Origin: Pseudomonas silesiensis
GTDB lineage: Bacteria > Pseudomonadota > Gammaproteobacteria > Pseudomonadales > Pseudomonadaceae
Reading direction: 5' to 3'
DNA: 64,000 nucleotides
Assembly: GCF_001661075.1 (NCBI RefSeq)
Contig: NZ_CP014870.1
Coordinates: 6,663,501-6,727,500, forward strand
Below the pieces are notes generated by a model. That model had not been told where the DNA came from and made no database searches. It saw only the letters and a list, made by a program, of their open reading frames with translations. The position numbers and the translations under genes were made by a program. Positions 1 to 64,000 of the stretch are shown in pieces. Each line of letters begins with the position of its first letter. The stretch's first letter is position 1.

Positions 1-363
1 GTGCCACTTGTCCATTTTCTTGTCGCCTGTCATGTCGCCTGGCTTCTTGTCTTGAACGAAGTAGTACAGCGGCTTGCCATCGAACGCCCACTGCATCGTG
101 CCATCGTCACGCTTGATGATGGACCACTTGCCTTCAGCCTTGTCGGCCTCGGTGGCTTTCAGCGGTGGCCAGTTTTCTGCGCACTTGCCGGTGCAAGCCG
201 ACTTGCCGCCCGCGTCGTTGTCGAAGGTGTACAAGGTCATGCCCTTGTGGTCGGTCATCATGCCGCCTTTAACCATGCCCGGGTCGGCGGCGAAGGCCAT
301 TGTCGGCAGCGTTAGCGCAGCAGTGACCAGCAATGCCTTCCAGGATTTAGCGATGTGCTTCAT
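1..363 (-). CDS. COG4315-family secreted repeat lipoprotein (3' part outside the window)
   Basis: The minus strand reads from an ATG at 361-363 with a signal peptide (KSWKALLVTAALTLPTMAFA) and then the typical COG4315 pattern: GMTLYTFDNDAGGKSACTGKCAENWPP, later WAFDGKPLYYFVQDKKPGDMTGD. The two-Cys CTGKC motif and Y-x-F/Y-x-x-D units define this family of small periplasmic proteins of unknown function. The C-terminus lies beyond position 1. It is divergent from phoB, so the intergenic region 364-515 holds both promoters. Family assignment is firm; function is unknown. Confidence 0.85.
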   Translation of the reverse strand, partial: MKHIAKSWKALLVTAALTLPTMAFAADPGMVKGGMMTDHKGMTLYTFDNDAGGKSACTGKCAENWPPLKATEADKAEGKWSIIKRDDGTMQWAFDGKPLYYFVQDKKPGDMTGDKKMDKWH

Positions 364-444
364 GGAAACCTTCCTTTTGTGGTTGTCAGGATTCGGACTT
401 AGAGCTTAGTCCAGGTTCATGACAATCGCCGGGCGACTAAAATA

Positions 445-462
445 CTGTCACACGACTGCAAT
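445..462 (+). promoter_or_regulatory. Pho box upstream of phoB
   Basis: CTGTCAC-ACGA-CTGCAAT matches the PhoB consensus CTGTNAT-N4-CTGTNAT with two mismatches. It lies 54 bp before the phoB start, as expected for PhoB autoregulation. It could also serve the divergent COG4315 gene. Confidence 0.65.
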
Positions 463-515
463 AATTCCGTTATCTAATGCGGCGCAAGACAGTTAAATGA
501 CAAGAGGATTAACGC

Positions 516-1205
516 ATGGTTGGCAGGAGCATTCTGATCGTCGACGACGAAGCACCCATTCGCGAGATGATCGCCGTTGCGTTGGAAATGGCCGGCTACG
601 ATTGCATGGAGGCGGAGAACTCGCAGCAAGCCCATGCGATCATCGTCGACCGCAAGCCGGATCTGATTCTGCTGGACTGGATGCTGCCGGGCACGTCCGG
701 TATCGAGCTGGCCCGACGCCTCAAGCGCGATGAGCTGACCGGGGACATCCCGATCATCATGCTCACCGCCAAGGGCGAAGAGGACAACAAGATCCAGGGC
801 CTGGAAGTCGGCGCCGACGACTACATCACCAAACCCTTTTCCCCGCGCGAGCTGGTGGCGCGCCTCAAGGCCGTGTTGCGCCGTGCCGGGCCTACCGACG
901 GTGAAGGGCCAATCGAAATCGGCGGCCTGCTGCTGGACCCGATCAGCCACCGCGTGACCATCGACGGCAAACCTGCCGAGATGGGCCCGACCGAATACCG
1001 TCTGCTGCAGTTTTTCATGACTCACCAGGAACGTGCCTACACCCGCGGTCAATTGCTGGACCAGGTCTGGGGCGGCAACGTCTACGTCGAAGAGCGCACC
1101 GTCGACGTGCACATCCGCCGCCTGCGCAAAGCCCTCGGCGATGCCTACGAAAATCTGGTACAAACCGTGCGCGGCACCGGCTACCGGTTTTCTACCAAAG
1201 CCTGA
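516..1205 (+). CDS. phoB: phosphate regulon response regulator PhoB
   Basis: OmpR/PhoB-type transcriptional activator of the phosphate-starvation response, 229 aa, the usual length. The receiver domain (about 1-125) shows the acidic pair D10/D11, the phosphorylatable D54 (LLDWMLPG) and the switch lysine in YITKPFSP. The C-terminal winged helix (about 130-229) ends in the recognition segment [15 protein letters not shown] and the RGTGYRF hairpin. A purine-rich RBS (AGAGGA) precedes the ATG. It is followed after 44 bp by its histidine kinase gene, and a Pho box lies upstream, so the pair is probably autoregulated. The sequence is nearly identical to Pseudomonas PhoB as I remember it. Confidence 0.98.
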
Positions 1206-1249
1206 TACGGACTGTTCCCGCCCGACAAGCTGACAAGGACGCGCTTTAA

Positions 1250-2572
1250 GTGAACCAAAACTGGCATGGCACTCTGATCCGCCACATGCTGCTGCTGGTC
1301 ACCGCCTGCCTGGTGGTCGGCCTGATATCCGGCTATTACGGCTGGAGCCTCGCCGCGGGCCTGGGCCTGTACCTGGCCTGGACCCTCAAGCAACTGCTGC
1401 GTCTGCACGAATGGCTGCGCCTGCACAAACCCGACGAAGCGCCTCCCGACGGCTATGGCCTGTGGGGTGAAGTGTTCGACAGCATCTACCACCTGCAACG
1501 CCGCGACCAACGGGTTCGCGGTCGCCTGCAAGCGGTGATCGACCGGGTCCAGGAATCCACCGCCGCATTGAAAGACGCGGTGATCATGCTCGACAGCGAC
1601 GGCAACCTCGAATGGTGGAACCGCGCCGCCGAAACACTGCTCGGCCTCAAGACGCCACAGGACAGCGGTCAGCCGGTGACCAACCTGGTGCGCCATCCAC
1701 GCTTCAAGGAATACTTCGAGCAGGACAGCTACGCCGAGCCGCTGGAAATCCCTTCACCGATCAACGATCGCCTGCGCATCCAGCTGTACATCACCCGCTA
1801 CGGCAACAACGAACACCTGATGCTGGTGCGCGACGTCACACGCATTCATCAGCTTGAGCAAATGCGCAAAGACTTCATCGCCAACGTCTCCCACGAGCTG
1901 CGCACGCCTCTGACTGTAATCTGCGGTTACCTGGAAACCCTGCTCGACAATGTCGAGGACGTGAACCCGCGCTGGACCCGCGCCTTGCAGCAAATGCAGC
2001 AGCAAGGCGGGCGCATGCAGACCTTGCTCAACGACTTGTTGCTGCTGGCCAAGCTGGAAGCCACTGATTACCCGTCGGATAACCAGCCGGTGGCCATCGA
2101 CGGCTTGCTGCAATCGATCAAAAGCGATGCTCAACAGCTGTCGGGCCAGAAAAACCAGAGCATCACCCTGGAAGCCGACCCGACCATTTTGCTCAAGGGC
2201 AGCGAAGCCGAATTGCGCAGCGCGTTTTCCAATCTGGTGTTCAACGCGGTGAAATACACCCCGGCCGAAGGCAATATCCGCATTCGCTGGTGGGGCGATG
2301 AGCAAGGCGCGCACCTGAGCGTGCAGGATTCCGGGATGGGCATCGACAGCAAACACCTGCCGCGCCTCACCGAACGTTTCTACCGCGTCGACTCCAGCCG
2401 CAACTCCAACACCGGCGGCACCGGGCTCGGGCTGGCCATCGTCAAACACGTGCTGCTGCGTCATCGGGCGCGGATGGAAATCAGCAGCGTGCCGGGCCAT
2501 GGCAGCACCTTTACTTGCCATTTTGCGCCGGCCCAGGTCAGCAAATCCCTGGTCATCAGCGCCGCCGACTGA
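1250..2572 (+). CDS. phoR: phosphate regulon sensor histidine kinase PhoR
   Basis: Membrane-bound sensor kinase, 440 aa, that phosphorylates PhoB under phosphate limitation under control of PstSCAB and PhoU. Two hydrophobic segments (about 12-45) with almost no periplasmic loop fit PhoR, which does not bind phosphate directly. A PAS domain (about 95-200) is followed by HisKA with the phospho-acceptor H215 in VSHELRTPLTVI, then the ATPase boxes NLVFNAVKYTP (N), DSGMGI (G1) and GTGLGLAIVKH (G2). The start is GTG, preceded by AAGGAC. Confidence 0.97.
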   Translation: MNQNWHGTLIRHMLLLVTACLVVGLISGYYGWSLAAGLGLYLAWTLKQLLRLHEWLRLHKPDEAPPDGYGLWGEVFDSIYHLQRRDQRVRGRLQAVIDRVQESTAALKDAVIMLDSDGNLEWWNRAAETLLGLKTPQDSGQPVTNLVRHPRFKEYFEQDSYAEPLEIPSPINDRLRIQLYITRYGNNEHLMLVRDVTRIHQLEQMRKDFIANVSHELRTPLTVICGYLETLLDNVEDVNPRWTRALQQMQQQGGRMQTLLNDLLLLAKLEATDYPSDNQPVAIDGLLQSIKSDAQQLSGQKNQSITLEADPTILLKGSEAELRSAFSNLVFNAVKYTPAEGNIRIRWWGDEQGAHLSVQDSGMGIDSKHLPRLTERFYRVDSSRNSNTGGTGLGLAIVKHVLLRHRARMEISSVPGHGSTFTCHFAPAQVSKSLVISAAD

Positions 2573-2695
2573 TACCGGCCAGCACGCGCCACTAGGCAAT
2601 CGCCCGGTCAGCCGCTACATTGGCTGACTTGTGCCTGCCCTTCAGGCACCGCATTCCCCCCTTTTTTGAATACACGGAACCCGCAAAACTCCATC

Positions 2696-4036
2696 ATGGA
2701 CCCATCCCCTGGCTTGACCCTCGCGACACTCTTCGCCGATTTCGGCATGATTCTTTTTGCTCTGATCCTGGTTTTGCTCAACGGCTTTTTCGTTGCGGCG
2801 GAATTCGCCATGGTCAAACTGCGCTCGACCCGGGTCGAGGCCATCGCTGAAAAGAACGGCTGGCGCGGACACATCCTGCGCACCGTGCACAGTCAGCTCG
2901 ATGCTTACCTCTCGGCTTGCCAACTGGGTATCACCCTCGCCTCCCTGGGCCTTGGCTGGGTCGGCGAGCCCGCGTTCGCCCACATTCTCGAGCCGGTACT
3001 GAGCGCTGTTGGCGTGGAGTCTGCGGAAGTGGTCAAGGGCGTCTCGTTCTTCACCGCGTTCTTCATCATTTCGTACCTGCACATCGTGGTCGGCGAACTG
3101 GCGCCGAAATCCTGGGCCATCCGCAAACCCGAACTGCTGTCGCTGTGGACCGCCGTGCCGCTGTACCTGTTCTACTGGGCCATGTACCCGGCGATTTACT
3201 TGCTCAACGCCAGCGCCAACACGATCCTGCGGATCGCCGGCCAGGGCGAGCCTGGCCCGCACCATGAGCACCATTACAGCCGCGAAGAACTGAAGCTGAT
3301 CCTGCACTCCAGCCGTGGCCAGGACCCGAGCGACCAAGGCATGCGCGTCCTGGCGTCGGCAGTGGAAATGGGCGAGCTGGAAGTGGTCGACTGGGCCAAC
3401 TCCCGGGAAGACCTGGTGACACTGGAGTTCAACGCGCCGCTCAAGGAAATCCTGGCGATGTTCCGTCGCCATAAGTTCAGCCGTTACCCGGTGTACGACA
3501 GCGATCGCCAGGAATTCGTCGGCCTGCTGCACATCAAGGATCTGTTGCTGGAACTGGCGGCCCTGGACCACATTCCCGAGTCGTTCAACCTCGCCGAACT
3601 CACGCGCCCACTGGAGCGTGTGTCGCGCCACCTGCCGTTGTCGCAGTTGCTGGAACAGTTCCGCAAGGGTGGCTCGCACTTCGCCTTGGTCGAAGAAGCG
3701 GATGGCAACATCATCGGCTACCTGACCATGGAAGACGTGCTGGAAGTGCTGGTGGGCGATATTCAGGACGAACATCGCAAGGCGGAGCGCGGGATCCTCG
3801 CGTACCAGCCGGGCAAGCTGCTGGTGCGGGGCGATACGCCGCTGTTCAAGGTCGAGCGCCTGCTGGGCATTGACCTGGACCACATCGAAGCCGAAACCCT
3901 TGCCGGGTTGGTCTACGAAACCCTGAAACGGGTACCGGAAGAGGAAGAAGTGCTGGAAGTCGAAGGTTTGCGGATCATCATCAAGAAGATGAAAGGGCCG
4001 AAGATTGTGTTGGCCAAGGTGTTGATGCTGGATTGA
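2696..4036 (+). CDS. CNNM/CBS-domain membrane protein (HlyC/CorC-YfjD type)
   Basis: 446 aa inner-membrane protein of the CNNM transporter family (PF01595). An N-terminal region of about 200 aa with several hydrophobic segments (FALILVLLNGFFVAAEFAMV opens it) is followed by a CBS pair (about 225-335; HKFSRYPVYDSD, GYLTMEDVLE) and a C-terminal CorC/HlyC domain (about 355-440; FKVERLLGIDLDHIEAETLAGLV). Members are linked to Mg/Co efflux or tolerance, but the substrate here is not visible. ATG 2696 is preferred over an upstream TTG at 2666; neither has a strong RBS. Downstream of phoR on the same strand, as in P. aeruginosa. Confidence 0.9.
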   Translation: MDPSPGLTLATLFADFGMILFALILVLLNGFFVAAEFAMVKLRSTRVEAIAEKNGWRGHILRTVHSQLDAYLSACQLGITLASLGLGWVGEPAFAHILEPVLSAVGVESAEVVKGVSFFTAFFIISYLHIVVGELAPKSWAIRKPELLSLWTAVPLYLFYWAMYPAIYLLNASANTILRIAGQGEPGPHHEHHYSREELKLILHSSRGQDPSDQGMRVLASAVEMGELEVVDWANSREDLVTLEFNAPLKEILAMFRRHKFSRYPVYDSDRQEFVGLLHIKDLLLELAALDHIPESFNLAELTRPLERVSRHLPLSQLLEQFRKGGSHFALVEEADGNIIGYLTMEDVLEVLVGDIQDEHRKAERGILAYQPGKLLVRGDTPLFKVERLLGIDLDHIEAETLAGLVYETLKRVPEEEEVLEVEGLRIIIKKMKGPKIVLAKVLMLD

Positions 4037-4061
4037 TCGACTGATCCGGGTCGGCGTCGCG

Positions 4062-4958
4062 TTATTGCTTGCCCAACGCAAAGTTGGGCAACGCCCCCAC
4101 CGGCTGATTGAACTGGTACGGAATCGACACCAGCCCCATCCCGGTATTGCGTTGCACCACAAAATGCAAATGCGGCCCGCTGCTGTTGCCGGTGTTGCCC
4201 GACAGCGCCAACCCACTCCCCACCCCGACCCGCTGCCCCTCGCGAACGCTCACCGAGCCTTGCTTGAGGTGCAGGTACACGCCCATGGTCCCGTCGTCGT
4301 GCAGCACCCGCACGAAATTGCCCGATGGATCGGTGCCCCGCCCGGTCTGGTTGTTCTCGGTTTTCACCACCACCCCGCCCCGGGCCGCGATGATCGGCGT
4401 GCCCTCAGGCATGGCAATGTCCATGGCGTAGCGGCTCTTGGCACCGAAGTGGCTGTACTGACCATTGGCCCCCTGACTCAAGCGAAACGGCCCGCCACGC
4501 CAGGGCAACGGATAACGATAGGCCATGGCGGCGTCTGAGGGGTCGCCCAGGGAATACTGGAACCTTGGGGTATACGCCAGAGGCCTCCCGGCCTGAGTGG
4601 CCGTAAGCAGCGCCAGGCGAATGCTGCTGCGCGCCGGCATTACCCGGCGGATCGGCCGGCTCGGTGCGCCGCTGACGTTCTTCAACCCGGCGAAGCTCAG
4701 CTCGATCTCGACCGGGGCATACAGGTCATTGCGCACGTAAACGCTGTCCATGCCCTTCTGCTTCTTGATATCGAGGTACACCTGGCGCTCGAGGTGCTCG
4801 ACCATGCGATCGCGAAACACGAACACCTGGGCGCCCTTCGTGGGACGGTCGCTGTAGGAGACCACGCCATTGGCGTCTTTGGACTTGTAGATTGTCATGG
4901 CCACAACCGAGGTGGAGGCCAGGAAAAGACCACAGAAAAACAGCAGGCGCGCGAGCAT
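4062..4958 (-). CDS. M23-family peptidase with N-terminal DUF4124-like region
   Basis: 298 aa secreted protein: signal peptide (LARLLFFCGLFLASTSVVA), a DUF4124-like opening (MTIYKSKDANGVVSYSDRP), a middle beta-rich domain, and a C-terminal LytM/M23 domain (about 170-290). The zinc ligands are visible as H and D in YSHFGAKSRYAMDIAMP and in GPHLHFV. M23 enzymes cleave peptidoglycan cross-links or activate amidases. An in-frame TTG lies two codons upstream; the ATG at 4958 begins the hydrophobic signal. Confidence 0.92.
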   Translation of the reverse strand: MLARLLFFCGLFLASTSVVAMTIYKSKDANGVVSYSDRPTKGAQVFVFRDRMVEHLERQVYLDIKKQKGMDSVYVRNDLYAPVEIELSFAGLKNVSGAPSRPIRRVMPARSSIRLALLTATQAGRPLAYTPRFQYSLGDPSDAAMAYRYPLPWRGGPFRLSQGANGQYSHFGAKSRYAMDIAMPEGTPIIAARGGVVVKTENNQTGRGTDPSGNFVRVLHDDGTMGVYLHLKQGSVSVREGQRVGVGSGLALSGNTGNSSGPHLHFVVQRNTGMGLVSIPYQFNQPVGALPNFALGKQ

Positions 4959-5074
4959 GGGCAAGAATCTATCGAGTAAGGCCTGGGGGATGAGCCTAGC
5001 AGCTGCAATGGACCCGGGTAGTGGGCAGATGTTTCAAAATGGGCAGCCCGACGGATGTGTGGTGTATGTGCCGG

Positions 5075-5174
5075 CCCCTTCGCGAGCAAGCTCGCTCCCA
5101 CATTTGACCGGGGTCGGTCCATATTAACTGATCGACACATAACCAATGTGGGAGCGAGCTTGCTCGCGAAGGGG
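5075..5174. repeat. REP inverted pair
   Basis: Two 30-bp arms, 5075-5104 and 5145-5174, are exact reverse complements, with core GGGAGCGAGCTTGCTCGCGA. Between them lies a 40-bp spacer. This is the REPIN arrangement common in P. fluorescens genomes. It sits between two minus-strand genes. Confidence 0.9.
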
Positions 5175-5191
5175 CCTGACAGGCGACGACA

Positions 5192-6103
5192 TTACGCGCC
5201 TGGTATGAACTGCTTATGCACCGTCCCACGCGCAATCAACCGCGAGATGTAATCCAGCTTCTGCGCATCCTGATCGACAAAGCGAAACGTCAGTTGCAAC
5301 CATTCACTGTCGGGCTTCTGCTCATGGGCGACGATGGCGTGCAGGTAGCCGTTAAGGCGGGCCGTCTCGGCGTTGTCGCCCTGTTCCAGATCGAGCACGG
5401 CACTGTCGAGAATCTGCGGCAGGGTGTCGGTACGCTTGACCACCAGCAATGCTTCCCTGAGGCTCAAGGCCTTGATCACACACTGCGCAATGCCATTGGG
5501 TAAACGCAGTTGGCCCTGGCCGCGACTGCTGCCGGCTCCCGAAGACGCTGGCGCCTTGACCGGCGGGCTGTTGAGCAAGCCGCGAGACGCTGCGGTCGGC
5601 GCAACCCGCGCCGCTGCGACGGCAGATGGCGCGGCCAGGCCGCCCGTCAATACATTCAGGGAATCATTACCGAAGCCCGTGTTCATTTTGGCCGGCACGC
5701 TGTTCATCAGGGTATCGAGCTTGCCGACCTTGTTCAGAGCCTGCTTGACCTTGGTCACCAACTGCTCGTTGGTGAAGGGTTTGCTGACGTAACCGGAAAC
5801 GCCGGCCTGGATCGCCTGGACGACGTTCTCCTTGTCGCCACGGCTGGTCACCATCACGAATGGCAGGGTCTTGAGGGTGTCCTGCTCGCGGCACCAGGTC
5901 AGCAGTTCCAGGCCAGACATTTCCGGCATTTCCCAGTCGCACAACACGAGGTCGAACGCCTCCCGTGACAGCAAGGACTGAGCTTTCCTGCCGTTGACCG
6001 CTTCTTCGATGCGGATGCCCGGGAAGTAGTTGCGCAGGCACTTCTTCACCAGGTCACGAATGAACGACGCGTCGTCCACCACCAACACACTGACCTTACT
6101 CAT
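5192..6103 (-). CDS. orphan response regulator with C-terminal PilZ-like domain
   Basis: 303 aa. The receiver domain (1-125) has D10/D11, phospho-acceptor D56 in LVLCDWEMPE, and K in GYVSKPFTN. An Ala/Pro/Gly-rich linker (about 150-200) leads to a C-terminal domain (about 205-300; LRLPNGIAQCVIKALSLREALLVV, WLQLTFRFVDQDAQKLDYISRLI) whose end resembles PilZ domains, but no RxxxR c-di-GMP motif is obvious. There is no DNA-binding domain and no kinase gene next to it. It lies between the M23 peptidase and phoU, as in other Pseudomonas. The PilZ call is tentative. Confidence 0.85.
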   Translation of the reverse strand: MSKVSVLVVDDASFIRDLVKKCLRNYFPGIRIEEAVNGRKAQSLLSREAFDLVLCDWEMPEMSGLELLTWCREQDTLKTLPFVMVTSRGDKENVVQAIQAGVSGYVSKPFTNEQLVTKVKQALNKVGKLDTLMNSVPAKMNTGFGNDSLNVLTGGLAAPSAVAAARVAPTAASRGLLNSPPVKAPASSGAGSSRGQGQLRLPNGIAQCVIKALSLREALLVVKRTDTLPQILDSAVLDLEQGDNAETARLNGYLHAIVAHEQKPDSEWLQLTFRFVDQDAQKLDYISRLIARGTVHKQFIPGA

Positions 6104-6130
6104 CCACCCCCCCCTTTAAAAACCGCAAAC

Positions 6131-6158
6131 AAAAACGCCCGGCCAAAGGGCCGGGCGC
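6131..6158 (-). terminator. rho-independent terminator after phoU
   Basis: Stem CGCCCGGCC (6136-6144), loop AAAG, stem GGCCGGGCG (6149-6157). On the minus strand it is followed by five T residues and more T-rich sequence, and it begins 16 bp beyond the phoU stop. It ends the pst-phoU operon. Confidence 0.9.
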
Positions 6159-6173
6159 TTTTCTCGGGTAATC

Positions 6174-6935
6174 TTACTTATCGTCAGCTTTGCCCGGAAC
6201 ATTAGCGGTTTCGCCACTGGTACCTTCAACTTCTTCTTTCATGCGCTTGAGGCCAAGGTGACGCACGTCGGTGCCGCGCACCAGGTAAATCACCAGTTCC
6301 GAGATGTTGCGCGCATGGTCGCCGATCCGTTCCAGCGAACGCAGCACCCAGATAATGCTCAAGACCCGCGAGATAGAGCGCGGGTCTTCCATCATGTAGG
6401 TGGCCAGCTCGCGCAATGCCGTCTTGTATTCGCGGTCGATGATTTTGTCGTACTGCGCCACCGACAACGCCAGGTCGGCGTCGAAACGGGCAAAGGCGTC
6501 CAGTGCGTCGCGAACCATGTTGCGCACCTGGTCACCGATGTGGCGCACTTCGACGTAACCGCGGGGTGCTTCGCCTTCTTCGCACAATTGAATGGCGCGA
6601 CGGGCGATCTTGGTCGCTTCGTCACCGATGCGTTCGAGGTCGATCACCGACTTGGAGATGCTGATGATCAGGCGCAAGTCGGACGCCGCCGGCTGACGAC
6701 GGGCCAGGATGCGCAGGCATTCTTCATCGATGTTGCGTTCCATCTGGTTGATCTGGTCGTCGATCTCGCGAACTTGCTGGGCCAGGCCGGAGTCGGCCTC
6801 GATCAGCGCGGTGACCGCGTCATTAACCTGCTTTTCCACCAGCCCGCCCATGGCCAGGAGATGGCTGCGCACTTCCTCCAGCTCAGCGTTGAACTGCGCA
6901 GAGATGTGATGGGTAAGGCCTTCTTTACTAATCAT
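6174..6935 (-). CDS. phoU: phosphate signalling protein PhoU
   Basis: 253 aa peripheral membrane protein that links the Pst transporter to PhoR and keeps PhoB inactive when phosphate is plentiful. Two three-helix PhoU repeats are visible: the first around ISISKSVIDLERIGDEATKIARRA, the second around SRVLSIIWVLRSLERIGDHARNISELVIYL; each E/D-rich RIGD motif is a metal-cluster ligand region. ATG 6935 is chosen because GGAG lies nine bases upstream and the homologous sequence begins MISKEGLTHHIS. It is the last gene of the pst operon. Confidence 0.97.
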   Translation of the reverse strand: MISKEGLTHHISAQFNAELEEVRSHLLAMGGLVEKQVNDAVTALIEADSGLAQQVREIDDQINQMERNIDEECLRILARRQPAASDLRLIISISKSVIDLERIGDEATKIARRAIQLCEEGEAPRGYVEVRHIGDQVRNMVRDALDAFARFDADLALSVAQYDKIIDREYKTALRELATYMMEDPRSISRVLSIIWVLRSLERIGDHARNISELVIYLVRGTDVRHLGLKRMKEEVEGTSGETANVPGKADDK

Positions 6936-6956
6936 CGGTTTCGCTCCGCGAAAGTT

Positions 6957-6991
6957 GCAAGCTTCAAGCTTCAAGCTGCAAGCTTCAAGCA
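6957..6991. repeat. 7-bp tandem repeat in the pstB-phoU spacer
   Basis: Five consecutive heptamers: GCAAGCT, TCAAGCT, TCAAGCT, GCAAGCT, TCAAGCA. A related inverted copy (GCTTGAAGC...GCTTG) occurs at 7031-7050, so the pstB-phoU intergenic RNA can fold on itself. Confidence 0.8.
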
Positions 6992-7061
6992 GTTATGTAT
7001 AAGTCCCGGTATCGCACGCGTGTTTCTTGCCGCTTGAAGCCTGATGCTTGCGGCCGCCCTG

Positions 7062-7895
7062 CTAGCCGTAACGACCGGTGATGTAATCTTCGGTCTGCTT
7101 CTTCGCCGGATTGGTGAACAGGGTGTCGGTGTCACCGAATTCCACCAGTTTGCCCATGTACATGAACGCTGTGTAGTCGGAAACCCGCGCGGCTTGCTGC
7201 ATGTTGTGGGTCACGATGACAATGGTGAACTTCGATTTCAGTTCGTAGATCAGCTCTTCGACTTTCAATGTGGAGATCGGGTCGAGTGCCGAGCACGGTT
7301 CGTCGAGCAGCAGCACTTCCGGTTCTACGGCGATGGTGCGCGCGATCACCAGACGTTGCTGCTGACCACCGGACAGGCCCAGCGCCGATTCGTGCAGGCG
7401 GTCTTTGACCTCGTCCCAAAGCGCAGCGCCTTTCAACGCCCATTCAACGGCTTCGTCGAGCACGCGTTTCTTGTTGATGCCCTGGATGCGCAGGCCGTAC
7501 ACCACGTTTTCATAGATGGTCTTCGGGAACGGGTTCGGCTTCTGGAACACCATGCCGACGCGACGACGCAGCTCGGCCACGTCTTCGCCCTTGCGGTAGA
7601 TGTTGTTGCCGTACAGGTTGATGGCGCCTTCCACCCGGCAGCCGTCGACCAGGTCGTTCATGCGGTTGAAGGTGCGCAGCAGCGTGGACTTGCCACAGCC
7701 GGACGGGCCGATGAAGGCGGTCACGCGCTGTTTCGGAATGTTCATGCTGACGTCGTATAGCGCTTGTTTATCGCCGTAGAACAGGCTCAGGCCCGGCACT
7801 TCGATGGCTACGGTTTCCTGCTCGAGGCTCAGGCTCTGCTTGTCGCGGCCCAGGGCAGACATGTTGATGCCGTGGGTATGTGCTTCGTGCTGCAT
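7062..7895 (-). CDS. pstB: phosphate ABC transporter ATP-binding protein PstB
   Basis: 277 aa cytoplasmic ATPase of the high-affinity phosphate importer PstSCAB. Walker [11 protein letters not shown]-loop [10 protein letters not shown], signature LSGGQQQR, Walker [15 protein letters not shown] and switch H in VIVTHNMQQ are all intact. The N-terminus has about 30 extra residues before the ABC domain. ATG 7895 has GGGAG just upstream. It follows pstA after 160 bp that contain a REP pair. Confidence 0.97.
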
Positions 7896-7971
7896 GGGAG
7901 GCTCCCTGTGCTGACAAATTCGGTTTGGTTGGCCGCGGGCCTCACAAAAATGGGCCTGCGGTATCGCCGCC

Positions 7972-8043
7972 CCTGTAGGAGCCAGGCTTGCCGGCGAAGA
8001 CGTCCATGAAATCGCTTTCGCCGGCAAGCCTGGCTCCTACAGG
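7972..8043. repeat. REP inverted pair inside the pst operon
   Basis: 27-bp perfect arms, 7972-7998 and 8017-8043 (core TAGGAGCCAGGCTTGCCGGCGAA), separated by only 18 bp. It lies between pstA and pstB on the same transcript, so it should form a strong mRNA hairpin. Confidence 0.9.
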
Positions 8044-8055
8044 GAGCGGCGGCGA

Positions 8056-9726
8056 TCAACTGTCCAGCGCTTTGTATTTCTCGCGCAGGTGGTTACGGAT
8101 GTAGACGGCCGACAGGTTCAATGTCGCGATCACCAGCACCAGCAACAGCGCTGTGGCGTACACCAGCGGCCGTGCGGCTTCGACGTTCGGGCTCTGGAAG
8201 CCGACGTCATAGATATGGAAGCCCAGGTGCATGATCTTCTGGTCAAGGTGCAGGTACGGGTAGTTGCCGTCCAGCGGCAGCGACGGTGCCAGTTTCACCA
8301 CGCCCACCAGCATCAACGGCGCCACTTCACCGGCGGCGCGCGCCACGGCGAGGATCATGCCGGTCATCATCGCCGGGCTGGCCATCGGCAGCACGATCTT
8401 CCACAAGGTTTCAGCCTTGGTCGCGCCGAGGGCCAACGAACCTTCACGCACGGTGCGGGGTATCCGCGCCAGGCCTTCTTCGGTGGCCACGATCACCACG
8501 GGCACCGCCAGCAGCGCCAGGGTCAGGGACGCCCAGAGCAGACCCGGCGTGCCGAAGGTCGGGGCCGGCAATGCTTCAGGGAAGAACAGCCGGTCGACCG
8601 AGCCGCCCAGCACATAGACGAAGAAGCCCAGGCCGAACACGCCGTAAACAATGGCTGGAACACCCGCCAGGTTGTTCACCGCGATGCGGATAATCCGGGT
8701 CAAGGCGTTCTGCTTGGCATATTCACGCAAGTAGACCGCCGCCAGCACGCCGAACGGCGTCACGATCATCGCCATGATCAGGGTCATCATCACGGTGCCG
8801 AAAATCGCCGGGAAGATCCCGCCTTCGGTGTTCGCTTCACGCGGGTCGTCGCTGAGGAATTCCCAGACCTTGCTGAAGTAGAAGCCAATCTTGGTGAAGG
8901 TGCCCATGGCGTTTGGCTGGTAGGCATGCACCACCTTGCCGATATCGATGACGATTTCTTTGCCGTTGGCATCGCGGGCCGTCAGGCTGTCGCGGTTGAA
9001 CTGGGCGTGCAGGTCGGCAAGACGCGCTTCGATGTCCTGATAACGCGCGTTCAGCTCGGCGCGCTCGGACTCCAAGTCCGCTTGTGCGGTGGCGTCGAGT
9101 TTACCGGCCAGTTCCAGTTTGCGGCCGTGCAGGCGGATGCGTTCGAGGCCGGCGTTGATCGCGCCGATGTCGGACTTCTCCAGGGTCTTGAGTTGTGCCG
9201 CGAGCTCGTTGACGCGAGCGACACGGGCCTGCAACTCCGGCCACGCGGCTTCGCCTTCGGCGATGACCTTGCCGTCCTGTTTGACGTTGACCAGGTAGCC
9301 GTAGAAGTTGCCCCACTCGCGACGCTCAACGGCCATCAGCTCCGGCGGCGTTTTCTGGTTGGTCAGCCACTCGCCGACGATCCAGGTGAAGTCGGTGCCA
9401 TTGAGGTCACGGTTGCCGACCTTGATCAGCTCGCGGGTCATGAACTCCGGGCCCTGATCGGGCACCGGCAGGCCAGCGCTTTTCAGGCGCTCGCGGGGCA
9501 CTTGTTCTTTCTGCACCACTTCGCCGACGACCAGGTGATTGGCCTGGCCCGGTACGTCGTAGCTGGCGTGGATCAGGTCCGCCGGCCAAAAGTGACCCAG
9601 GCCGCGCACGGCAATCACCGCGAGCAGGCCAATGGTCATGATGACCGCGATGGACACCGCGCCACCGCTGATCCAGACGCCAGGGGCGCCGCTCTTGAAC
9701 CATCCATTCAGGGAGTTCTGTTTCAC
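8056..9726 (-). CDS. pstA: phosphate ABC transporter permease PstA (long form)
   Basis: 556 aa, nearly twice the E. coli PstA. One N-terminal membrane helix (about 17-40) is followed by a large, mostly soluble insertion (about 45-270) with a strong heptad pattern around 165-250 (VARVNELAAQLKTLEKS; DLESERAELNARYQDIEARL), predicted periplasmic coiled coil. The C-terminal 270 aa is the usual MetI-like permease with the EAA loop GATKAETLWKIVLPMASPAMMTG. The GTG start lies 15 bp after pstC with AAGGTAG upstream. The long form is normal for Pseudomonas; the role of the insertion is not known to me. Confidence 0.96.
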   Translation of the reverse strand: MKQNSLNGWFKSGAPGVWISGGAVSIAVIMTIGLLAVIAVRGLGHFWPADLIHASYDVPGQANHLVVGEVVQKEQVPRERLKSAGLPVPDQGPEFMTRELIKVGNRDLNGTDFTWIVGEWLTNQKTPPELMAVERREWGNFYGYLVNVKQDGKVIAEGEAAWPELQARVARVNELAAQLKTLEKSDIGAINAGLERIRLHGRKLELAGKLDATAQADLESERAELNARYQDIEARLADLHAQFNRDSLTARDANGKEIVIDIGKVVHAYQPNAMGTFTKIGFYFSKVWEFLSDDPREANTEGGIFPAIFGTVMMTLIMAMIVTPFGVLAAVYLREYAKQNALTRIIRIAVNNLAGVPAIVYGVFGLGFFVYVLGGSVDRLFFPEALPAPTFGTPGLLWASLTLALLAVPVVIVATEEGLARIPRTVREGSLALGATKAETLWKIVLPMASPAMMTGMILAVARAAGEVAPLMLVGVVKLAPSLPLDGNYPYLHLDQKIMHLGFHIYDVGFQSPNVEAARPLVYATALLLVLVIATLNLSAVYIRNHLREKYKALDS

Positions 9727-9741
9727 AGACTTCTACCTTTC

Positions 9742-12024
9742 TTAAAGCGACGAGTATTTCTTGCGCAGACGCTGACGAATCAGCTCCGCGAGGGTGTTCA
9801 TGACGAAGGTGAACAGCAGCAGCACCAGCGCCGAGAGGAACAGCACGCGGTAGTGGCTGCCGCCGACTTCCGACTCCGGCATTTCCACCGCGACGTTGGC
9901 GGCCAGGGTGCGCAGGCCTTCGAACAGGTTCATTTCCATGACCGGGGTGTTACCGGTGGCCATCAGCACGATCATGGTTTCACCGACCGCACGACCCATG
10001 CCGATCATCAGCGCAGAGAAGATGCCCGGGCTGGCGGTGAGGATCACCACGCGAGTCATGGTCTGCCACGGTGTGGCACCGAGGGCCAGGGAACCCAGGG
10101 TCAGGCCACGAGGCACGCTGAACACGGCGTCTTCGGCGATGGAGTAGATGTTCGGGATTACTGCGAAGCCCATGGCCAGACCGACCACCAGAGCGTTGCG
10201 CTGGTCGTAGGTAATGCCCAGGTCGTGGGAGATCCACATGCGCATGTCACCGCCAAAGAACCAGGTTTCCATGTACGGGCTCATGTACAGCGAGAGCCAG
10301 CCGACGAACAGGATCACCGGGATCAAAATCGCGCTTTCCCAGCCGTCCGGCACCCTCAGGCGGATGGATTCAGGCAGGCGGCTGAAGACAAAACCGGCGA
10401 CCAGGATGCAGATCGGCAGGAGCATCAGCAGGCTGAAGATGCCCGGCAAATGTCCCTCTACATAAGGCGCGAGGAACAGGCCGGCGAAGAAACCGAGGAT
10501 CACCGTCGGCATCGCTTCCATCAGCTCGATCACCGGCTTGACCTTGCGGCGCATGCCCGGGGCCATGAAGTACGCAGTGTAGATTGCAGCGGCCACAGCC
10601 AGTGGCGCGGCCAGCAGCATGGCGTAGAACGCGGCCTTCAACGTACCGAAGGTCAGGGGCGCCAGGCTCAATTTAGGTTCGAAATCGGTGTTTGCGGCGG
10701 TCGATTGCCAGACGTATTTCGGCTCGTCGTAGTTCTCGTACCAGACTTTGCTCCACAGCGCGCTCCAGGACACCTCCGGGTGCGGGTTGTCGAGCAGCAG
10801 CGGTTGAATCTTGCCGCCCGCTTCCACGATCACGCGGTTGGCCCGCGGCGACAGACCGAAGATCCCTTGGCCTTCTACCACCTGGTCCACCAGCAAGGTG
10901 CGGTGGGCGGTGCTGTGGAACACGCCGAGCTTGCCAGAGGCGTCGAGGGCGATGAAGCCTTTGCGACGTTCTTCGGCGGTGATTTCAACGATCGGCGTGG
11001 TGCCCATCTGGAAGGTACGGATCTGCTTCAGACGCGATTCGCCATCAGGGTCGCGCGCCATGAACCACTGGGCCAGACCGCCCTTGGAATCGCCGAGGAT
11101 CAGCGAGATACCGCCTACCAACTGGGTGCTGGCAGTAATCTCGGCGTCGCCGTTTTCGAGCAACTTGTAGCGACCGTTGAGGCTCTTGTCCCGCAGGCTG
11201 AACACATCGGCCTGGGCACGACCGTTAATCACGTACAGCCACTGCTGGCGCGGGTCGACGAAAATGTTCTTCACCGGCTCGGTCATCTGCGGCAGATCAA
11301 TGCGCTTCTGCTCGTTGGTGATTTCCCCGGTCATCATGTTTTCTTCGCTGGTCAGCGACAACACATTGAGTTGCGCACCGGTGGAACCGACCAGCATCAG
11401 GGTCGTATCGGTGGCGTTGAGGCTGACGTGCTCCAGCGCACCGCCCGCCTCGTTCAACGTTATCGGGGTTTCGCCATACGGGTACTCGATGGCCGGCGAG
11501 ATGGTCTTCTTGCCGTCCGGGTAAGTGACTTTATAGGTATGACGGAACACCAGGGCCTGGCCGTTGGAAAAGCCCACGGCTACCAGCGGATGACCTGGCT
11601 GGTCTTCACCGATCGAGGTGACGCTGGCACCCGCCGGAACCGGCAGGTCGACGCGCCTGAGTTCGGCGCCATTGTCGATGTCGAAAAACAGTGCCTGCCC
11701 CTTGTCGGAAACCCGCAAGGCGACCTGGTTCTGCTCTTCCAGGGAGATCATCAATGGCTTGCCGGCGTCTTGCATCCAGGCAGGCGTGATGCTGTCTTTG
11801 GCGGTCAGGTCGGCGCCCTGGAACAGGGGCAGGACGACGTAGCCGAGGAAGAAGAAGATCAGTGTGATCGCGCCCAGGACAGCGAGGCCGCCAATAAGGA
11901 CGTACCAGCGGGTCAGGCGATCTTTGAGCGCACGAATACGGCGCTTGCGTTGCAGCTCAGGCGTATTGAAGTCAATTCGCTTGGGGGGATTTGTAGTCAT
12001 GGGGGAATTGGCCAGATCATTCAT
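9742..12024 (-). CDS. pstC: phosphate ABC transporter permease PstC (long form)
   Basis: 760 aa; E. coli PstC is about 320 aa. After a cytoplasmic start and a membrane helix (about 43-68; YVLIGGLAVLGAITLIFFFLGYVV) comes a roughly 390-aa periplasmic region with repeated beta-rich segments that resemble a propeller (LRVSDKGQALFFDIDNGAELR, PLVAVGFSNGQALVFRHT, GKLGVFHST). The C-terminal 300 aa carry the permease helices and EAA loop LGATPWQTMTRVVILTASPGI. ATG 12024 has AGGG upstream; GTG 12030 and ATG 12000 are alternatives. A consensus Pho box lies immediately upstream. Confidence 0.95.
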   Translation of the reverse strand: MNDLANSPMTTNPPKRIDFNTPELQRKRRIRALKDRLTRWYVLIGGLAVLGAITLIFFFLGYVVLPLFQGADLTAKDSITPAWMQDAGKPLMISLEEQNQVALRVSDKGQALFFDIDNGAELRRVDLPVPAGASVTSIGEDQPGHPLVAVGFSNGQALVFRHTYKVTYPDGKKTISPAIEYPYGETPITLNEAGGALEHVSLNATDTTLMLVGSTGAQLNVLSLTSEENMMTGEITNEQKRIDLPQMTEPVKNIFVDPRQQWLYVINGRAQADVFSLRDKSLNGRYKLLENGDAEITASTQLVGGISLILGDSKGGLAQWFMARDPDGESRLKQIRTFQMGTTPIVEITAEERRKGFIALDASGKLGVFHSTAHRTLLVDQVVEGQGIFGLSPRANRVIVEAGGKIQPLLLDNPHPEVSWSALWSKVWYENYDEPKYVWQSTAANTDFEPKLSLAPLTFGTLKAAFYAMLLAAPLAVAAAIYTAYFMAPGMRRKVKPVIELMEAMPTVILGFFAGLFLAPYVEGHLPGIFSLLMLLPICILVAGFVFSRLPESIRLRVPDGWESAILIPVILFVGWLSLYMSPYMETWFFGGDMRMWISHDLGITYDQRNALVVGLAMGFAVIPNIYSIAEDAVFSVPRGLTLGSLALGATPWQTMTRVVILTASPGIFSALMIGMGRAVGETMIVLMATGNTPVMEMNLFEGLRTLAANVAVEMPESEVGGSHYRVLFLSALVLLLFTFVMNTLAELIRQRLRKKYSSL

Positions 12025-12046
12025 TCGCACACCCTAGCGATCCTGT

Positions 12047-12064
12047 ATGACAGAAAGATGACAG
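12047..12064 (-). promoter_or_regulatory. consensus Pho box upstream of pstC
   Basis: The minus strand reads CTGTCAT-CTTT-CTGTCAT, a perfect pair of PhoB half-sites with a 4-bp spacer. It ends 22 bp before the pstC ATG, so pstCAB-phoU should have a PhoB-driven promoter separate from that of pstS. Confidence 0.9.
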
Positions 12065-12124
12065 TGCAGTGACGCAACAAATCCGCCGCCTGTGGAAACT
12101 GGCAGCGGAGTGAAGATTCGAGGA

Positions 12125-12205
12125 TGTAGGAGCCGGCTTGCTGGCGAAGGCGGGCGGATCATTCAACATGTGCTGACCCCTTCGCCGGCAAGCCGGGCTC
12201 CTACA
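12125..12205. repeat. REP inverted pair between pstS and pstC
   Basis: Arms at 12125-12150 and 12179-12205 (TGTAGGAGCCGGCTTGC and its near complement), with a few mismatches, in the pstS-pstC spacer. Confidence 0.85.
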
Positions 12206-12207
12206 AA

Positions 12208-12230
12208 GGTCCGGGGTTTACCCCCGGACC
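12208..12230 (-). terminator. hairpin after pstS (terminator or attenuator)
   Basis: Stem GGTCCGGGG/CCCCGGACC with a short loop, starting 8 bp after the pstS stop. The following T tract is weak (TTTG), so read-through into pstC is possible. It probably ends most pstS transcripts. Confidence 0.7.
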
Positions 12231-12237
12231 TAGGGTT

Positions 12238-13236
12238 TTACTTTTTTGCTACGTTGCTACCTTCCTGCAGACCCAGGTCAGCCAGTGCTTTTGCAGCAAC
12301 CTTGGCCGGCAGCGGGATGTAGCCGTCTTTCACTACAACTTCCTGGCCCTGTTTGGACAGGATCAGCTTCACGAACTCGGCTTCCAGCGGAGCCAGAGGC
12401 TTGTTCGGGGCTTTGTTGACGTAGACGTAGAGGAAGCGCGACAGCGGGTACTTGCCGTTCAGGGCGTTCTCTTCAGTGTCTTCAATGAACTCTGTGCTGC
12501 CTTTTTTGGCCAGGGCCACTGTCTTCACGCTGGCCGTCTTGTAGCCGATGCCCGAGTAGCCGACACCGTTCAGCGAAGAACTGATCGACTGCACAACCGA
12601 AGCCGAGCCAGGCTGTTCGTTGACGTTTGGCTTGAAGTCGCCTTTGCACAGGGCTTCTTCCTTGAAGTAGCCGTAAGTGCCCGATACCGAGTTACGACCG
12701 AACAGTTGCACCGGCTTGTTGGCGAGGTCGCCCGTCACACCCAGATCGCCCCAGGTTTTCACGTCGGTTTTAGCGCCGCACAGACGTGTCGAGGAGAAAA
12801 TCGCGTCGACCTGCTCCATGGTCATGTGCTGGATCGGGTTGTCCTTGTGCACGAACACCGCCAAGGCGTCCACGGCAACCGGAATCGCGGTTGGCTTGTA
12901 GCCGTATTTGGTTTCGAAGGCCTGCAGCTCGTTGTCCTTCATCTTGCGGCTCATCGGGCCCAGGTTAGCGGTGCCTTCAGTCAGCGCAGGGGGTGCGGTA
13001 GACGAACCGGCGGCCTGAATCTGGATGTTGACGTTCGGGTATTCTTTTTTGTAGTTCTCAGCCCATAGGGTCATGAGGTTGGCCAGGGTATCGGAGCCGA
13101 CGCTGGACAGGTTGCCCGACACACCAGTGGTCTTGGTGTAGCTCGGGATCGCAGGGTCAACAGCGGCAACCGCGTTGGCAGTCGCAACGCCAGCAGCGAC
13201 AAAAGTCATTGCCGCCATCAAACGCTTCAGTTTCAT
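12238..13236 (-). CDS. pstS: phosphate ABC transporter substrate-binding protein PstS
   Basis: 332 aa periplasmic phosphate receptor with a signal peptide ending near ATANAVA. Ligand-site segments are visible: [48 protein letters not shown]. Two cysteines (LCGAKT, ALCKGDF) may pair. It lacks the DINGGGATLP start of DING-type phosphate proteins. AGGAG precedes the ATG and a Pho box lies 79-96 bp upstream. It is separated from pstC by a hairpin, consistent with higher expression of the receptor than of the membrane parts. Confidence 0.97.
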
Positions 13237-13314
13237 GCCTTACTCCTAGCAGATAGGGTGTGTTAAGTCGGGGCCAAGTATCAGCAGGCCGTGTGAACAC
13301 TCTATGGCTGAAAT

Positions 13315-13332
13315 ATGACAATTGGATGAAAG
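13315..13332 (-). promoter_or_regulatory. Pho box upstream of pstS
   Basis: The minus strand reads CTTTCAT-CCAA-TTGTCAT, two mismatches to CTGTCAT-N4-CTGTCAT. Ten bases further on is TAGAGT, a possible -10 element, the usual spacing for PhoB-activated promoters. Confidence 0.75.
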
Positions 13333-13371
13333 GCCAGCATTCGGCTTTTTACAGGCTGATTCGCGGCGCGT

Positions 13372-13448
13372 TCATCGCGGGCAAGCCCGCTCCCACAAGG
13401 TTCTGTGTTCTCCTCAGAACCCTGTGGGAGCGGGCTTGCCCGCGATGA
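13372..13448. repeat. REP inverted pair
   Basis: 26-bp perfect arms 13372-13397 and 13423-13448 (core GTGGGAGCGGGCTTGCCCGC). The inner part also pairs (GGTTCTG/CAGAACC). It lies downstream of the MFS gene. Confidence 0.9.
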
Positions 13449-13476
13449 GGCCAATACAGTCGGTGAAGAAGTCGGC

Positions 13477-14775
13477 TTAGCGACCTTTATTCCACAGATA
13501 CCCACCCACCACAATCCCCACACCGCACAGCACCGCCACGTAATAAGCCGGCCCCATCGGGCTTTCCTTGAGCAGCAGGCTGACGATCATCGGGGTCAGG
13601 CCGCCAAAGATGGCGTAGGCGACGTTGTAGGAAAACGACAGGCCACTGAAACGCACCACGGGCGGGAAGGCCTTGACCATCACATAGGGCACGGCACCGA
13701 TGGTGCCGACCAGCAGGCCGGTCAGGGCGTACAGCGGGAACAGCCAGTCGGGATGCGCGGCCAGGCTGTGGTAGAAGGTCCAGGAACTGAGCAACAGTGC
13801 CGTACAGCCGAATACGAATACCCGACCTGCGCCGAACCGGTCCGACAGTGCGCCGGCAATGATGCAACCAACGCTCAGAAACACGATCGCCAGACTATTG
13901 GCTTGCAGCGCCGTGGTTGGCGAGAAGTGGTAGACCGTCTGCAGTACGGTCGGCGTCATCAGGATCAGCACCACGATGGCGGCGGACAACAGCCAGGTCA
14001 GCAGCATGGAAATCAGGATCGCACCGCGATGGTCACGCAACACTGCGCGCAGTGGCACTTCTTCGGCCAGCGCCTTGCGCAGTTGCAGCTCGGCAAACAC
14101 TGGCGTTTCGTGCAGCCAGCGGCGCAGGTAAACCGAGAACAGGCCGAACACCCCGCCCAGCAGGAACGGAATTCGCCAGGCATAATCCGCGACCTCCACC
14201 GGGGTGTATAGGCTGTTGATCGCCGTGGCGACCAATGAGCCCAGCAGAATACCCGCCGTCAAACCGCTGGTCAGCGTGCCGCAAGCGTAACCGATGTGCC
14301 GCTGGGGAACGTGTTCGGAAACGAAGACCCAGGCGCCCGGCACTTCACCGCCAATGGCCGCGCCCTGAATCACCCGCATCAACAGCAACAGCATCGGCGC
14401 CCACATGCCGATCTGCGCATAAGTCGGCAGCAAACCCATGATCAGGGTCGGCACCGCCATCATGAAAATGCTCAGGGTGAACATCTTCTTGCGGCCCAGC
14501 AGGTCGCCGAAATGCGCCATGACGATGCCGCCCAGTGGCCGCGCCAGGTAGCCGGCGGCAAAAATGCCGAAGGTCTGCATCAGGCGCAGCCATTCGGGCA
14601 TGTCGGCCGGAAAAAACAGCTTGCCCACCACCGTGGCGAAGAACACGAAGATGATGAAGTCGTAGAACTCCAGCGCGCCGCCCAGGGCCGACAGCGATAA
14701 CGTCTTGTAGTCGCTGCGGGTCAACGGACGTGCGGATTGTGTGGGCTGCGCGATGTTCGACGGCGCTGTGGTCAT
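13477..14775 (-). CDS. MFS transporter, metabolite:H+ symporter (ProP/MHS-like) family
   Basis: 432 aa with about 12 hydrophobic segments. The opening GGALEFYDFIIFVFFATVVGKLFFP and the loop motif HFGDLLGRKKMFTLSIFMMA are typical of the MHS subfamily, which carries organic acids, betaines or proline. The substrate cannot be read from sequence. ATG 14775 follows AGAGAAG. The same gene lies beyond pstS in P. aeruginosa. Confidence 0.88.
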   Translation of the reverse strand: MTTAPSNIAQPTQSARPLTRSDYKTLSLSALGGALEFYDFIIFVFFATVVGKLFFPADMPEWLRLMQTFGIFAAGYLARPLGGIVMAHFGDLLGRKKMFTLSIFMMAVPTLIMGLLPTYAQIGMWAPMLLLLMRVIQGAAIGGEVPGAWVFVSEHVPQRHIGYACGTLTSGLTAGILLGSLVATAINSLYTPVEVADYAWRIPFLLGGVFGLFSVYLRRWLHETPVFAELQLRKALAEEVPLRAVLRDHRGAILISMLLTWLLSAAIVVLILMTPTVLQTVYHFSPTTALQANSLAIVFLSVGCIIAGALSDRFGAGRVFVFGCTALLLSSWTFYHSLAAHPDWLFPLYALTGLLVGTIGAVPYVMVKAFPPVVRFSGLSFSYNVAYAIFGGLTPMIVSLLLKESPMGPAYYVAVLCGVGIVVGGYLWNKGR

Positions 14776-15140
14776 GGCAAGGGCTTCTCTTATAGTCGGA
14801 TCTGCAACCCCCACAACGCTGGCGGAGGCTTGGGCAGGTCCGGCACGATAGCAAATAGTTCGAAAAAGCACATAGATGAGCGTATTTGACAGTCAAAATG
14901 AGAACCAGACGGTCGTCTCGGAGTCTACCGATCGATATACTCGCAATCTTGCGACAAGTTGCAAGGGTTGCTGTGCGAAAACGCCTGCCGGGGTTCATAG
15001 GCGATTTCGCAGAGTTTCCCTTTAGGCGCCTTACGAAAAACGTGACGAACGTAGTATGTTCGGGGCTGAATCGTTTTTCCTTGAGACGGCTATTCACCTT
15101 GAAGTACCAATGAGAGTTACGGGTCAGAGGCACCCCCGGC
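14776..15140. other. intergenic region without a recognised gene
   Basis: 365 bp between the divergent MFS and thioesterase genes. It should hold both promoters. No convincing open frame, repeat or operator was found. Confidence 0.6.
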
Positions 15141-15545
15141 ATGATAGAGCTCGAACAAGAAGATCCAATCCCGCAAGGCGACCTGGCCCTGCAAATCACC
15201 GCACTCCCCCGCGAAACCAACGGCTTTGGCGATATTTTCGGCGGCTGGCTGGTGGCGCAGATGGATTTGGCCGGTACCGCCATGGCCAGTAAGGTCGCAG
15301 GTGGTCGCGTTGCTACCGTCGCGATCGACCGCATGGCGTTTCTGGTGCCGGTAGCGGTGGGTGCCCAGCTCTCCTTCTATACCCAAGCGCTGGAAATCGG
15401 CCGCAGCTCGATCCAGATGATGGTCGAGGTCTGGAGCGACGATCCGTTGTCCAGCGAATGGCGTAAAGTGACTGAAGCGGTATTCGTGTTCGTCGCCATC
15501 GATGGCAGCGGCCGCACGCGCTCGGTTCCGCCCAGAGCTCGTTAA
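15141..15545 (+). CDS. acyl-CoA thioesterase, YciA-like hotdog fold
   Basis: 134 aa single hotdog domain. The motif NGFGDIFGGWLVAQMDLAGTAMA matches the YciA/BACH active-site helix (N-x-x-G-D-I-F-G-G-W), with the catalytic Asp in the helix. These enzymes hydrolyse a broad range of acyl-CoAs in the cytoplasm. The following segment GGRVATVAIDRMAFLVPVAVG is the conserved second strand. The length is normal. Confidence 0.92.
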   Translation: MIELEQEDPIPQGDLALQITALPRETNGFGDIFGGWLVAQMDLAGTAMASKVAGGRVATVAIDRMAFLVPVAVGAQLSFYTQALEIGRSSIQMMVEVWSDDPLSSEWRKVTEAVFVFVAIDGSGRTRSVPPRAR

Positions 15546-15632
15546 ACAAGCAGCTGGTAAAACAGGAACCGTTAAACGCGGCGACCGTTTTGCGGTCCAT
15601 AGCAGTCATTGTTCCTGATCGAGAGCCGTTCC

Positions 15633-16532
15633 ATGACAACGCCCAACGTTGAAGCCGTGAAACTGGATGAACTGAACTGCTGGCGCATTCGCCACGGGCA
15701 GGCCGAATTGCTGGTGGCCCAGCAAGGTGCGCACATCCTCAGTTACCAGGTGGCCGGCGAGCCGCCGCTGATCTGGCTCAACGACGAGGCCGTCTTCAAG
15801 ACCGGCAAGAGTATCCGCGCTGGCGTGCCGGTGTGCTGGCCGTGGTTCGGTAATCTTTCGCGCAACCCGCAGAGTGTCCAGGCGATGCGCTTCAGTAGCG
15901 AACCGGCGACCGCCCACGGGCTGGTCCGGACGATGGACTGGGAACTGGGGCGCATCGAAGCTGAAGGCGAAAGCCTGAACGTGGAATTTCTCCTGCCCTG
16001 CCCCGAAGGCGGTTTTCCAGGCTGGCCGCATCAGGTGGATTTGAAGCTGGGCATTCGTCTGGATGAGCAGCTGCACATCAGCTTGACCAGCCATAACCAG
16101 GGCTTCGGCCACGTCAGCATCAGCCAGGCGCTGCACAGCTATTTCGCGGTCAGCGATGTACGTAACGTGCATGTCGAAGGCCTGGATGGGTTGAGTTACA
16201 TCGAGACGCTGGACGACTGGAAAACCGTGAGTCAGACCGGCGATTTGCATTTTGCTGGCGAGACCGACCGCATCTATCTGAATACTCCAGCGAAGCTGAG
16301 CATTGTCGATCCAGCCTGGGAACGACGGATCGAGCTGACCAGCAGCGGGTCGCGTTCGGCGGTGATCTGGAACCCGTGGATCGATCGTGCCGCGGCGTTC
16401 AGCGACATGGCCGACGATGGCTGGCAGCGCATGCTGTGCATTGAAACGGCAAATGTGATGGATGATGTGGTGACGTTGGCGCCGGGTGCGAGTCATACCC
16501 TGGGCGTAAGCATCGCCAGCAAATCCCTGTAG
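15633..16532 (+). CDS. D-hexose-6-phosphate mutarotase (YeaD-like)
   Basis: 299 aa aldose-1-epimerase superfamily protein of the YeaD type. Characteristic segments are GAHILSYQVAGEPPLIWLND, AGVPVCWPWFG, HGLVRTMDWEL, the ALHSYFAVSDV strand and a late WNPWIDRAAAFSDMADDGW / CIETAN signature. It interconverts anomers of glucose-6-phosphate-like sugars. ATG 15633 (after GAGAG) is preferred to an in-frame TTG at 15609. Confidence 0.92.
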   Translation: MTTPNVEAVKLDELNCWRIRHGQAELLVAQQGAHILSYQVAGEPPLIWLNDEAVFKTGKSIRAGVPVCWPWFGNLSRNPQSVQAMRFSSEPATAHGLVRTMDWELGRIEAEGESLNVEFLLPCPEGGFPGWPHQVDLKLGIRLDEQLHISLTSHNQGFGHVSISQALHSYFAVSDVRNVHVEGLDGLSYIETLDDWKTVSQTGDLHFAGETDRIYLNTPAKLSIVDPAWERRIELTSSGSRSAVIWNPWIDRAAAFSDMADDGWQRMLCIETANVMDDVVTLAPGASHTLGVSIASKSL

Positions 16533-16545
16533 CACCGCAACACCA

Positions 16546-16642
16546 AAATGTGGGAGCGGGCTTGCTCGCGAAGAGGCCATAACATTCAACATCATCGTTG
16601 ACTGTTACACCGCTTTCGCGAGCAAGCCCGCCCCCACATTTT
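16546..16642. repeat. REP inverted pair
   Basis: Arms 16546-16574 and 16613-16642 (AATGTGGGAGCGGGCTTGC and its complement), one mismatch, between convergent genes. Confidence 0.88.
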
Positions 16643-16668
16643 TGGTTTGTGCCTGGCCAGAATGGCCG

Positions 16669-17205
16669 TTACAAGTCTGATTCCTCCACTACCCGCACCT
16701 TCGCCGCATCCAGCGCATACGCCGCGTCAGCCAGGTCGTTGTTGACCTTTTCGATCTTCAGCGTGCCCGTCACCCACAGCGGCGTGTAGATATCATCCAG
16801 CTTCAACCCTTTGGGATAACGCACCAGCACCAACTGGTTAGGCGGTGGTGGCGGCACGTGGATGCAAGCGCCCGGATACGGCACCAGGAAGAACAGCGTG
16901 CTATGCCCCTTGGCATCGGACTCCAGCGGCACCGGATAACCGCCGAGGCGGATGTTCTTGTCGTTCATCGAGGGCACGGTTTTGGTTGAGTACATCACCG
17001 CTGCCAAGCCTTTGCTCTGCTTCATGCCACCCTTTTCGGTGAAGGTGCCATTGGCTTCGGGGGAGTCGTGGTCGATTTCGGGCATGGCCTCGAGGGCTTT
17101 CTGGTCCGACTTGGGCATCAGGTCGAGCCAGTCGGTTTCCGGCAGTTCGCCGGCATGGGCAAGGCCCGCACCCAGTAACAGGAAAGTCAGTAAAAGACGG
17201 CGCAT
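16669..17205 (-). CDS. DUF3299 secreted protein
   Basis: 178 aa with signal peptide RRLLLTFLLLGAGLAHA. The core FFLVPYPGACIHVPPPPPNQLVLV is the DUF3299 signature, with a conserved Cys-Ile-His next to a proline run. The family is periplasmic and of unknown function, often encoded near metal or lipoprotein export genes; no such neighbour here. Start at ATG 17205 so that the signal peptide begins at the N-terminus. Confidence 0.88.
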   Translation of the reverse strand: MRRLLLTFLLLGAGLAHAGELPETDWLDLMPKSDQKALEAMPEIDHDSPEANGTFTEKGGMKQSKGLAAVMYSTKTVPSMNDKNIRLGGYPVPLESDAKGHSTLFFLVPYPGACIHVPPPPPNQLVLVRYPKGLKLDDIYTPLWVTGTLKIEKVNNDLADAAYALDAAKVRVVEESDL

Positions 17206-17293
17206 GAATGTGCTCGGCAATGGAGAGGACGGTGCAACGCCGAGCATTCTAGCCCTCCCCGCGCGTTTGGCAGAGAGGGCTTTGTCGCTTCAA

Positions 17294-17539
17294 TCAGTTC
17301 TTTTTGATCATGCCGTAGATCACCAGCAATATCACGGCACCGACCAGCGCCCCAAGGAAACCTGCGCCTTCGCCGGCATGGTATAAGCCCAGGGCCTGGC
17401 CGCCATAAGTGGCCGCCAGCGAACCGCCGATACCGAGCAGGATGGTCATGATCCAGCCCATGCTGTCATCGCCCGGTTTCAGGAACCGCGCCAGCAGGCC
17501 GACAATCAAGCCGATAAAGATGGTTCCGATAATTCCCAT
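17294..17539 (-). CDS. GlsB/YeaQ/YmgE-family small membrane protein
   Basis: 81 aa with three hydrophobic helices and repeated glycines (GIIGTIFIGLIVGLLARFLKPG; FLGALVGAVILLVIYGMIKKN). This is the transglycosylase-associated/GlsB stress family of inner-membrane proteins of unclear function. Confidence 0.93.
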   Translation of the reverse strand: MGIIGTIFIGLIVGLLARFLKPGDDSMGWIMTILLGIGGSLAATYGGQALGLYHAGEGAGFLGALVGAVILLVIYGMIKKN

Positions 17540-17652
17540 GGCATTTCCCTCTGAGTCTAATGGCTGTGTCCTAGCGAAAGCCTAGTCAGACTTTGGCATC
17601 CTGCCATGAGAGAACGGCGGCCCCTGAATGGTTCCGCCGCTGCCACATGAAA

Positions 17653-18735
17653 CTATTCGGCGATGAGCGCTTCGACCTTGAGGATCTGGGCAGCCAGGGT
17701 TTCGCGATCCGCGCAACGCAGGTTGGCGTGGCCGACCTTGCGACCGACCTTGAACGCCTTGCCATAGTGATGCAGATGGCAATCGGCGATGGCCAGGACT
17801 TTCTCGGTGTCTGGAACCTTACCGATGAAGTTCACCATCGCGCTCTCACCCACTTTGGCAGTCGAACCCAGCGGTAGACCGGCGACGGCCCGCAGATGGT
17901 TTTCGAACTGACTGCATTGCGCGCCTTCGGTGGTCCAGTGCCCGGAGTTGTGCACACGCGGGGCGATTTCGTTGGCCTTGAGGCCACCGTCGACTTCAAA
18001 GAACTCGAACGCCATCACGCCGACGTAATTCAGTTGCTTGAGCACACGGCTGGAATAGTCTTCCGCCAGGGCTTGCAGCGGGTGGTCCGTGCTGGCCACG
18101 GACAGCTTGAGAATGCCGCTGTCGTGGGTGTTGTGAACCAGCGGGTAGAACCTGGTTTCGCCATCGCGAGCGCGCACGGCGATCAACGAAACTTCACCGG
18201 TGAACGGCACGAAACCTTCCAGCAGGCAGGCCACGCTGCCCAGTTCGGCGAAAGTGCCGACGACATCTTCCGGTTTGCGCAAGACTTTCTGGCCCTTGCC
18301 GTCGTAACCCAGGGTGCGGGTCTTCAGCACGGCCGGCAGACCGATGGCAGCCACGGCAGCGTCCAGGTCGGCTTGGGATTGAATGTCGGCGAACGCCGGG
18401 GTTGGAATCCCCAGGTCCTTGAACATGCTCTTCTCGAACCAGCGATCGCGGGCGATGCGCAGCGCTTCGGCGCTCGGGTAGACCGGAATGAATTGCGACA
18501 GGAACGCCACGGTTTCGGCCGGGACGCTTTCAAATTCGAAGGTCACCAGATCGACTTCATCGGCCAGCTGACGCAGATGGTCCTGATCGCCGTAATCGGC
18601 CCGCAGGTGTTCGCCCAACGCGGCTGCGCAAGCATCCGGCGCCGGGTCCAGGAAAGCGAAGTTCATGCCCAGCGGAGTACCCGCCAGCGCCAACATGCGA
18701 CCCAACTGGCCGCCACCGATTACACCGATCTTCAT
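17653..18735 (-). CDS. purK: 5-(carboxyamino)imidazole ribonucleotide synthase PurK
   Basis: 360 aa ATP-grasp enzyme that carboxylates AIR to N5-CAIR using ATP and bicarbonate in purine synthesis. N-terminal IGVIGGGQLGRMLALAG, central LKTRTLGYDGKGQ and C-terminal NEIAPRVHNSGHWT are diagnostic. ATG 18735 is used; an in-frame TTG lies three codons upstream. It starts 11 bp after purE, forming a purEK operon. Confidence 0.97.
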   Translation of the reverse strand: MKIGVIGGGQLGRMLALAGTPLGMNFAFLDPAPDACAAALGEHLRADYGDQDHLRQLADEVDLVTFEFESVPAETVAFLSQFIPVYPSAEALRIARDRWFEKSMFKDLGIPTPAFADIQSQADLDAAVAAIGLPAVLKTRTLGYDGKGQKVLRKPEDVVGTFAELGSVACLLEGFVPFTGEVSLIAVRARDGETRFYPLVHNTHDSGILKLSVASTDHPLQALAEDYSSRVLKQLNYVGVMAFEFFEVDGGLKANEIAPRVHNSGHWTTEGAQCSQFENHLRAVAGLPLGSTAKVGESAMVNFIGKVPDTEKVLAIADCHLHHYGKAFKVGRKVGHANLRCADRETLAAQILKVEALIAE

Positions 18736-18746
18736 CGTCAACAACC

Positions 18747-19238
18747 TCAGGCGATGCGTGGGTCTGGATTTTCCAGGACGCTGTCTGTCTGTTCAGCACG
18801 GAAAGTTTTCAGCACCGCGTGAAACTGCGGATGCTTGGCGCCCAGGATGCTCGCCGAGAGCAGGGCTGCGTTGATCGCGCCGGCCTTGCCGATGGCCAGG
18901 GTCGCAACCGGAATGCCCGCAGGCATCTGCACGATAGACAGCAGCGAGTCGACGCCCGACAGCATCGACGACTGCACCGGCACGCCCAGCACCGGCAGGT
19001 GGGTCTTGGCCGCACACATGCCTGGCAAGTGAGCCGCGCCACCGGCACCGGCGATAATCACCTCGATGCCCCGCGCCTCGGCCTCTTCGGCGTACTGAAA
19101 CAGCAGGTCCGGGGTGCGGTGGGCAGAGACCACTTTCACCTCGTAGGGGATGCCGAGCTTTTCCAGCATATCGGCGGTGTGGCTAAGGGTGGACCAATCG
19201 GACTTGGAGCCCATGATCACGCCAACCAGTGCGCTCAT
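18747..19238 (-). CDS. purE: N5-carboxyaminoimidazole ribonucleotide mutase PurE
   Basis: 163 aa class I PurE, converts N5-CAIR to [18 protein letters not shown], the catalytic-loop SAHRTPD and [17 protein letters not shown] are intact. First gene of purEK. A terminator-like hairpin lies in its 5' leader (see 19287-19314). Confidence 0.98.
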
Positions 19239-19286
19239 CGTCGTGCCTCTTCTCTCTGGGCGCCCGCAGGCGCGTCAAAAAACAAC

Positions 19287-19314
19287 AAGCCACGCGGGAG
19301 ATCCGGCGTGGCTT
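19287..19314 (-). terminator. terminator-like hairpin in the purE leader
   Basis: On the minus strand the stem AAGCCACGC...GCGTGGCTT with a 10-nt loop is followed by GTTGTTTTTTG, 49 bp before the purE ATG. No minus-strand gene is visible upstream, so this is either an attenuator for purEK or the end of a short RNA. Confidence 0.65.
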
Positions 19315-19703
19315 GAGTGTACGAATTAGGGCCGGGCGAACCGGCCGAAGGCCGCGCAGTATACCGTAATGAGGCAGATAAACAGCCCCCGGTGCGACCA
19401 TCTGTCATTGTGTCGTAATCCGGGGATTTATTGACTCAAGGGTCAGCCAACGTGGGCCATCCAGGGAAAGCCATTCAGATACCGAATACAGGTTCATCCA
19501 CACTTCTAAAAGCCTGGAAAGGCTACATGCGAACGGTTTTCCTACGTGACGCAACAGCATGAAATACACGTTCACTCGCCAAACCGAAACGTACTAGTTA
19601 ATTTAAATTTTGTCGTTTGCCAATATTATTACTTTGCGACTACAACCGACATCCTCTCTTGAACTTTGCTGGATATAAATCATCAATTAGGAAGGTTTCA
19701 AAA
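19315..19703. other. AT-richer spacer before the metalloprotease gene
   Basis: About 390 bp, visibly richer in A and T than the flanks, especially from 19560. It must contain the purE promoter and the promoter for the downstream protease gene. No gene or RNA could be assigned. Confidence 0.5.
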
Positions 19704-20309
19704 ATGACTTTGAGTAATAAACAGAATAAAAAGGCGCCTATTAATATCATTGCCGTTATCCATAGCGACGTGCCAGAGACGACGAGAAAGACGATTTACG
19801 CTGATCATTTCTATCCTCTCGTCAGCGAACTGGAAAGCTTCACCGAGCGAAAAGTCAATGTCATCTTCGCTGGCGGCGAGCCCTATGTTAGCTTTGACTA
19901 CAAAGGCAACGATACACTGAATACGTTGCAAAGATGGCAGCCCTTGAGCTTTAAGCTCCTTGAAGTGATGAAGAACGAGGGTTTAAATATAAAGGTTAAT
20001 AGTGATCTAACCAAAGTCATTTTGGTCACCCGCGATATGTTAAATAATGAAGTCGCAGGCGTTGCACTTGTTTGGCCGCCAACAAAACCTGGAAAAGTTG
20101 CAATTGCATCAGTAACAGGCTATCACGTCGTCGGCCATGAGATTGGTCACTTACTGGGCGCCAGACATGAGGACTCGGAAGTTCAATTCAATGGCTGGTT
20201 CGCCGACACCTACATGGCGCCGAAGCGAGAAATCATCAAATCCCATTCGTACACCTTCAGCCCCGCCAACCGGCAAAACATCAAAAACTATCTGGCCGAC
20301 AAAGACTGA
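19704..20309 (+). CDS. metzincin-like zinc metalloprotease without signal peptide
   Basis: 201 aa. HVVGHEIGHLLGARHE contains the full metzincin signature HExxHxxGxxH (about residues 153-163), and TYMAP about 20 residues later could be the Met-turn. The rest (INIIAVIHSDVPETTRK; KVILVTRDMLNNEVAGVALVW) looks like the N-terminal part of a reprolysin/M12-type fold. There is no hydrophobic signal; the N-terminus is polar (TLSNKQNKKAP). AGGAAG precedes ATG 19704. The gene is AT-richer than its neighbours and lies where P. aeruginosa, as I remember it, has an alcohol dehydrogenase gene, so it is probably acquired. The target is unknown. Confidence 0.8.
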   Translation: MTLSNKQNKKAPINIIAVIHSDVPETTRKTIYADHFYPLVSELESFTERKVNVIFAGGEPYVSFDYKGNDTLNTLQRWQPLSFKLLEVMKNEGLNIKVNSDLTKVILVTRDMLNNEVAGVALVWPPTKPGKVAIASVTGYHVVGHEIGHLLGARHEDSEVQFNGWFADTYMAPKREIIKSHSYTFSPANRQNIKNYLADKD

Positions 20310-20364
20310 CGTTTAAACCTGGTTATCGACAGAGGCGCAATATATACGCCTCTGCCAGTATCTG

Positions 20365-21276
20365 TTAAAGGTTGGCGCTAGCCGCGCCGCCTTCCAGTTT
20401 GCGCCACAACAACCGCACATTCGCCTTGCGCACCAACGCGCAACGATACAAACGAATCTCCAGCGGCACATGCCACTGCGGGCCGCCACAGACCACCAGC
20501 TCCCCGCGCGCCAGTTCGGCGCGCACGCTAAGCTGCGGCACCCAGGCGATGCCCAGCCCCTCCAGTGCCATGCTTTTCAGGCTATCGGCCATGGCCGTCT
20601 CGTAGATGGTGGTGAAACGCAACGCACGCTGACGCAGCAGCAAGTTCACCGAACGCCCCAGAAAGGCACCGGCGCTGTAGGCGAGCAGCGGCACACTGCC
20701 TTCGCCTTCCAGATCAAACAGCGGTTTACCCTCGGCATCGGCCGCGCAAACCGGCAACATTTCGGTATTACCCAAATGCAGCGATGGAAAAATTTCCGGA
20801 TCCATCTGCATTGCGGCGTCCGGATCGTAGAACGCCAACATCAGGTCGCAGCCTCCTTCACGCAGGGCGTGCACCGCGTCACCCACGTTGGTCGCCACCA
20901 GCCGCGTCGCGATGTTCAGGCCTTCATTACGCAATTGCGCGATCCAGCGCGGGAAGAATCCCAGCGCCAGGGAGTGAGCGGCCGCAACCTGCATCACCTC
21001 GCCCTGTCCGCCTTCCAGATGATGCAAGTGGCGCAGCACTTCGCCGAGCTGTTCGACCACCGTCCGCGCGGTAACCAGAAATAATTGCCCCGCCGCTGTC
21101 AGCTCGACCGGTGTGCGCGAGCGGTTGACCAACGTCAATCCCAGCGCGGCTTCAAGGCTGCGGATTCGCCGACTGAAAGCGGGCTGGGTCACGAAGCGCC
21201 GTTCGGCAGCCTGGGAGAAGCTGCGGGTGGCGGCCAGGGCACTGAAGTCCTCCAGCCATTTACTTTCCAGATTCAT
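20365..21276 (-). CDS. LysR-family regulator divergent from aspA
   Basis: 303 aa. N-terminal winged helix (LEDFSALAATRSFSQAAERRFVTQPAFSRRIRSLE) and a LysR substrate domain from about 90. GGGAGG lies before ATG 21276. It is divergent from aspA, with a TATGC-N7-GCATA dyad between them, so it probably controls aspA and itself. The inducer is not known. Confidence 0.93.
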   Translation of the reverse strand: MNLESKWLEDFSALAATRSFSQAAERRFVTQPAFSRRIRSLEAALGLTLVNRSRTPVELTAAGQLFLVTARTVVEQLGEVLRHLHHLEGGQGEVMQVAAAHSLALGFFPRWIAQLRNEGLNIATRLVATNVGDAVHALREGGCDLMLAFYDPDAAMQMDPEIFPSLHLGNTEMLPVCAADAEGKPLFDLEGEGSVPLLAYSAGAFLGRSVNLLLRQRALRFTTIYETAMADSLKSMALEGLGIAWVPQLSVRAELARGELVVCGGPQWHVPLEIRLYRCALVRKANVRLLWRKLEGGAASANL

Positions 21277-21343
21277 CACGCCCTCCCGGACACGCACCAA
21301 AATAGATCACACGCTCGCCGCACACACGGCGTCACAACGACAT

Positions 21344-21360
21344 TATGCCGAATATGCATA
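21344..21360. promoter_or_regulatory. candidate LysR operator between lysR and aspA
   Basis: TATGC-CGAATAT-GCATA is a perfect 5-7-5 dyad in the divergent intergenic region (21277-21456). Confidence 0.45.
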
Positions 21361-21456
21361 GGCCAGTGTTTAACAGCATTGGCCCAAAATTGTTCACAAG
21401 CCTAGCATTTGCAGTGTTCCGGCACAGACCGGGTCCTTATCGAGATGATTTCTATC

Positions 21457-22881
21457 ATGTCCTCCGCTGCATCTTTCCGCACAGAAAAAGACCTGCTTGG
21501 CGTACTCGAAGTACCTGCTCAAGCGTACTACGGCATCCAGACCCTGCGAGCGGTGAACAACTTCCGTCTCTCCGGCGTTCCGATTTCGCATTACCCGAAG
21601 CTGGTTGTCGGCCTGGCAATGGTCAAACAGGCCGCCGCTGACGCCAACCGCGAGCTGGGTCACCTGAGCGAAGCCAAGCACGCTGCCATCAGCGAAGCCT
21701 GTGCCCGTTTGATCCGCGGCGACTTCCACGAAGAGTTCGTGGTGGACATGATTCAAGGCGGCGCTGGCACTTCGACCAACATGAATGCCAACGAAGTGAT
21801 CGCCAACATCGCACTGGAGGCCATGGGTCACCAGAAAGGCGAATACCAGTACCTGCACCCGAACAACGACGTGAACATGGCGCAGTCGACCAACGACGCC
21901 TACCCGACGGCAATCCGTCTGGGTCTTCTGTTGGGCCACGACGCGCTGCTGGCCAGCCTCGACAGCCTGATCCAGGCGTTCGCCGCCAAGGGCCAGGAAT
22001 TCAGACACGTCCTGAAGATGGGCCGTACCCAGCTGCAAGACGCCGTGCCTATGACCCTGGGTCAGGAATTCCGCGCCTTCGCCACCACGTTGAGCGAAGA
22101 CCTGGCGCGCCTGAAGACTCTGGCACCGGAACTGCTGACCGAAGTCAACCTCGGTGGCACCGCGATTGGCACCGGCATCAACGCCGACCCGCGTTACCAG
22201 CTCCTGGCCGTTCAGCGTCTGGCACTGATCAGCGGTCAACCGCTGGTGCCGGCTGCCGACCTGATTGAAGCCACTTCCGACATGGGGGCGTTTGTTCTGT
22301 TCTCCGGCATGCTCAAGCGGACTGCGGTCAAGCTGTCGAAAATCTGCAACGACCTGCGCCTGCTGTCCAGCGGCCCACGCACCGGCATCAATGAAATCAA
22401 CCTGCCAGCGCGCCAGCCAGGCAGCTCGATCATGCCAGGCAAGGTCAACCCGGTTATCCCGGAAGCCGTCAACCAAGTGGCGTTCCAGATCATCGGCAAC
22501 GACCTTGCGCTGACTATCGCGGCCGAAGGCGGCCAGCTGCAACTGAACGTGATGGAGCCGCTGATCGCGTTCAAGATCTTCGACTCGATCCGTCTGCTGC
22601 AACGCGCCATGGACATGCTGCGCGAGCACTGCATCGTCGGCATTACCGCCAACGAAGAGCGTTGCCGCGAACTGGTCGAACATTCGATCGGCCTGGTGAC
22701 CGCACTGAACCCGTACATCGGCTATGAAAACGCCACCCGCATTGCCCGCATCGCCCTCGAAAGCGGCCGCGGCGTGCTGGAACTGGTGCGCGAAGAAGGC
22801 TTGCTCGACGACGCAATGCTCGCCGACATCCTGCGCCCGGAAAACATGATCGCTCCGCGTCTGGTGCCTCTGAAGGCATAA
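21457..22881 (+). CDS. aspA: aspartate ammonia-lyase AspA
   Basis: 474 aa cytoplasmic enzyme that converts L-aspartate to fumarate and ammonia. The fumarase/aspartase signature GSSIMPGKVNPVIPE carries the catalytic Ser in its flexible loop; other conserved parts are GGAGTSTNMNANEVIAN, KMGRTQLQDAVPMTLGQE and the early SxE-type GIQTLRA. Starts at 21457 (MSSAASF) or 21445 are both possible. Followed by a strong terminator. With the AGCS symporter and asparaginase downstream it forms an aspartate/asparagine catabolic neighbourhood. Confidence 0.96.
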   Translation: MSSAASFRTEKDLLGVLEVPAQAYYGIQTLRAVNNFRLSGVPISHYPKLVVGLAMVKQAAADANRELGHLSEAKHAAISEACARLIRGDFHEEFVVDMIQGGAGTSTNMNANEVIANIALEAMGHQKGEYQYLHPNNDVNMAQSTNDAYPTAIRLGLLLGHDALLASLDSLIQAFAAKGQEFRHVLKMGRTQLQDAVPMTLGQEFRAFATTLSEDLARLKTLAPELLTEVNLGGTAIGTGINADPRYQLLAVQRLALISGQPLVPAADLIEATSDMGAFVLFSGMLKRTAVKLSKICNDLRLLSSGPRTGINEINLPARQPGSSIMPGKVNPVIPEAVNQVAFQIIGNDLALTIAAEGGQLQLNVMEPLIAFKIFDSIRLLQRAMDMLREHCIVGITANEERCRELVEHSIGLVTALNPYIGYENATRIARIALESGRGVLELVREEGLLDDAMLADILRPENMIAPRLVPLKA

Positions 22882-22953
22882 CCGAACGCCCGGCTCTTCT
22901 TATCAAGAGCCACACTCACCAGGTCGAGGGACTAGACACCTCTCACCTTTTGA

Positions 22954-22989
22954 GGGCTTGGGGATTTACTCCCCCAAGCCCTTTTTTTT
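22954..22989 (+). terminator. rho-independent terminator after aspA
   Basis: Stem GGGCTTGGGG/CCCCAAGCCC followed by eight T residues, 73 bp after the aspA stop. Confidence 0.95.
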
Positions 22990-23014
22990 AACTTCTGAAT
23001 GGACAACCCTCTTC

Positions 23015-23098
23015 TGTAGGAGTGAGCCTGCTCGCGATGAACGATAACGCCGCGTCACTGAAATACGGCGCTGAATCGCGAGCAGGCTCACTCCCACA
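23015..23098. repeat. REP inverted pair
   Basis: Arms 23015-23038 and 23075-23098 (AGGAGTGAGCCTGCTCGCGAT and its complement), one mismatch. Confidence 0.88.
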
Positions 23099-23384
23099 AA
23101 AGCCTGGCTAAAAATGTCAGGTGATTCAAAGGCTTGGTTTCAACGCTTGCACCACAACCGTGCAGACGGACGGCACACTGATAGGTATAGTGCCGCCCCT
23201 CTTCGCGTGAGCGGTCGTTGGTAACGAGGCCCAAAAACCATGCGAAACCCGAACTAATAACAAACCCGCAAAATGAAATCGGGACGAAACCTCGCCTCGC
23301 CTGTTTCGCCGAGCGCAAACCGGTGTAACGCGATGTTTCTGCCCCCAAGCATTTGCCTACACAAAAAACAGCGAGGAATAATCC

Positions 23385-24836
23385 ATGCTCGAAGTCATTA
23401 ACGACTTCCTCTCAGGGAAAGTACTGATCGTGCTCATCGTCGGGCTCGGTAGCTACTTCACGATCCGCTCGCGTTTCGTTCAGTTCCGCCATTTCTTTCA
23501 CATGTTCGCGGTGTTCCGTGACAGCCTCAAAAGCAGCGCTGGCCAGCTCAGCTCGTTCCAGGCCTTGATGCTCAGCCTCGCCGGCCGCGTCGGTGCGGGC
23601 AACATCGCGGGTGTCGGCATCGCCGTGACCCTTGGTGGGCCCGGTGCAGTATTCTGGATGTGGGTGACCGCGCTGGTCGGCATGTCCAGCAGCTTCTTCG
23701 AATGCTCCCTCGGCCAGCTCTACAAACGCTGCGACTCCGAAGGCCAGTTCCGTGGCGGCCCGTCCTTTTACATTCAGCACGGCCTGCAGAAACGCTGGTT
23801 GGGGATGATCATGGCGTTCCTGCTGCTGATCACCTTTGGCTTTGCCTTCAACGGGCTGCAAGCCCACGCCGTCACCCATTCGCTGAACAATGCCTTCGGT
23901 CTTGACACCACGTACACCGGGCTTGGCCTGGCGGTATTGCTGGGCCTGGTGTTCATCGGCGGTATCAAGCGGATCGCCAAGGTCGCTGACCTGCTGGTAC
24001 CGGTGAAAACCCTGGTGTACATCGGCGTGACCATCTACGTGATCGTACTGCAGTTCGACCACGTTCCGGGCATGCTGATGACCATCGTAAAAAGCGCCTT
24101 CGGTCTGGACGAGGTGTTCGGCGGCCTGATCGGCAGCGCCATTATCATGGGCGTGAAGCGCGGCGTGTTCGCCAACGAAGCAGGCCTGGGCAGTGCGCCG
24201 AACGTGGCAGCTGTAGCCTCGGTCGAGCACCCGGTCTCGCAAGGTGTGGTTCAGGCGTTCAGCGTATTCCTCGACACCTTCGTGATCTGCACTTGCACCG
24301 CATTGCTGATCCTGCTGTCGGGCTTCTACACCCCGGGCTTCGAAGGCGACGGCATTGCCCTGACCCAGAATTCCCTGGCTGCCGTTGTCGGTGACTGGGG
24401 CCGGATGTTCATCTCCGTGGCGCTGGCGCTGTTCGTGTTCACCTCGATTCTCTACAACTACTACCTGGGCGAGAGCAACCTGCGCTTCCTGATCGGCGAG
24501 AACCGCAAGGCGCTGATCGGTTATCGCGCGCTGGTACTGGTGTTGATCTTCTGGGGTGCCATCGAAAACCTCGACACCGTGTTCGCCTTCGCCGACATCA
24601 CCATGACCATGCTGGCATTCGTGAACCTGATTGCGTTGTTCCTGCTGTTCAAGGTCGGCATGCGTATCCTGCGTGACTACGATGACCAGCGGGCTGCAGG
24701 CATCAAGACGCCGGTGTTCGATTCGAGCAAGTTTGCGGACCTGGACCTGGACCTGAAAGCCTGGCCAGCCAACCCGCCAGCGGCTGCCATCAAGGCCGAA
24801 GCCGAGCCGCAAGGCGTGACCGCAGCGCAACGCTGA
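23385..24836 (+). CDS. alanine/glycine:cation symporter (AGCS family)
   Basis: 483 aa, about 10-11 membrane helices. AGRVGAGNIAGVGIAVTLGGPGAVFWMW, FFECSLGQLYK, FANEAGLGSAPNVAA and LYNYYLGESNLRFL are AGCS hallmarks. The family imports small amino acids with Na+ or H+. GAGGA precedes the ATG. Placement between aspA and an asparaginase suggests amino-acid uptake linked to these enzymes, which is inference. Confidence 0.93.
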   Translation: MLEVINDFLSGKVLIVLIVGLGSYFTIRSRFVQFRHFFHMFAVFRDSLKSSAGQLSSFQALMLSLAGRVGAGNIAGVGIAVTLGGPGAVFWMWVTALVGMSSSFFECSLGQLYKRCDSEGQFRGGPSFYIQHGLQKRWLGMIMAFLLLITFGFAFNGLQAHAVTHSLNNAFGLDTTYTGLGLAVLLGLVFIGGIKRIAKVADLLVPVKTLVYIGVTIYVIVLQFDHVPGMLMTIVKSAFGLDEVFGGLIGSAIIMGVKRGVFANEAGLGSAPNVAAVASVEHPVSQGVVQAFSVFLDTFVICTCTALLILLSGFYTPGFEGDGIALTQNSLAAVVGDWGRMFISVALALFVFTSILYNYYLGESNLRFLIGENRKALIGYRALVLVLIFWGAIENLDTVFAFADITMTMLAFVNLIALFLLFKVGMRILRDYDDQRAAGIKTPVFDSSKFADLDLDLKAWPANPPAAAIKAEAEPQGVTAAQR

Positions 24837-24846
24837 TCGGTAAAAA

Positions 24847-24869
24847 CCGGGCGCATCCTCTGCGCCCGG
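24847..24869 (+). terminator. hairpin after the AGCS gene
   Basis: Perfect stem CCGGGCGCA/TGCGCCCGG 10 bp past the stop. There is no T tract on the + strand, so it may only stabilise the mRNA end. Confidence 0.45.
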
Positions 24870-24965
24870 CGTGACACCGCAGACGCCCGGCGTCATGCTC
24901 GGTTGTACGCTGTGGCAGCTTGATGAGGCTGCCATTTTTGGCTAGAGCTCAAGACCGCATCGCTG

Positions 24966-24999
24966 CTTCGGCCGGCAAGCCGGTCTCGCTCCCACAGTT
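24966..24999. repeat. single REP element before the asparaginase gene
   Basis: GGCCGGCAAGCCGGTCTCGC with the usual CTCCCACAG tail, ending 14 bp before the asparaginase ATG, so it lies in the 5' untranslated leader. Confidence 0.7.
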
Positions 25000-25013
25000 T
25001 TCGGAGAACCTCC

Positions 25014-26018
25014 ATGAATTCCTCGACTTATCCCGCAGCCCAGCACGTCATGGTGCTCTACACCGGTGGCACCATCGGTATGCAAGCCAGCGCCCACGGC
25101 CTGGCCCCGGCGTCCGGTTTCGAAGCGCGTATGCGCGAGTACCTGGCCAGCCAGCCTGAGCTGGTGGTGCCGCAATGGCGCTTTCGCGAAATGTCGCCGC
25201 TGATCGACAGCGCCAACATGAGCCCGGCGTACTGGCAGCAACTGCGTGAAGCAGTGGTCGACGCTGTCGATGTACAAGGCTGCGACAGCGTACTGATCCT
25301 GCATGGCACCGACACGCTGGCCTACAGCGCTGCGGCCATGAGTTTTCAGTTGCTCGGACTGCACGCCCGCGTCGTCTTCACCGGCTCGATGCTGCCGGCC
25401 GGCGTGACCGACAGCGATGCCTGGGAAAACCTCAGCGGGGCCCTGGTCGCTTTGGGCCAGGGCCTGGCACCGGGTGTCCATCTGTACTTCCACGGCGAAC
25501 AACTGGACCCGACCCGTTGCGCGAAGGTTCGCAGTTTCGGTCGTCATCCCTTCAAGCGACTTGAGCGTCAGGGCGGTGGAATGAAGGCCACTTCGCTGCC
25601 AACGGAACTGACTTACCGCCAGAACAAGCAACTGGCAAAAGTCGGCGTGCTGCCATTGGTTCCCGGTATCGGCGCCGAGCAACTGGATGGTGTTCTGAAC
25701 AGCGGCATTCAAGGCCTGGTACTGGAGTGTTACGGCAGCGGCACGGGGCCGAGCGACAACCCGGAGTTTCTCGCCGCCCTTTCTCGAGCACGAGACAACG
25801 GTGTGGTGGTGGTTGCAATTACGCAGTGTCATGAAGGTGGCGTTGAGCTGGATGTTTATGAGGCGGGTAGCCGCTTGCGTGGTGCTGGTGTGCTTTCGGG
25901 CGGCGGCATGACCCGTGAAGCCGCGTACGGCAAATTGCACGGATTGCTCGGCACCGGACTCGACACCGCCGAAGTACGGCGCCTGGTCGAGCTCGACCTC
26001 TGTGGCGAACTCAGCTGA
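25014..26018 (+). CDS. type I L-asparaginase (cytoplasmic)
   Basis: 334 aa, no signal peptide. The catalytic Thr pair is visible: first site VLYTGGTIGM, second site ILHGTDTLAYSA with the Asp of the TDT motif. Later VFTGSMLPA and VLECYGSGTGP are typical of the cytoplasmic AnsA type. It hydrolyses asparagine to aspartate and ammonia, feeding AspA. CGGAGAACC serves as RBS. Confidence 0.93.
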   Translation: MNSSTYPAAQHVMVLYTGGTIGMQASAHGLAPASGFEARMREYLASQPELVVPQWRFREMSPLIDSANMSPAYWQQLREAVVDAVDVQGCDSVLILHGTDTLAYSAAAMSFQLLGLHARVVFTGSMLPAGVTDSDAWENLSGALVALGQGLAPGVHLYFHGEQLDPTRCAKVRSFGRHPFKRLERQGGGMKATSLPTELTYRQNKQLAKVGVLPLVPGIGAEQLDGVLNSGIQGLVLECYGSGTGPSDNPEFLAALSRARDNGVVVVAITQCHEGGVELDVYEAGSRLRGAGVLSGGGMTREAAYGKLHGLLGTGLDTAEVRRLVELDLCGELS

Positions 26019-26031
26019 CGCCACACAAACC

Positions 26032-26162
26032 CTTGTAGGAGCGAGCTTGCTCCGGGCGGCGTTCCGACGAAGCACCTGAAGGCGGCGCGTTCATCCAGGC
26101 AGCACGCGTTATCGTTAGCGTCCATCGCGAGCAATCGAGCGTCGACCGGCTGCTCCTACAGG
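26032..26162. repeat. diverged REP-type inverted repeat
   Basis: TGTAGGAGCGAGCTTGCTCC at the left and CGGCTGCTCCTACAGG at the right. The left half continues GGGCGGCGTTCCGACGA, which recurs at 27240-27256, so both belong to one repeat family. Confidence 0.75.
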
Positions 26163-26219
26163 TTCTCACCCGGCATATAACTTGCTGCGTTTCAGCCATC
26201 CCAAGGCTGGAAGCCACCC

Positions 26220-27218
26220 ATGCTTCACTCCCACCTCACCACTCTCAACGCCGTCTCCCTGGTACTAAACGCCTTTAAGGCCGACGGATTGTCCAGCGAG
26301 GCGCTACTGGCGGGCAGTGGCATCAGCGCCGCTGACCTGAACCGCGCAGACACGCGCATCACCACCAACCAGGAAATGCAGGTCTGCGCCAACGCCGTCG
26401 CGCTCAAGCGTGACATCGGCCTGGAACTGGGCCGGCGGATGCACGTTTCCTCCTACGGCATGCTCGGATATGCCCTGCTCACAAGTGCCACCTTCGGTGA
26501 CGCGTTACGCCTGGCGATGCGTTATCCGGCGCTGCTGGGAACACTTTTCGAGCTCGGTCTTGAGGACGACGGCGAGCGAATATGGTTCGTAGCCGCCGAT
26601 TACCGCGAAAATCCGGCGCTGGCCGTATTCAACGCCGAGTTCTGCCTGGTGTCGTTGAAAACCATCTGCGACGACCTGCTCGGCCATTCGTTGCCATTGT
26701 TGGCTGCGCGCTTCGAACATGCCGCGCCCGACTATGAAGCCACCTATGCAGAACACTTCAATTGCCCGCTGCACTTCAAGGCCCGTGACAATGCCTTCGC
26801 TTTCGACAAAAGCTGGCTTGACCAACCCTTGCCGCTTGCCGATGTCATCACCCATCAGGCCATGGCCGAACGCTGCCGCAAACAGAACTCCGAATTCACT
26901 GGGCGTCAGGCCTGGCTGGGACGGATTCGCCAGTTACTCCGCGCGCAATTGAATGCGGCGCCGGGGCTGGAGGGGTTGGCCGAGCAGATGAATTGTTCGG
27001 CGCGCACGTTGCGTCGGCATCTGAAGGACCTTGGGTGCAGTTATCAGGAATTGCTCGACGAATTGCGCTTCGAACAGGCCAAGCTCCTGCTGCGTGAGGA
27101 CCAGATGCCGATCTATCAGATTGCCGAGGCGCTGGGCTTCAGCGAGACGGCGAGCTTTCGTCATGCGTTTGTACGCTGGAGCGGCGTGGCGCCGAGTCAG
27201 TTCAGGCCGCATCGATAA
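26220..27218 (+). CDS. AraC-family regulator with Arabinose_bd-type N-terminal domain
   Basis: 332 aa. The N-terminal 200 aa (ALLAGSGISAADLNRADTRIT; HVSSYGMLGYALLTSATFGDAL) match the PF12625 type found in OruR and similar regulators. The C-terminal double helix-turn-helix (about 235-330; MNCSARTLRRHLKDLGCSYQELL, IYQIAEALGFSETASFRHAFVRWSGVAPSQFR) binds DNA. It precedes the polyamine genes in the same orientation, with REP repeats between, so control of them is possible but unproven. Confidence 0.92.
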   Translation: MLHSHLTTLNAVSLVLNAFKADGLSSEALLAGSGISAADLNRADTRITTNQEMQVCANAVALKRDIGLELGRRMHVSSYGMLGYALLTSATFGDALRLAMRYPALLGTLFELGLEDDGERIWFVAADYRENPALAVFNAEFCLVSLKTICDDLLGHSLPLLAARFEHAAPDYEATYAEHFNCPLHFKARDNAFAFDKSWLDQPLPLADVITHQAMAERCRKQNSEFTGRQAWLGRIRQLLRAQLNAAPGLEGLAEQMNCSARTLRRHLKDLGCSYQELLDELRFEQAKLLLREDQMPIYQIAEALGFSETASFRHAFVRWSGVAPSQFRPHR

Positions 27219-27219
27219 C

Positions 27220-27339
27220 CTGTGGGAGCGAGCTTGCTCCGGGCGGCGTTCCGACGATGGTCGCAAACGATAACGCGTATTTACTGATTAAACGCGCGGT
27301 GCTTTTGAGTCCATCGCGGGCAAGCCCGCTCCCACAGGG
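27220..27339. repeat. REP-type inverted repeat
   Basis: CTGTGGGAGCGAGCTTGCTCC at the left and CCATCGCGGGCAAGCCCGC...CCCACAGGG at the right. The left half shares GGGCGGCGTTCCGACGA with 26032-26162. Confidence 0.8.
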
Positions 27340-27505
27340 TCGGCACTCCAGGCCTCACGGGGGCATTCCTGCGCCAATAATAAGGGGCGAATTTCGGTCA
27401 ACTATTTTGGCCATATCGATCCCCTTTTGGCCTTTTCTGCCGTTCTCTGAAACGCCCCGCACCGCAAGACTGTGTTCAACCGAATCAGCCTGCGGAGAAC
27501 AAGAA

Positions 27506-28537
27506 ATGCTGACGATCTACTCGGATGATCACCACCTGCACCACGGCCGTTGTGAATTGATCGACGGACAACTCAAGCCCTGCTTTGAAATGCCCTCGCG
27601 CGCAGACCATGTGCTGGCACGGGTGCAAAAGCAGAACCTTGGCGCCGTAGAAGCACCCAAGGATTTTGGCCTCGACCCAATCGCACGCATCCACAGCCGC
27701 GACTATCTCGAATTCTTCAAAGGTGCCTGGGCGCGCTGGACCGAGTTCAATACCGATGGCGACCTGCTGCCCTATACCTGGCCAGCCCGCACCCTGCGCC
27801 CGATCATCCCCACCAGCCTGCACGGCCAGCTCGGCTATTACAGCTTCGACGGCGGCGCGCCGATCACGGCCGGTACCTGGCAAGCGGCGTACAGCGCAGC
27901 GCAAGTGGCCCTCACTGCCCAGGCTGAAATCCAGCGCGGCGCCCGCAGTGCCTTCGCCCTGTGCCGTCCACCTGGTCATCACGCTGCCAGTGATCTGATG
28001 GGTGGTTATTGCTACCTCAACAACGCCGCCATCGCCGCTCAGGCCTTCCTCGACCAAGGCCACAAAAAGGTCGCGATCCTCGATGTCGACTACCATCACG
28101 GCAACGGCACCCAATCGATTTTCTACGCGCGCAGCGACGTGCTCTTCACGTCGATCCACGGACATCCGGAAGCCGAGTTTCCGTTCTTCCTCGGCTATGA
28201 AGATGAGCTGGGTGAAGGCGCGGGCGAAGGCTTCAACTTCAACTACCCTTTGCCCGCGGGCAGCGGCTGGGACAGCTGGAACTCCGCTCTGGAGCAGGCC
28301 TGCAAGGAGATCGAACAGTACTGTGCGGACATCGTTGTCGTTTCCCTGGGCGTCGACACCTTCAAGGACGACCCTATTTCCCAATTCAAGCTCGACAGCC
28401 CGGATTACCTGGCGATGGGCGAGCGCATCGCACGCCTCGGCAAGCCGACGTTGTTCGTGATGGAAGGCGGTTATGCGGTAGAGGAAATCGGCATCAATGC
28501 CGTGAACGTTCTCGAAGGTTTTGAAAGCGCTCAATGA
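27506..28537 (+). CDS. acetylpolyamine amidohydrolase (class II HDAC-like)
   Basis: 343 aa, the length of Pseudomonas AphA/AphB enzymes. Histone-deacetylase-fold motifs are complete: CRPPGHHAA (catalytic His pair), DVDYHHGNGTQ (zinc Asp and His), SLGVDTFKDDP (second zinc Asp) and VMEGGYAVEEIG. It removes acetyl groups from acetylputrescine, acetylcadaverine or related amines in the cytoplasm. GGAG precedes the ATG. A polyamine-binding protein gene follows after 12 bp, the same pairing as PA1409-PA1410 of P. aeruginosa (remembered). Confidence 0.93.
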   Translation: MLTIYSDDHHLHHGRCELIDGQLKPCFEMPSRADHVLARVQKQNLGAVEAPKDFGLDPIARIHSRDYLEFFKGAWARWTEFNTDGDLLPYTWPARTLRPIIPTSLHGQLGYYSFDGGAPITAGTWQAAYSAAQVALTAQAEIQRGARSAFALCRPPGHHAASDLMGGYCYLNNAAIAAQAFLDQGHKKVAILDVDYHHGNGTQSIFYARSDVLFTSIHGHPEAEFPFFLGYEDELGEGAGEGFNFNYPLPAGSGWDSWNSALEQACKEIEQYCADIVVVSLGVDTFKDDPISQFKLDSPDYLAMGERIARLGKPTLFVMEGGYAVEEIGINAVNVLEGFESAQ

Positions 28538-28549
28538 GGAAGTGGACCA

Positions 28550-29665
28550 ATGCATCAGCTCAAGCGTTATATCGCTCCCGCACTCTTCCCTGCAGTGCTG
28601 GGCGCCACAGTGCTCTGTGGTGCCGTTCAGGCTGAAGAACGAACCTTGCGCGTCTACAACTGGTTCGACTACATCACGCCCAAGGCGCTGGAAGATTTCA
28701 AGACCCAGAACACCCAGACCAAGTTGGTCTACGACATCTTCGACACCAACGAAGCACTGGAAGCCAAATTGCTGACCGGCAACTCCGGCTACGATGTGGT
28801 GGTGCCGTCCAACGTGTTCCTCGCCAAACAGATTGAAGCCGGCGTGTTCCAGCCCCTGGATCGCAGCAAGCTGCCAAACTGGAACCACCTCGATCCCAAG
28901 CTGATGAAGCTGATCGAAACCAACGACCCCGGCAATAAATTCGCCGTGCCCTACATGTACGGCACTATCCTGATCGGCTTCAACCCGGACAAGGTCAAGG
29001 CCGCCTTGGGCGACAACGCCCCGGTGGACAGTTGGGACCTGATCTTCAACGAAGAGAACATCAGCAAACTCAAGCAGTGCGGCGTCGCCCTGCTCGACTC
29101 GCCGTCGGAGATCCTGCCGCTGGCCCTGCAACACCTCGGCCTGGACCCCAACAGCAAGAAGCCGGCGGACTACGCGAAGGCGGAAGCCTTGTTGATGAAG
29201 ATTCGTCCGTACGTCACTTACTTTCACTCATCCAAATACATGGCCGACATCGCCAACGGCGACATTTGCGTCGCGGTCGGTTACTCCGGCAGCTTTTCCC
29301 AGGCCGCCAACCGCGCCAAGGAAGCCAAAAATGGCGTGATCGTCGACATGCGCCTGCCAAAAGAAGGCGCACCGATCTGGTTCGACATGCTTGCCATTCC
29401 CAAAGGCGCAAAGAACACGGAAGACGCCTACACCTTCATCAACTATTTGCTGCAACCCCAGGTGATCGCGCCGGTGAGCGACTTCGTCGGCTATCCGAAC
29501 CCGAACAAGGACGCCACGGAGAGCGTGGATCCTGCGATCCGTAATAATCCCAACCTGTACCCGACCGAAACGGCGATGGGGACGCTCTACACCCTGCAAC
29601 CGCTGCCCCGCGATGCCGAGCGTGCGCGAACCCGGGCCTGGACCAAGATCAAATCAGGAACCTGA
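28550..29665 (+). CDS. polyamine ABC transporter substrate-binding protein (PotF/SpuD-like)
   Basis: 371 aa periplasmic receptor with signal peptide ending near CGAVQA. The start of the mature protein, RTLRVYNWFDYITPKALEDF, and GYDVVVPSNVFLAKQIEAGVFQPLD, VPYMYGTILIGFN and IWFDMLAIPKGAKN are typical of the putrescine/spermidine family. No permease or ATPase gene follows, so it must use a transporter encoded elsewhere. Coupling to the acetylpolyamine hydrolase suggests it delivers acetylated or free polyamines. Confidence 0.94.
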   Translation: MHQLKRYIAPALFPAVLGATVLCGAVQAEERTLRVYNWFDYITPKALEDFKTQNTQTKLVYDIFDTNEALEAKLLTGNSGYDVVVPSNVFLAKQIEAGVFQPLDRSKLPNWNHLDPKLMKLIETNDPGNKFAVPYMYGTILIGFNPDKVKAALGDNAPVDSWDLIFNEENISKLKQCGVALLDSPSEILPLALQHLGLDPNSKKPADYAKAEALLMKIRPYVTYFHSSKYMADIANGDICVAVGYSGSFSQAANRAKEAKNGVIVDMRLPKEGAPIWFDMLAIPKGAKNTEDAYTFINYLLQPQVIAPVSDFVGYPNPNKDATESVDPAIRNNPNLYPTETAMGTLYTLQPLPRDAERARTRAWTKIKSGT

Positions 29666-29759
29666 GTTCCTGACTCATGAGCTGGTTCGCCACGGGCTCT
29701 ACGGAACGACCTGAGCCTGCCGTTGAAAACCGACACGCAATCCTGGCGTGGTGCAAGAC

Positions 29760-31310
29760 TCATGTGCGCCAGGCTCTGTCCAAACGCCGAAGTGCTTCGA
29801 TGATGGCGACTTCCGGCACCGCCGCAAAACCCAGGACCAGCCCGGCGCGCTGGTCCTGCGGTTGTTGCGTGTCCGGTAACCAGTAGCTGCTCAGGGCATT
29901 GATCTCGACATCGACGCTGGCCGCTTTTTCGATCAGCGCCTGCTCTCGGGCCTGAGACGCGACCGCAACCGTCAGGTGCAGCCCTGCCGCGACAACCGGC
30001 AGGCTGCCGACACCCGGGATACCCTGGGGCCAGCCGGACAGCAATGCGTTACGCCGGCTCAGCGCGGCTCGCCGCATGCGCCGGATGTGTCGCTGGAAAT
30101 GCCCGGCAGCCATGAACTCGGCCATTACCGCCTGAGTGCTGACCTCCGAATGCCGCACGTCCACTGCGCGACGCTGGGAGAACGCGTCCACCAATGCCGG
30201 CGGCAACACCAGATAACCCAGGCGCAATGCCGGGAAGGCGACCTTGCCGAAGGTCCCGACGTACAGCACCCGCCCCTGCCGATCGAGTGCCGCCAAGGGT
30301 GCCAATGGCGCGCCGCTGTAACGGTACTCGCCATCGTAGTCATCCTCCACGATCCAGCCTTGGGTGCATTCAGCCCAGGCCAGCAGCTCCAGGCGGCGTG
30401 CCAGACTCATGACCACCCCGGTCGGGTACTGATGCGACGGCGTGACATAAGCCAGACGACAATCACCGAGCCCCGCCAATTCGGTGCAATCGATACCCTC
30501 ATTGTCTACCGCTATCCCGTGCAATCGCGCCCCGGCCACAGCGAATGCATGCCCCGCCGCGCGATACCCCGGATTCTCGATCGCTACCCCGTCGCCCGGC
30601 TCCACCAGCAGCTGTGCACAAAGGCTGATCCCCTGCTGCGCGCCACTGGTGATCACTATTTGCTCAGCCGTGCACTGCATGCCCCGCGAACTGCGCAGGT
30701 ACGCCGCAATCAGGCCGCGCAAGCGCCCATCGCCTGCCGGGTCGCCGTAACAGAGTTGCTGTAAGTCCGGTTTACGCCAGAAAGCCGCGCTCAGCTTGGC
30801 CCACACCTCGAACGGAAACAGATCAAAGGCCGGAACGCCGACCCGAAAAGCCCGTGGCGGTCCACTTGGCGGCGTTGGCAAATGATTCCTTTCTACTCGA
30901 TCCAGGGCCCCACTGTGGATAACTTTACTGGATGAAACCACAGGTAAATCCAGCCAATTTGTGGATAAGGCTGTGGGTAACCCTGTTGACAACCCTGTGG
31001 ATACTTTTGTGGATAATTTTTTTGCCGGCAACACCGCTTGAGGCAGTTGTGCGACATAGGTGCCGTCGCCAACACGCCCTTCGATAAAGCCCTCGGCGTA
31101 GAGCTGATCGTAGGCCCGGACCACGCTGTTACGGGAAATCGCCAACGCAGCCGCCAAATCGCGACTGGCCGGTAATCGCGTGCCGCTGGCCAGTCTGCCG
31201 TCGAGCACACGTAACCGTAACGCCTGGTACAACTGACGGCTCAAACCCTGACGGCGATCAAGTTCTATGCCCGCAGGATTGAACGACAAGGACAGTGAAT
31301 CACCGGTCAT
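29760..31310 (-). CDS. MocR-type (GntR plus aminotransferase fold) regulator
   Basis: 516 aa. N-terminal GntR winged helix (about 15-85; GTRLPASRDLAAALAISRNSVVRAYDQLYAEGFI), a linker (about 90-150), then a fold-type I aminotransferase-like domain with the PLP lysine in VGTFGKVAFPALRLGYL and the Asp of IVEDDYDGEYRY. Such regulators sense pyridoxal phosphate or an amino-compound aldimine. It is divergent from a PaiB-like gene. The linker contains a 12-bp tandem repeat coding for LST-type tetrapeptides (30960-31019). Confidence 0.93.
   Translation of the reverse strand: MTGDSLSLSFNPAGIELDRRQGLSRQLYQALRLRVLDGRLASGTRLPASRDLAAALAISRNSVVRAYDQLYAEGFIEGRVGDGTYVAQLPQAVLPAKKLSTKVSTGLSTGLPTALSTNWLDLPVVSSSKVIHSGALDRVERNHLPTPPSGPPRAFRVGVPAFDLFPFEVWAKLSAAFWRKPDLQQLCYGDPAGDGRLRGLIAAYLRSSRGMQCTAEQIVITSGAQQGISLCAQLLVEPGDGVAIENPGYRAAGHAFAVAGARLHGIAVDNEGIDCTELAGLGDCRLAYVTPSHQYPTGVVMSLARRLELLAWAECTQGWIVEDDYDGEYRYSGAPLAPLAALDRQGRVLYVGTFGKVAFPALRLGYLVLPPALVDAFSQRRAVDVRHSEVSTQAVMAEFMAAGHFQRHIRRMRRAALSRRNALLSGWPQGIPGVGSLPVVAAGLHLTVAVASQAREQALIEKAASVDVEINALSSYWLPDTQQPQDQRAGLVLGFAAVPEVAIIEALRRLDRAWRT
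30960..31019. repeat. five 12-bp tandem repeats with DnaA-box-like 9-mers
   Basis: Units start at 30960, 30972, 30984, 30996 and 31008: TGTGGATAAGGC, TGTGGGTAACCC, TGTTGACAACCC, TGTGGATACTTT, TGTGGATAATTT. The first nine bases are the complement of TTATCCACA exactly in units 1 and 5 and with one or two changes in the others. A further exact copy lies at 30914-30922. The array is in frame within the MocR gene. Confidence 0.9.
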
Positions 31311-31327
31311 GGCAATGGACCTATGAA

Positions 31328-31360
31328 ATTGGTCATTAATGGCTCTTACAACAGACCAAT
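31328..31360. promoter_or_regulatory. candidate MocR operator
   Basis: Inverted repeat ATTGGTC (31328-31334) and GACCAAT (31354-31360), half-sites 26 bp apart, in the 90-bp divergent region between the MocR and PaiB-like genes. Confidence 0.5.
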
Positions 31361-31400
31361 AGCCTGCCTAGGATGAGCACATTCGCCAAGGAAAATCTCC

Positions 31401-32024
31401 ATGTACACGCCAAGCAACTTTGCCATCAACGATTTGCATGACTTGCAACAGCAGATCCTCGACACCCGCCTTGCCATGCTGGTGACCCATGGGGAGCAGG
31501 GCCTGCAGGCCAGTCATCTGCCATTGCTGCTTCGCCCCGACCAAGGCCCGAACGGCACACTCTACGGTCACTTCGCCCGGGCCAATCCGCAATGGAAAGC
31601 ACTGCAGGACGGCGCTCAAGCGCTGGTGATTTTCGCCGGTGCCGAGGCTTACGTCAGCCCGGGGTTTTACCCGAGCAAAGCCGAACACGGCAAAGTGGTG
31701 CCGACCTGGAACTATGTCGCTGTGCACGCTTACGGCACGGCCGAGGTTTTCACCGACGCTGATCGCCTGCGCGACCTGGTCAGTGCGCTGACGGATCGTC
31801 ATGAAGCAGGCCGCAACAATCCGTGGAAGGTCGCGGATGCGCCCGCGGAGTACATTGACGCAATGCTCAAGGCCATCGTCGGTTTCGCCTTGCCGATCGA
31901 GCGCCTGGAAGGTAAGCGCAAACTCAGCCAGAACCGCAGCCCCGCAGACATTGCCGGCGTACGCGAGGGGCTCGCCGCCAGCCCCGATGTGCATGACCAG
32001 GCTCTCGCCCATTTGATGCGTTAA
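31401..32024 (+). CDS. PaiB-like FMN-binding negative regulator family protein
   Basis: 207 aa. MYTPSNFAINDLHDLQQQI, the FARANPQWKAL segment, YVSPGFYPSKAEHGKVVPTWNYVAVHAYG and the late LEGKRKLSQNRSPADIAGV are hallmarks of the PaiB/FMN-binding (PF04299) family. Some members regulate, others bind flavin or heme; the role here is unknown. It leads an operon with two GNAT acetyltransferases, like the PaiA-PaiB association known from Bacillus. Confidence 0.92.
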   Translation: MYTPSNFAINDLHDLQQQILDTRLAMLVTHGEQGLQASHLPLLLRPDQGPNGTLYGHFARANPQWKALQDGAQALVIFAGAEAYVSPGFYPSKAEHGKVVPTWNYVAVHAYGTAEVFTDADRLRDLVSALTDRHEAGRNNPWKVADAPAEYIDAMLKAIVGFALPIERLEGKRKLSQNRSPADIAGVREGLAASPDVHDQALAHLMR

Positions 32025-32033
32025 GGAATGAAC

Positions 32034-32501
32034 ATGAGTCAGATCGAGATTCGCCCGGTCATCGCCGATGACCATGCTGCCTGGTTGCCGTTGTGGCAGG
32101 CCTATCTGCGTTTCTATAACACCGAATTGCCCGAGGCCGTCACTCAAAGCACCTGGCAGCGCATGCTCGACCCTGGCGAACCGACCCACTCGGCGCTGGC
32201 CTGGGCCGGTGGCCAAGCGGTAGGCATGGTGAACTTCATTTACCATCGTTCGAATTGGAGCATCGAAAACTCCTGCTACCTGCAGGACTTGCTGGTAACG
32301 CCGCAAACCCGCGGCACCGGCGTCGGCCGCAAGCTGATTGAGTACGTGTACGCCACAGCCAGGGAGGACGGTTGCTGCAAGGTCCACTGGCTGACCCACG
32401 AAACCAACGCCACCGCGATCCAGCTTTACGAGCGCATCGCCGAACGGCCTGGTTTCATCCAGTTTCGCAAAGCCATTCAAGGTTCAAGGAGCACAGCATG
32501 A
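32034..32501 (+). CDS. GNAT-family N-acetyltransferase
   Basis: 155 aa single GNAT domain. The acetyl-CoA loop is VTPQTRGTGVGRKLIEYVYATA; the final strand WLTHETNATAIQLYERIAERPGF is also typical. AAGGA is correctly spaced for the ATG at 32034; ATG 32028 is too close to it. It begins 9 bp after the PaiB-like gene and overlaps the next gene by 4 bp. The substrate is unknown; polyamines or amino acids are possible given the neighbours. Confidence 0.9.
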   Translation: MSQIEIRPVIADDHAAWLPLWQAYLRFYNTELPEAVTQSTWQRMLDPGEPTHSALAWAGGQAVGMVNFIYHRSNWSIENSCYLQDLLVTPQTRGTGVGRKLIEYVYATAREDGCCKVHWLTHETNATAIQLYERIAERPGFIQFRKAIQGSRSTA

Positions 32502-33169
32502 CGACTTCACTCGCGGACTGGAAAGGCGTCCCGGCACCAACGGTTCAAACGATCGAAGGGCGCTTCATCCGCCTGGAAAAACTTGACCCGGCACGCCACG
32601 GCGACGGTTTGTGGAATGCTTTGGAAGGCCCGGGCGCCGATCCGAAGCTTTGGGACTATTTACCTTACGGACCATTCCCGGAGCGCGGTGCTTTCAATGA
32701 TTGGCTGAATAATCATGCGGCCAACAGCGACCCATACTTCTTCAGCGTGATCGACCGCGCCAGCGGCGAGGTGCAAGGCATCCTCAGCCTGATGTCGATC
32801 GTCCCTTCCCAGGGTCGCATCGAGATCGGCCACGTAACGTTCGGTGCGCCGATGCAGCGTTCGCCGAAAAGTACCGAGGCGGTTTACTTGCTGGCCAAGG
32901 CATCCTTTGAGCTGGGTTACCGGCGCCTGGAGTGGAAATGCAACAACGGCAATGCCCGCTCCAAGTACGCGGCTGAGCGGTTGGGATTCAGTTTTGAAGG
33001 GGTGTTCCGCCAGCACATGGTGGTCAAGGGGCAGAACCGGGACACGGCGTGGTATTCGATTCTGGACTCGGAATGGCCGGCAATTGCTGCGGGGTTTGAA
33101 CAGTGGCTGTCCGATGAGAACCAGACGGAATCGGGGCAGGTGAAAACACTGGTTGAGTGCCGCCAGTAA
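32498..33169 (+). CDS. GNAT-family N-acetyltransferase (RimJ/RimL-like)
   Basis: 223 aa. IEGRFIRLEKLDPARHGDGLW, then a degenerate acetyl-CoA loop region (QRSPKSTEAVYLLAKASFEL) and YRRLEWKCNNGNARSKYAAERLGFSFEGVFRQHMVVKGQNRDTAWYS match the RimJ/RimL acetyltransferase type. The start overlaps the previous stop as ATGA, with AAGGAG upstream, so translation is coupled. The substrate is unknown. Confidence 0.9.
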   Translation: MTTSLADWKGVPAPTVQTIEGRFIRLEKLDPARHGDGLWNALEGPGADPKLWDYLPYGPFPERGAFNDWLNNHAANSDPYFFSVIDRASGEVQGILSLMSIVPSQGRIEIGHVTFGAPMQRSPKSTEAVYLLAKASFELGYRRLEWKCNNGNARSKYAAERLGFSFEGVFRQHMVVKGQNRDTAWYSILDSEWPAIAAGFEQWLSDENQTESGQVKTLVECRQ

Positions 33170-33187
33170 TCTTTGGCGTCTGACAGG

Positions 33188-33309
33188 ACGCCTTCGCGGG
33201 CAAGTCGGGTCGCCGCACCGCTCGCTCCTACAAGGTTTTGCGTTGATTTATGGTCAACCGAAAAACCTGTAGGAGCGAGCGGTGCGGCGATCCAACTTGC
33301 CCGCGAATG
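33188..33309. repeat. long REP-type inverted repeat
   Basis: The left arm CTTCGCGGGCAAGT...CGCCGCACCGCTCGCTCCTACA and right arm TGTAGGAGCGAGCGGTGCGGCG...CTTGCCCGCGAA pair over about 39 bp with few mismatches. Confidence 0.85.
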
Positions 33310-33312
33310 GCA

Positions 33313-34224
33313 TCACGCTAATTTCTGGGCCAACACCGCAATATGTTCCGGCCCGATTCCGCAGCAACCGCCCAAATGGCTGGCCCCGCGCTTTTGCCAA
33401 TCGGCTGCCCACCGCAGATAACCCGGAGGGTCGAGATCGTCGCGCAACGGGTCCAGCCCGTCATTGGCCGTGGCCTCTTTCGGCTGCGGCGGGAAGGCAT
33501 TTGCGTACGCGCCGATGTGAATCTTCACACCCAAGCGTTCGAAGGTTTCCCGCGCCGCATCGATCGCAGCACCAATCACTTCCGGCTGACTGCAATTGAA
33601 CAGCAAGGTCTCGACGCCCAACCCAGCCGCCACTGCAGCGGCCTCAGCCACCGGTTCACCCGAGCGCAAACGTGGCACTTCGTCAATGTCTTCATCCTTC
33701 AAGGTAAACGACAACCAGAACGGCTTCCCATCCTTCGGCAGACCGGCATGGATTGCTCGAGCCTCAACGATCGAGCTCTGGGTTTCGGCCAGCCACAGGT
33801 CGACATGAGGCGCCAGGCCATTGACCAGAGGCGTCAGCAGCTCAGTCACCCGGGCAGCATCGAACAGGTCCGGGCGATAGGAGCCGAACAACGGTGGCAA
33901 TGAACCGGCCACGCGCACCGGTTTGCCCGCCGCATCGACTGCACGACGGGCCAACTCACCGGCCAACCCTGCAAGCGCCTGGCCTTCAGCGGCGAAACGC
34001 GCTTCGCCGATATGGAACGGCACCACTGCGTAACTGTTGCTGGTGATCACGTTCGCACCACTTTCGATATAAGCTGCGTGCACCGCTTCCACAGCTTGCG
34101 GCGCTTCGCTTAACGCTAGCGCGGACCACTCAGGCTGCCTGAACGGCGCACCTTGACGTTGCAACTCACGACCCATGCCGCCATCCAGTATTACCGTGTT
34201 TGCGCCCATATGCTTTTCACTCAT
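33313..34224 (-). CDS. homocysteine S-methyltransferase family protein
   Basis: 303 aa single-domain zinc methyltransferase. VILDGGMGRELQRQG opens the barrel; the zinc ligands are C in LFNCSQPEVI and the pair in SHLGGCCGIGPEHI. Stand-alone members (MmuM type) transfer a methyl from S-methylmethionine or betaine-like donors to homocysteine. The start is uncertain: ATG 34224 or ATG 34209; neither has a strong RBS. It is divergent from an amino-acid type ABC receptor gene, which suggests transport of its donor (inference). Confidence 0.9.
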   Translation of the reverse strand: MSEKHMGANTVILDGGMGRELQRQGAPFRQPEWSALALSEAPQAVEAVHAAYIESGANVITSNSYAVVPFHIGEARFAAEGQALAGLAGELARRAVDAAGKPVRVAGSLPPLFGSYRPDLFDAARVTELLTPLVNGLAPHVDLWLAETQSSIVEARAIHAGLPKDGKPFWLSFTLKDEDIDEVPRLRSGEPVAEAAAVAAGLGVETLLFNCSQPEVIGAAIDAARETFERLGVKIHIGAYANAFPPQPKEATANDGLDPLRDDLDPPGYLRWAADWQKRGASHLGGCCGIGPEHIAVLAQKLA

Positions 34225-34321
34225 AAGCTTATGAAAATAACTCACTATCAGAGTCGTTCTTATAACTATTTAATATGCACCACCCGGTTAATAACAACCT
34301 CTTTTTTTTCAGGGATCAACT

Positions 34322-35143
34322 GTGAAATTTCAACCACTGCTGGCCCTGGGCCTGACGATTTTGGCTGTCTCTGCCCAAGCCTTTGCGGGCGCTACTCTGG
34401 ATCGCATCGAGAAAAAGAAAGAGCTGGTGGGCGTATTGATGGAAAGCTATCCGCCCTTCTCATTCCTCAACGATCAAAACCAGCTCGACGGTTTCGATGT
34501 CGATGTGGCCAAGGCCGTGGCAGACAAACTGGGCGTCAAACTGCGTCTCGAAACGCCGTCCTGGGATGTGATCGCCGCCGGTCGCTGGAGCGGGCGTTAT
34601 GACATCTGCATCTGCTCCATGACCCCGAGCAAAGCCCGCGCTGAAGTCTTCGACTTCCCGGTCGAGTACTACGCCTCCCCTGCGGTGATTGTGGTCAATG
34701 CCAAGAACGACAGCATTCACAGCGCCAAGGACCTGAGCGGCAAAAAAGTCGGCCTCACGAGCGCCTCCAGTTATGAAAGCTACCTGAACAAAAATCTGGT
34801 GATCGAAGGCGCCGAAGACACCCAATTACAGTACCCGTTCGAGAATGTGCAGATCGCCCCGTATGACACCGACAACGTCGCGTTCCAGGATTTGGGCCTG
34901 GGCGCTGGCGTGCGTCTGGATGCGATTCTCACCAACCTGGTGACCGCGCAACCACGCCTGAATGAAGATCAGCGCTTCAAGCTCGCCGGTGAGCCGCTGT
35001 ACTCAGAACCAAACTCGGTGGCCATCGAAAAAGGCGACGCCCAGTGGGACGCCAAAGTACGTGATGTGTTTGCCCAGCTGAAACAGGACGGTACCTTGAG
35101 CAAGCTGTCGCAAAAATGGATCGGCGCCGACATCAGCAAATGA
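34322..35143 (+). CDS. amino-acid type ABC transporter substrate-binding protein
   Basis: 273 aa periplasmic receptor of family 3 (SBP_bac_3) with a signal peptide ending near VSAQAFA. LDRIEKKKELVGVLMESYPPFSF, FDVDVAKAVADKLGVKLRLE, RYDICICSMTPSKARAEVFDFP and SKLSQKWIGADIS are typical. The start is GTG with AGGGA upstream. It overlaps the permease gene by 4 bp. Confidence 0.92.
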   Translation: MKFQPLLALGLTILAVSAQAFAGATLDRIEKKKELVGVLMESYPPFSFLNDQNQLDGFDVDVAKAVADKLGVKLRLETPSWDVIAAGRWSGRYDICICSMTPSKARAEVFDFPVEYYASPAVIVVNAKNDSIHSAKDLSGKKVGLTSASSYESYLNKNLVIEGAEDTQLQYPFENVQIAPYDTDNVAFQDLGLGAGVRLDAILTNLVTAQPRLNEDQRFKLAGEPLYSEPNSVAIEKGDAQWDAKVRDVFAQLKQDGTLSKLSQKWIGADISK

Positions 35144-35976
35144 CTTCTTTCCCCAAACCACCTCAGCCGCCGCAACCGGTGGCTGAGTCATTACTGCAAC
35201 GGATTTTCGGATTCCGTACCCGGCTGTATCTGACTTGGGCGGCGATGCTCGGTTTGTTCGCGAGTTTCTTCCTGAGCTTCGACCTGAAGTACTCGATCAT
35301 CCTCGACAAACTACCGAACCTGATCGGCCTGCAACTGGCACCCAACGGCTTTCTGCAAGGCGCAGCGCTGACGTTATTCTTGTGCCTGTGCTCGATCGTG
35401 GCGTCGTCGCTGTTGGGTTTCATCACCGCTTTGGCGCGGCTGTCGAAAAGCGCGGTGGCGTTCGGTATCGCGAGCTTCTATGCCTCGTTCTTTCGGGGCA
35501 CACCGCTGCTGATTCAGATTTTGCTGATTTACCTCGGCCTTCCACAACTCGGTATCGTGCCCGGCGCCATTGCCGCCGGCATCATTGCCCTGTCGCTGAA
35601 CTACGGCGCCTACCTGAGCGAAATCTTCCGCGCCGGCATCCTCGGCGTCCCCCATGGCCAACGCGAAGCGTCGCTGGCTCTGGGCATGGGCAAAACCGTG
35701 ATCTTCTGGCGCGTCACCCTGCCCCAGGCCATGCGCACCATAATCCCGCCCACCACCAACCAGTTCATCTCCATGCTCAAAGACTCATCACTGATTTCAG
35801 TGATGGGCGTTTGGGAGGTGATGTTCCTGGCGCAATCGTATGGGCGCTCGAGCTATCGCTATATCGAGATGCTCACGACGGCGGCGATTATTTATTGGTT
35901 GATGTCGATCGGGCTGGAGCTGATTCAGGCGCGGATGGAGCGGCATTATGGGAAGGCGTATTTGAGCCGCAGCTAG
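35140..35976 (+). CDS. amino-acid type ABC transporter permease (HisM/GlnP-like)
   Basis: 278 aa. A short proline-rich N-terminus, then membrane helices; the EAA loop is VPHGQREASLALGMGKTVIFWRVTLPQAMRTIIPP, typical of polar amino-acid permeases. The start overlaps the receptor stop as ATGA. No ATPase gene follows, and the next genes face the other way, so the ATP-binding partner must be elsewhere. Confidence 0.92.
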   Translation: MTSFPKPPQPPQPVAESLLQRIFGFRTRLYLTWAAMLGLFASFFLSFDLKYSIILDKLPNLIGLQLAPNGFLQGAALTLFLCLCSIVASSLLGFITALARLSKSAVAFGIASFYASFFRGTPLLIQILLIYLGLPQLGIVPGAIAAGIIALSLNYGAYLSEIFRAGILGVPHGQREASLALGMGKTVIFWRVTLPQAMRTIIPPTTNQFISMLKDSSLISVMGVWEVMFLAQSYGRSSYRYIEMLTTAAIIYWLMSIGLELIQARMERHYGKAYLSRS

Positions 35977-36021
35977 GTTAAAAGCCAAACGGCTGCTCCT
36001 GCAGGGGCTGTGTCGAATCCA

Positions 36022-36050
36022 TAAAAAAAGGGGAGCACATGCCCCCCCGA
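36022..36050 (-). terminator. rho-independent terminator after oadA
   Basis: On the minus strand GGGG...GCATGTGC...CCCC is followed by seven T residues, 31 bp beyond the oadA stop. Confidence 0.85.
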
Positions 36051-36080
36051 GGTTTAAAGCGTTGAATCGAGGTTGTTAAC

Positions 36081-37889
36081 TCAGCCTTCGATCTCGATCA
36101 GGATTTCGCCCGGGTTCACCCGGTCGCCCTTGGCCACGTGGATGGCGGTGACTTTACCGGCGATGGCTGCCTGGACTTCGGTTTCCATCTTCATCGCTTC
36201 GGTGATCAGTACGGACTGGCCGGCTTTGACCATGTCGCCTTCCTTGACCAGCACGTCGACGATATTGCCTGGCATGGTGGTGCTGACGTGGCCCGGTGCA
36301 GTGGCTTGCTTGCGCTTGCTGCTGCCGCCGCCGACGAATTCGTTCAGCGGTTCAAACACCACTTCTTCCGGCATGCCGTCGATGGACAGGTAGAAGTGAC
36401 GCTTGCCTTCCGCCTTGACGCCGACACCGGTGATGTCGACGCGATAGGTTTCGCCGTGGACGTCGATGACGAACTCGGTCGGCACGCCTTCGCCACCGGC
36501 CGAGGTCACGCCGCCCGCTTCCGGAATTGGCAACAGCACTTCAGGCGTCAGGGTGCCGGCTGCACGTTCTTCGAGAAACTTGCGCCCGATGTCCGGGAAC
36601 ATGGCATAGGTCAGCACGTCTTCTTCAGACTTGGCCACGGCGCCGATTTCGGCACGCAGTTTGGTCATTTCCGGCTTGAGCAAGTCAGCTGGACGGACGT
36701 CGATCACTTCTTCGCTGCCGATCGCCTGGCGACGCAGTTGTTCGTTCACGGTACCCGGTGCCTTGCCGTAGCCACCTTGCAGGTAAAGCTTCACTTCGTT
36801 GGTGATGGTCTTGTAGCGCTCGCCGGCCAGCACGTTGAAGAACGCCTGGGTGCCGACGATCTGCGAAGTCGGGGTCACCAGCGGCGGGAAGCCGAGGTCT
36901 TCACGAACACGCGGGATTTCGGCAAGCACTTCGCCCATGCGGTTCAGAGCGCCCTGCTCTTTCAACTGGTTGGCCAGGTTGGAAATCATCCCCCCCGGTA
37001 CCTGGTTGACTTGAACGCGGGTGTCGACGGCGGTGAACTCGCTTTCGAACTGGTGGTACTTCTTGCGCACGGCGTAGAAGTACAGACCGATCTCTTGCAG
37101 CAGCTCCAGGTTCAGGCCGGTGTCGAATTCGGTGCCTTTAAGGGCAGCGACCATCGATTCGGTGCCTGGGTGGCTGGTGCCGGATGCGAAGCTGGAGATC
37201 GCGGTGTCGATGTGGTCGGCACCGTTTTCGATGGCCTTGAGTTGGCACATGGTGGCCATGCCAGCGGTGTCGTGCGAGTGAATGAACACTGGCAGCGACT
37301 GCTCGGATTTCAATGCCTTGACCAGTTCGCCAGTGGCGTACGGAGTCAGCAGGCCGGCCATGTCCTTGATTGCCACCGAGTCGCAACCCATGGCTTCCAT
37401 TTGCCGGGCCTGGGCCACGAACGCGTCGATGGTGTGCACCGGGCTGGTGGTGTAGGCGATGGTGCCCTGGGCGTGTTTGCCCGCCGCTTTTACCGCTTCG
37501 ATGGCCGTACGCAGGTTACGCACGTCGTTCATGGCGTCGAAGATGCGGAACACGTCGATGCCGTTGACCGCAGCCTTGGCGACGAAGGCTTTGACCACGT
37601 CGTCGCTGTAGTGGCGGTAGCCCAGCAGGTTCTGGCCGCGTAGAAGCATTTGCAGGCGAGTGTTAGGCAACGCCGCACGCAACTGGCGCAGGCGCTCCCA
37701 CGGATCTTCTTTCAGAAAGCGTACGCAGGCGTCGAACGTCGCGCCGCCCCAGCACTCAAGCGACCAGTAGCCGACTTTGTCGAGCTTGTCGCAGATCGGC
37801 AGCATGTCTTCGGTGCGCATGCGGGTGGCGAGCAGCGATTGGTGGGCGTCGCGCAGGATTGTGTCGGTAACGTGGATTTTCTTAGTCAT
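36081..37889 (-). CDS. oadA: pyruvate carboxylase subunit B / oxaloacetate decarboxylase alpha type
   Basis: 602 aa. The N-terminal carboxyltransferase barrel (VTDTILRDAHQSLLATRMRT; FIHSHDTAGMA for metal binding) is followed by a PYC/OADA domain and a C-terminal biotinyl domain with the biotin lysine in EAMKMETE. With subunit A it makes oxaloacetate from pyruvate, bicarbonate and ATP. No OadB/OadG sodium-pump subunits are nearby, which favours pyruvate carboxylase. GAGGAA precedes the ATG. It starts 11 bp after pycA. Confidence 0.96.
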   Translation of the reverse strand: MTKKIHVTDTILRDAHQSLLATRMRTEDMLPICDKLDKVGYWSLECWGGATFDACVRFLKEDPWERLRQLRAALPNTRLQMLLRGQNLLGYRHYSDDVVKAFVAKAAVNGIDVFRIFDAMNDVRNLRTAIEAVKAAGKHAQGTIAYTTSPVHTIDAFVAQARQMEAMGCDSVAIKDMAGLLTPYATGELVKALKSEQSLPVFIHSHDTAGMATMCQLKAIENGADHIDTAISSFASGTSHPGTESMVAALKGTEFDTGLNLELLQEIGLYFYAVRKKYHQFESEFTAVDTRVQVNQVPGGMISNLANQLKEQGALNRMGEVLAEIPRVREDLGFPPLVTPTSQIVGTQAFFNVLAGERYKTITNEVKLYLQGGYGKAPGTVNEQLRRQAIGSEEVIDVRPADLLKPEMTKLRAEIGAVAKSEEDVLTYAMFPDIGRKFLEERAAGTLTPEVLLPIPEAGGVTSAGGEGVPTEFVIDVHGETYRVDITGVGVKAEGKRHFYLSIDGMPEEVVFEPLNEFVGGGSSKRKQATAPGHVSTTMPGNIVDVLVKEGDMVKAGQSVLITEAMKMETEVQAAIAGKVTAIHVAKGDRVNPGEILIEIEG

Positions 37890-37900
37890 TGGAATATTCC

Positions 37901-39316
<1,416 letters not shown>

Positions 39317-39453
39317 TTGGAGGTTCCCTTGAGCCGGTGGTACCCACGACCTGCAATGCCAGGTCGACGCGTGACCAAATGTTTCAATTTAGTCGCAGCC
39401 CCACACTAGCCCCCACAAGGGATTAACAAAAATGATTAATTATTGGGTCAGGC

Positions 39454-39469
39454 ATAAGTAAAGACTTAT
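39454..39469. promoter_or_regulatory. candidate LysR operator between pycA and lysR
   Basis: ATAAGT-AAAG-ACTTAT is a perfect 6-4-6 inverted repeat in the AT-rich divergent region 39317-39506, 38 bp before the lysR ATG. Confidence 0.6.
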
Positions 39470-39506
39470 AGTTGATTTACCAGCCTGCGGACAGAGAGCC
39501 AGAATT

Positions 39507-40469
39507 ATGCGTAAGTCCTTGATGCGTATGACATTGCGTCAATTGCAGATCTTCAATGAGGTCTGTGACCTGAGGTCTTACAGCCGCGCAGCCGATGAAA
39601 TGTCGCTCACACAACCTGCCGTCAGCCTGCAGATTCGTCAACTCGAGGAGCTGATCGGCCAACCTTTGTTCGATTACGTCGGCAAAAAACTCTACATGAC
39701 CGAAGCCGCTGAAGCGCTTCAGCGGGCCAGCCGGGACATTTTCGGCCGCCTGGAAAACCTCGATATGCAACTCTCGGACATGCAGGGTTCGCTGCAGGGC
39801 CAGCTGAAACTGGCGGTGGAATCCAGCGCCAAGTATTTCGTGCCGCATCTGTTTGCTGCGTTCAAACGCCAGCATCCCGAGGTGAACCTGCAACTGACGG
39901 TGGTCAACCGTGGGCAGGTGATTCGACGTCTTTCCGATAATCGCGATGACCTGGTGATCATGTCCATGGTCCCGCAGGATATGGGACTGGAATTCCTGCC
40001 GTTCCTCAACAACCCGATCGTCGCCGTGGCGCCACCGGATCATCCGCTGTGTCACATGGGCCCTTTACGCCTGCAGGATCTCGAGCCTTACACATTATTG
40101 CTGCGCGAGAATGGCTCCGGGACGCGGCTGGCCTGCGAAGAGTATTTCAAGGAGAAACGTGTGCACTTCAACCAGACCCAGGAAGTCTCGTCAGCCGAAG
40201 CACAACGGGAATGTGTGTTGGCGGGTCTGGGCGTGGCGCTGTTGACGCGCCACGCCCTGAACCTTGAGTTGGCGACCGGCGGCCTGATCGAATTGCCGGT
40301 CGAAGAGCTGCCGCTGTATCGCAGTTGGTGCCTGGTACAGGCCAAGGCCAAACGGCTGTCGCCGGTGGCGCACGCATTCCTTGCGTTTATCCGCAGCGAG
40401 CGGCTGCAGATCAGCGCCCTGGTTGAGCGTTTCGACGGGAAGCTACGGGCGCTGCCTGCCAGAAGTTGA
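39507..40469 (+). CDS. LysR-family regulator of pyruvate carboxylase (PycR-like)
   Basis: 320 aa. HTH in MTLRQLQIFNEVCDLRSYSRAADEMSLTQPAVSLQIRQLEELIG; the effector domain begins about 95 and resembles CbbR/CysB-type LysR proteins. It is divergent from pycA-oadA, with a perfect dyad between them, as for PycR of P. aeruginosa. Its 3' end overlaps a small minus-strand gene by 59 bp. Confidence 0.93.
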   Translation: MRKSLMRMTLRQLQIFNEVCDLRSYSRAADEMSLTQPAVSLQIRQLEELIGQPLFDYVGKKLYMTEAAEALQRASRDIFGRLENLDMQLSDMQGSLQGQLKLAVESSAKYFVPHLFAAFKRQHPEVNLQLTVVNRGQVIRRLSDNRDDLVIMSMVPQDMGLEFLPFLNNPIVAVAPPDHPLCHMGPLRLQDLEPYTLLLRENGSGTRLACEEYFKEKRVHFNQTQEVSSAEAQRECVLAGLGVALLTRHALNLELATGGLIELPVEELPLYRSWCLVQAKAKRLSPVAHAFLAFIRSERLQISALVERFDGKLRALPARS

Positions 40470-40623
40470 GTTGCAGATCATCAGGAAAATCGCCGATCTC
40501 TGCGAGAAGCTGGCGGCGTTCGCAGCGATCTTCGATGGCGCGGCGAAATTCCATGCGGCGCTGGTCTTCCTGTTGGCGACGGGTTCTGACGGCGCTGTTG
40601 CGTTCTTCGTAGGGCTGGGCCAT
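40411..40623 (-). CDS. small Arg/Glu-rich conserved protein
   Basis: 70 aa, MAQPYEERNSAVRTRRQQEDQRRMEFRRA in its first half, highly charged and probably helical. GGGAG lies seven bases before ATG 40623, a strong start signal. Its C-terminal end is encoded antisense to the last codons of the LysR gene. I believe similar small proteins occur in other Pseudomonas, but I cannot name a function. Confidence 0.65.
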   Translation of the reverse strand: MAQPYEERNSAVRTRRQQEDQRRMEFRRAIEDRCERRQLLAEIGDFPDDLQLNFWQAAPVASRRNAQPGR

Positions 40624-40728
40624 TTCGAGTCTCCCAAGGCGATGACGGGAGTTACAGGATGGGCGCGGGGGATGACGGTTTGGCGGCGAGTCGGTTACAG
40701 GCAGATGAACGTTGTCGTTCTCGAGGAC

Positions 40729-40840
40729 GCCTTCGCGGGCAAGCCCGCTCCCACAGAGATCGACTGTGTTGCACAAATTGTGTGTACACCACAGAACCTG
40801 TGTGCGAGCTTGCTCGCGATTAAGGTCGGAACGACCTTAC
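40729..40840. repeat. REP pair with hairpin tail
   Basis: CTTCGCGGGCAAGCCCGC (left, from 40731) and GTGTGCGAGCTTGCTCGCGA (right, to 40820), different REP subtypes facing each other, then the hairpin AAGGTCGGAACGACCTT at 40822-40838, next to the rpiR stop. Confidence 0.75.
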
Positions 40841-40847
40841 GACGACG

Positions 40848-41714
40848 TCAGTCGTCCAGGGCTTTCACCGACTTGGGCGACAGTCGCAAGCTGCGCAGGC
40901 TGCGCTTGACGCTCTTGAGATGGTTGACCAGGCTCGGCCCACGCGCCATGGCCACACCCATCGCCAATACGTCGATCACCACCAGGTGGGCAATCCGCGA
41001 CGTCAGCGGCGTATAGATTTCGGTGTCTTCGTGCACATCGATCGCCAGATTGACAGTCGACAGCTCAGCCAAGGGTGTCTGGCTCGGGCACAGGGTGATC
41101 AGCGAGGCGCCGCTTTCGCGCACCAGGTTGGCGGTGATCAACAGGTCCTTGGAGCGCCCGGACTGGGAAATGCAGATCGCCACATCGGTCGGCTTCAGGG
41201 TCACCGCCGACATCGCCTGCATGTGCGGGTCGGAGTACGCCGCAGCGGTCAGCAGCAAGCGAAAGAATTTGTGCTGGGCATCCGCCGCCACTGCACCCGA
41301 CGCTCCAAAGCCGTAGAACTCCACACGCTGGGCCTGGGACATGAGCGACACGGCCCGCTGCAATTCCACCGGATCGAGTCGCTCGCGAACTTCCATCAGG
41401 GTGTGCAGGGTGGTGTCGAAGATTTTCAGGCTGTAGTCTGCGACCGAATCGTCTTCATGGATCGCGAACTGCCCGAAGCTCGCACCCGCCGCCAGACTCT
41501 GCGCCAGCTTCAGCTTCAAATCCTGGAAACCGGAACACCCGATGGCGCGGCAGAACCGCACGATGGTCGGCTCACTGATGCCCACGCTATGGGCCAGGTC
41601 GGCCATGGAACTGTGCATCACCGCCGCCGGGTCAAGCAGGACGTGGTCGGCGACCTTGAGCTCCGACTTGCGTAACAGGTGGCGTGACTGGGCAATATGT
41701 TGCAGCAGATTCAA
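40848..41714 (-). CDS. MurR/RpiR-family transcriptional regulator
   Basis: 288 aa. N-terminal RpiR helix-turn-helix (LAHSVGISEPTIVRFCRAIGCSGFQDLKLKLAQSL) and a C-terminal SIS sugar-phosphate domain (VEFYGFGASGAVAADAQHKFFRL; TDVAICISQSGRSKDLLITANLVRESGA). The TTG start is set by homology and has no strong RBS. A 19-bp palindrome 46 bp upstream resembles HexR-type operators, so autoregulation is likely. It differs from the HexR paralogue that controls the glucose genes, so that name is not used. Confidence 0.92.
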   Translation of the reverse strand: MNLLQHIAQSRHLLRKSELKVADHVLLDPAAVMHSSMADLAHSVGISEPTIVRFCRAIGCSGFQDLKLKLAQSLAAGASFGQFAIHEDDSVADYSLKIFDTTLHTLMEVRERLDPVELQRAVSLMSQAQRVEFYGFGASGAVAADAQHKFFRLLLTAAAYSDPHMQAMSAVTLKPTDVAICISQSGRSKDLLITANLVRESGASLITLCPSQTPLAELSTVNLAIDVHEDTEIYTPLTSRIAHLVVIDVLAMGVAMARGPSLVNHLKSVKRSLRSLRLSPKSVKALDD

Positions 41715-41759
41715 AAGGTTCGACTCTTTGTTATCGGCAGATGCCGGTGATGTAGCAAG

Positions 41760-41778
41760 CTTGTAGTTATACTACAAG
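41760..41778. promoter_or_regulatory. RpiR-type palindromic operator
   Basis: CTTGTAGTTATACTACAAG is a perfect 8-3-8 palindrome. Its TTGTAGT...ACTACAA arms resemble the TGTARTT-type site known for HexR. It lies just upstream of the rpiR gene. Confidence 0.75.
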
Positions 41779-41849
41779 AATCGGCTTTTTGCCTGCTCAA
41801 TGCGTAACTCGATGTCCCCATTTCACGCCCTGCGCGCTCCATGTAGCCC

Positions 41850-44723
41850 TTACAAGGGCATCGCGTCCGCACGCAGCAGTTGCAACAGGCCATCGGCCTC
41901 GACTGGCCGACTGACCAGATAGCCCTGCACTTCATCACAGCGCTCAGCCTTCAGAAACTCAAGCTGTTCCGGCCGCTCCACCCCTTCAGCCACGACCTTC
42001 AACGACAGGCCATGAGCCATGGCAATGATTGCCCGGGTGATCGCCGCATCCACTGTGCTCTCCCCCAGGCCACGGATAAATGCTTGATCGATCTTCACGT
42101 AATCCACCGGGATGCGTTTGAGGTAGCTCAGGGACGAATACCCGGTACCAAAATCGTCGATCGCCAGCTTTACCCCAAGATTTCGCAGCTGCTGGAAGGT
42201 GGCGATGATGTGCTCGACGCTGTCCAGCAAATGACTTTCGGTGAGCTCCAGCTCCAGGTTATGCGGCGCCAGGCCGGTTTCTTCCAGCACCTGACGCACC
42301 AGGCTGACCACTTTGCCCTGACGCAGTTGGTGTACCGACAGATTGACCGACACTCGAATCGGCGCAAGCCCCTGACGTTGCCACTCGCAGGCTTGCCAGC
42401 AGGCCTGTCGCAACACGAATTCGCCAATAGGGCCAATCAGTCCCGCCTCTTCGGCCAGGCCAATGAAATCCCCCGGCGGAACGTTGCCCAAGGTCGGATG
42501 ATCCCAGCGCACCAGCGCCTCGGCAGCGTTCAACCGGCCTGTGGCGAGGCACAGTTTGGGTTGGTAAAACACTTTCAATTGCTTTTCTTCGATGGCCTTG
42601 CGCAGCTGATTTTCCAGCTGCCAGCGCTCCAGGGTGCTGGCCTGCAGACTGTCGGTGTAGAACTGGAAATTATTGCCGCCCAAGTGTTTGGCATGCTGCA
42701 TGGCGATGTTCGACTGACTGACCAACGCGGAAATGTCCCTGGCGGTGTCCGGCAACATACTGATGCCTATTGAAGCGCTCACCACCAACTCGTGCCCCTC
42801 GACGGTCACCGGCAAACGCAGCTTGGACGACAAGCGCGTTGCCACCCGCGCCAGGCTCGACAGGTTGCCATAGGCATTGAACAACACGGCGAACTCATCG
42901 CCGGACAATCGCGCAATGGTGTCTGCCTCAGGCAACGCATTGACCAGGCGCCGAGCCATTTTTTGCAACAACTGATCGGCGATTTCATGACCAAGGCTGT
43001 CATTGAGCAGTTTGAAACGATCCAGGTTGATGTGCAGCAGCGCCAGACTGCGATAGCCGCCCTGTCGCACCCGCTGGTGAGCTTCGCCTAGCCGCTCGCG
43101 AAATAGCGAGCGGTTGGCCAGGCCGGTGAGTTCGTCGTAATGGGTCAGGTAGCGCATGCGCTCTTCAGATTCACGGCGCGCTGATAAATCGGCGAAGAAG
43201 CCCACAATATGGCTCACGCTTCCCCGAGTATCGCGTACGGTATTCAATTGCAGCCATTGCGGATACAGCTCGCCATTCTTGCGGGTTTCCACCAGCTCGC
43301 CTTGCCAGGTCCCGTGTTGCTCCAGCGCTTGATGGATCGTCGCATAATGCCGACGGGCATCACGACTGCAGGGCAAGTCGACCACATTGCGCCCGAGCAT
43401 GTCCTCGATGGCATAGCCGGTGACTCGACTGAACGCCTGATTGACCGCGATCAGCGCATAGTTCGGGTCGAAAATCACGATGCCTTCGCTGGCCGCTTCG
43501 AATACGGTCGCTGCCAGTTGCCGCTGCACTTCCAGGCTTTTACTGACACTGATGTCGCGGCGGGTGCCGACCATACGGATGACCCGACCGTTGTCACTGC
43601 GCTCGACCGCTCGGCCACGGTCCTCGATCCACACCCAATGACCGTCGCCATGGCGCACGCGGTACTCAACCTGATAATCCTCGCTGCGGCCTTTCAAATG
43701 CTCGACCAGTGCGCGCTTGAGCGACGGCAAGTCATCGGGGTGCAGGCGCGGTTTGAGGTGGCGCAGCATCGCGGTGACAAACTCCGGCTCCAGGCCGAAC
43801 AACTCCTGGAGGTGGGTGTGGTGCACTTCATCGGTTTGCAGGTTCCAGTCCCACAGGCCCAGCTCGCTGGCCTTCAATGCCAGCGCCAGACGCGCTTCAC
43901 TCTTGCTCAAGGCCTGGTTGGCGGCGTCCAGCTCCAGGCTGCGATGGGCGATGCGGCTTTCCAGCCCGGTTTGAATCGCACGCAGTTCGTCTTCGGCACG
44001 ACGGCGCTGGTCGATTTCCTTGGCCAGCTTGTAATTGAGCCGGTCGCTGTCGCTTTGAGCCTGCTGCAAGTGCTCGATCAGTGCCTGATTCTGGAAACGC
44101 CGCAACAGCCCGCTATCGATCAGCCGATTGACCTGCCAGGCGACCACGCTCAACGCGCCCAGCAGAATCAGCCCGAACCAGCCCCATCCCTGCCCCTGCT
44201 CATCGCCGCCCCAGAACAGATAGCCAATGGCCGGCAACAGGCAGGGCAAGGTAAAGGACAGGAAGGCGGGCAGGCTCACCGCATAGGCAACGCTGGCCGA
44301 AAGCGCAGCTGCACCGATCAGGCCGAACACCCAGGCTTGCTGCATGAAGTTGTCGGCGGGGACCAGCGCAATGCCGGCACCGGCCAGGGTCAGGCCGGTC
44401 AGGGCCGAACCCAGCATAAACATGCGCCGCCAGATCGGATGGGCCTGGCGGTGGGGAATCGCTGAATCGAAGGCCGCGACCTGAATCACCCGCAACGCCA
44501 CCAACGACAACAACCACACCAGCCAGACGCTGACCAGGACATAGCGCGGCGGGCTCCAGAGCAACCAGGCGCAGACCAGGCCATTGATCAACATGAATAG
44601 CGTGGGCAGCAATGAGCCTTGATACAGCAGGCGCGTGCGCTCGACCGCCATTTCCATGGCGTACTGTTTGCGGATAACCCGAGGCTCCACCGCGGGGCCC
44701 GACAGGTCGGAGCTGAGGGTCAT
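41850..44723 (-). CDS. membrane PAS-GGDEF-EAL protein (c-di-GMP signalling)
   Basis: 957 aa. N-terminal membrane region of about six helices (about 35-215), a coiled coil (about 225-285), two PAS domains (about 290-405 and 415-535), GGDEF (about 545-700) and EAL (about 715-950). The GGDEF motif reads SGDEF (ARLSGDEFAVLF), which may lower or abolish cyclase activity; the EAL motif is intact (AEALVRWDH), as are DDFGTGYSSLSYL and KIDQAFI. A phosphodiesterase role is therefore more likely than synthesis. ATG 44723 begins the usual cytoplasmic N-terminus; the frame is open further upstream, but only opposite uvrD. Confidence 0.92.
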   Translation of the reverse strand: MTLSSDLSGPAVEPRVIRKQYAMEMAVERTRLLYQGSLLPTLFMLINGLVCAWLLWSPPRYVLVSVWLVWLLSLVALRVIQVAAFDSAIPHRQAHPIWRRMFMLGSALTGLTLAGAGIALVPADNFMQQAWVFGLIGAAALSASVAYAVSLPAFLSFTLPCLLPAIGYLFWGGDEQGQGWGWFGLILLGALSVVAWQVNRLIDSGLLRRFQNQALIEHLQQAQSDSDRLNYKLAKEIDQRRRAEDELRAIQTGLESRIAHRSLELDAANQALSKSEARLALALKASELGLWDWNLQTDEVHHTHLQELFGLEPEFVTAMLRHLKPRLHPDDLPSLKRALVEHLKGRSEDYQVEYRVRHGDGHWVWIEDRGRAVERSDNGRVIRMVGTRRDISVSKSLEVQRQLAATVFEAASEGIVIFDPNYALIAVNQAFSRVTGYAIEDMLGRNVVDLPCSRDARRHYATIHQALEQHGTWQGELVETRKNGELYPQWLQLNTVRDTRGSVSHIVGFFADLSARRESEERMRYLTHYDELTGLANRSLFRERLGEAHQRVRQGGYRSLALLHINLDRFKLLNDSLGHEIADQLLQKMARRLVNALPEADTIARLSGDEFAVLFNAYGNLSSLARVATRLSSKLRLPVTVEGHELVVSASIGISMLPDTARDISALVSQSNIAMQHAKHLGGNNFQFYTDSLQASTLERWQLENQLRKAIEEKQLKVFYQPKLCLATGRLNAAEALVRWDHPTLGNVPPGDFIGLAEEAGLIGPIGEFVLRQACWQACEWQRQGLAPIRVSVNLSVHQLRQGKVVSLVRQVLEETGLAPHNLELELTESHLLDSVEHIIATFQQLRNLGVKLAIDDFGTGYSSLSYLKRIPVDYVKIDQAFIRGLGESTVDAAITRAIIAMAHGLSLKVVAEGVERPEQLEFLKAERCDEVQGYLVSRPVEADGLLQLLRADAMPL

Positions 44724-44981
44724 AGGCAAAGTTCTTGTTCTTATAATGATGAGCATGAGCCCGAATCGTGCACGGAGCATACACAAGCAACTGCCCGGAC
44801 CAAACTGCCCCGGGTCAGAAAACAGGGGAAAATATCTGCGGTTTTGCCCGCCGTAAAAGCGTCCAGGCACGTCTCGCCATCGCCTGCAGCCGATGACCGA
44901 CCGGTCGTCCTGCCCATGACTTTCATCGCCTAAAGCAAAGCGGGGTTTGCCCGGGGTGGCGCCGCCCCCTAGAATGCCCCA

Positions 44982-47165
44982 ATGCGCGATGATCTCTCCC
45001 TTCTGCTGAACTCCCTCAACGATGCCCAACGCCAGGCCGTAGCTGCCTCCGTGGGTCGTCAGTTGGTCCTGGCCGGTGCTGGTTCCGGTAAAACCCGAGT
45101 GTTGGTGCACCGTATCGCCTGGTTGATCCAGGTCGAAAACGCCTCGCCCCACTCGATCCTGTCGGTGACCTTCACCAACAAGGCCGCTGCCGAGATGCGC
45201 CATCGCATCGAGCAGCTGATGGGTATCAACCCGGCCGGCATGTGGGTCGGCACTTTCCACGGCCTGGCGCACCGCTTGTTGCGGGCGCATTGGCAAGAAG
45301 CCGGGCTGAGCCAGACTTTCCAGATTCTCGACAGCGACGACCAGCAGCGACTGGTCAAGCGGGTGATCCGCGAACTGGGCCTGGACGAGCAACGTTGGCC
45401 GGCCCGTCAAGCCCAATGGTTCATCAACGGGCAGAAAGACGAAGGTCTGCGCCCGCAACACATCCAGGCCAGCGGCGACTTGTTCCTGGCCACCATGCGC
45501 AGCATCTACGAAGCCTACGAGGCCGCGTGCCTGCGCGCTGGCGTCATCGACTTCTCCGAACTGTTGCTGCGTGCCCTCGACCTGTGGCGCGATCATCCGG
45601 GCTTGCTTGCGCATTATCAAAAGCGCTTCCGCCACATTCTGGTGGACGAGTTCCAGGACACCAACGCCGTGCAGTACGCCTGGCTACGTCTGCTGGCCAA
45701 GGGCGGCGACAGCCTGATGGTGGTCGGCGATGACGATCAGTCCATCTACGGCTGGCGCGGTGCGAAAATCGAAAACATTTATCAGTATTCGGACGATTTT
45801 CCGGACGCCGAGACCATTCGGCTGGAGCAGAACTACCGCTCCACCGCCGGAATTCTCAAGGCTGCCAACGCCCTGATCGCCAACAATGCCGGACGCATGG
45901 GTAAAGAGCTGTGGACCGACGGCGGTGAAGGCGAAGCGATCAATCTATACGCAGCCTTCAATGAACACGATGAAGCACGCTACGTGGTGGAAACCATTGA
46001 AAGCGCGCTGAAAACCGGCCTGGCGCGCAGTGATATTGCGATTTTGTACCGTTCCAACGCCCAATCGCGCGTTTTGGAAGAAGCCTTATTGCGCGAGCGC
46101 ATTCCCTATCGCATCTATGGCGGCCAGCGCTTTTTCGAGCGGGCTGAAATCAAGAACGCCATGGCCTACCTGCGTTTGCTGGAAGGTCGTGGCAACGATG
46201 CGGCGCTGGAACGGGTGATCAACGTTCCGGCCCGTGGTATCGGCGAAAAAACCGTCGAAGCGATACGCGACCATGCCCGTCACAGCGATGTATCGATGTG
46301 GGAAGCCATGCGACTGCTGGTCGCCAATAAAGGCCTGACCGGGCGCGCTGCAGGCGCCCTGGGGGCCTTTATCGAGCTGATCGAGAATCTGGCCGCCAAA
46401 TGCATGGAAATGCCCCTGCACCTGATGACCCAGACGGTCATCGAGCAGTCGGGGCTGATTGCTTACCACGAAGCGGAAAAAGGCGAGAAAGGCCAGGCCC
46501 GGGTAGAAAACCTTGAGGAACTGGTCAGCGCGGCGCGCAACTTCGAAAACGCTGAAGAAGATGAAGACTTGTCGCCATTGGCAGCGTTCCTCGGTCATGC
46601 ATCGCTGGAGGCGGGCGATACCCAGGCCGACGAGCACGAAGACAGCATTCAGTTGATGACCCTGCACAGTGCCAAAGGCCTGGAATTCCCTTATGTATTC
46701 CTGGTGGGCATGGAAGAAGGCCTCTTCCCGCACAAGATGAGCCTGGAAGAACCCGGCCGTCTCGAGGAAGAGCGCCGCCTGGCCTATGTCGGCATCACCC
46801 GGGCGATGCAGAACCTGGTGATGACTTATGCTGAAACCCGACGCCTGTACGGCAGCGAGACCTACAACAAGGTGTCGCGTTTCGTACGGGAAATACCGAA
46901 AGGCTTGATTCAGGAAGTGCGCCTGTCCAACAGCGTCAGCCGTCCGTTCGGCGGTGGTCAGCAGCAGAGCTCCAGCAGTCTGTTTGGTGGCAGCGAGATC
47001 CCGGACACCGGGTTCAGCCTGGGCCAGACCGTTCGGCATTCGGTGTTTGGCGACGGCGTGATCCTGAACTTCGAAGGTGCCGGGGCTCAGGCCCGGGTCC
47101 AGGTGAACTTCAACGAAGGCAGCAAGTGGCTGATGCTCGGCTACGCCAAGCTGGAAGCGATCTGA
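44982..47165 (+). CDS. uvrD: DNA helicase II UvrD
   Basis: 727 aa superfamily 1 helicase of nucleotide excision and mismatch repair. LNDAQRQAVAA (Q motif), Walker A LAGAGSGKTRVL, Walker B/DExx LVDEFQDTNAVQY, GDDDQSIYGWRGA, LEQNYRS and LMTLHSAKGLEFPYVFLVGMEEGLFPH are all present. The C-terminal Tudor-like tail (GQTVRHSVFGDGVILNFEG) is intact. The length is normal. Confidence 0.97.
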   Translation: MRDDLSLLLNSLNDAQRQAVAASVGRQLVLAGAGSGKTRVLVHRIAWLIQVENASPHSILSVTFTNKAAAEMRHRIEQLMGINPAGMWVGTFHGLAHRLLRAHWQEAGLSQTFQILDSDDQQRLVKRVIRELGLDEQRWPARQAQWFINGQKDEGLRPQHIQASGDLFLATMRSIYEAYEAACLRAGVIDFSELLLRALDLWRDHPGLLAHYQKRFRHILVDEFQDTNAVQYAWLRLLAKGGDSLMVVGDDDQSIYGWRGAKIENIYQYSDDFPDAETIRLEQNYRSTAGILKAANALIANNAGRMGKELWTDGGEGEAINLYAAFNEHDEARYVVETIESALKTGLARSDIAILYRSNAQSRVLEEALLRERIPYRIYGGQRFFERAEIKNAMAYLRLLEGRGNDAALERVINVPARGIGEKTVEAIRDHARHSDVSMWEAMRLLVANKGLTGRAAGALGAFIELIENLAAKCMEMPLHLMTQTVIEQSGLIAYHEAEKGEKGQARVENLEELVSAARNFENAEEDEDLSPLAAFLGHASLEAGDTQADEHEDSIQLMTLHSAKGLEFPYVFLVGMEEGLFPHKMSLEEPGRLEEERRLAYVGITRAMQNLVMTYAETRRLYGSETYNKVSRFVREIPKGLIQEVRLSNSVSRPFGGGQQQSSSSLFGGSEIPDTGFSLGQTVRHSVFGDGVILNFEGAGAQARVQVNFNEGSKWLMLGYAKLEAI

Positions 47166-47182
47166 CGCCAGCGATCGGCTTA

Positions 47183-47284
47183 CTGTAGGAGCGAGCTTGC
47201 TCGCGAAAAACGTCAGGACAACGCATTCATTCAGAATGAAAGCGTCACCGTTGACGACCTTCGCGAGCAAGCTCGCTCCTACAG
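47183..47284. repeat. REP inverted pair
   Basis: 25-bp perfect arms 47183-47207 and 47260-47284 (CTGTAGGAGCGAGCTTGC...), with a smaller inner inverted repeat (CATTCATTC/GAATG) in the spacer. Confidence 0.9.
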
Positions 47285-47463
47285 GGTTCATTCCTACCGA
47301 ACTAAATCACAACTCCTACAGACCAAAGTACACAGGCCTTATTGCGCTGATTGAAGCTGAACAAAACCTGTCAGGCAAAAGCCCGAAACAATCTGCCGCT
47401 AGCCAGTAACACTTCACCTGTGCAACATGGCGCGCGTGCCTTCCACAAATGGGAATTCCCTTT

Positions 47464-48336
47464 ATGAAACGTTTTCTTAGCATCGCCATGGCGTTGTGCA
47501 TCGGCCTGACGATGAGCCTCGACGCCAACGCCAAGCGCTTTGGTGGCGGCAAGAGCTCCGGCGCTGCGCCGACTCACCAGACCAGCCAAATGGCTCCTTC
47601 TTCTGCCGCGGGCGGTGCTGCCGCCACTGCGGGTGCCGCCGGTGCCGCTGGCGCTGCCGCCAAGGCCGGCGGTGCTTCGCGCTGGCTCGGCCCTCTGGCC
47701 GGCATCGCTGCCGGTGGCCTGCTGGCCTCCATGTTCATGGGTGGCGGTTTCGAAGGCATGCAGATCTTCGACATCCTGATCATGGCGGTCATCGCCTTCC
47801 TGGTCTTCCGTTTCATCGCCGCCCGTCGCCGCAAGCAGCAGGAGCACCTGGCTCCGGCCGGCGCGCCGATGCAGCGTGAAGCGTTCGAACAGAAGCCAGC
47901 CGCCATGGGCTCGATCTTCGGCGGCTCGGCAGCACCTGTCGCCGCTCGTCCGGTGATCAATGCGCCAGCCTGGTTCAATGAAAAGAACTTCATTGAAGCG
48001 GCCCGCAACCACTTCCAGTCCCTGCAACAGCACTGGGACGCCAACGAAATGGACAAGATCTCCGAGTTCGTGACCCCGCAACTGCTCGAGTTCCTCAAGC
48101 GCGAACGTGCGGAACTGGGCGAAGGTTTCCAGTCCACCTACATTGATAACCTCAATGTACAGCTGGATGGCGTGGATGATCGCGCCGACAAGACCATCGC
48201 CACCCTGACCTTCAGCGGTGTGTCGAAGAACTCGCGCTTCGACCAGGGCGAAGTGTTCAGCGAAAGCTGGAACATGGAACGTCCGCAGGGCGAAAACCAG
48301 CCTTGGTTGGTCGCAGGTATCCGCCAGAACGGCTGA
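47464..48336 (+). CDS. Tim44-like domain membrane protein
   Basis: 290 aa. Signal or anchor helix (FLSIAMALCIGLTMSLDANA), a low-complexity Ala/Gly stretch (about 35-75), a membrane segment (about 100-118; MQIFDILIMAVIAFLVFRFIAA) and a C-terminal Tim44-like domain (about 165-290; WFNEKNFIEAARNHFQSLQQHWDANEMDKISEFVTPQLLEF). Bacterial members are membrane proteins of unclear role. ATG 47464 is chosen over 47449, which overlaps the RBS GGGA. Followed by a strong terminator. Confidence 0.9.
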   Translation: MKRFLSIAMALCIGLTMSLDANAKRFGGGKSSGAAPTHQTSQMAPSSAAGGAAATAGAAGAAGAAAKAGGASRWLGPLAGIAAGGLLASMFMGGGFEGMQIFDILIMAVIAFLVFRFIAARRRKQQEHLAPAGAPMQREAFEQKPAAMGSIFGGSAAPVAARPVINAPAWFNEKNFIEAARNHFQSLQQHWDANEMDKISEFVTPQLLEFLKRERAELGEGFQSTYIDNLNVQLDGVDDRADKTIATLTFSGVSKNSRFDQGEVFSESWNMERPQGENQPWLVAGIRQNG

Positions 48337-48366
48337 ACCGACTTGCGTTAAACATGTCGCATAAAA

Positions 48367-48390
48367 AAACCCCGGCCTTGGCCGGGGTTT
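48367..48390 (+). terminator. rho-independent terminator after the Tim44-like gene
   Basis: AAACCCCGGCC-TT-GGCCGGGGTTT followed by TCTATTT. The A run on the other side makes it look bidirectional. Confidence 0.92.
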
Positions 48391-48439
48391 TCTATTTCGC
48401 GGTTGCATCTATAGCGAGCTACTGTATAAACCGCCCCAT

Positions 48440-48880
48440 ATGAACCGCGCCATCAGCAAGAGGATCCCGGACGTGGAAGAAATCATCGAACAACTGCGTG
48501 AAGCCAACGAACCGGTACCGGTCCCCTTGGAATTACCCGACGAAGACCAGATCGTGGAAATCGAGGAACAACTGTTCATCGACATCCCGTTTGTCTTCAG
48601 AGAATTTCTGCTGACCGTCAGCGACGTGGTCTACGGCAGCCTGGAGCCGGTGACCGTCACCGACCCGCAATCCCACACCTACCTGCCGGACGTTGCTGCC
48701 AACGCCTGGGATGCCGGCGTCGATCGCAGCATGATCCCTATCTGCCAGGACGGCGACAACTACTACCTGGTCGAAGAAGACGGCACCGTGGTGCTGTGGC
48801 TGGCCGAGGAAGAGCTGGTTGCCGAAGAAACCTGGGAATCGGTATGGCACTGGGCGCGGGACGTCTGGCTGGAAAGCTGA
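48440..48880 (+). CDS. SMI1/KNR4-family protein
   Basis: 146 aa acidic protein. PDEDQIVEIEEQLFIDIPFVFREFLLTVSDVVYG is the SMI1/KNR4 core, and DGDNYYLVEEDGTVVLWLAEE the following strands. Some family members are toxin immunity proteins, but this one stands alone without a polymorphic toxin and has equivalents in the same place in other Pseudomonas, so a housekeeping role is likelier. The function is unknown. Confidence 0.88.
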   Translation: MNRAISKRIPDVEEIIEQLREANEPVPVPLELPDEDQIVEIEEQLFIDIPFVFREFLLTVSDVVYGSLEPVTVTDPQSHTYLPDVAANAWDAGVDRSMIPICQDGDNYYLVEEDGTVVLWLAEEELVAEETWESVWHWARDVWLES

Positions 48881-48903
48881 GCCGTCTGACGCGCCTCCGG
48901 TGG

Positions 48904-50667
48904 TCAATGCCCCGGCGAATCCTTGTGGTTGTCCAGGGTTTCCAGCAAGGCCACCTGCATGCGCGTGTGCACGCGGATGAACCAGCGCCAGAGTAGCGCC
49001 GCCACGGCGGCCGCAACGACGACTATCAGTACCAGCAACTTGTTGGTCGGCAGAATACTGGCCGACAAGGCTGCCAACAGCAGGAAGATCACCAGCAGCG
49101 AGAGAATCGGGATCACTTCGGCGATCACCCGACGCACTCGCTCTGTGTGCCGCCCGGCCATTTCCGGCTTCACCCCCATCTCCGCCAATAGCATCGACAG
49201 CGCCTTGAGCTTGCGATAGGCGGCGATCAGAAACGGCAGCGACAACAGCAGCGCCCCACCCCAGATCAACGCTTTCTGCCAGCTCGGGTCACTGATCCAG
49301 TCTTGCAGGTAAGCGGACATGCGCTCAGCGAAGTACGCGCCCGAGAAGAAGATCGCAATCACCAGCGCCAGATTGACCCCCACCTGCAACAGGATCCGCC
49401 GGATCATCGACGCCAGCAGCGCGCCCTCGCCCTGAGGCTGAATGCTACGCAACCATTCGCCGTACATGCCCAACACCCGGCTCAGGCGTTGTGGCATCAC
49501 CGCCGCCAGCTTGATCGACAAGGGGTCGGCGGCACGAATCAGGTACGGCGTCATCAGCGTGGTGAGGACCGAAACCGCCACAGCCACCGGATAGAGAAAG
49601 TTACTGGTGACCTGCAAGGTCATGCCCAGCGACGCGATGATGAAGGAGAATTCGCCAATCTGCGAAAGCCCCATCCCCACCCGCAGTGAGGTACGTCCGT
49701 CGTTACCAGCGATAAAAGCGCCAAGGCCGCAGGACAGCATCTTGCCCAGCACCACGGCCACGGTGATTACCGCGATGGGCCAGGCGTATTGCAGCAGGAT
49801 CATCGGGTCCAGCATCAAGCCGATCGCGACAAAGAAGATGGCGCTGAACAGGTCGCGAACCGGCTCGATCAAGCGTTCGATCTTCAGCAATTGCCGGGAT
49901 TCAGCCATGATCGCGCCAATCAGGAATGCCCCGAGCACCATGCTGTATTCGAGTTTGACCACCAGCAGGCAGAAGCCGAAACACAGGCCCAGCACGGTGA
50001 TCAGCAGCATCTCGTCGCTTTCGAATTTGGCCACGTAGGCCAGCAGTCGCGGGACCAGCAGGATGCCGATGACCAGTGCGACGATCATGAACAGCGACAG
50101 CTTGCCAACCGTGGAAAAGACTTCGCCGGAGCTGACCGTGCCGCTGACCGCGATGCTCGACAACAAGGCGATGATGCCGATGCCCAGGATGTCTTCGACG
50201 ATCAACACGCCGAAGATCAGTTGGGCAAAGCGCTCGTTTTTCATCTTCAGGTCATTCAGGGCCTTGACGATGATGGTGGTCGAGGAAATCGCCAGGATCG
50301 CCCCGAGGAACAGCGAGTCCATGGTGTTCCAGTCGAACCAGCGACCAATCTCGTAGCCGATCCAGATCATCAGCACGATTTCCAGGAACGCTGCGATGAA
50401 CGCCGTGGCCCCCACCTTGAACAGCTTGCGCAGGCTGAACTCCAGGCCCAGGCAGAACATCAGGAAGATCACCCCCAGCTCGGCAAGGGTCTTGATGGTT
50501 TCTTCGTCGTGGATCAGGCTGAAAGGCGGCGTGTGCGGGCCGATAATGAAGCCGGCGACTATGTAGCCAAGAACCACGGGCTGTTTGAAGCGATGGAACA
50601 GTACGGTCACCACACCCGCGACCAACATGATCACTGCCAAGTCCTGGATAAAACTGATGGCGTGCAT
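48904..50667 (-). CDS. CPA2-family cation:proton antiporter (KefB/RosB-like)
   Basis: 587 aa with about 12 helices in the Na_H_Exchanger domain (1-390; PVVLGYIVAGFIIGPHTPP, GAILAISSTTIIVKAL, LGAFLIGAIMAES), then an extra membrane module (about 425-570) instead of the usual RCK/TrkA-N domain. It probably exchanges K+ or Na+ for H+. AAGGAG precedes the ATG. Confidence 0.92.
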   Translation of the reverse strand: MHAISFIQDLAVIMLVAGVVTVLFHRFKQPVVLGYIVAGFIIGPHTPPFSLIHDEETIKTLAELGVIFLMFCLGLEFSLRKLFKVGATAFIAAFLEIVLMIWIGYEIGRWFDWNTMDSLFLGAILAISSTTIIVKALNDLKMKNERFAQLIFGVLIVEDILGIGIIALLSSIAVSGTVSSGEVFSTVGKLSLFMIVALVIGILLVPRLLAYVAKFESDEMLLITVLGLCFGFCLLVVKLEYSMVLGAFLIGAIMAESRQLLKIERLIEPVRDLFSAIFFVAIGLMLDPMILLQYAWPIAVITVAVVLGKMLSCGLGAFIAGNDGRTSLRVGMGLSQIGEFSFIIASLGMTLQVTSNFLYPVAVAVSVLTTLMTPYLIRAADPLSIKLAAVMPQRLSRVLGMYGEWLRSIQPQGEGALLASMIRRILLQVGVNLALVIAIFFSGAYFAERMSAYLQDWISDPSWQKALIWGGALLLSLPFLIAAYRKLKALSMLLAEMGVKPEMAGRHTERVRRVIAEVIPILSLLVIFLLLAALSASILPTNKLLVLIVVVAAAVAALLWRWFIRVHTRMQVALLETLDNHKDSPGH

Positions 50668-50949
50668 GGTGTGGGCTCCTTGAGTAACGATTGCTCAAAC
50701 ACCAGCCCGGAAAGGTCTGATTGAGCAGAGGAAAAATCCGATTTAGATGTAGGAATTGCCTTCAGGGTGGGCATTTGAAGGGTAACACCGCGACTTCCGG
50801 CAGAAAGGCGGTGCAATATATGGAAACAGATCGTTGGGGCGTGACGGCGATCCTCCGCCCGGCGTCCCGATAACTGTGGTTTGAAAAAACCGATCACGCA
50901 CCCGCAGAGGTGCGCCCTTCCGAAACCTGCCTTGATCCGTGAGAACGCT

Positions 50950-51432
50950 ATGGAACCCGGAAACGCCCAGCTGTCGATGACGGTATTGATGACCCCCGAC
51001 ATGGCCAATTTTTCTGGCAATGTTCACGGCGGTACCTTGCTCAAGTACCTCGACGAAGTGGCCTACGCCTGCGCCAGCCGATATGCCGGCCGCTATGTGG
51101 TGACTTTGTCGGTGGACCAGGTGATTTTTCGCGAGCCGATTCATGTCGGCGAACTGGTGACCTTCCTCGCTTCGGTCAATTACACCGGCAACACCTCGAT
51201 GGAGGTGGGCATCAAGGTGGTGACCGAGAACATCCGCGAGCGCTCCGTGCGCCACACCAATAGTTGTTTCTTCACCATGGTCGCAGTGGATGACCTGCGC
51301 AAACCGGCCCAGGTCCCGCCGCTGCAACCGCAGAACAGCGAAGACAAGCGTCGCTTCATGCAGGCCCAGCAGCGTCGGCAGATCCGGCAGGAACTGGAAA
51401 AGCGTTATCAGGAGATCAAGGACGACGCCTGA
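50950..51432 (+). CDS. acyl-CoA thioesterase (YciA/BACH-like)
   Basis: 160 aa hotdog protein. MANFSGNVHGGTLLKYLDEVAYACASRYAG is the active-site helix with N, H and D residues, and VTLSVDQVIFREPIHVGELVTFLASV the following strands. The C-terminal 35 aa (RRFMQAQQRRQIRQELEKRYQEI) form a basic helix. ATG 50950 is chosen; the open frame extends 23 codons upstream without an RBS. A second thioesterase in this window besides 15141-15545. Confidence 0.92.
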   Translation: MEPGNAQLSMTVLMTPDMANFSGNVHGGTLLKYLDEVAYACASRYAGRYVVTLSVDQVIFREPIHVGELVTFLASVNYTGNTSMEVGIKVVTENIRERSVRHTNSCFFTMVAVDDLRKPAQVPPLQPQNSEDKRRFMQAQQRRQIRQELEKRYQEIKDDA

Positions 51433-51446
51433 AGTTTGTTATCAGC

Positions 51447-52319
51447 TCAGAGACTGATCGCCATCGCCTCAAACCGCACCCGCGGATGAGCAATGCGGTC
51501 TTGCGCCCGCACCAGCTCCAGCTCGTAGCTGGCGCAGGCCTGGGTTTCCAGCAGCACTTCATGCACGGCAGACGCAGCGAATTCGAACGCCGCCACCAGG
51601 CTGTCGCCCAACAGGACGCGAGCCAGAAACAGCCCGGAGGTCAGGTCGCCAACACCCACCGGCTGACGGGGAAACGCCAGCATCGGACGACGCAGGTGCC
51701 AGCTACCCTCTCCCGTCACCAATAGCATCTCGAAAACGTCCGCCGGCTTGCCGGGATAGGCCAGGTGTTTGACCAGCACCGCCTTCGGACCCCGCGCCAG
51801 CAGCGCTCGCGCCATGGCCAGGCAATCGAACAGGGACTGCGGCCTGCGCCCCGAAAAGCTGTCCAGTTCCAACTGGTTCGGGCACATGAAATCCGCCACG
51901 GCGGCCGCTTCTTCCAGCAGGAAATCGCTCACTTCCGCCGGTACACTGCACCCCTTCTCCGGATGACCCATCACCGGATCACACAGATACAGCGCCTTGG
52001 GATTCATCGACTTGATTCGCGCCACCCCTGTCAGGATGGCCCGACCTTGGGCCGCACTGCCGAGGTAACCGGACAATACAGCATCGCAGTTGCCCAATTC
52101 GCCAATCGCGGCGATCCCTTCCACCAACTCGGGAATCTGATGCGGGGCCAGTACGTCGCCGGTCCATTGGCCATATTGGGTGTGGTTGGAGAACTGCACG
52201 GTATTGAGCGGCCAGACATTCACCCCGACCCGCTGCATCGGGAACACAGCGGCGCTGTTGCCAGCGTGGCCGAACACCACGTGGGACTGGATGGCGAGCA
52301 GATGGGGCGTACGTTTCAT
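51447..52319 (-). CDS. pdxY: pyridoxal kinase PdxY
   Basis: 290 aa ribokinase-like enzyme that phosphorylates pyridoxal to PLP. Recognised from [59 protein letters not shown] and the [12 protein letters not shown] catalytic-base motif. The length is normal. Convergent with the thioesterase gene. Confidence 0.95.
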
Positions 52320-52435
52320 GCGGTCAGTTCCGTAAAACGATTGAATTCGAGCCGCGCAGTATGCGACGAAACACGGCCTGTACGACAGACCGGCGACCCA
52401 GTTAAGCTGACACTATCTTGTTGGAGCACCCTTTG

Positions 52436-52849
52436 ATGCTGACCCTCGGAAATATCTTCGTGCTGATGTTGCTCGCCACCGGTGGCGCGTGGCTATGGCA
52501 CAACCATGGCTTGCGCGAGCGGGCGCTGGAGCGGGTGATGCAGCATTGCAGCAAGCTCGGAATCGAGTTGCTGGACGGCAACGTGGCGTTGAAAAAAATC
52601 GCCTTCATCAAAGACGCCAACGATCGCCGGCGCCTGGCCCGTGTGTATAACTTCGAATTCACCGTGACCGGCGAAACCCGTCACAACGGTACCATCACTC
52701 AATTTGGCGCCCACAGCGCACAGATCGAACTGGCACCCTACCCCATGCCCTTCGACGATGCGCCTGAAGTGGTCGATGTGGTGAAGCCTCGTGCCGAGGT
52801 CATTGAGTTGAGCCAGTGGCGGCAGGAACATACCAAGTGGCGCCCATAA
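52436..52849 (+). CDS. DUF3301 membrane-anchored protein
   Basis: 137 aa. An N-terminal helix (TLGNIFVLMLLATGGAWLW) is followed by RERALERVMQHCSKLGIELLDGNVALKKIAFIKD and RRLARVYNFEFTVTGETRHNGTI, the DUF3301 core. Probably anchored in the inner membrane facing the cytoplasm; the function is unknown. GGAG is well placed before ATG 52436. Confidence 0.88.
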   Translation: MLTLGNIFVLMLLATGGAWLWHNHGLRERALERVMQHCSKLGIELLDGNVALKKIAFIKDANDRRRLARVYNFEFTVTGETRHNGTITQFGAHSAQIELAPYPMPFDDAPEVVDVVKPRAEVIELSQWRQEHTKWRP

Positions 52850-52856
52850 ATCAAAA

Positions 52857-52903
52857 GATCGCAGGCTCCTGCCTTGAAATGCATTCCCCCGCAGGCTGCG
52901 ATC
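52857..52903. repeat. short inverted repeat of the GATCGCAG type
   Basis: GATCGCAGGCTCCTGC and GCAGGCTGCGATC pair imperfectly. It lies between the convergent DUF3301 and COG0523 genes and may act as a bidirectional terminator. Confidence 0.6.
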
Positions 52904-52912
52904 CTTAGAATC

Positions 52913-53881
52913 TCAAGATCTCAAACGGCACTCCGCCAAAGCCCTTTGCAGCGAATCAACATCCTGCGGCTCACTGAAAATCAATTCGATCCGCGAATCC
53001 CGACGCCACTCACTGGGCCGCCACTCCAGCACGGAGTTATCCAGCGCATTCGCTGAGACCCAACCCTCGACACTGTGGATAACCAGCTTCGCCCGCCGCC
53101 AGGCAAGGCTTTCAAGCCATCGGCCAACAAGCGCCGCCTCGAATGCCTGACTCGGATGCCAACGCCAGCCAATACTCCAACCGCCCTCCTGTTCCTGACT
53201 CAGGCAAATAGGTAACGCAGGATCCTTCCAGACCGCCGGCATCTGCGCCAGTCCCTTAGGCACGCTGAAGTTATCCACACCCTCAACAGCCTGGGTTTCA
53301 AGCCCGGGTAATTCGCTCAACGGCAACTCGGCTTGCTGCGTCCAGTACAACCGACGTGCCGGCAGCTGCGCGGCGATACGCTGCCGATCAGCGGTATCGA
53401 GACCTTCCGACTTGTTCAACAGCAACAGGCCGGCGCTATTTAGCGTCTCCTGTTGAGTCGCCGGCAGCGGCTTGCCGACAGCAAGCGCCTGGGCATCCAG
53501 TACCAGTACACAAGGCTGAACGGCCAGCACCCCTTGCCACGGCGCTTCACCTAACTGCCTGAGCAACTGCGCCGGATGGCCCAGCCCCGAAGGTTCGATG
53601 AACAGCCGATCCGGCCGCGCCTTACGCAACAAGCGCCCGAGCCCGATCTGAAACGGCGCGCCATTCACGCAACACAAACAGCCCCCGGCCACTTCACCCA
53701 GTGCTATACCTTCGATGTCCCGGGTCAGCAGTGCAGCATCGAGGCCGATCTGGCCAAATTCGTTGATCAGCACCGCCCAACGTTCGTTCGGCGGTCGTTG
53801 CGCCAGCAGGTGCCTGATCAGGCTGGTCTTGCCGGCGCCCAACGGGCCGGCGATGACGTGGGTCGGGATGTTCTGCAACAT
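52913..53881 (-). CDS. COG0523/CobW-family GTPase
   Basis: 322 aa putative metallochaperone GTPase. Walker A GPLGAGKTSL, the metal-binding motif GGCLCCVNG (CxCC), LFIEPSGLGHP and LLLNKSEG (NKxD-like) are present, followed by a CobW C-terminal domain. Shorter than the zigA paralogue 1 kb away and of a different subgroup. The metal is not known; proximity to Zur-linked genes suggests zinc. Divergent from a small secreted protein gene 28 bp away. Confidence 0.9.
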   Translation of the reverse strand: MLQNIPTHVIAGPLGAGKTSLIRHLLAQRPPNERWAVLINEFGQIGLDAALLTRDIEGIALGEVAGGCLCCVNGAPFQIGLGRLLRKARPDRLFIEPSGLGHPAQLLRQLGEAPWQGVLAVQPCVLVLDAQALAVGKPLPATQQETLNSAGLLLLNKSEGLDTADRQRIAAQLPARRLYWTQQAELPLSELPGLETQAVEGVDNFSVPKGLAQMPAVWKDPALPICLSQEQEGGWSIGWRWHPSQAFEAALVGRWLESLAWRRAKLVIHSVEGWVSANALDNSVLEWRPSEWRRDSRIELIFSEPQDVDSLQRALAECRLRS

Positions 53882-53909
53882 GGTCGGTATTTTTCTGAGG
53901 TGGTAAAGA

Positions 53910-54266
53910 ATGCGGTTGATGGGATTGGCGTTGCTGTTGGCACTCGGTTCAGGCGAAGTGTTGGCCCAAGCATGTGTGGTACATAGTACGGCTGAACGAC
54001 TCGACGTCAGAGTCTGCCAGCAGAACCGCACCATCCCGCAGAAGCTATTCGCCGACGGATTCTGTCAACCAAACCTGCCCGGGCAGAAAGTCGAGGTGCA
54101 GTACGTGGACCAATGTCCAACCGGTGCCTTCGGTGTGTGCAGCAACGCTCAAGTAGCCAATATGCCTTACCGCCAGGACATTCACTATTACGGCGTGGCC
54201 ACCGATGCGGCGTATTTGCAACCGTTTTGCGAAGCCAAGAGCCAGGGCACCTGGCTCAAGCCGTGA
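53910..54266 (+). CDS. small secreted six-cysteine protein
   Basis: 118 aa with a signal peptide ending near GEVLAQA. Six cysteines (ACVV, VCQQ, FCQP, QCPT, VCSN, FCEA) suggest disulfides in the periplasm. GAGG precedes the ATG. I do not recognise the family. It starts 28 bp from the divergent COG0523 gene, so shared control is possible. Confidence 0.75.
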   Translation: MRLMGLALLLALGSGEVLAQACVVHSTAERLDVRVCQQNRTIPQKLFADGFCQPNLPGQKVEVQYVDQCPTGAFGVCSNAQVANMPYRQDIHYYGVATDAAYLQPFCEAKSQGTWLKP

Positions 54267-54270
54267 GCCG

Positions 54271-54945
54271 CTAGGCCAGCCAGTCGAGGGTGAGGATCAA
54301 GCGACGCTCACCCGCCGCGGGCAGTGGTGAGCGATGGATCAGGCCGAAGCCTTCGTTGCCGTGCCACTTCTCGCCCTTGAGCAGCGCCACGTCGCCGCTG
54401 TCGATCTGCTGAATCTGCGAGTCGACGTCAGGCTCGGCTTCAGCCTGGCCCAGTTTGCGGCGATCCATCACTCCTTCCTTCAGCCACTGGCTGCCGATAC
54501 CCGCATAGGTAGTGATCAGCCGCACCGGCACATGATCAACGTGGAAGCGGGGGCACATGGCCTTGTCCAGGGCCCTGAGGCGCAGACCAATACGCTTGGC
54601 GCCCAACAGGCAGGCAAAGGCGCTGACCAGCCACGAGACGTCGGCAATGAAGCCTTCGTAGCTTTCAAGATCACTGAAGCCCGAAGCCAACCCTTGAAGG
54701 CTGGGTTGCGCGTCATCGTCAGCCAGTTCAAACGAAAGCGATTGCGCCAGCGGTTCGTTCAGGGACAACAGCAAGTTGCCAAAATCAGCGATGTGCGCCG
54801 GGAGTTGGCGATTCCAGACGGCGAGGTTTACATCGTCTTCAAGGATTCTGATCAAGGTCTCCGGCATGGCACCCTGATGCTGATGCAGGGTTCGACTGGA
54901 AGTCTTCGCCAGCAAGCTCGTCCCCATAGGGTTCAGCGCCAACAT
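54271..54945 (-). CDS. DUF1826 protein of the Zur regulon
   Basis: 224 aa. The core SLNEPLAQSLSFELADDD, YEGFIADVSWLVSAFACLLGAKRIGLRLRALDKAMCPRFHVDHVPVRLITTYAG and GDVALLKGEKWHGNEGFGLIHRSP match DUF1826, with conserved Cys-Pro-Arg-Phe-His and late His residues that could bind metal. The ATG overlaps the zigA stop (TGATG), so translation is coupled. The family commonly travels with zinc-starvation COG0523 genes. Confidence 0.88.
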   Translation of the reverse strand: MLALNPMGTSLLAKTSSRTLHQHQGAMPETLIRILEDDVNLAVWNRQLPAHIADFGNLLLSLNEPLAQSLSFELADDDAQPSLQGLASGFSDLESYEGFIADVSWLVSAFACLLGAKRIGLRLRALDKAMCPRFHVDHVPVRLITTYAGIGSQWLKEGVMDRRKLGQAEAEPDVDSQIQQIDSGDVALLKGEKWHGNEGFGLIHRSPLPAAGERRLILTLDWLA

Positions 54946-56156
54946 CACGCAGCCTCCTCTTCATGCCAAGGACCGAACGGATCGGCCAGCAGCCTCCAGC
55001 CCTCGACGCCCAACGCCATTTCATCGTCGTTCAGCAAACAGTCATCAAGGTCGGCGTTGAGCTGCGCGAAGTCGATGTGCTGGCCGATAAACACCAGCTC
55101 CTGCCGGCAATCGCCAACGGCGGCGGTCCAGTTTTTCATGATCCCGGCTGTGCTTTCTGCGTCTTGCGGCCACTGGGTTTTCGGCACGAAACGCCACCAG
55201 CGTCCGGCGAAGCCGTGGCGCATCAACCCGCCTGCCTGAGACCAGCTGCCGGCATCCATGTGTTTGCTGGCCAGCCAGAAGAAGCCCTTGGAGCGCAGCA
55301 GTTTGCCATTCACCCATGGCCGGTCGATAAAGCTGAAGAAACGCTGTGGATGAAAGGGCCTACGAGCTCGATAGGCGCTGGAGGCGATGCCGTACTCCTG
55401 GGTTTCAGGCACGTGTTCGCCGCGCAATTCCTGGAGCCAACCAGGCGCCTGGGCGGCCTTTTCAAAGTCGAAGCGACCCGTATCGAGAATCTTCTCCAAA
55501 GGGATTTCCCCCATCACCATCGGGATGATTTCCGCCTGGGCGTTGAGCCGCTCGAGGATTGCGACCAACTCCTGACGCTCACGACTGCTGATCAGGTCGA
55601 TCTTGCTGATCAGGATCACGTCGGCGAACTCGATCTGCTCGATCAACAGATCTGTGATCGAGCGTTCATCCTCATCGCCCAATGTCTCGCCACGGGAAGC
55701 GAGACTGTCGGCGGCCTGGTAGTCGAGCAGGAAATTCATCCCATCGACCACCGTGACCATGGTGTCGAGCCGGGCGATATCAGCCAGGCTCTGCCCGTCT
55801 TCGTCGCGAAACGTGAAGGTCTCCGCCACCGGCAATGGCTCGGAAATACCGGTCGATTCGATCAGCAAGTAATCAAACCGACCCTCCTTCGCGAGTTTGC
55901 TCACTTCTTCCAGCAAGTCCTCACGCAGCGTGCAGCAGATGCAGCCGTTGCTCATTTCCACGAGCTTCTCTTCAGCGCGATTGAGGCTGACGTGGCGCTG
56001 GACTTCGCTGCCATCTATGTTGATTTCACTCATGTCGTTGACGATCACGGCGACCCGCAGGTTGTCGCGGTTACGTAGCACGTAGTTGAGCAATGTACTT
56101 TTGCCGGCACCGAGAAAGCCGGACAGGACGGTTACAGGAAGGCGGTTGGGCATCAT
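54945..56156 (-). CDS. zigA: zinc-starvation COG0523 GTPase ZigA
   Basis: 403 aa GTP-dependent zinc chaperone candidate. Walker [15 protein letters not shown], metal motif [12 protein letters not shown] (CxCC), [18 protein letters not shown], and the NKxD position read as ISKIDLI. The C-terminal CobW_C domain includes [15 protein letters not shown] and a [11 protein letters not shown] segment. GAGGAATTC precedes a double ATG (56156 or 56153). It is divergent from folE2 across a Zur-type site, fitting the known Zur-regulated zigA/yciC group. Confidence 0.92.
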
Positions 56157-56217
56157 GAATTCCTCACAGGGCCTACCCGATCAAATCGTCGGGCTTGAAA
56201 AAGGCGTGGTCGCAGTT

Positions 56218-56236
56218 AATGTAATAACATAACATA
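56218..56236. promoter_or_regulatory. Zur-type operator between zigA and folE2
   Basis: ATGTAATA-A-CATAACAT at 56219-56235 is an imperfect dyad close to the proteobacterial Zur consensus (ATGTTATAATATAACAT type). It lies 63 bp from the zigA start and 31 bp from the folE2 start, where Zur binding would shut off both. Confidence 0.75.
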
Positions 56237-56265
56237 CGAAACCGACTTCCACGATGGACCTGCTC

Positions 56266-57163
56266 ATGAACGCGCTGACTCTGCCGGATATTGCCGCGCA
56301 AGCCTCACGCCAAGCCCTGCCACTGGAGTGGGTGGGCATGTGTGGCATTGCTCTTCCTGTTTCCTTCGATGGCCAACGCCTTGGCGCAAAGGCCGATGCC
56401 GGCGTGAGCCTCGATGAGGGTGAGGCGCGTGGCATTCATATGTCGCGGCTGTACCTGGCCCTGGAAATGCTCGACCAGGAAAACCTCACGCCCGAATTGC
56501 TGCGGAAAGTTTTGCAGCGCTTTCTGGAAAGTCATGAAGGGCTGTCCACCAGCGCTTATCTGCGCATTCACACCGATTTGCTGCTGAAAAGATCGGCGTT
56601 GGTCAGCCCCATTGTCGGGCTGGAAAAACTACCCGGTCACCATCGAAGCGCATCTTAAAAACGCGATGTTCCACGTGGAACTAAAAATTGACGTGCCCTA
56701 CTCTTCGACCTGCCCGTGCTCAGCGGCCCTGTCCCGGCAGTTGATCCAACAGCAATTCGTTGATGACTTTGCCAACAAGGCACTGCAACATGCCGATGTC
56801 TTGGCATGGCTCGGTTCCACGAAAGGCATCATTGCGACGCCCCATAGCCAGCGCAGCGTTGCGAAATTGCGCCTTCGTCTGGATGACCATCTGGACGATC
56901 TACCGCTGATCGCAACCATCAATGACGTGGAAGCGGCGCTCGGCACCGCCGTACAAACCGCCGTGAAACGGGCCGACGAACAAGCCTTCGCTTTGGCCAA
57001 CGGTCAGAACCTGATGTTCTGTGAAGATGCCGCCCGACGCTTGAATGTGGCATTGAAACGCTCGCCTGGCATTAACGCGTTTCACGTTCAGGTCATCCAC
57101 GCCGAAAGCCTGCACGCCCATGATGCCGTCGCCGAAAGCCGTTGGAACTGGCACGCCGAATGA
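56266..57163 (+). pseudogene. folE2: zinc-independent GTP cyclohydrolase FolE2, split by a frameshift
   Basis: FolE2 makes the first folate/queuosine precursor from GTP when zinc is short. The first part (ALTLPDIAAQASRQALPLEWVGMCGIALPV to LKRSALVSP) runs in one frame to a stop at 56656-56658. The rest (LSGWKNYPVTIEAH, then PYSSTCPCSAALSRQL with the metal-site Cys, to the C-terminus at 57163) is in the +1 frame from 56612. Reading CCC instead of CCCC at 56607-56610 restores a continuous protein of about 298 aa, the normal length. Either a true mutation, phase variation or a sequencing error. Start ATG 56266 (or 56254). Confidence 0.88.
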
Positions 57164-57379
57164 TCCGGAAGAAACCTTTTTGCTCTACCGCTAATCGCGA
57201 AATCTGCCTACGTTGAAAAACCGCTGTTATTTTTGGCAAAGCAGTTATCAGCAAAAACGTACGCCCCTCCCAGGACAAGCAAATCGCCGGGCACGACCAA
57301 CGTCTTAATGACAGCTACCAGGTTTTTCCCTAGCGTTTATGCGCTAGCGCATGTGATCGAAACCTTCGAGACACTGACC

Positions 57380-58285
57380 ATGATCCAGATCACTTTGACT
57401 GATGGTTCAATGCGTGAATACGACCAGCCCCTGTCCGTCTATGAGGTTGCCGCGAGCATTGGCGGCGGGTTGGCCAAGGCCGCTGTCGCGGGTCGGGTAG
57501 ACGGTGTGCTGGTGGACTGTGCCTTCATGATCGAGGCGGACGCGCGAGTCGGTATTGTCACACCTCAGGAACCCGATGGCCTGGAGATTCTGCGCCGCTC
57601 CTGCGCGCTGATGTTGTCCATGGCGATCAAACAGCTTTACCCGTGTGCGCAATTGCAAACCGGATCGGCGCTGGGTGACGGGTTCTTTTATGAGTTTGTT
57701 TACGAACGTCCTTTAACTCTGGTCGACCTTGCCAGTATCGAAGCGCGCATGAAGACGCTGGCATTGACTAATCATCCGATCCGCCGGCGCGATCCGTCAT
57801 TGCAGTCAACACCTGTCGAAACACTGTCGCCGTACCTGCTCGGGGATTTCGAATGTGTGACTGTGGGCCCGCATGTTCCCGCAACCAAGGTGTTACAGGC
57901 GTTCGCCCTGGATCATATCAGCGGTACTTCGCCACAACGGATTTACGGCACCTGCTGGTCTTGCCAACAGGAACTGGAACATTGGCGCACACCGCCCCAT
58001 GTGATTGTCGTCAGCATGGACGATCGCCAATTGGATTATGCCCAGTCAGTGACCGAGGCATTGCGCCGAAGTGGCGTGCGGGCCAGTGCAGATCTACGCA
58101 ACGAGAAGGTTCGCCACAAGATTCGCGAGCACAGTCAGCACGTGCCGTATCTGGTGGTGATCGGCGAGAAAGAAAAGCAAGGCGGGTTTGTCAGTGTGCG
58201 CAGCCGCACCGGGGAAGATTTCGGCAGAATGGCGGTTGAAGCGGTATGTGAATGGTTGAGATCAACAGGTCTCGGGAGAGCCTGA
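57380..58285 (+). CDS. ThrRS-like protein lacking the catalytic core (thrS2 remnant)
   Basis: 301 aa against about 640 for threonyl-tRNA synthetase. Present are the TGS domain (1-60; ITLTDGSMREYDQPLSVYEVAASIG), the editing-domain region (about 70-200; GSALGDGFFYEF; GPHVPATKVLQAF; QRIYGTCW) and, directly after, the anticodon-binding domain (about 212-300; HVIVVSMDDRQLDYAQ; RASADLRNEKVRHKIREHS). Class II motifs 1-3 are absent. In the editing site HxxxH has become RSCAL and the Cys of CxxxH is Thr. It cannot charge tRNA. Full-length thrS2 is a known zinc-starvation paralogue in fluorescent Pseudomonas. ATG 57380 is set by homology. Confidence 0.85.
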   Translation: MIQITLTDGSMREYDQPLSVYEVAASIGGGLAKAAVAGRVDGVLVDCAFMIEADARVGIVTPQEPDGLEILRRSCALMLSMAIKQLYPCAQLQTGSALGDGFFYEFVYERPLTLVDLASIEARMKTLALTNHPIRRRDPSLQSTPVETLSPYLLGDFECVTVGPHVPATKVLQAFALDHISGTSPQRIYGTCWSCQQELEHWRTPPHVIVVSMDDRQLDYAQSVTEALRRSGVRASADLRNEKVRHKIREHSQHVPYLVVIGEKEKQGGFVSVRSRTGEDFGRMAVEAVCEWLRSTGLGRA

Positions 58286-58353
58286 GCGAACTACCACGAG
58301 CGGCCCACCCACACGATCCCTGTGTGAGCGAGACCGGCTTGCCGGCGAAGTTT

Positions 58354-58875
58354 TCAGGCTCTGGGTTTAACCGTTCCGCAATCCTGCCCCAACCACACGG
58401 CGCGAGTATCGAGACTACCCTTTTGCTGGATGCCGGTGGCGTTGAACGTGCCGTTGACCTTGGTGGTGAACTCGCGATCGCTGAGGAATGTAGCAACGCC
58501 CGCACCTTGCGCTTTCGGACAGCTGAAGCGGAATTTCCACTGGTTGCCCGTACGTTCGGTAATTTCCTGTTTGCAGCCCGATTGCGGATCCGTCAGCGGA
58601 ATATTATCGGTCTTTACCTGCTCTGGCGTCAGGCAAGACCGAATCCCTTTTCCACCCATGGTGATGCCTTGCTTCTCCAGCTGTGCACGCTGTTCAGGGG
58701 TCATCTGGCTCTGAATCTGCCCAAGGATCAATTGCAGATCGGGCAGGTCCTGGTTATCGACTTTCATGTTGCTCGAGGTCAACTCCCACAATCCCGGCTG
58801 CAGCATCTGAGCCTGAGCGGCCACAGGAAGAGCCAAACCAAACACCACGGCCAAACCCAGCAGAGGAACGTTCAT
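58354..58875 (-). CDS. DUF3617 periplasmic protein
   Basis: 173 aa with signal peptide PLLGLAVVFGLALPVAAQA, then LQPGLWELTSSNMKVDNQ, the DUF3617 opening. Four cysteines (SCLTPEQ, GCKQE, FSCPKA, DCGTV) likely form disulfides. The function is unknown. Confidence 0.9.
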   Translation of the reverse strand: MNVPLLGLAVVFGLALPVAAQAQMLQPGLWELTSSNMKVDNQDLPDLQLILGQIQSQMTPEQRAQLEKQGITMGGKGIRSCLTPEQVKTDNIPLTDPQSGCKQEITERTGNQWKFRFSCPKAQGAGVATFLSDREFTTKVNGTFNATGIQQKGSLDTRAVWLGQDCGTVKPRA

Positions 58876-59008
58876 CGAGTAACTCCTGATCAGTAGTGGC
58901 CGTTAGACGTCAGCCAAGGGCTTCGGTTCATGGGCCAATTAATTAGCGACATTCTGCACGGAACATGGTCTGTTAAACATTGAATCTTCAGGAGCAAGGT
59001 TGCCCCAT

Positions 59009-60448
59009 ATGGATTATTTCGGACCGCACATTTTCGGTTACCTGATCGCCCTTCTGCACTCGTTAGGCATGATAGCGGCGATCCATGCCGTATTGACCGT
59101 TCGCACCGCCCAAGGCTCGATCGCCTGGGCCCTGTCATTGGTGTTCATTCCCTACCTGACGCTCATTCCCTATCTGGTCTTCGGCCGCAGTACCTTCGAT
59201 GGTTACATCAAGGCCCGACGTCAGGCCAACGAGGAAATGCGCAAAGCCATCGCCGAGATGAACTGGCGACCCTGGGTCGAAGAGGCACTGACCGCACGCG
59301 CCTCCGAAGCCTATTCGTCACTCAGGGCGATGCCGAAACTGGGGCGCATGCCATGCCTGGCCAACAATGAGGTGCGCTTGCTGATCAACGGCCAAGCCAC
59401 CTTCGATGCCATCTTTCAAGCGATCAGCCACGCCAGGCAAGCAGTGCTGATCCAGTTCTTCATCATTCACGACGATCGCCTCGGCCAACGTCTGCACAGC
59501 TTGCTGCTGAAAAAAGCCGCTGAAGGTGTGAAGGTCTATCTGCTTTACGATCGAATAGGCAGCCACTCCTTGCCCCACAGTTACGTGCAACCGTTGCGCG
59601 ATGCCGGGGTAGAGGTCAAAGCGTTTGCAACTCGCAGTGGCTGGCTCAACCGCTTCCAGGTCAACTTCCGCAACCACCGCAAGATCGTGGTCGTAGACGG
59701 CATTCTGGGCTTCGTCGGCGGGCATAACGTCGGTGATGAATACATGGGAGAAAAACCGCCTCTGGCACCGTGGCGCGATACCCATGTGCAAGTGCGGGGC
59801 CCCGTCGTTGCCTGCATGCAGGAATCCTTCGCCGAAGACTGGTTCTGGGCGGCCCGCTCTCTGCCACCGCTGATCTTGCCCGACGCTTATCCTGACGACG
59901 GCGTGCTCTGCCAGTTGCTCGCCAGCGGCCCGGCTGATGCCTACGAGACCTGTTCGTTATTCTTCGTCGAAGCTATCCACGCGGCCACGGAACGAGTCTG
60001 GATCACCAGTCCTTATTTCATCCCTGACGAGGCGGTATTCGCCGCATTGCGTCTAGCGGTGCTGCGTGGCGTGGATGTACGCATCCTGCTCCCGTCGCGA
60101 CCGGATCACCGTATCGTCTACGCCGCCTCCAGCCTTTATGCCTTCGAAGCGGTGCGTGCCGGAGTGCGGGTGTTCCGGTACCAGCCTGGCTTCCTGCATC
60201 AGAAAGTGGTGTTGGTCGACAGCGAAATCAGCGCCGTCGGCAGTGCGAATATGGATAACCGTTCCTTCCGGCTGAACTTCGAAGTGATGCTACTGACAGT
60301 GGACAGCACTTTTGCCCTGGAAGTGGAACAAATGCTTAACGATGACTTTGCCCAGGCCCATGAAATCGCCAAAGAAGAAAGCCGGGAGACCCGCCGCCTG
60401 CAACAGGTCGGCATGCGGATCGCCCGGCTGATTTCACCCATACTCTAG
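59009..60448 (+). CDS. cls: cardiolipin synthase
   Basis: 479 aa membrane phospholipase-D-type enzyme making cardiolipin from phosphatidylglycerol. Two N-terminal helices ([43 protein letters not shown]), then two HKD motifs: [19 protein letters not shown] and [26 protein letters not shown] 59009 is preferred over TTG 59000, with AAGG nine bases upstream. Its stop overlaps that of the convergent cfa gene. Confidence 0.95.
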
Positions 60449-61632
60449 GGGTTGTAGATGTCGTCGCGGGTCCATGGCAGTTCATGGCTGCCATCTGCAT
60501 GGGCTTTCACCGCCAGTATCTGGTGCAAATTGATCCAGCCCCTGGCGAAGGCATAGGCGCATCCCGCCAGGTACAGGCGCCAGATTCGCAGTGCCTGCTC
60601 AGGTACCAATTTGCCCGCGGCTTCCAGATTGTCTTCGAGCCGTTCGCTCCAATGGTCAAGAGTGCGCGCGTAATGCAGGCGCAGGCTCTCGACATCGACG
60701 ATCTCCAGCCCGGCTTCGCTGATCTCGGCAGAAATCATCGACAAGTGCGGCAACTCTCCGTTGGGGAATACGTACTTCCCAATGAAATCACCGGCACCGC
60801 GCCCCACCGGACGGCCATCGGTGTACTTGGCGGTGATCCCGTGGTTCATCACCAGGCCGCCCTCCTTCACCGCGCCGAACAAGGTTTTGCAGTATTGGGG
60901 CAGGTTGGCGTGACCGACATGCTCAAACATACCCACGCTGACCACTTTGTCGAAGCGCCCGTCCTGGGGCAAATCGCGGTAGTCCAGCAGCTGCAATTCG
61001 ACCAGATCGTCCAGGCCCTCGGCGCTCACCCGCTCCCGGGCCAGGGCCAACTGCTCTTTGCTGAGCGTAATGCCGAATACCTTCGCGCCGAATTCCCGGG
61101 CCGCATACCGCGCCAACCCGCCCCATCCGCAACCGACATCCAGCAGATACTCGCCGGGCTGCAGGCGCAACTTGCGACACAGATGACGGAATTTGGCTTG
61201 CTGGGCCTGCTCAAGGGTCTCGCTACCGGTCTCGAAATAGCCGCAGGAATACGCCATGTCACTGTCGAGCCACAGCTGATAAAACGCGTTGGAAAGATCG
61301 TAGTGATAGGAAATCGCCTTGGCATCGGTTTCCTTGTCATGGACGGCACGAACCGGCTGATTGCTTTCGTCCTCGTCCAACAACGCCTGACTCCATTCAT
61401 CGCAGATCCGGATCACGTCACTGATGGATCCTTCGAGCTCCAGCTTGCCTTCAACAAACGCCGCTCCGAGCGCGTCGAGACTGGGGTGGGTGAACTGGGT
61501 AACCATTTGTGGGTCCTTGACCACAATCGTGACGCTGGGCGTCGGTCCCAGGTTGAATTCATGGCCGTCCCAGAGTCGCAAGCGTAAGGGTAGTTGCAGA
61601 TTCTGTAAGGCCGGCGGAAGTTGCGCGAGCAT
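60445..61632 (-). CDS. cfa: cyclopropane-fatty-acyl-phospholipid synthase
   Basis: 395 aa SAM-dependent enzyme that methylenates unsaturated acyl chains of membrane lipids. The SAM loop is [21 protein letters not shown]; other hallmarks are [40 protein letters not shown] and [23 protein letters not shown] precedes ATG 61632. Typically a stationary-phase gene; the 217 bp upstream was not resolved into promoter elements. Confidence 0.95.
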
Positions 61633-61849
61633 GGAGAGCCCCCCTTGTTTCAGACGTCTGATGTGAGGGTAGACCATCCTGGAAAAATAGCTGGCTATCG
61701 AATTAATAGCCGTTTTCTATAACTCACGGCGCTACAACCAGCCGCCGAGAGTACATAAAGTGCTATGCCCTCAACCAGATGACTGCAAATTCCACGCACA
61801 GTTCATAGCGCCGTGATAACCCGGTTTAGAGCCGTGCCAGCCGCTTCAT

Positions 61850-63760
61850 TCAAACCTCGTCCTTGAGCTTGAGCAAAGGCTCTTGAAAACGCAGCAGCCG
61901 ACCCGCATTGCCCAACACCAATAAGGTGCTCAGGTTGTGCAACAGCGCTGCAATCATCGCCCCCGCCGCCCCCAGCCAGCCGAATGCAGCGAACACGACG
62001 ATCGCCAGCGTCCAGCCCAGACCAATAATCACATTGACCTGCAGGGTCCGCCGGCATTGGCGACTCAAGCGCACACAGGTGCCGAGCCGCCGCAGGTCGC
62101 TGCCGATCAGTACGATGTCGGCCGATGCCAGGGCGATGTCCGCTCCTCCCGCCCCCATGGCCACCCCGACGACGCCTGCCTTGAGCGCCAGGGAATCGTT
62201 GATACCGTCCCCGACCACCATCGGCCGGAAGCCACTGCCGATTTCTTTCAGCACGCGATTGAGCTTGTCCTCGGGCAGGGCCTGCGCTTCGACATCACTG
62301 ATACCGACATCACGCGCCAGCGTGTGTGCGACGCTGTGTCGATCACCTGTGAGCAACAACTGCCGACCCAATCCGAGCTCACGCAACTCGCTCAAGGCAA
62401 AGCGCGCTTCGGGTTTGACGCTGTCAGCCAACAACAGCCAGGCGAGAAATTCACCATTGAGTGCCAGCCCGGCAATCGGGCCGTCGTGGTCGGGAACCGC
62501 TGATGTGTCGATGCCCAACTGAGCGAACAACTCCGGCCGACCTAATGCCGCTTCGCCCTGCCCGGTCATTGCCACAACACCCAAACCCTGACGCTCGCGG
62601 ATATCCGAGAGCAACAGAAAATGTTCTTGAGTCACCAGGCCGGCGAGCGCGCGGCTGACGGGATGACTACTGGCAGAACCGAGGCTGGCAGCCAATTGCA
62701 GGACGTGGGTGCGATCCTCCAGCGGGCTGTCGATGGACTGCAAACGCAAGGTGCCAAAGGTCAGGGTTCCGGTCTTGTCGACCACCAGCGAAGTCAGGTC
62801 TGCCAACTCTTCGAGAAACGCCGAACTGCGGATCAAAATCCCGTGACGAGCCGCCACGGCGACACCGGCAATCGCCGTGGCCGGTGCCGATAGCACCAGT
62901 GCACAGGGACAGGCTGCCACCAACACGGCGAGCATCGCCTGAGCATCGTTGGTCACGAACCAGGTCACGGCCGCCAGCAGCAATACCAGAACCATGTAGC
63001 TGCCGGCATAGCGCTCCAGCAACCGCGTGATCGGCGGCTTGGATCGCTCGGCGTTTTGCATGAGCGCGATGACTTTGCCCAGGGTCGATTCATTGCCGGT
63101 GCGGGTTACTTCAATGCGCAACAAGCCATCAAGGTTGATCGCGCCACCGAATACTTGCATGCCGACAGCCGCTTCCAGCGGCACCGACTCACCGGTAATG
63201 GACGCAGTATCGAGACTCGCCTGGCCAGCTATAACCCGTCCGTCCGCTGGCACCCGATCACCCGCTCGTACCTCGACCACGTCACCACTCTTGAGCGTGC
63301 CGTTGTCGACTTCGACGATTGAACCGTCCGCCTGTACCCTGCGCGCATGGCTGCGTGTCAGCTTGCCGAGTGCACGAATCGCCTCCTGTGAACCGATCAC
63401 ACTGCGTTCTTCCAGGACATGGCCAAAGATCATGATGATCGGCAGTAGTGCAGCGGTCAGCAGATCGCCGGTGGCCCAGGCGCCGAGCATGGCCAGGGCG
63501 ATCAACTGATCGGTGATGCCGTGCAAACTCGGGTAACGCAGGCTGTACCACGCGGAGCGCATCACCGGCACGGCCACCAGTAACGAAGCAACCCCCAACA
63601 GTAACTGACTGATGCCCGTTTGCTGCGGCAATAACCAGCGCCAGATCAGTCCTAGTATGAGCAAGCCGAGGGCAAGCATCGCCAAGGTCAATTGGCGAGC
63701 GGCGCTGCGTTGTTCAGCCGAGGACAACAGGTTCGATGCGGCGGCAGTCGAGGCGGTCAT
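61850..63760 (-). CDS. P1B-type heavy-metal ATPase without N-terminal metal domain
   Basis: 636 aa, about eight membrane helices. TGES in the actuator domain, CPx motif VAACPCALVLSAPA, phosphorylation site VVDKTGTL, the nucleotide-site SSHPVSRAL and hinge MVVGDGINDSLAL are intact. CPC suggests Cu+, Zn2+ or Cd2+; the absence of an N-terminal CxxC domain and of HH or DK signatures leaves the ion open. The ATG overlaps the stop of the upstream HflK-like gene (ATGA), so the two are co-translated. Confidence 0.92.
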   Translation of the reverse strand: MTASTAAASNLLSSAEQRSAARQLTLAMLALGLLILGLIWRWLLPQQTGISQLLLGVASLLVAVPVMRSAWYSLRYPSLHGITDQLIALAMLGAWATGDLLTAALLPIIMIFGHVLEERSVIGSQEAIRALGKLTRSHARRVQADGSIVEVDNGTLKSGDVVEVRAGDRVPADGRVIAGQASLDTASITGESVPLEAAVGMQVFGGAINLDGLLRIEVTRTGNESTLGKVIALMQNAERSKPPITRLLERYAGSYMVLVLLLAAVTWFVTNDAQAMLAVLVAACPCALVLSAPATAIAGVAVAARHGILIRSSAFLEELADLTSLVVDKTGTLTFGTLRLQSIDSPLEDRTHVLQLAASLGSASSHPVSRALAGLVTQEHFLLLSDIRERQGLGVVAMTGQGEAALGRPELFAQLGIDTSAVPDHDGPIAGLALNGEFLAWLLLADSVKPEARFALSELRELGLGRQLLLTGDRHSVAHTLARDVGISDVEAQALPEDKLNRVLKEIGSGFRPMVVGDGINDSLALKAGVVGVAMGAGGADIALASADIVLIGSDLRRLGTCVRLSRQCRRTLQVNVIIGLGWTLAIVVFAAFGWLGAAGAMIAALLHNLSTLLVLGNAGRLLRFQEPLLKLKDEV

Positions 63761-64000
63761 TGGGCAGCTCCCTGGATGATCAGGCGGGAATCGTCTTGCG
63801 GATTGACCGTAGTCACCGACCCGGCCTGACCGAGGATTTTCGGCATTCGCTCACGGTAGATACGCAGCAGCATTTGCGGGTCGCGGCCCTGCTGTTGCGC
63901 TGAAGCCAGGCTCAATACGGTGGCGGTGTCGGCAGAGGCTTTCGCCAGCCGTTCGCTGGCTTGGGCGTGGGCGACCTGTAACGTTCGGTCGGCTTGCTGG
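63757..64000 (-). CDS. HflK/SPFH-like protease modulator, C-terminal part
   Basis: Only the last 80 codons are in the window: QQADRTLQVAHAQASERLAKASADTATVLSLASAQQQGRDPQMLLRIYRERMPKIL, then a Val/Gln-rich tail ending IIQGAAQ. The helical, Ala/Gln/Arg-rich end and MLLRIYRERM-type segment look like HflK-type SPFH proteins. It is followed with a 4-bp overlap by the P-type ATPase. The call rests on the C-terminus alone. Confidence 0.6.
   Translation of the reverse strand, partial: QQADRTLQVAHAQASERLAKASADTATVLSLASAQQQGRDPQMLLRIYRERMPKILGQAGSVTTVNPQDDSRLIIQGAAQ

What the first reader, a model, noticed from the sequence alone, without database searches (positions are those of the whole stretch)
30914..31019. 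Exactly spaced 12-bp array of DnaA-box-like sequences inside a MocR gene
Five units begin every 12 bp from 30960 to 31008, each built on TGTGGATAA, the complement of TTATCCACA. Two are exact 9-mers, a third exact copy lies at 30914, and the rest differ by one or two bases. On uniform base use about 0.5 copies of this 9-mer are expected in 64 kb on both strands; three fall within 103 bp here. The array encodes LST-type tetrapeptides in the linker between the DNA-binding and aminotransferase domains. It may be a simple in-frame repeat expansion, or a DnaA-binding or titration site placed in coding DNA. Copy-number change would alter linker length without a frameshift.
Basis: partly seen in the sequence, partly recalled or inferred. 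Interest (0 to 1): 0.7.

Follow-up and report, generated by a model that had tools for sequence, protein, structure and literature searches.

The report
DnaA-box array inside a gene
A row of likely binding sites for the protein that starts DNA replication is hidden inside the coding sequence of an unrelated regulator gene near the replication origin of many Pseudomonas species, and evolution has kept the sites even where the gene itself was lost.

Summary
In the linker of a PdxR-like MocR gene, 69 kb from dnaA, five TTATCCACA-type sites stand 12 bp apart and a sixth lies exactly 46 bp further on, in another reading frame; all point the same way. In 800 kb scanned nothing matches it (4 mismatches of 45; next separate place 14; background best 18-20). 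It is kept at DNA level: 117 of 138 Pseudomonas mocR genes have it (3-7 mismatches), the other 21 score 20-26. Synonymous recoding gives 0.87 exact boxes where 200 exist. Array and protein come apart both ways. Where the gene is absent, a remnant or frame-split at its ori-proximal place (G064, G058, G101), the array stays. Where an intact gene moved far from dnaA (G150, G170), it is gone. One exception, G029, keeps it at 1.34 Mb. Exact boxes crowd the origin; none lies in 2.8 Mb of this chromosome's far side. Best reading: an ori-proximal DnaA-binding locus, most likely a titration or inactivation sink akin to datA or B. subtilis DnaA-box clusters, written into coding DNA. Not a DARS. DnaA binding and replication effect are inferred.

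The parts
29760..31310 (-). host gene, MocR-type regulator (GntR DNA-binding domain + aminotransferase-like domain), 516 aa
   Evidence: NCBIfam PLP_TF_PdxR 418 bits, cut-off 320
31008..31016 (-). unit 1, TTATCCACA (LST), exact
   Evidence: in orthologs mostly CTATCCACA, 92 of 101 within one mismatch
30996..31004 (-). unit 2, GTATCCACA (VST), one mismatch
   Evidence: 81 of 101 within one mismatch
30984..30992 (-). unit 3, TTGTCAACA (LST), two mismatches; weak in the orthologs too
   Evidence: exact in 0 of 101; ends TCAACA in 62 of 101
30972..30980 (-). unit 4, TTACCCACA (LPT), one mismatch
   Evidence: 95 of 101 within one mismatch, exact in 4
30960..30968 (-). unit 5, TTATCCACA (LST), exact; near-invariant anchor
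   Evidence: exact in 96 of 101; exact in 115 of 117 array bearers
30927..30935 (-). possible weak site TCATCCAGT, 33 bp after unit 5, 13 bp before box 6
   Evidence: its TCC codon is conserved in orthologs; weak evidence
30914..30922 (-). box 6, TTATCCACA read as V-I-H in the +1 frame, exactly 46 bp after unit 5
   Evidence: exact at that spacing in 81 of 101; 88 of 117 array bearers

Best explanation
The array is a cis-acting DnaA-binding locus of the chromosome that lies in the tolerant linker region of a MocR gene. Two consensus boxes (unit 5, box 6) anchor DnaA; ATP-DnaA then fills the weaker, co-oriented units 4-1 head to tail at 12-bp steps. Lying mostly 55-140 kb from dnaA it is copied soon after initiation, so its doubling removes DnaA from the free pool, by titration or by promoting ATP hydrolysis in the oligomer, and helps to prevent re-initiation. 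Shown here: the sites, their fixed geometry, DNA-level constraint, origin-proximal place, and retention independent of the protein. Inferred: DnaA binding, cooperativity, and the effect on initiation.
For: Exact consensus in units 5 and 6 and fixed 12/46-bp geometry. 200 exact boxes in 99 linkers against mean 0.87, maximum 5, in 300 synonymous recodings. Leu is TTA in 67% of array codons against 2.5% elsewhere in the gene, Thr ACA 96.5% against 7.8%. Within the coding part of the gene the array and the stretch up to box 6 are the peak of codon constraint. Box 6 is conserved in a different frame. 117 of 138 genomes; 96 array genes share a contig with dnaA, median 90 kb, 94 of 96 antisense to it. 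Nine of 149 genomes gave no mocR match: the three on the array side of a DnaA tree (G064 gene absent, G058 remnant, G101 split over two frames) all keep an array, 46-103 kb from dnaA; the six on the other side have none. Array lost in the moved genes of G150 (2.11 Mb from dnaA) and G170. Own DnaA domain IV aligns without gaps to E. coli DnaA 1J1V over 92 residues, with identical KRRSRSVARPRQ and GRDHTTVLHACRKI. E. coli oriC arrays are likewise co-oriented weak boxes 2-4 bp apart next to a consensus box (passages). Boxes crowd the origin: 43 exact in 400 kb against mean 0.9 for 200 anagrams, 0 in 400 kb opposite.
Against: No binding or replication data. G029 keeps the array at 1.34 Mb from dnaA, although its nearest relative G105 (96% identical in the aminotransferase part) has the usual place, so the move may be recent. 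The two losses after relocation may be one event (shared 24-bp deletion; the tree does not decide). G101's frame split could be a sequencing error. 20 mocR-bearing genomes of the other side of the genus live without the array. Box 6 is missing in many P. putida-type orthologs. No exact IHF site was found. Two equally dense clusters near the origin could do the same job, and in B. [quoted passage not shown]
Confidence: 0.62

Rival explanations
1. Protein-level repeat: LST-type tetrapeptides are selected as a linker, and the DNA likeness to DnaA boxes is a by-product.
For: Units are in frame and the LST motif is common to orthologs.
Against: Codons rare elsewhere in the gene; box 6 in another frame at exactly 46 bp; arrays kept without the gene; full-length genes with a different linker on the other side of the genus and after relocation.
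Confidence: 0.03
2. DnaA bound inside mocR acts as a transcription roadblock, so that MocR level follows the DnaA or replication state.
For: Sites lie about 0.3 kb into the gene, on its coding strand.
Against: Array persists where the gene is absent or a remnant and decays where the intact gene has moved, the reverse of what a mocR switch predicts.
Confidence: 0.07
3. datA-like site: the ATP-DnaA oligomer on the array actively promotes ATP hydrolysis, rather than only binding DnaA.
For: datA also has two high-affinity boxes plus a weak one, all in one direction (passage), and moving datA near the terminus disturbs initiation (passage).
Against: 0 of 117 arrays have an exact IHF consensus within 150 bp; 57 have a one-mismatch match, most often overlapping unit 5 (38 genomes). 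datA is non-coding.
Confidence: 0.25
4. A chromosome-organising or segregation site, or a site for another protein that reads the same 9-mer near the origin.
For: Conserved distance and orientation to dnaA.
Against: The 9-mer is the R1/R4-type DnaA box, which a machine-learning study also found as the DnaA-box motif of Pseudomonas oriC (PMC7174414, passages), and it clusters directly upstream of dnaA here.
Confidence: 0.08

Closest known systems
B. subtilis oriC-proximal DnaA-box clusters (DBCs; Okumura 2012, seen only as described in PMC5295017, passages)
   Same: Clusters outside oriC; removal of all six advances initiation, suggesting sensitivity to DnaA bound there.
   Different: Here the array sits in a coding linker, at a strict 12-bp period, and is conserved over a large part of a genus. 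The B. subtilis effect was strong only with all six removed.
Intragenic DnaA-binding regions of B. subtilis in vitro (PMC4447404, passages)
   Same: A table there lists binding peaks inside genes, with 2-5 putative DnaA sites each in the rows seen.
   Different: The passages show no tandem 12-bp array and no conservation test; DnaA binding is measured there, only inferred here.
E. coli datA (PMC5742627, PMC5295017, PMC4585315, passages)
   Same: High-affinity and low-affinity boxes in one direction; place relative to oriC matters.
   Different: datA is non-coding and needs an IHF site; no exact IHF site found here; hydrolysis untested.
E. coli DARS1/DARS2 (passages)
   Same: A short DnaA-box cluster outside oriC.
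   Different: DARS needs a head-to-head pair of boxes; all boxes here point one way.
Left half of the E. coli oriC DnaA-oligomerisation region (passages)
   Same: Co-oriented weak boxes a few bp apart next to a consensus box.
   Different: An unwinding element was not looked for; the oriC-like cluster of this genome lies upstream of dnaA (6763432-6763587).
Origin-biased DnaA boxes of E. coli and Salmonella (Olivi 2025, PMC12371093, abstract, results section 6 and passages)
   Same: Boxes accumulate towards oriC, read there as a titration layout.
   Different: In this Pseudomonas no exact box lies in 2.8 Mb opposite the origin; that paper's main text has 0 hits for 'Pseudomonas' and 'intragenic'.

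Membership tests
DARS | DnaA boxes I and II head to head | tested here: not met
   All six sites have one orientation; requirement
datA | High-affinity plus low-affinity DnaA boxes in the same direction | tested here: met
   requirement. Affinity judged by sequence only
datA | Single IHF-binding site | tested here: inconclusive
   0 of 117 exact, 57 of 117 with one mismatch within 150 bp; the commonest such place (38 genomes) overlaps unit 5
datA | Non-coding locus | tested here: not met
   Inside the open mocR frame in the window; outside an intact gene only where mocR is lost
datA | Promotes hydrolysis of DnaA-bound ATP | not testable with these tools
   Needs biochemistry
oriC-proximal DnaA-box cluster (titration site) | Several DnaA boxes clustered near, but outside, oriC | tested here: met
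   69 kb from dnaA; one of the three densest 150-bp clusters in 400 kb around the origin
oriC-proximal DnaA-box cluster (titration site) | Binds DnaA in the cell and delays initiation | not testable with these tools
   Needs ChIP and cell-cycle assays
oriC | DnaA boxes with an AT-rich unwinding element or DnaA-trio | not tested
   Only the boxes were studied; the cluster upstream of dnaA is the likelier origin
MocR / PdxR-type regulator (host gene) | GntR domain plus aminotransferase-like domain | tested here: met
   pyridoxine control not tested

The most novel reading that the evidence does not exclude
Much of Pseudomonas has its own dedicated replication-control locus, an oligomer-forming DnaA array that works as the genus's counterpart of datA, and it is written into the open reading frame of an unrelated gene. 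It is one node of a set of conserved ori-proximal DnaA sites, many of them in coding DNA, whose upkeep depends on nearness to oriC.
Probability: 0.35. Interest if true: 0.86.

Novelty: new variant of a known kind. Interest (0 to 1): 0.76.

Why it matters
How Pseudomonas holds initiation to once per cycle is, to my knowledge (recalled), much less worked out than in E. coli. This gives a precise, 103-bp, genetically removable candidate whose boxes can be taken away without touching the protein, so the long-argued titration model can be tested in another lineage. It also shows a clear case of a chromosomal site dictating protein sequence and codon choice in a gene with no known part in replication, with natural experiments in both directions.

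Tried and rejected
Chance and base composition: rejected by shuffles, anagram words and the period scan. Simple repeat expansion: rejected by constant unit number and out-of-frame box 6. A general habit of 12-bp spacing in this genome: one search found 21 loose 12-bp pairs (control 1), four of them in this array, but tight same-strand pairs near the origin have many spacings, so only this array is a 12-bp one there. DARS: rejected on orientation. IHF site: searched, not convincing. Rfam: no match in 29500-32500. Intergenic-only placement of boxes: 30 of 43 exact boxes near the origin fall in rough gene calls covering 87% of the DNA, so boxes are somewhat, not wholly, kept out of genes. Papers: ten searches, seen as listings with abstract beginnings; no listed title or abstract start names a Pseudomonas datA/DARS equivalent or a conserved intragenic array; (DnaA boxes, Pseudomonas, coding region, titration) returned 0. 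Intragenic DnaA binding as such is in print for B. subtilis. Most subscription papers are not in that library, so this is no proof that the array is unpublished.

Dropped rows: one search lost 9 of 110 loci to a motif filter. They were read apart: eight show the linker array in translation, and L066 shows units 1, 4 and 5 at the right spacing. One search used 76 rows. One search examined 138 of 140 genomes with a match (G103 and G167 not fetched). One search dropped 5 of 139 rows. Loci L039-L068 and L069-L148 come from two collections and partly repeat species. One search kept the best 80 of 585 relatives. Chromosome lengths of several complete genomes were rounded to 0.1 Mb, so those distances are rough by up to about 50 kb.

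Full report
CHECK. The gene is 29760-31310 on the minus strand, a 516-aa protein with GntR and aminotransferase-like domains, above the NCBIfam cut-off for PdxR. Read on the gene's coding strand the sites are TTATCCACA, GTATCCACA, TTGTCAACA, TTACCCACA, TTATCCACA at 12-bp steps, then TTATCCACA 46 bp after the fifth. The first five encode LST-like triplets in frame; the last is read as Val-Ile-His in another frame. In a scan of 400 kb around the origin and 400 kb opposite for five co-oriented boxes at any period from 9 to 20, this array scores 4 mismatches of 45; the next separate place scores 14, and the best of each period in the far region is 18-20.

PLACE. The window is 6663501-6727500 of a 6.82-Mb single contig. 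dnaA lies at 6763670, so the array (6694414-6694516) is 69 kb upstream of it. The genome has 121 exact TTATCCACA against 20 for the reversed word. One search lists the first 100 in order and the rest: no exact copy lies between 1.642 and 4.439 Mb, 41% of the chromosome. In 400 kb at the origin there are 43 exact copies (200 anagram words: mean 0.9, maximum 5); in 400 kb opposite there are none. A second complete genome, G015, has 133 exact copies (reversed word 19) and none between 2.06 and 4.11 Mb in the ordered list of its first 100. The three densest 150-bp clusters in the origin region are the mocR array, a cluster just upstream of dnaA, and one 21 kb from dnaA.

CONSERVATION IS OF DNA, NOT PROTEIN. 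Among 101 orthologous linkers unit 5 is exact in 96 and box 6 is exact, at exactly 46 bp, in 81, although linker length and the residues between vary. Two of the 101 have no array (L068, L088). Unit 3 is never exact: a weak site is kept weak. Recoding 99 array linkers with synonymous codons at the frequencies of the rest of the gene gave 0.87 exact boxes on average (maximum 5 in 300 runs); 200 are there. For the window's own linker, 3 exact boxes were reached in 0 of 20000 recodings. The codons are those the gene otherwise avoids: TTA for Leu, ACA for Thr; third-position G+C is 39% in the array and 74% elsewhere. In a codon alignment of 76 orthologs the 7-codon windows of highest codon constraint lie in the array (up to 2.2 bits; gene mean 0.47) or on the way to box 6. 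Windows at alignment positions 3-7 also score high (1.6-1.8); they lie mostly before the start codon, since the frame had been extended upstream.

GENUS SURVEY. Of 149 Pseudomonas genomes 140 have the gene at E <= 1e-150. In 138 examined the result is two-peaked: 117 arrays with 3-7 mismatches of 45 and 21 at 20-26. Of the 117, unit 5 is exact in 115 and box 6 in 88. In 96 the gene shares a contig with dnaA: median distance 90 kb, 5-95% range 55-139 kb, 94 antisense to dnaA. Of the 21 without array, 20 are orthologs at 67-75% identity, 17 of them aligning only from residue 122 or later; the nine of them put into a DnaA tree stand apart from all eleven sampled array bearers at one 100/98 branch (99/98 in a smaller tree). 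The remaining one is G150.

ARRAY AND PROTEIN COME APART BOTH WAYS. (a) Protein without array. G150 has an 88% identical MocR, 2.11 Mb from dnaA on one contig, with no array. G170 (P. putida ASAD, L088) has an 88% identical MocR on a 1.45-Mb contig other than its 0.70-Mb dnaA contig; the dnaA contig follows the window's gene order but lacks the block 26011-41893. In both, 24 bp are gone from the linker and no box within one mismatch is left in the gene, while the rest of the protein is normal. Both nest among array bearers. The shared deletion suggests one event. (b) Array without protein. Nine of 149 genomes gave no mocR match. G064 has no recognisable mocR in 20 kb, yet a five-unit array (TTATCCACA, GTATCCACA, TTATACCCA, TTACACACA, TTATCCACA at 12 bp) beside the usual neighbour acetyltransferase gene, 53 kb from dnaA. 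G058 has only remnants of mocR, but four units at 12 bp, about 103 kb upstream of dnaA. G101 has mocR split over two frames and a weaker array (9 mismatches of 45) 46 kb upstream of dnaA; its assembly is 86% complete, its DnaA branch is long and the split could be a sequencing error, so it counts for less. The other six (G012, G014, G027, G085, G096, G139) have no such array: G012 and G014 matched the two-unit pattern loosely but score 19-20 in the five-unit test, the rest did not match. In a DnaA tree of 30 genomes the three array keepers fall on the array side of the 100/98 branch and all six others on the no-array side. So wherever mocR was lost on the array side in this sample, the array stayed. 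Among array-side genes with known place, 95 within 300 kb of dnaA have the array and none lacks it; of three far ones (G029, G150, G170) two lack it. G029 is the exception: array kept at 1.34 Mb; its nearest relative G105 has the gene at the usual place.

MECHANISM. The genome's DnaA domain IV aligns without gaps to E. coli DnaA 1J1V, identical in KRRSRSVARPRQ and GRDHTTVLHACRKI; that these stretches contact the box is recalled. E. coli ATP-DnaA fills co-oriented weak boxes 2-4 bp apart, stimulated by a consensus box (passages). The array has this layout (3-bp gaps, consensus box at the end), so a head-to-tail DnaA filament anchored at unit 5 is the natural inference. Box 6 could anchor a second DnaA. 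The position near oriC, the decay after relocation, and the indifference to the host gene argue for a function in the DnaA budget rather than in mocR expression. Whether it is passive titration, as proposed for E. coli (PMC12371093) and discussed for B. subtilis clusters (PMC5295017), or datA-like inactivation cannot be told by sequence. No exact IHF site is present. It is not a DARS, which needs head-to-head boxes (PMC10380432, passage).

NOVELTY. DnaA-box clusters outside oriC, origin-biased boxes and DnaA binding inside genes (B. subtilis, PMC4447404, passage) are known. In ten searches of an open-access library (listings) I found no report of a tandem DnaA array inside a gene conserved across a genus, or of a Pseudomonas titration locus. 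The kind is known; the coding placement with genus-wide upkeep, the strict 12-bp design and the two-way natural experiments are new to my reading. One search, a capped list, shows several other box pairs recurring at fixed spacing in the genus, so this array is probably one node of a larger conserved set.

Noticed in passing
window 53074-53279: Two exact DnaA boxes in inverted orientation 197 bp apart; G170 has a pair with the same spacing and orientation at C1:542731/542928.
   Followed up: partly
G000:C1:6742692-6743016 (L191): Tightest DnaA-box cluster of the origin region, 5 boxes in 124 bp, between what look like a DeoR-type regulator gene and a glmU gene (by eye from translations), 21 kb from dnaA.
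   Followed up: partly
G000:C1:6470000-6470035: Direct pair of exact boxes 27 bp apart; by eye some 50 rows show the same spacing with varying middle sequence, possibly another conserved coding site (reads V-D-K...V-D-K on the other strand).
   Followed up: no
AAGTTATCCACA).
   Followed up: no
G000 whole chromosome: Exact TTATCCACA is absent from 1.64-4.44 Mb, a stronger origin bias than I know of elsewhere (recalled); G015 is similar.
   Followed up: partly
L065, L122 (mocR linker): An insert of roughly 20-25 aa just before the array, array intact; the peptide looks like a translated REP element (recalled, not tested).
   Followed up: no
L134, L140, L143 at 4326-4334 and 4431-4439: Two exact boxes on the opposite strand at identical places in the 3' part of three P. 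putida-type mocR genes.
   Followed up: no
G018:C1:5752972-5754501: mocR match holds one in-frame TGA, array still present.
   Followed up: no
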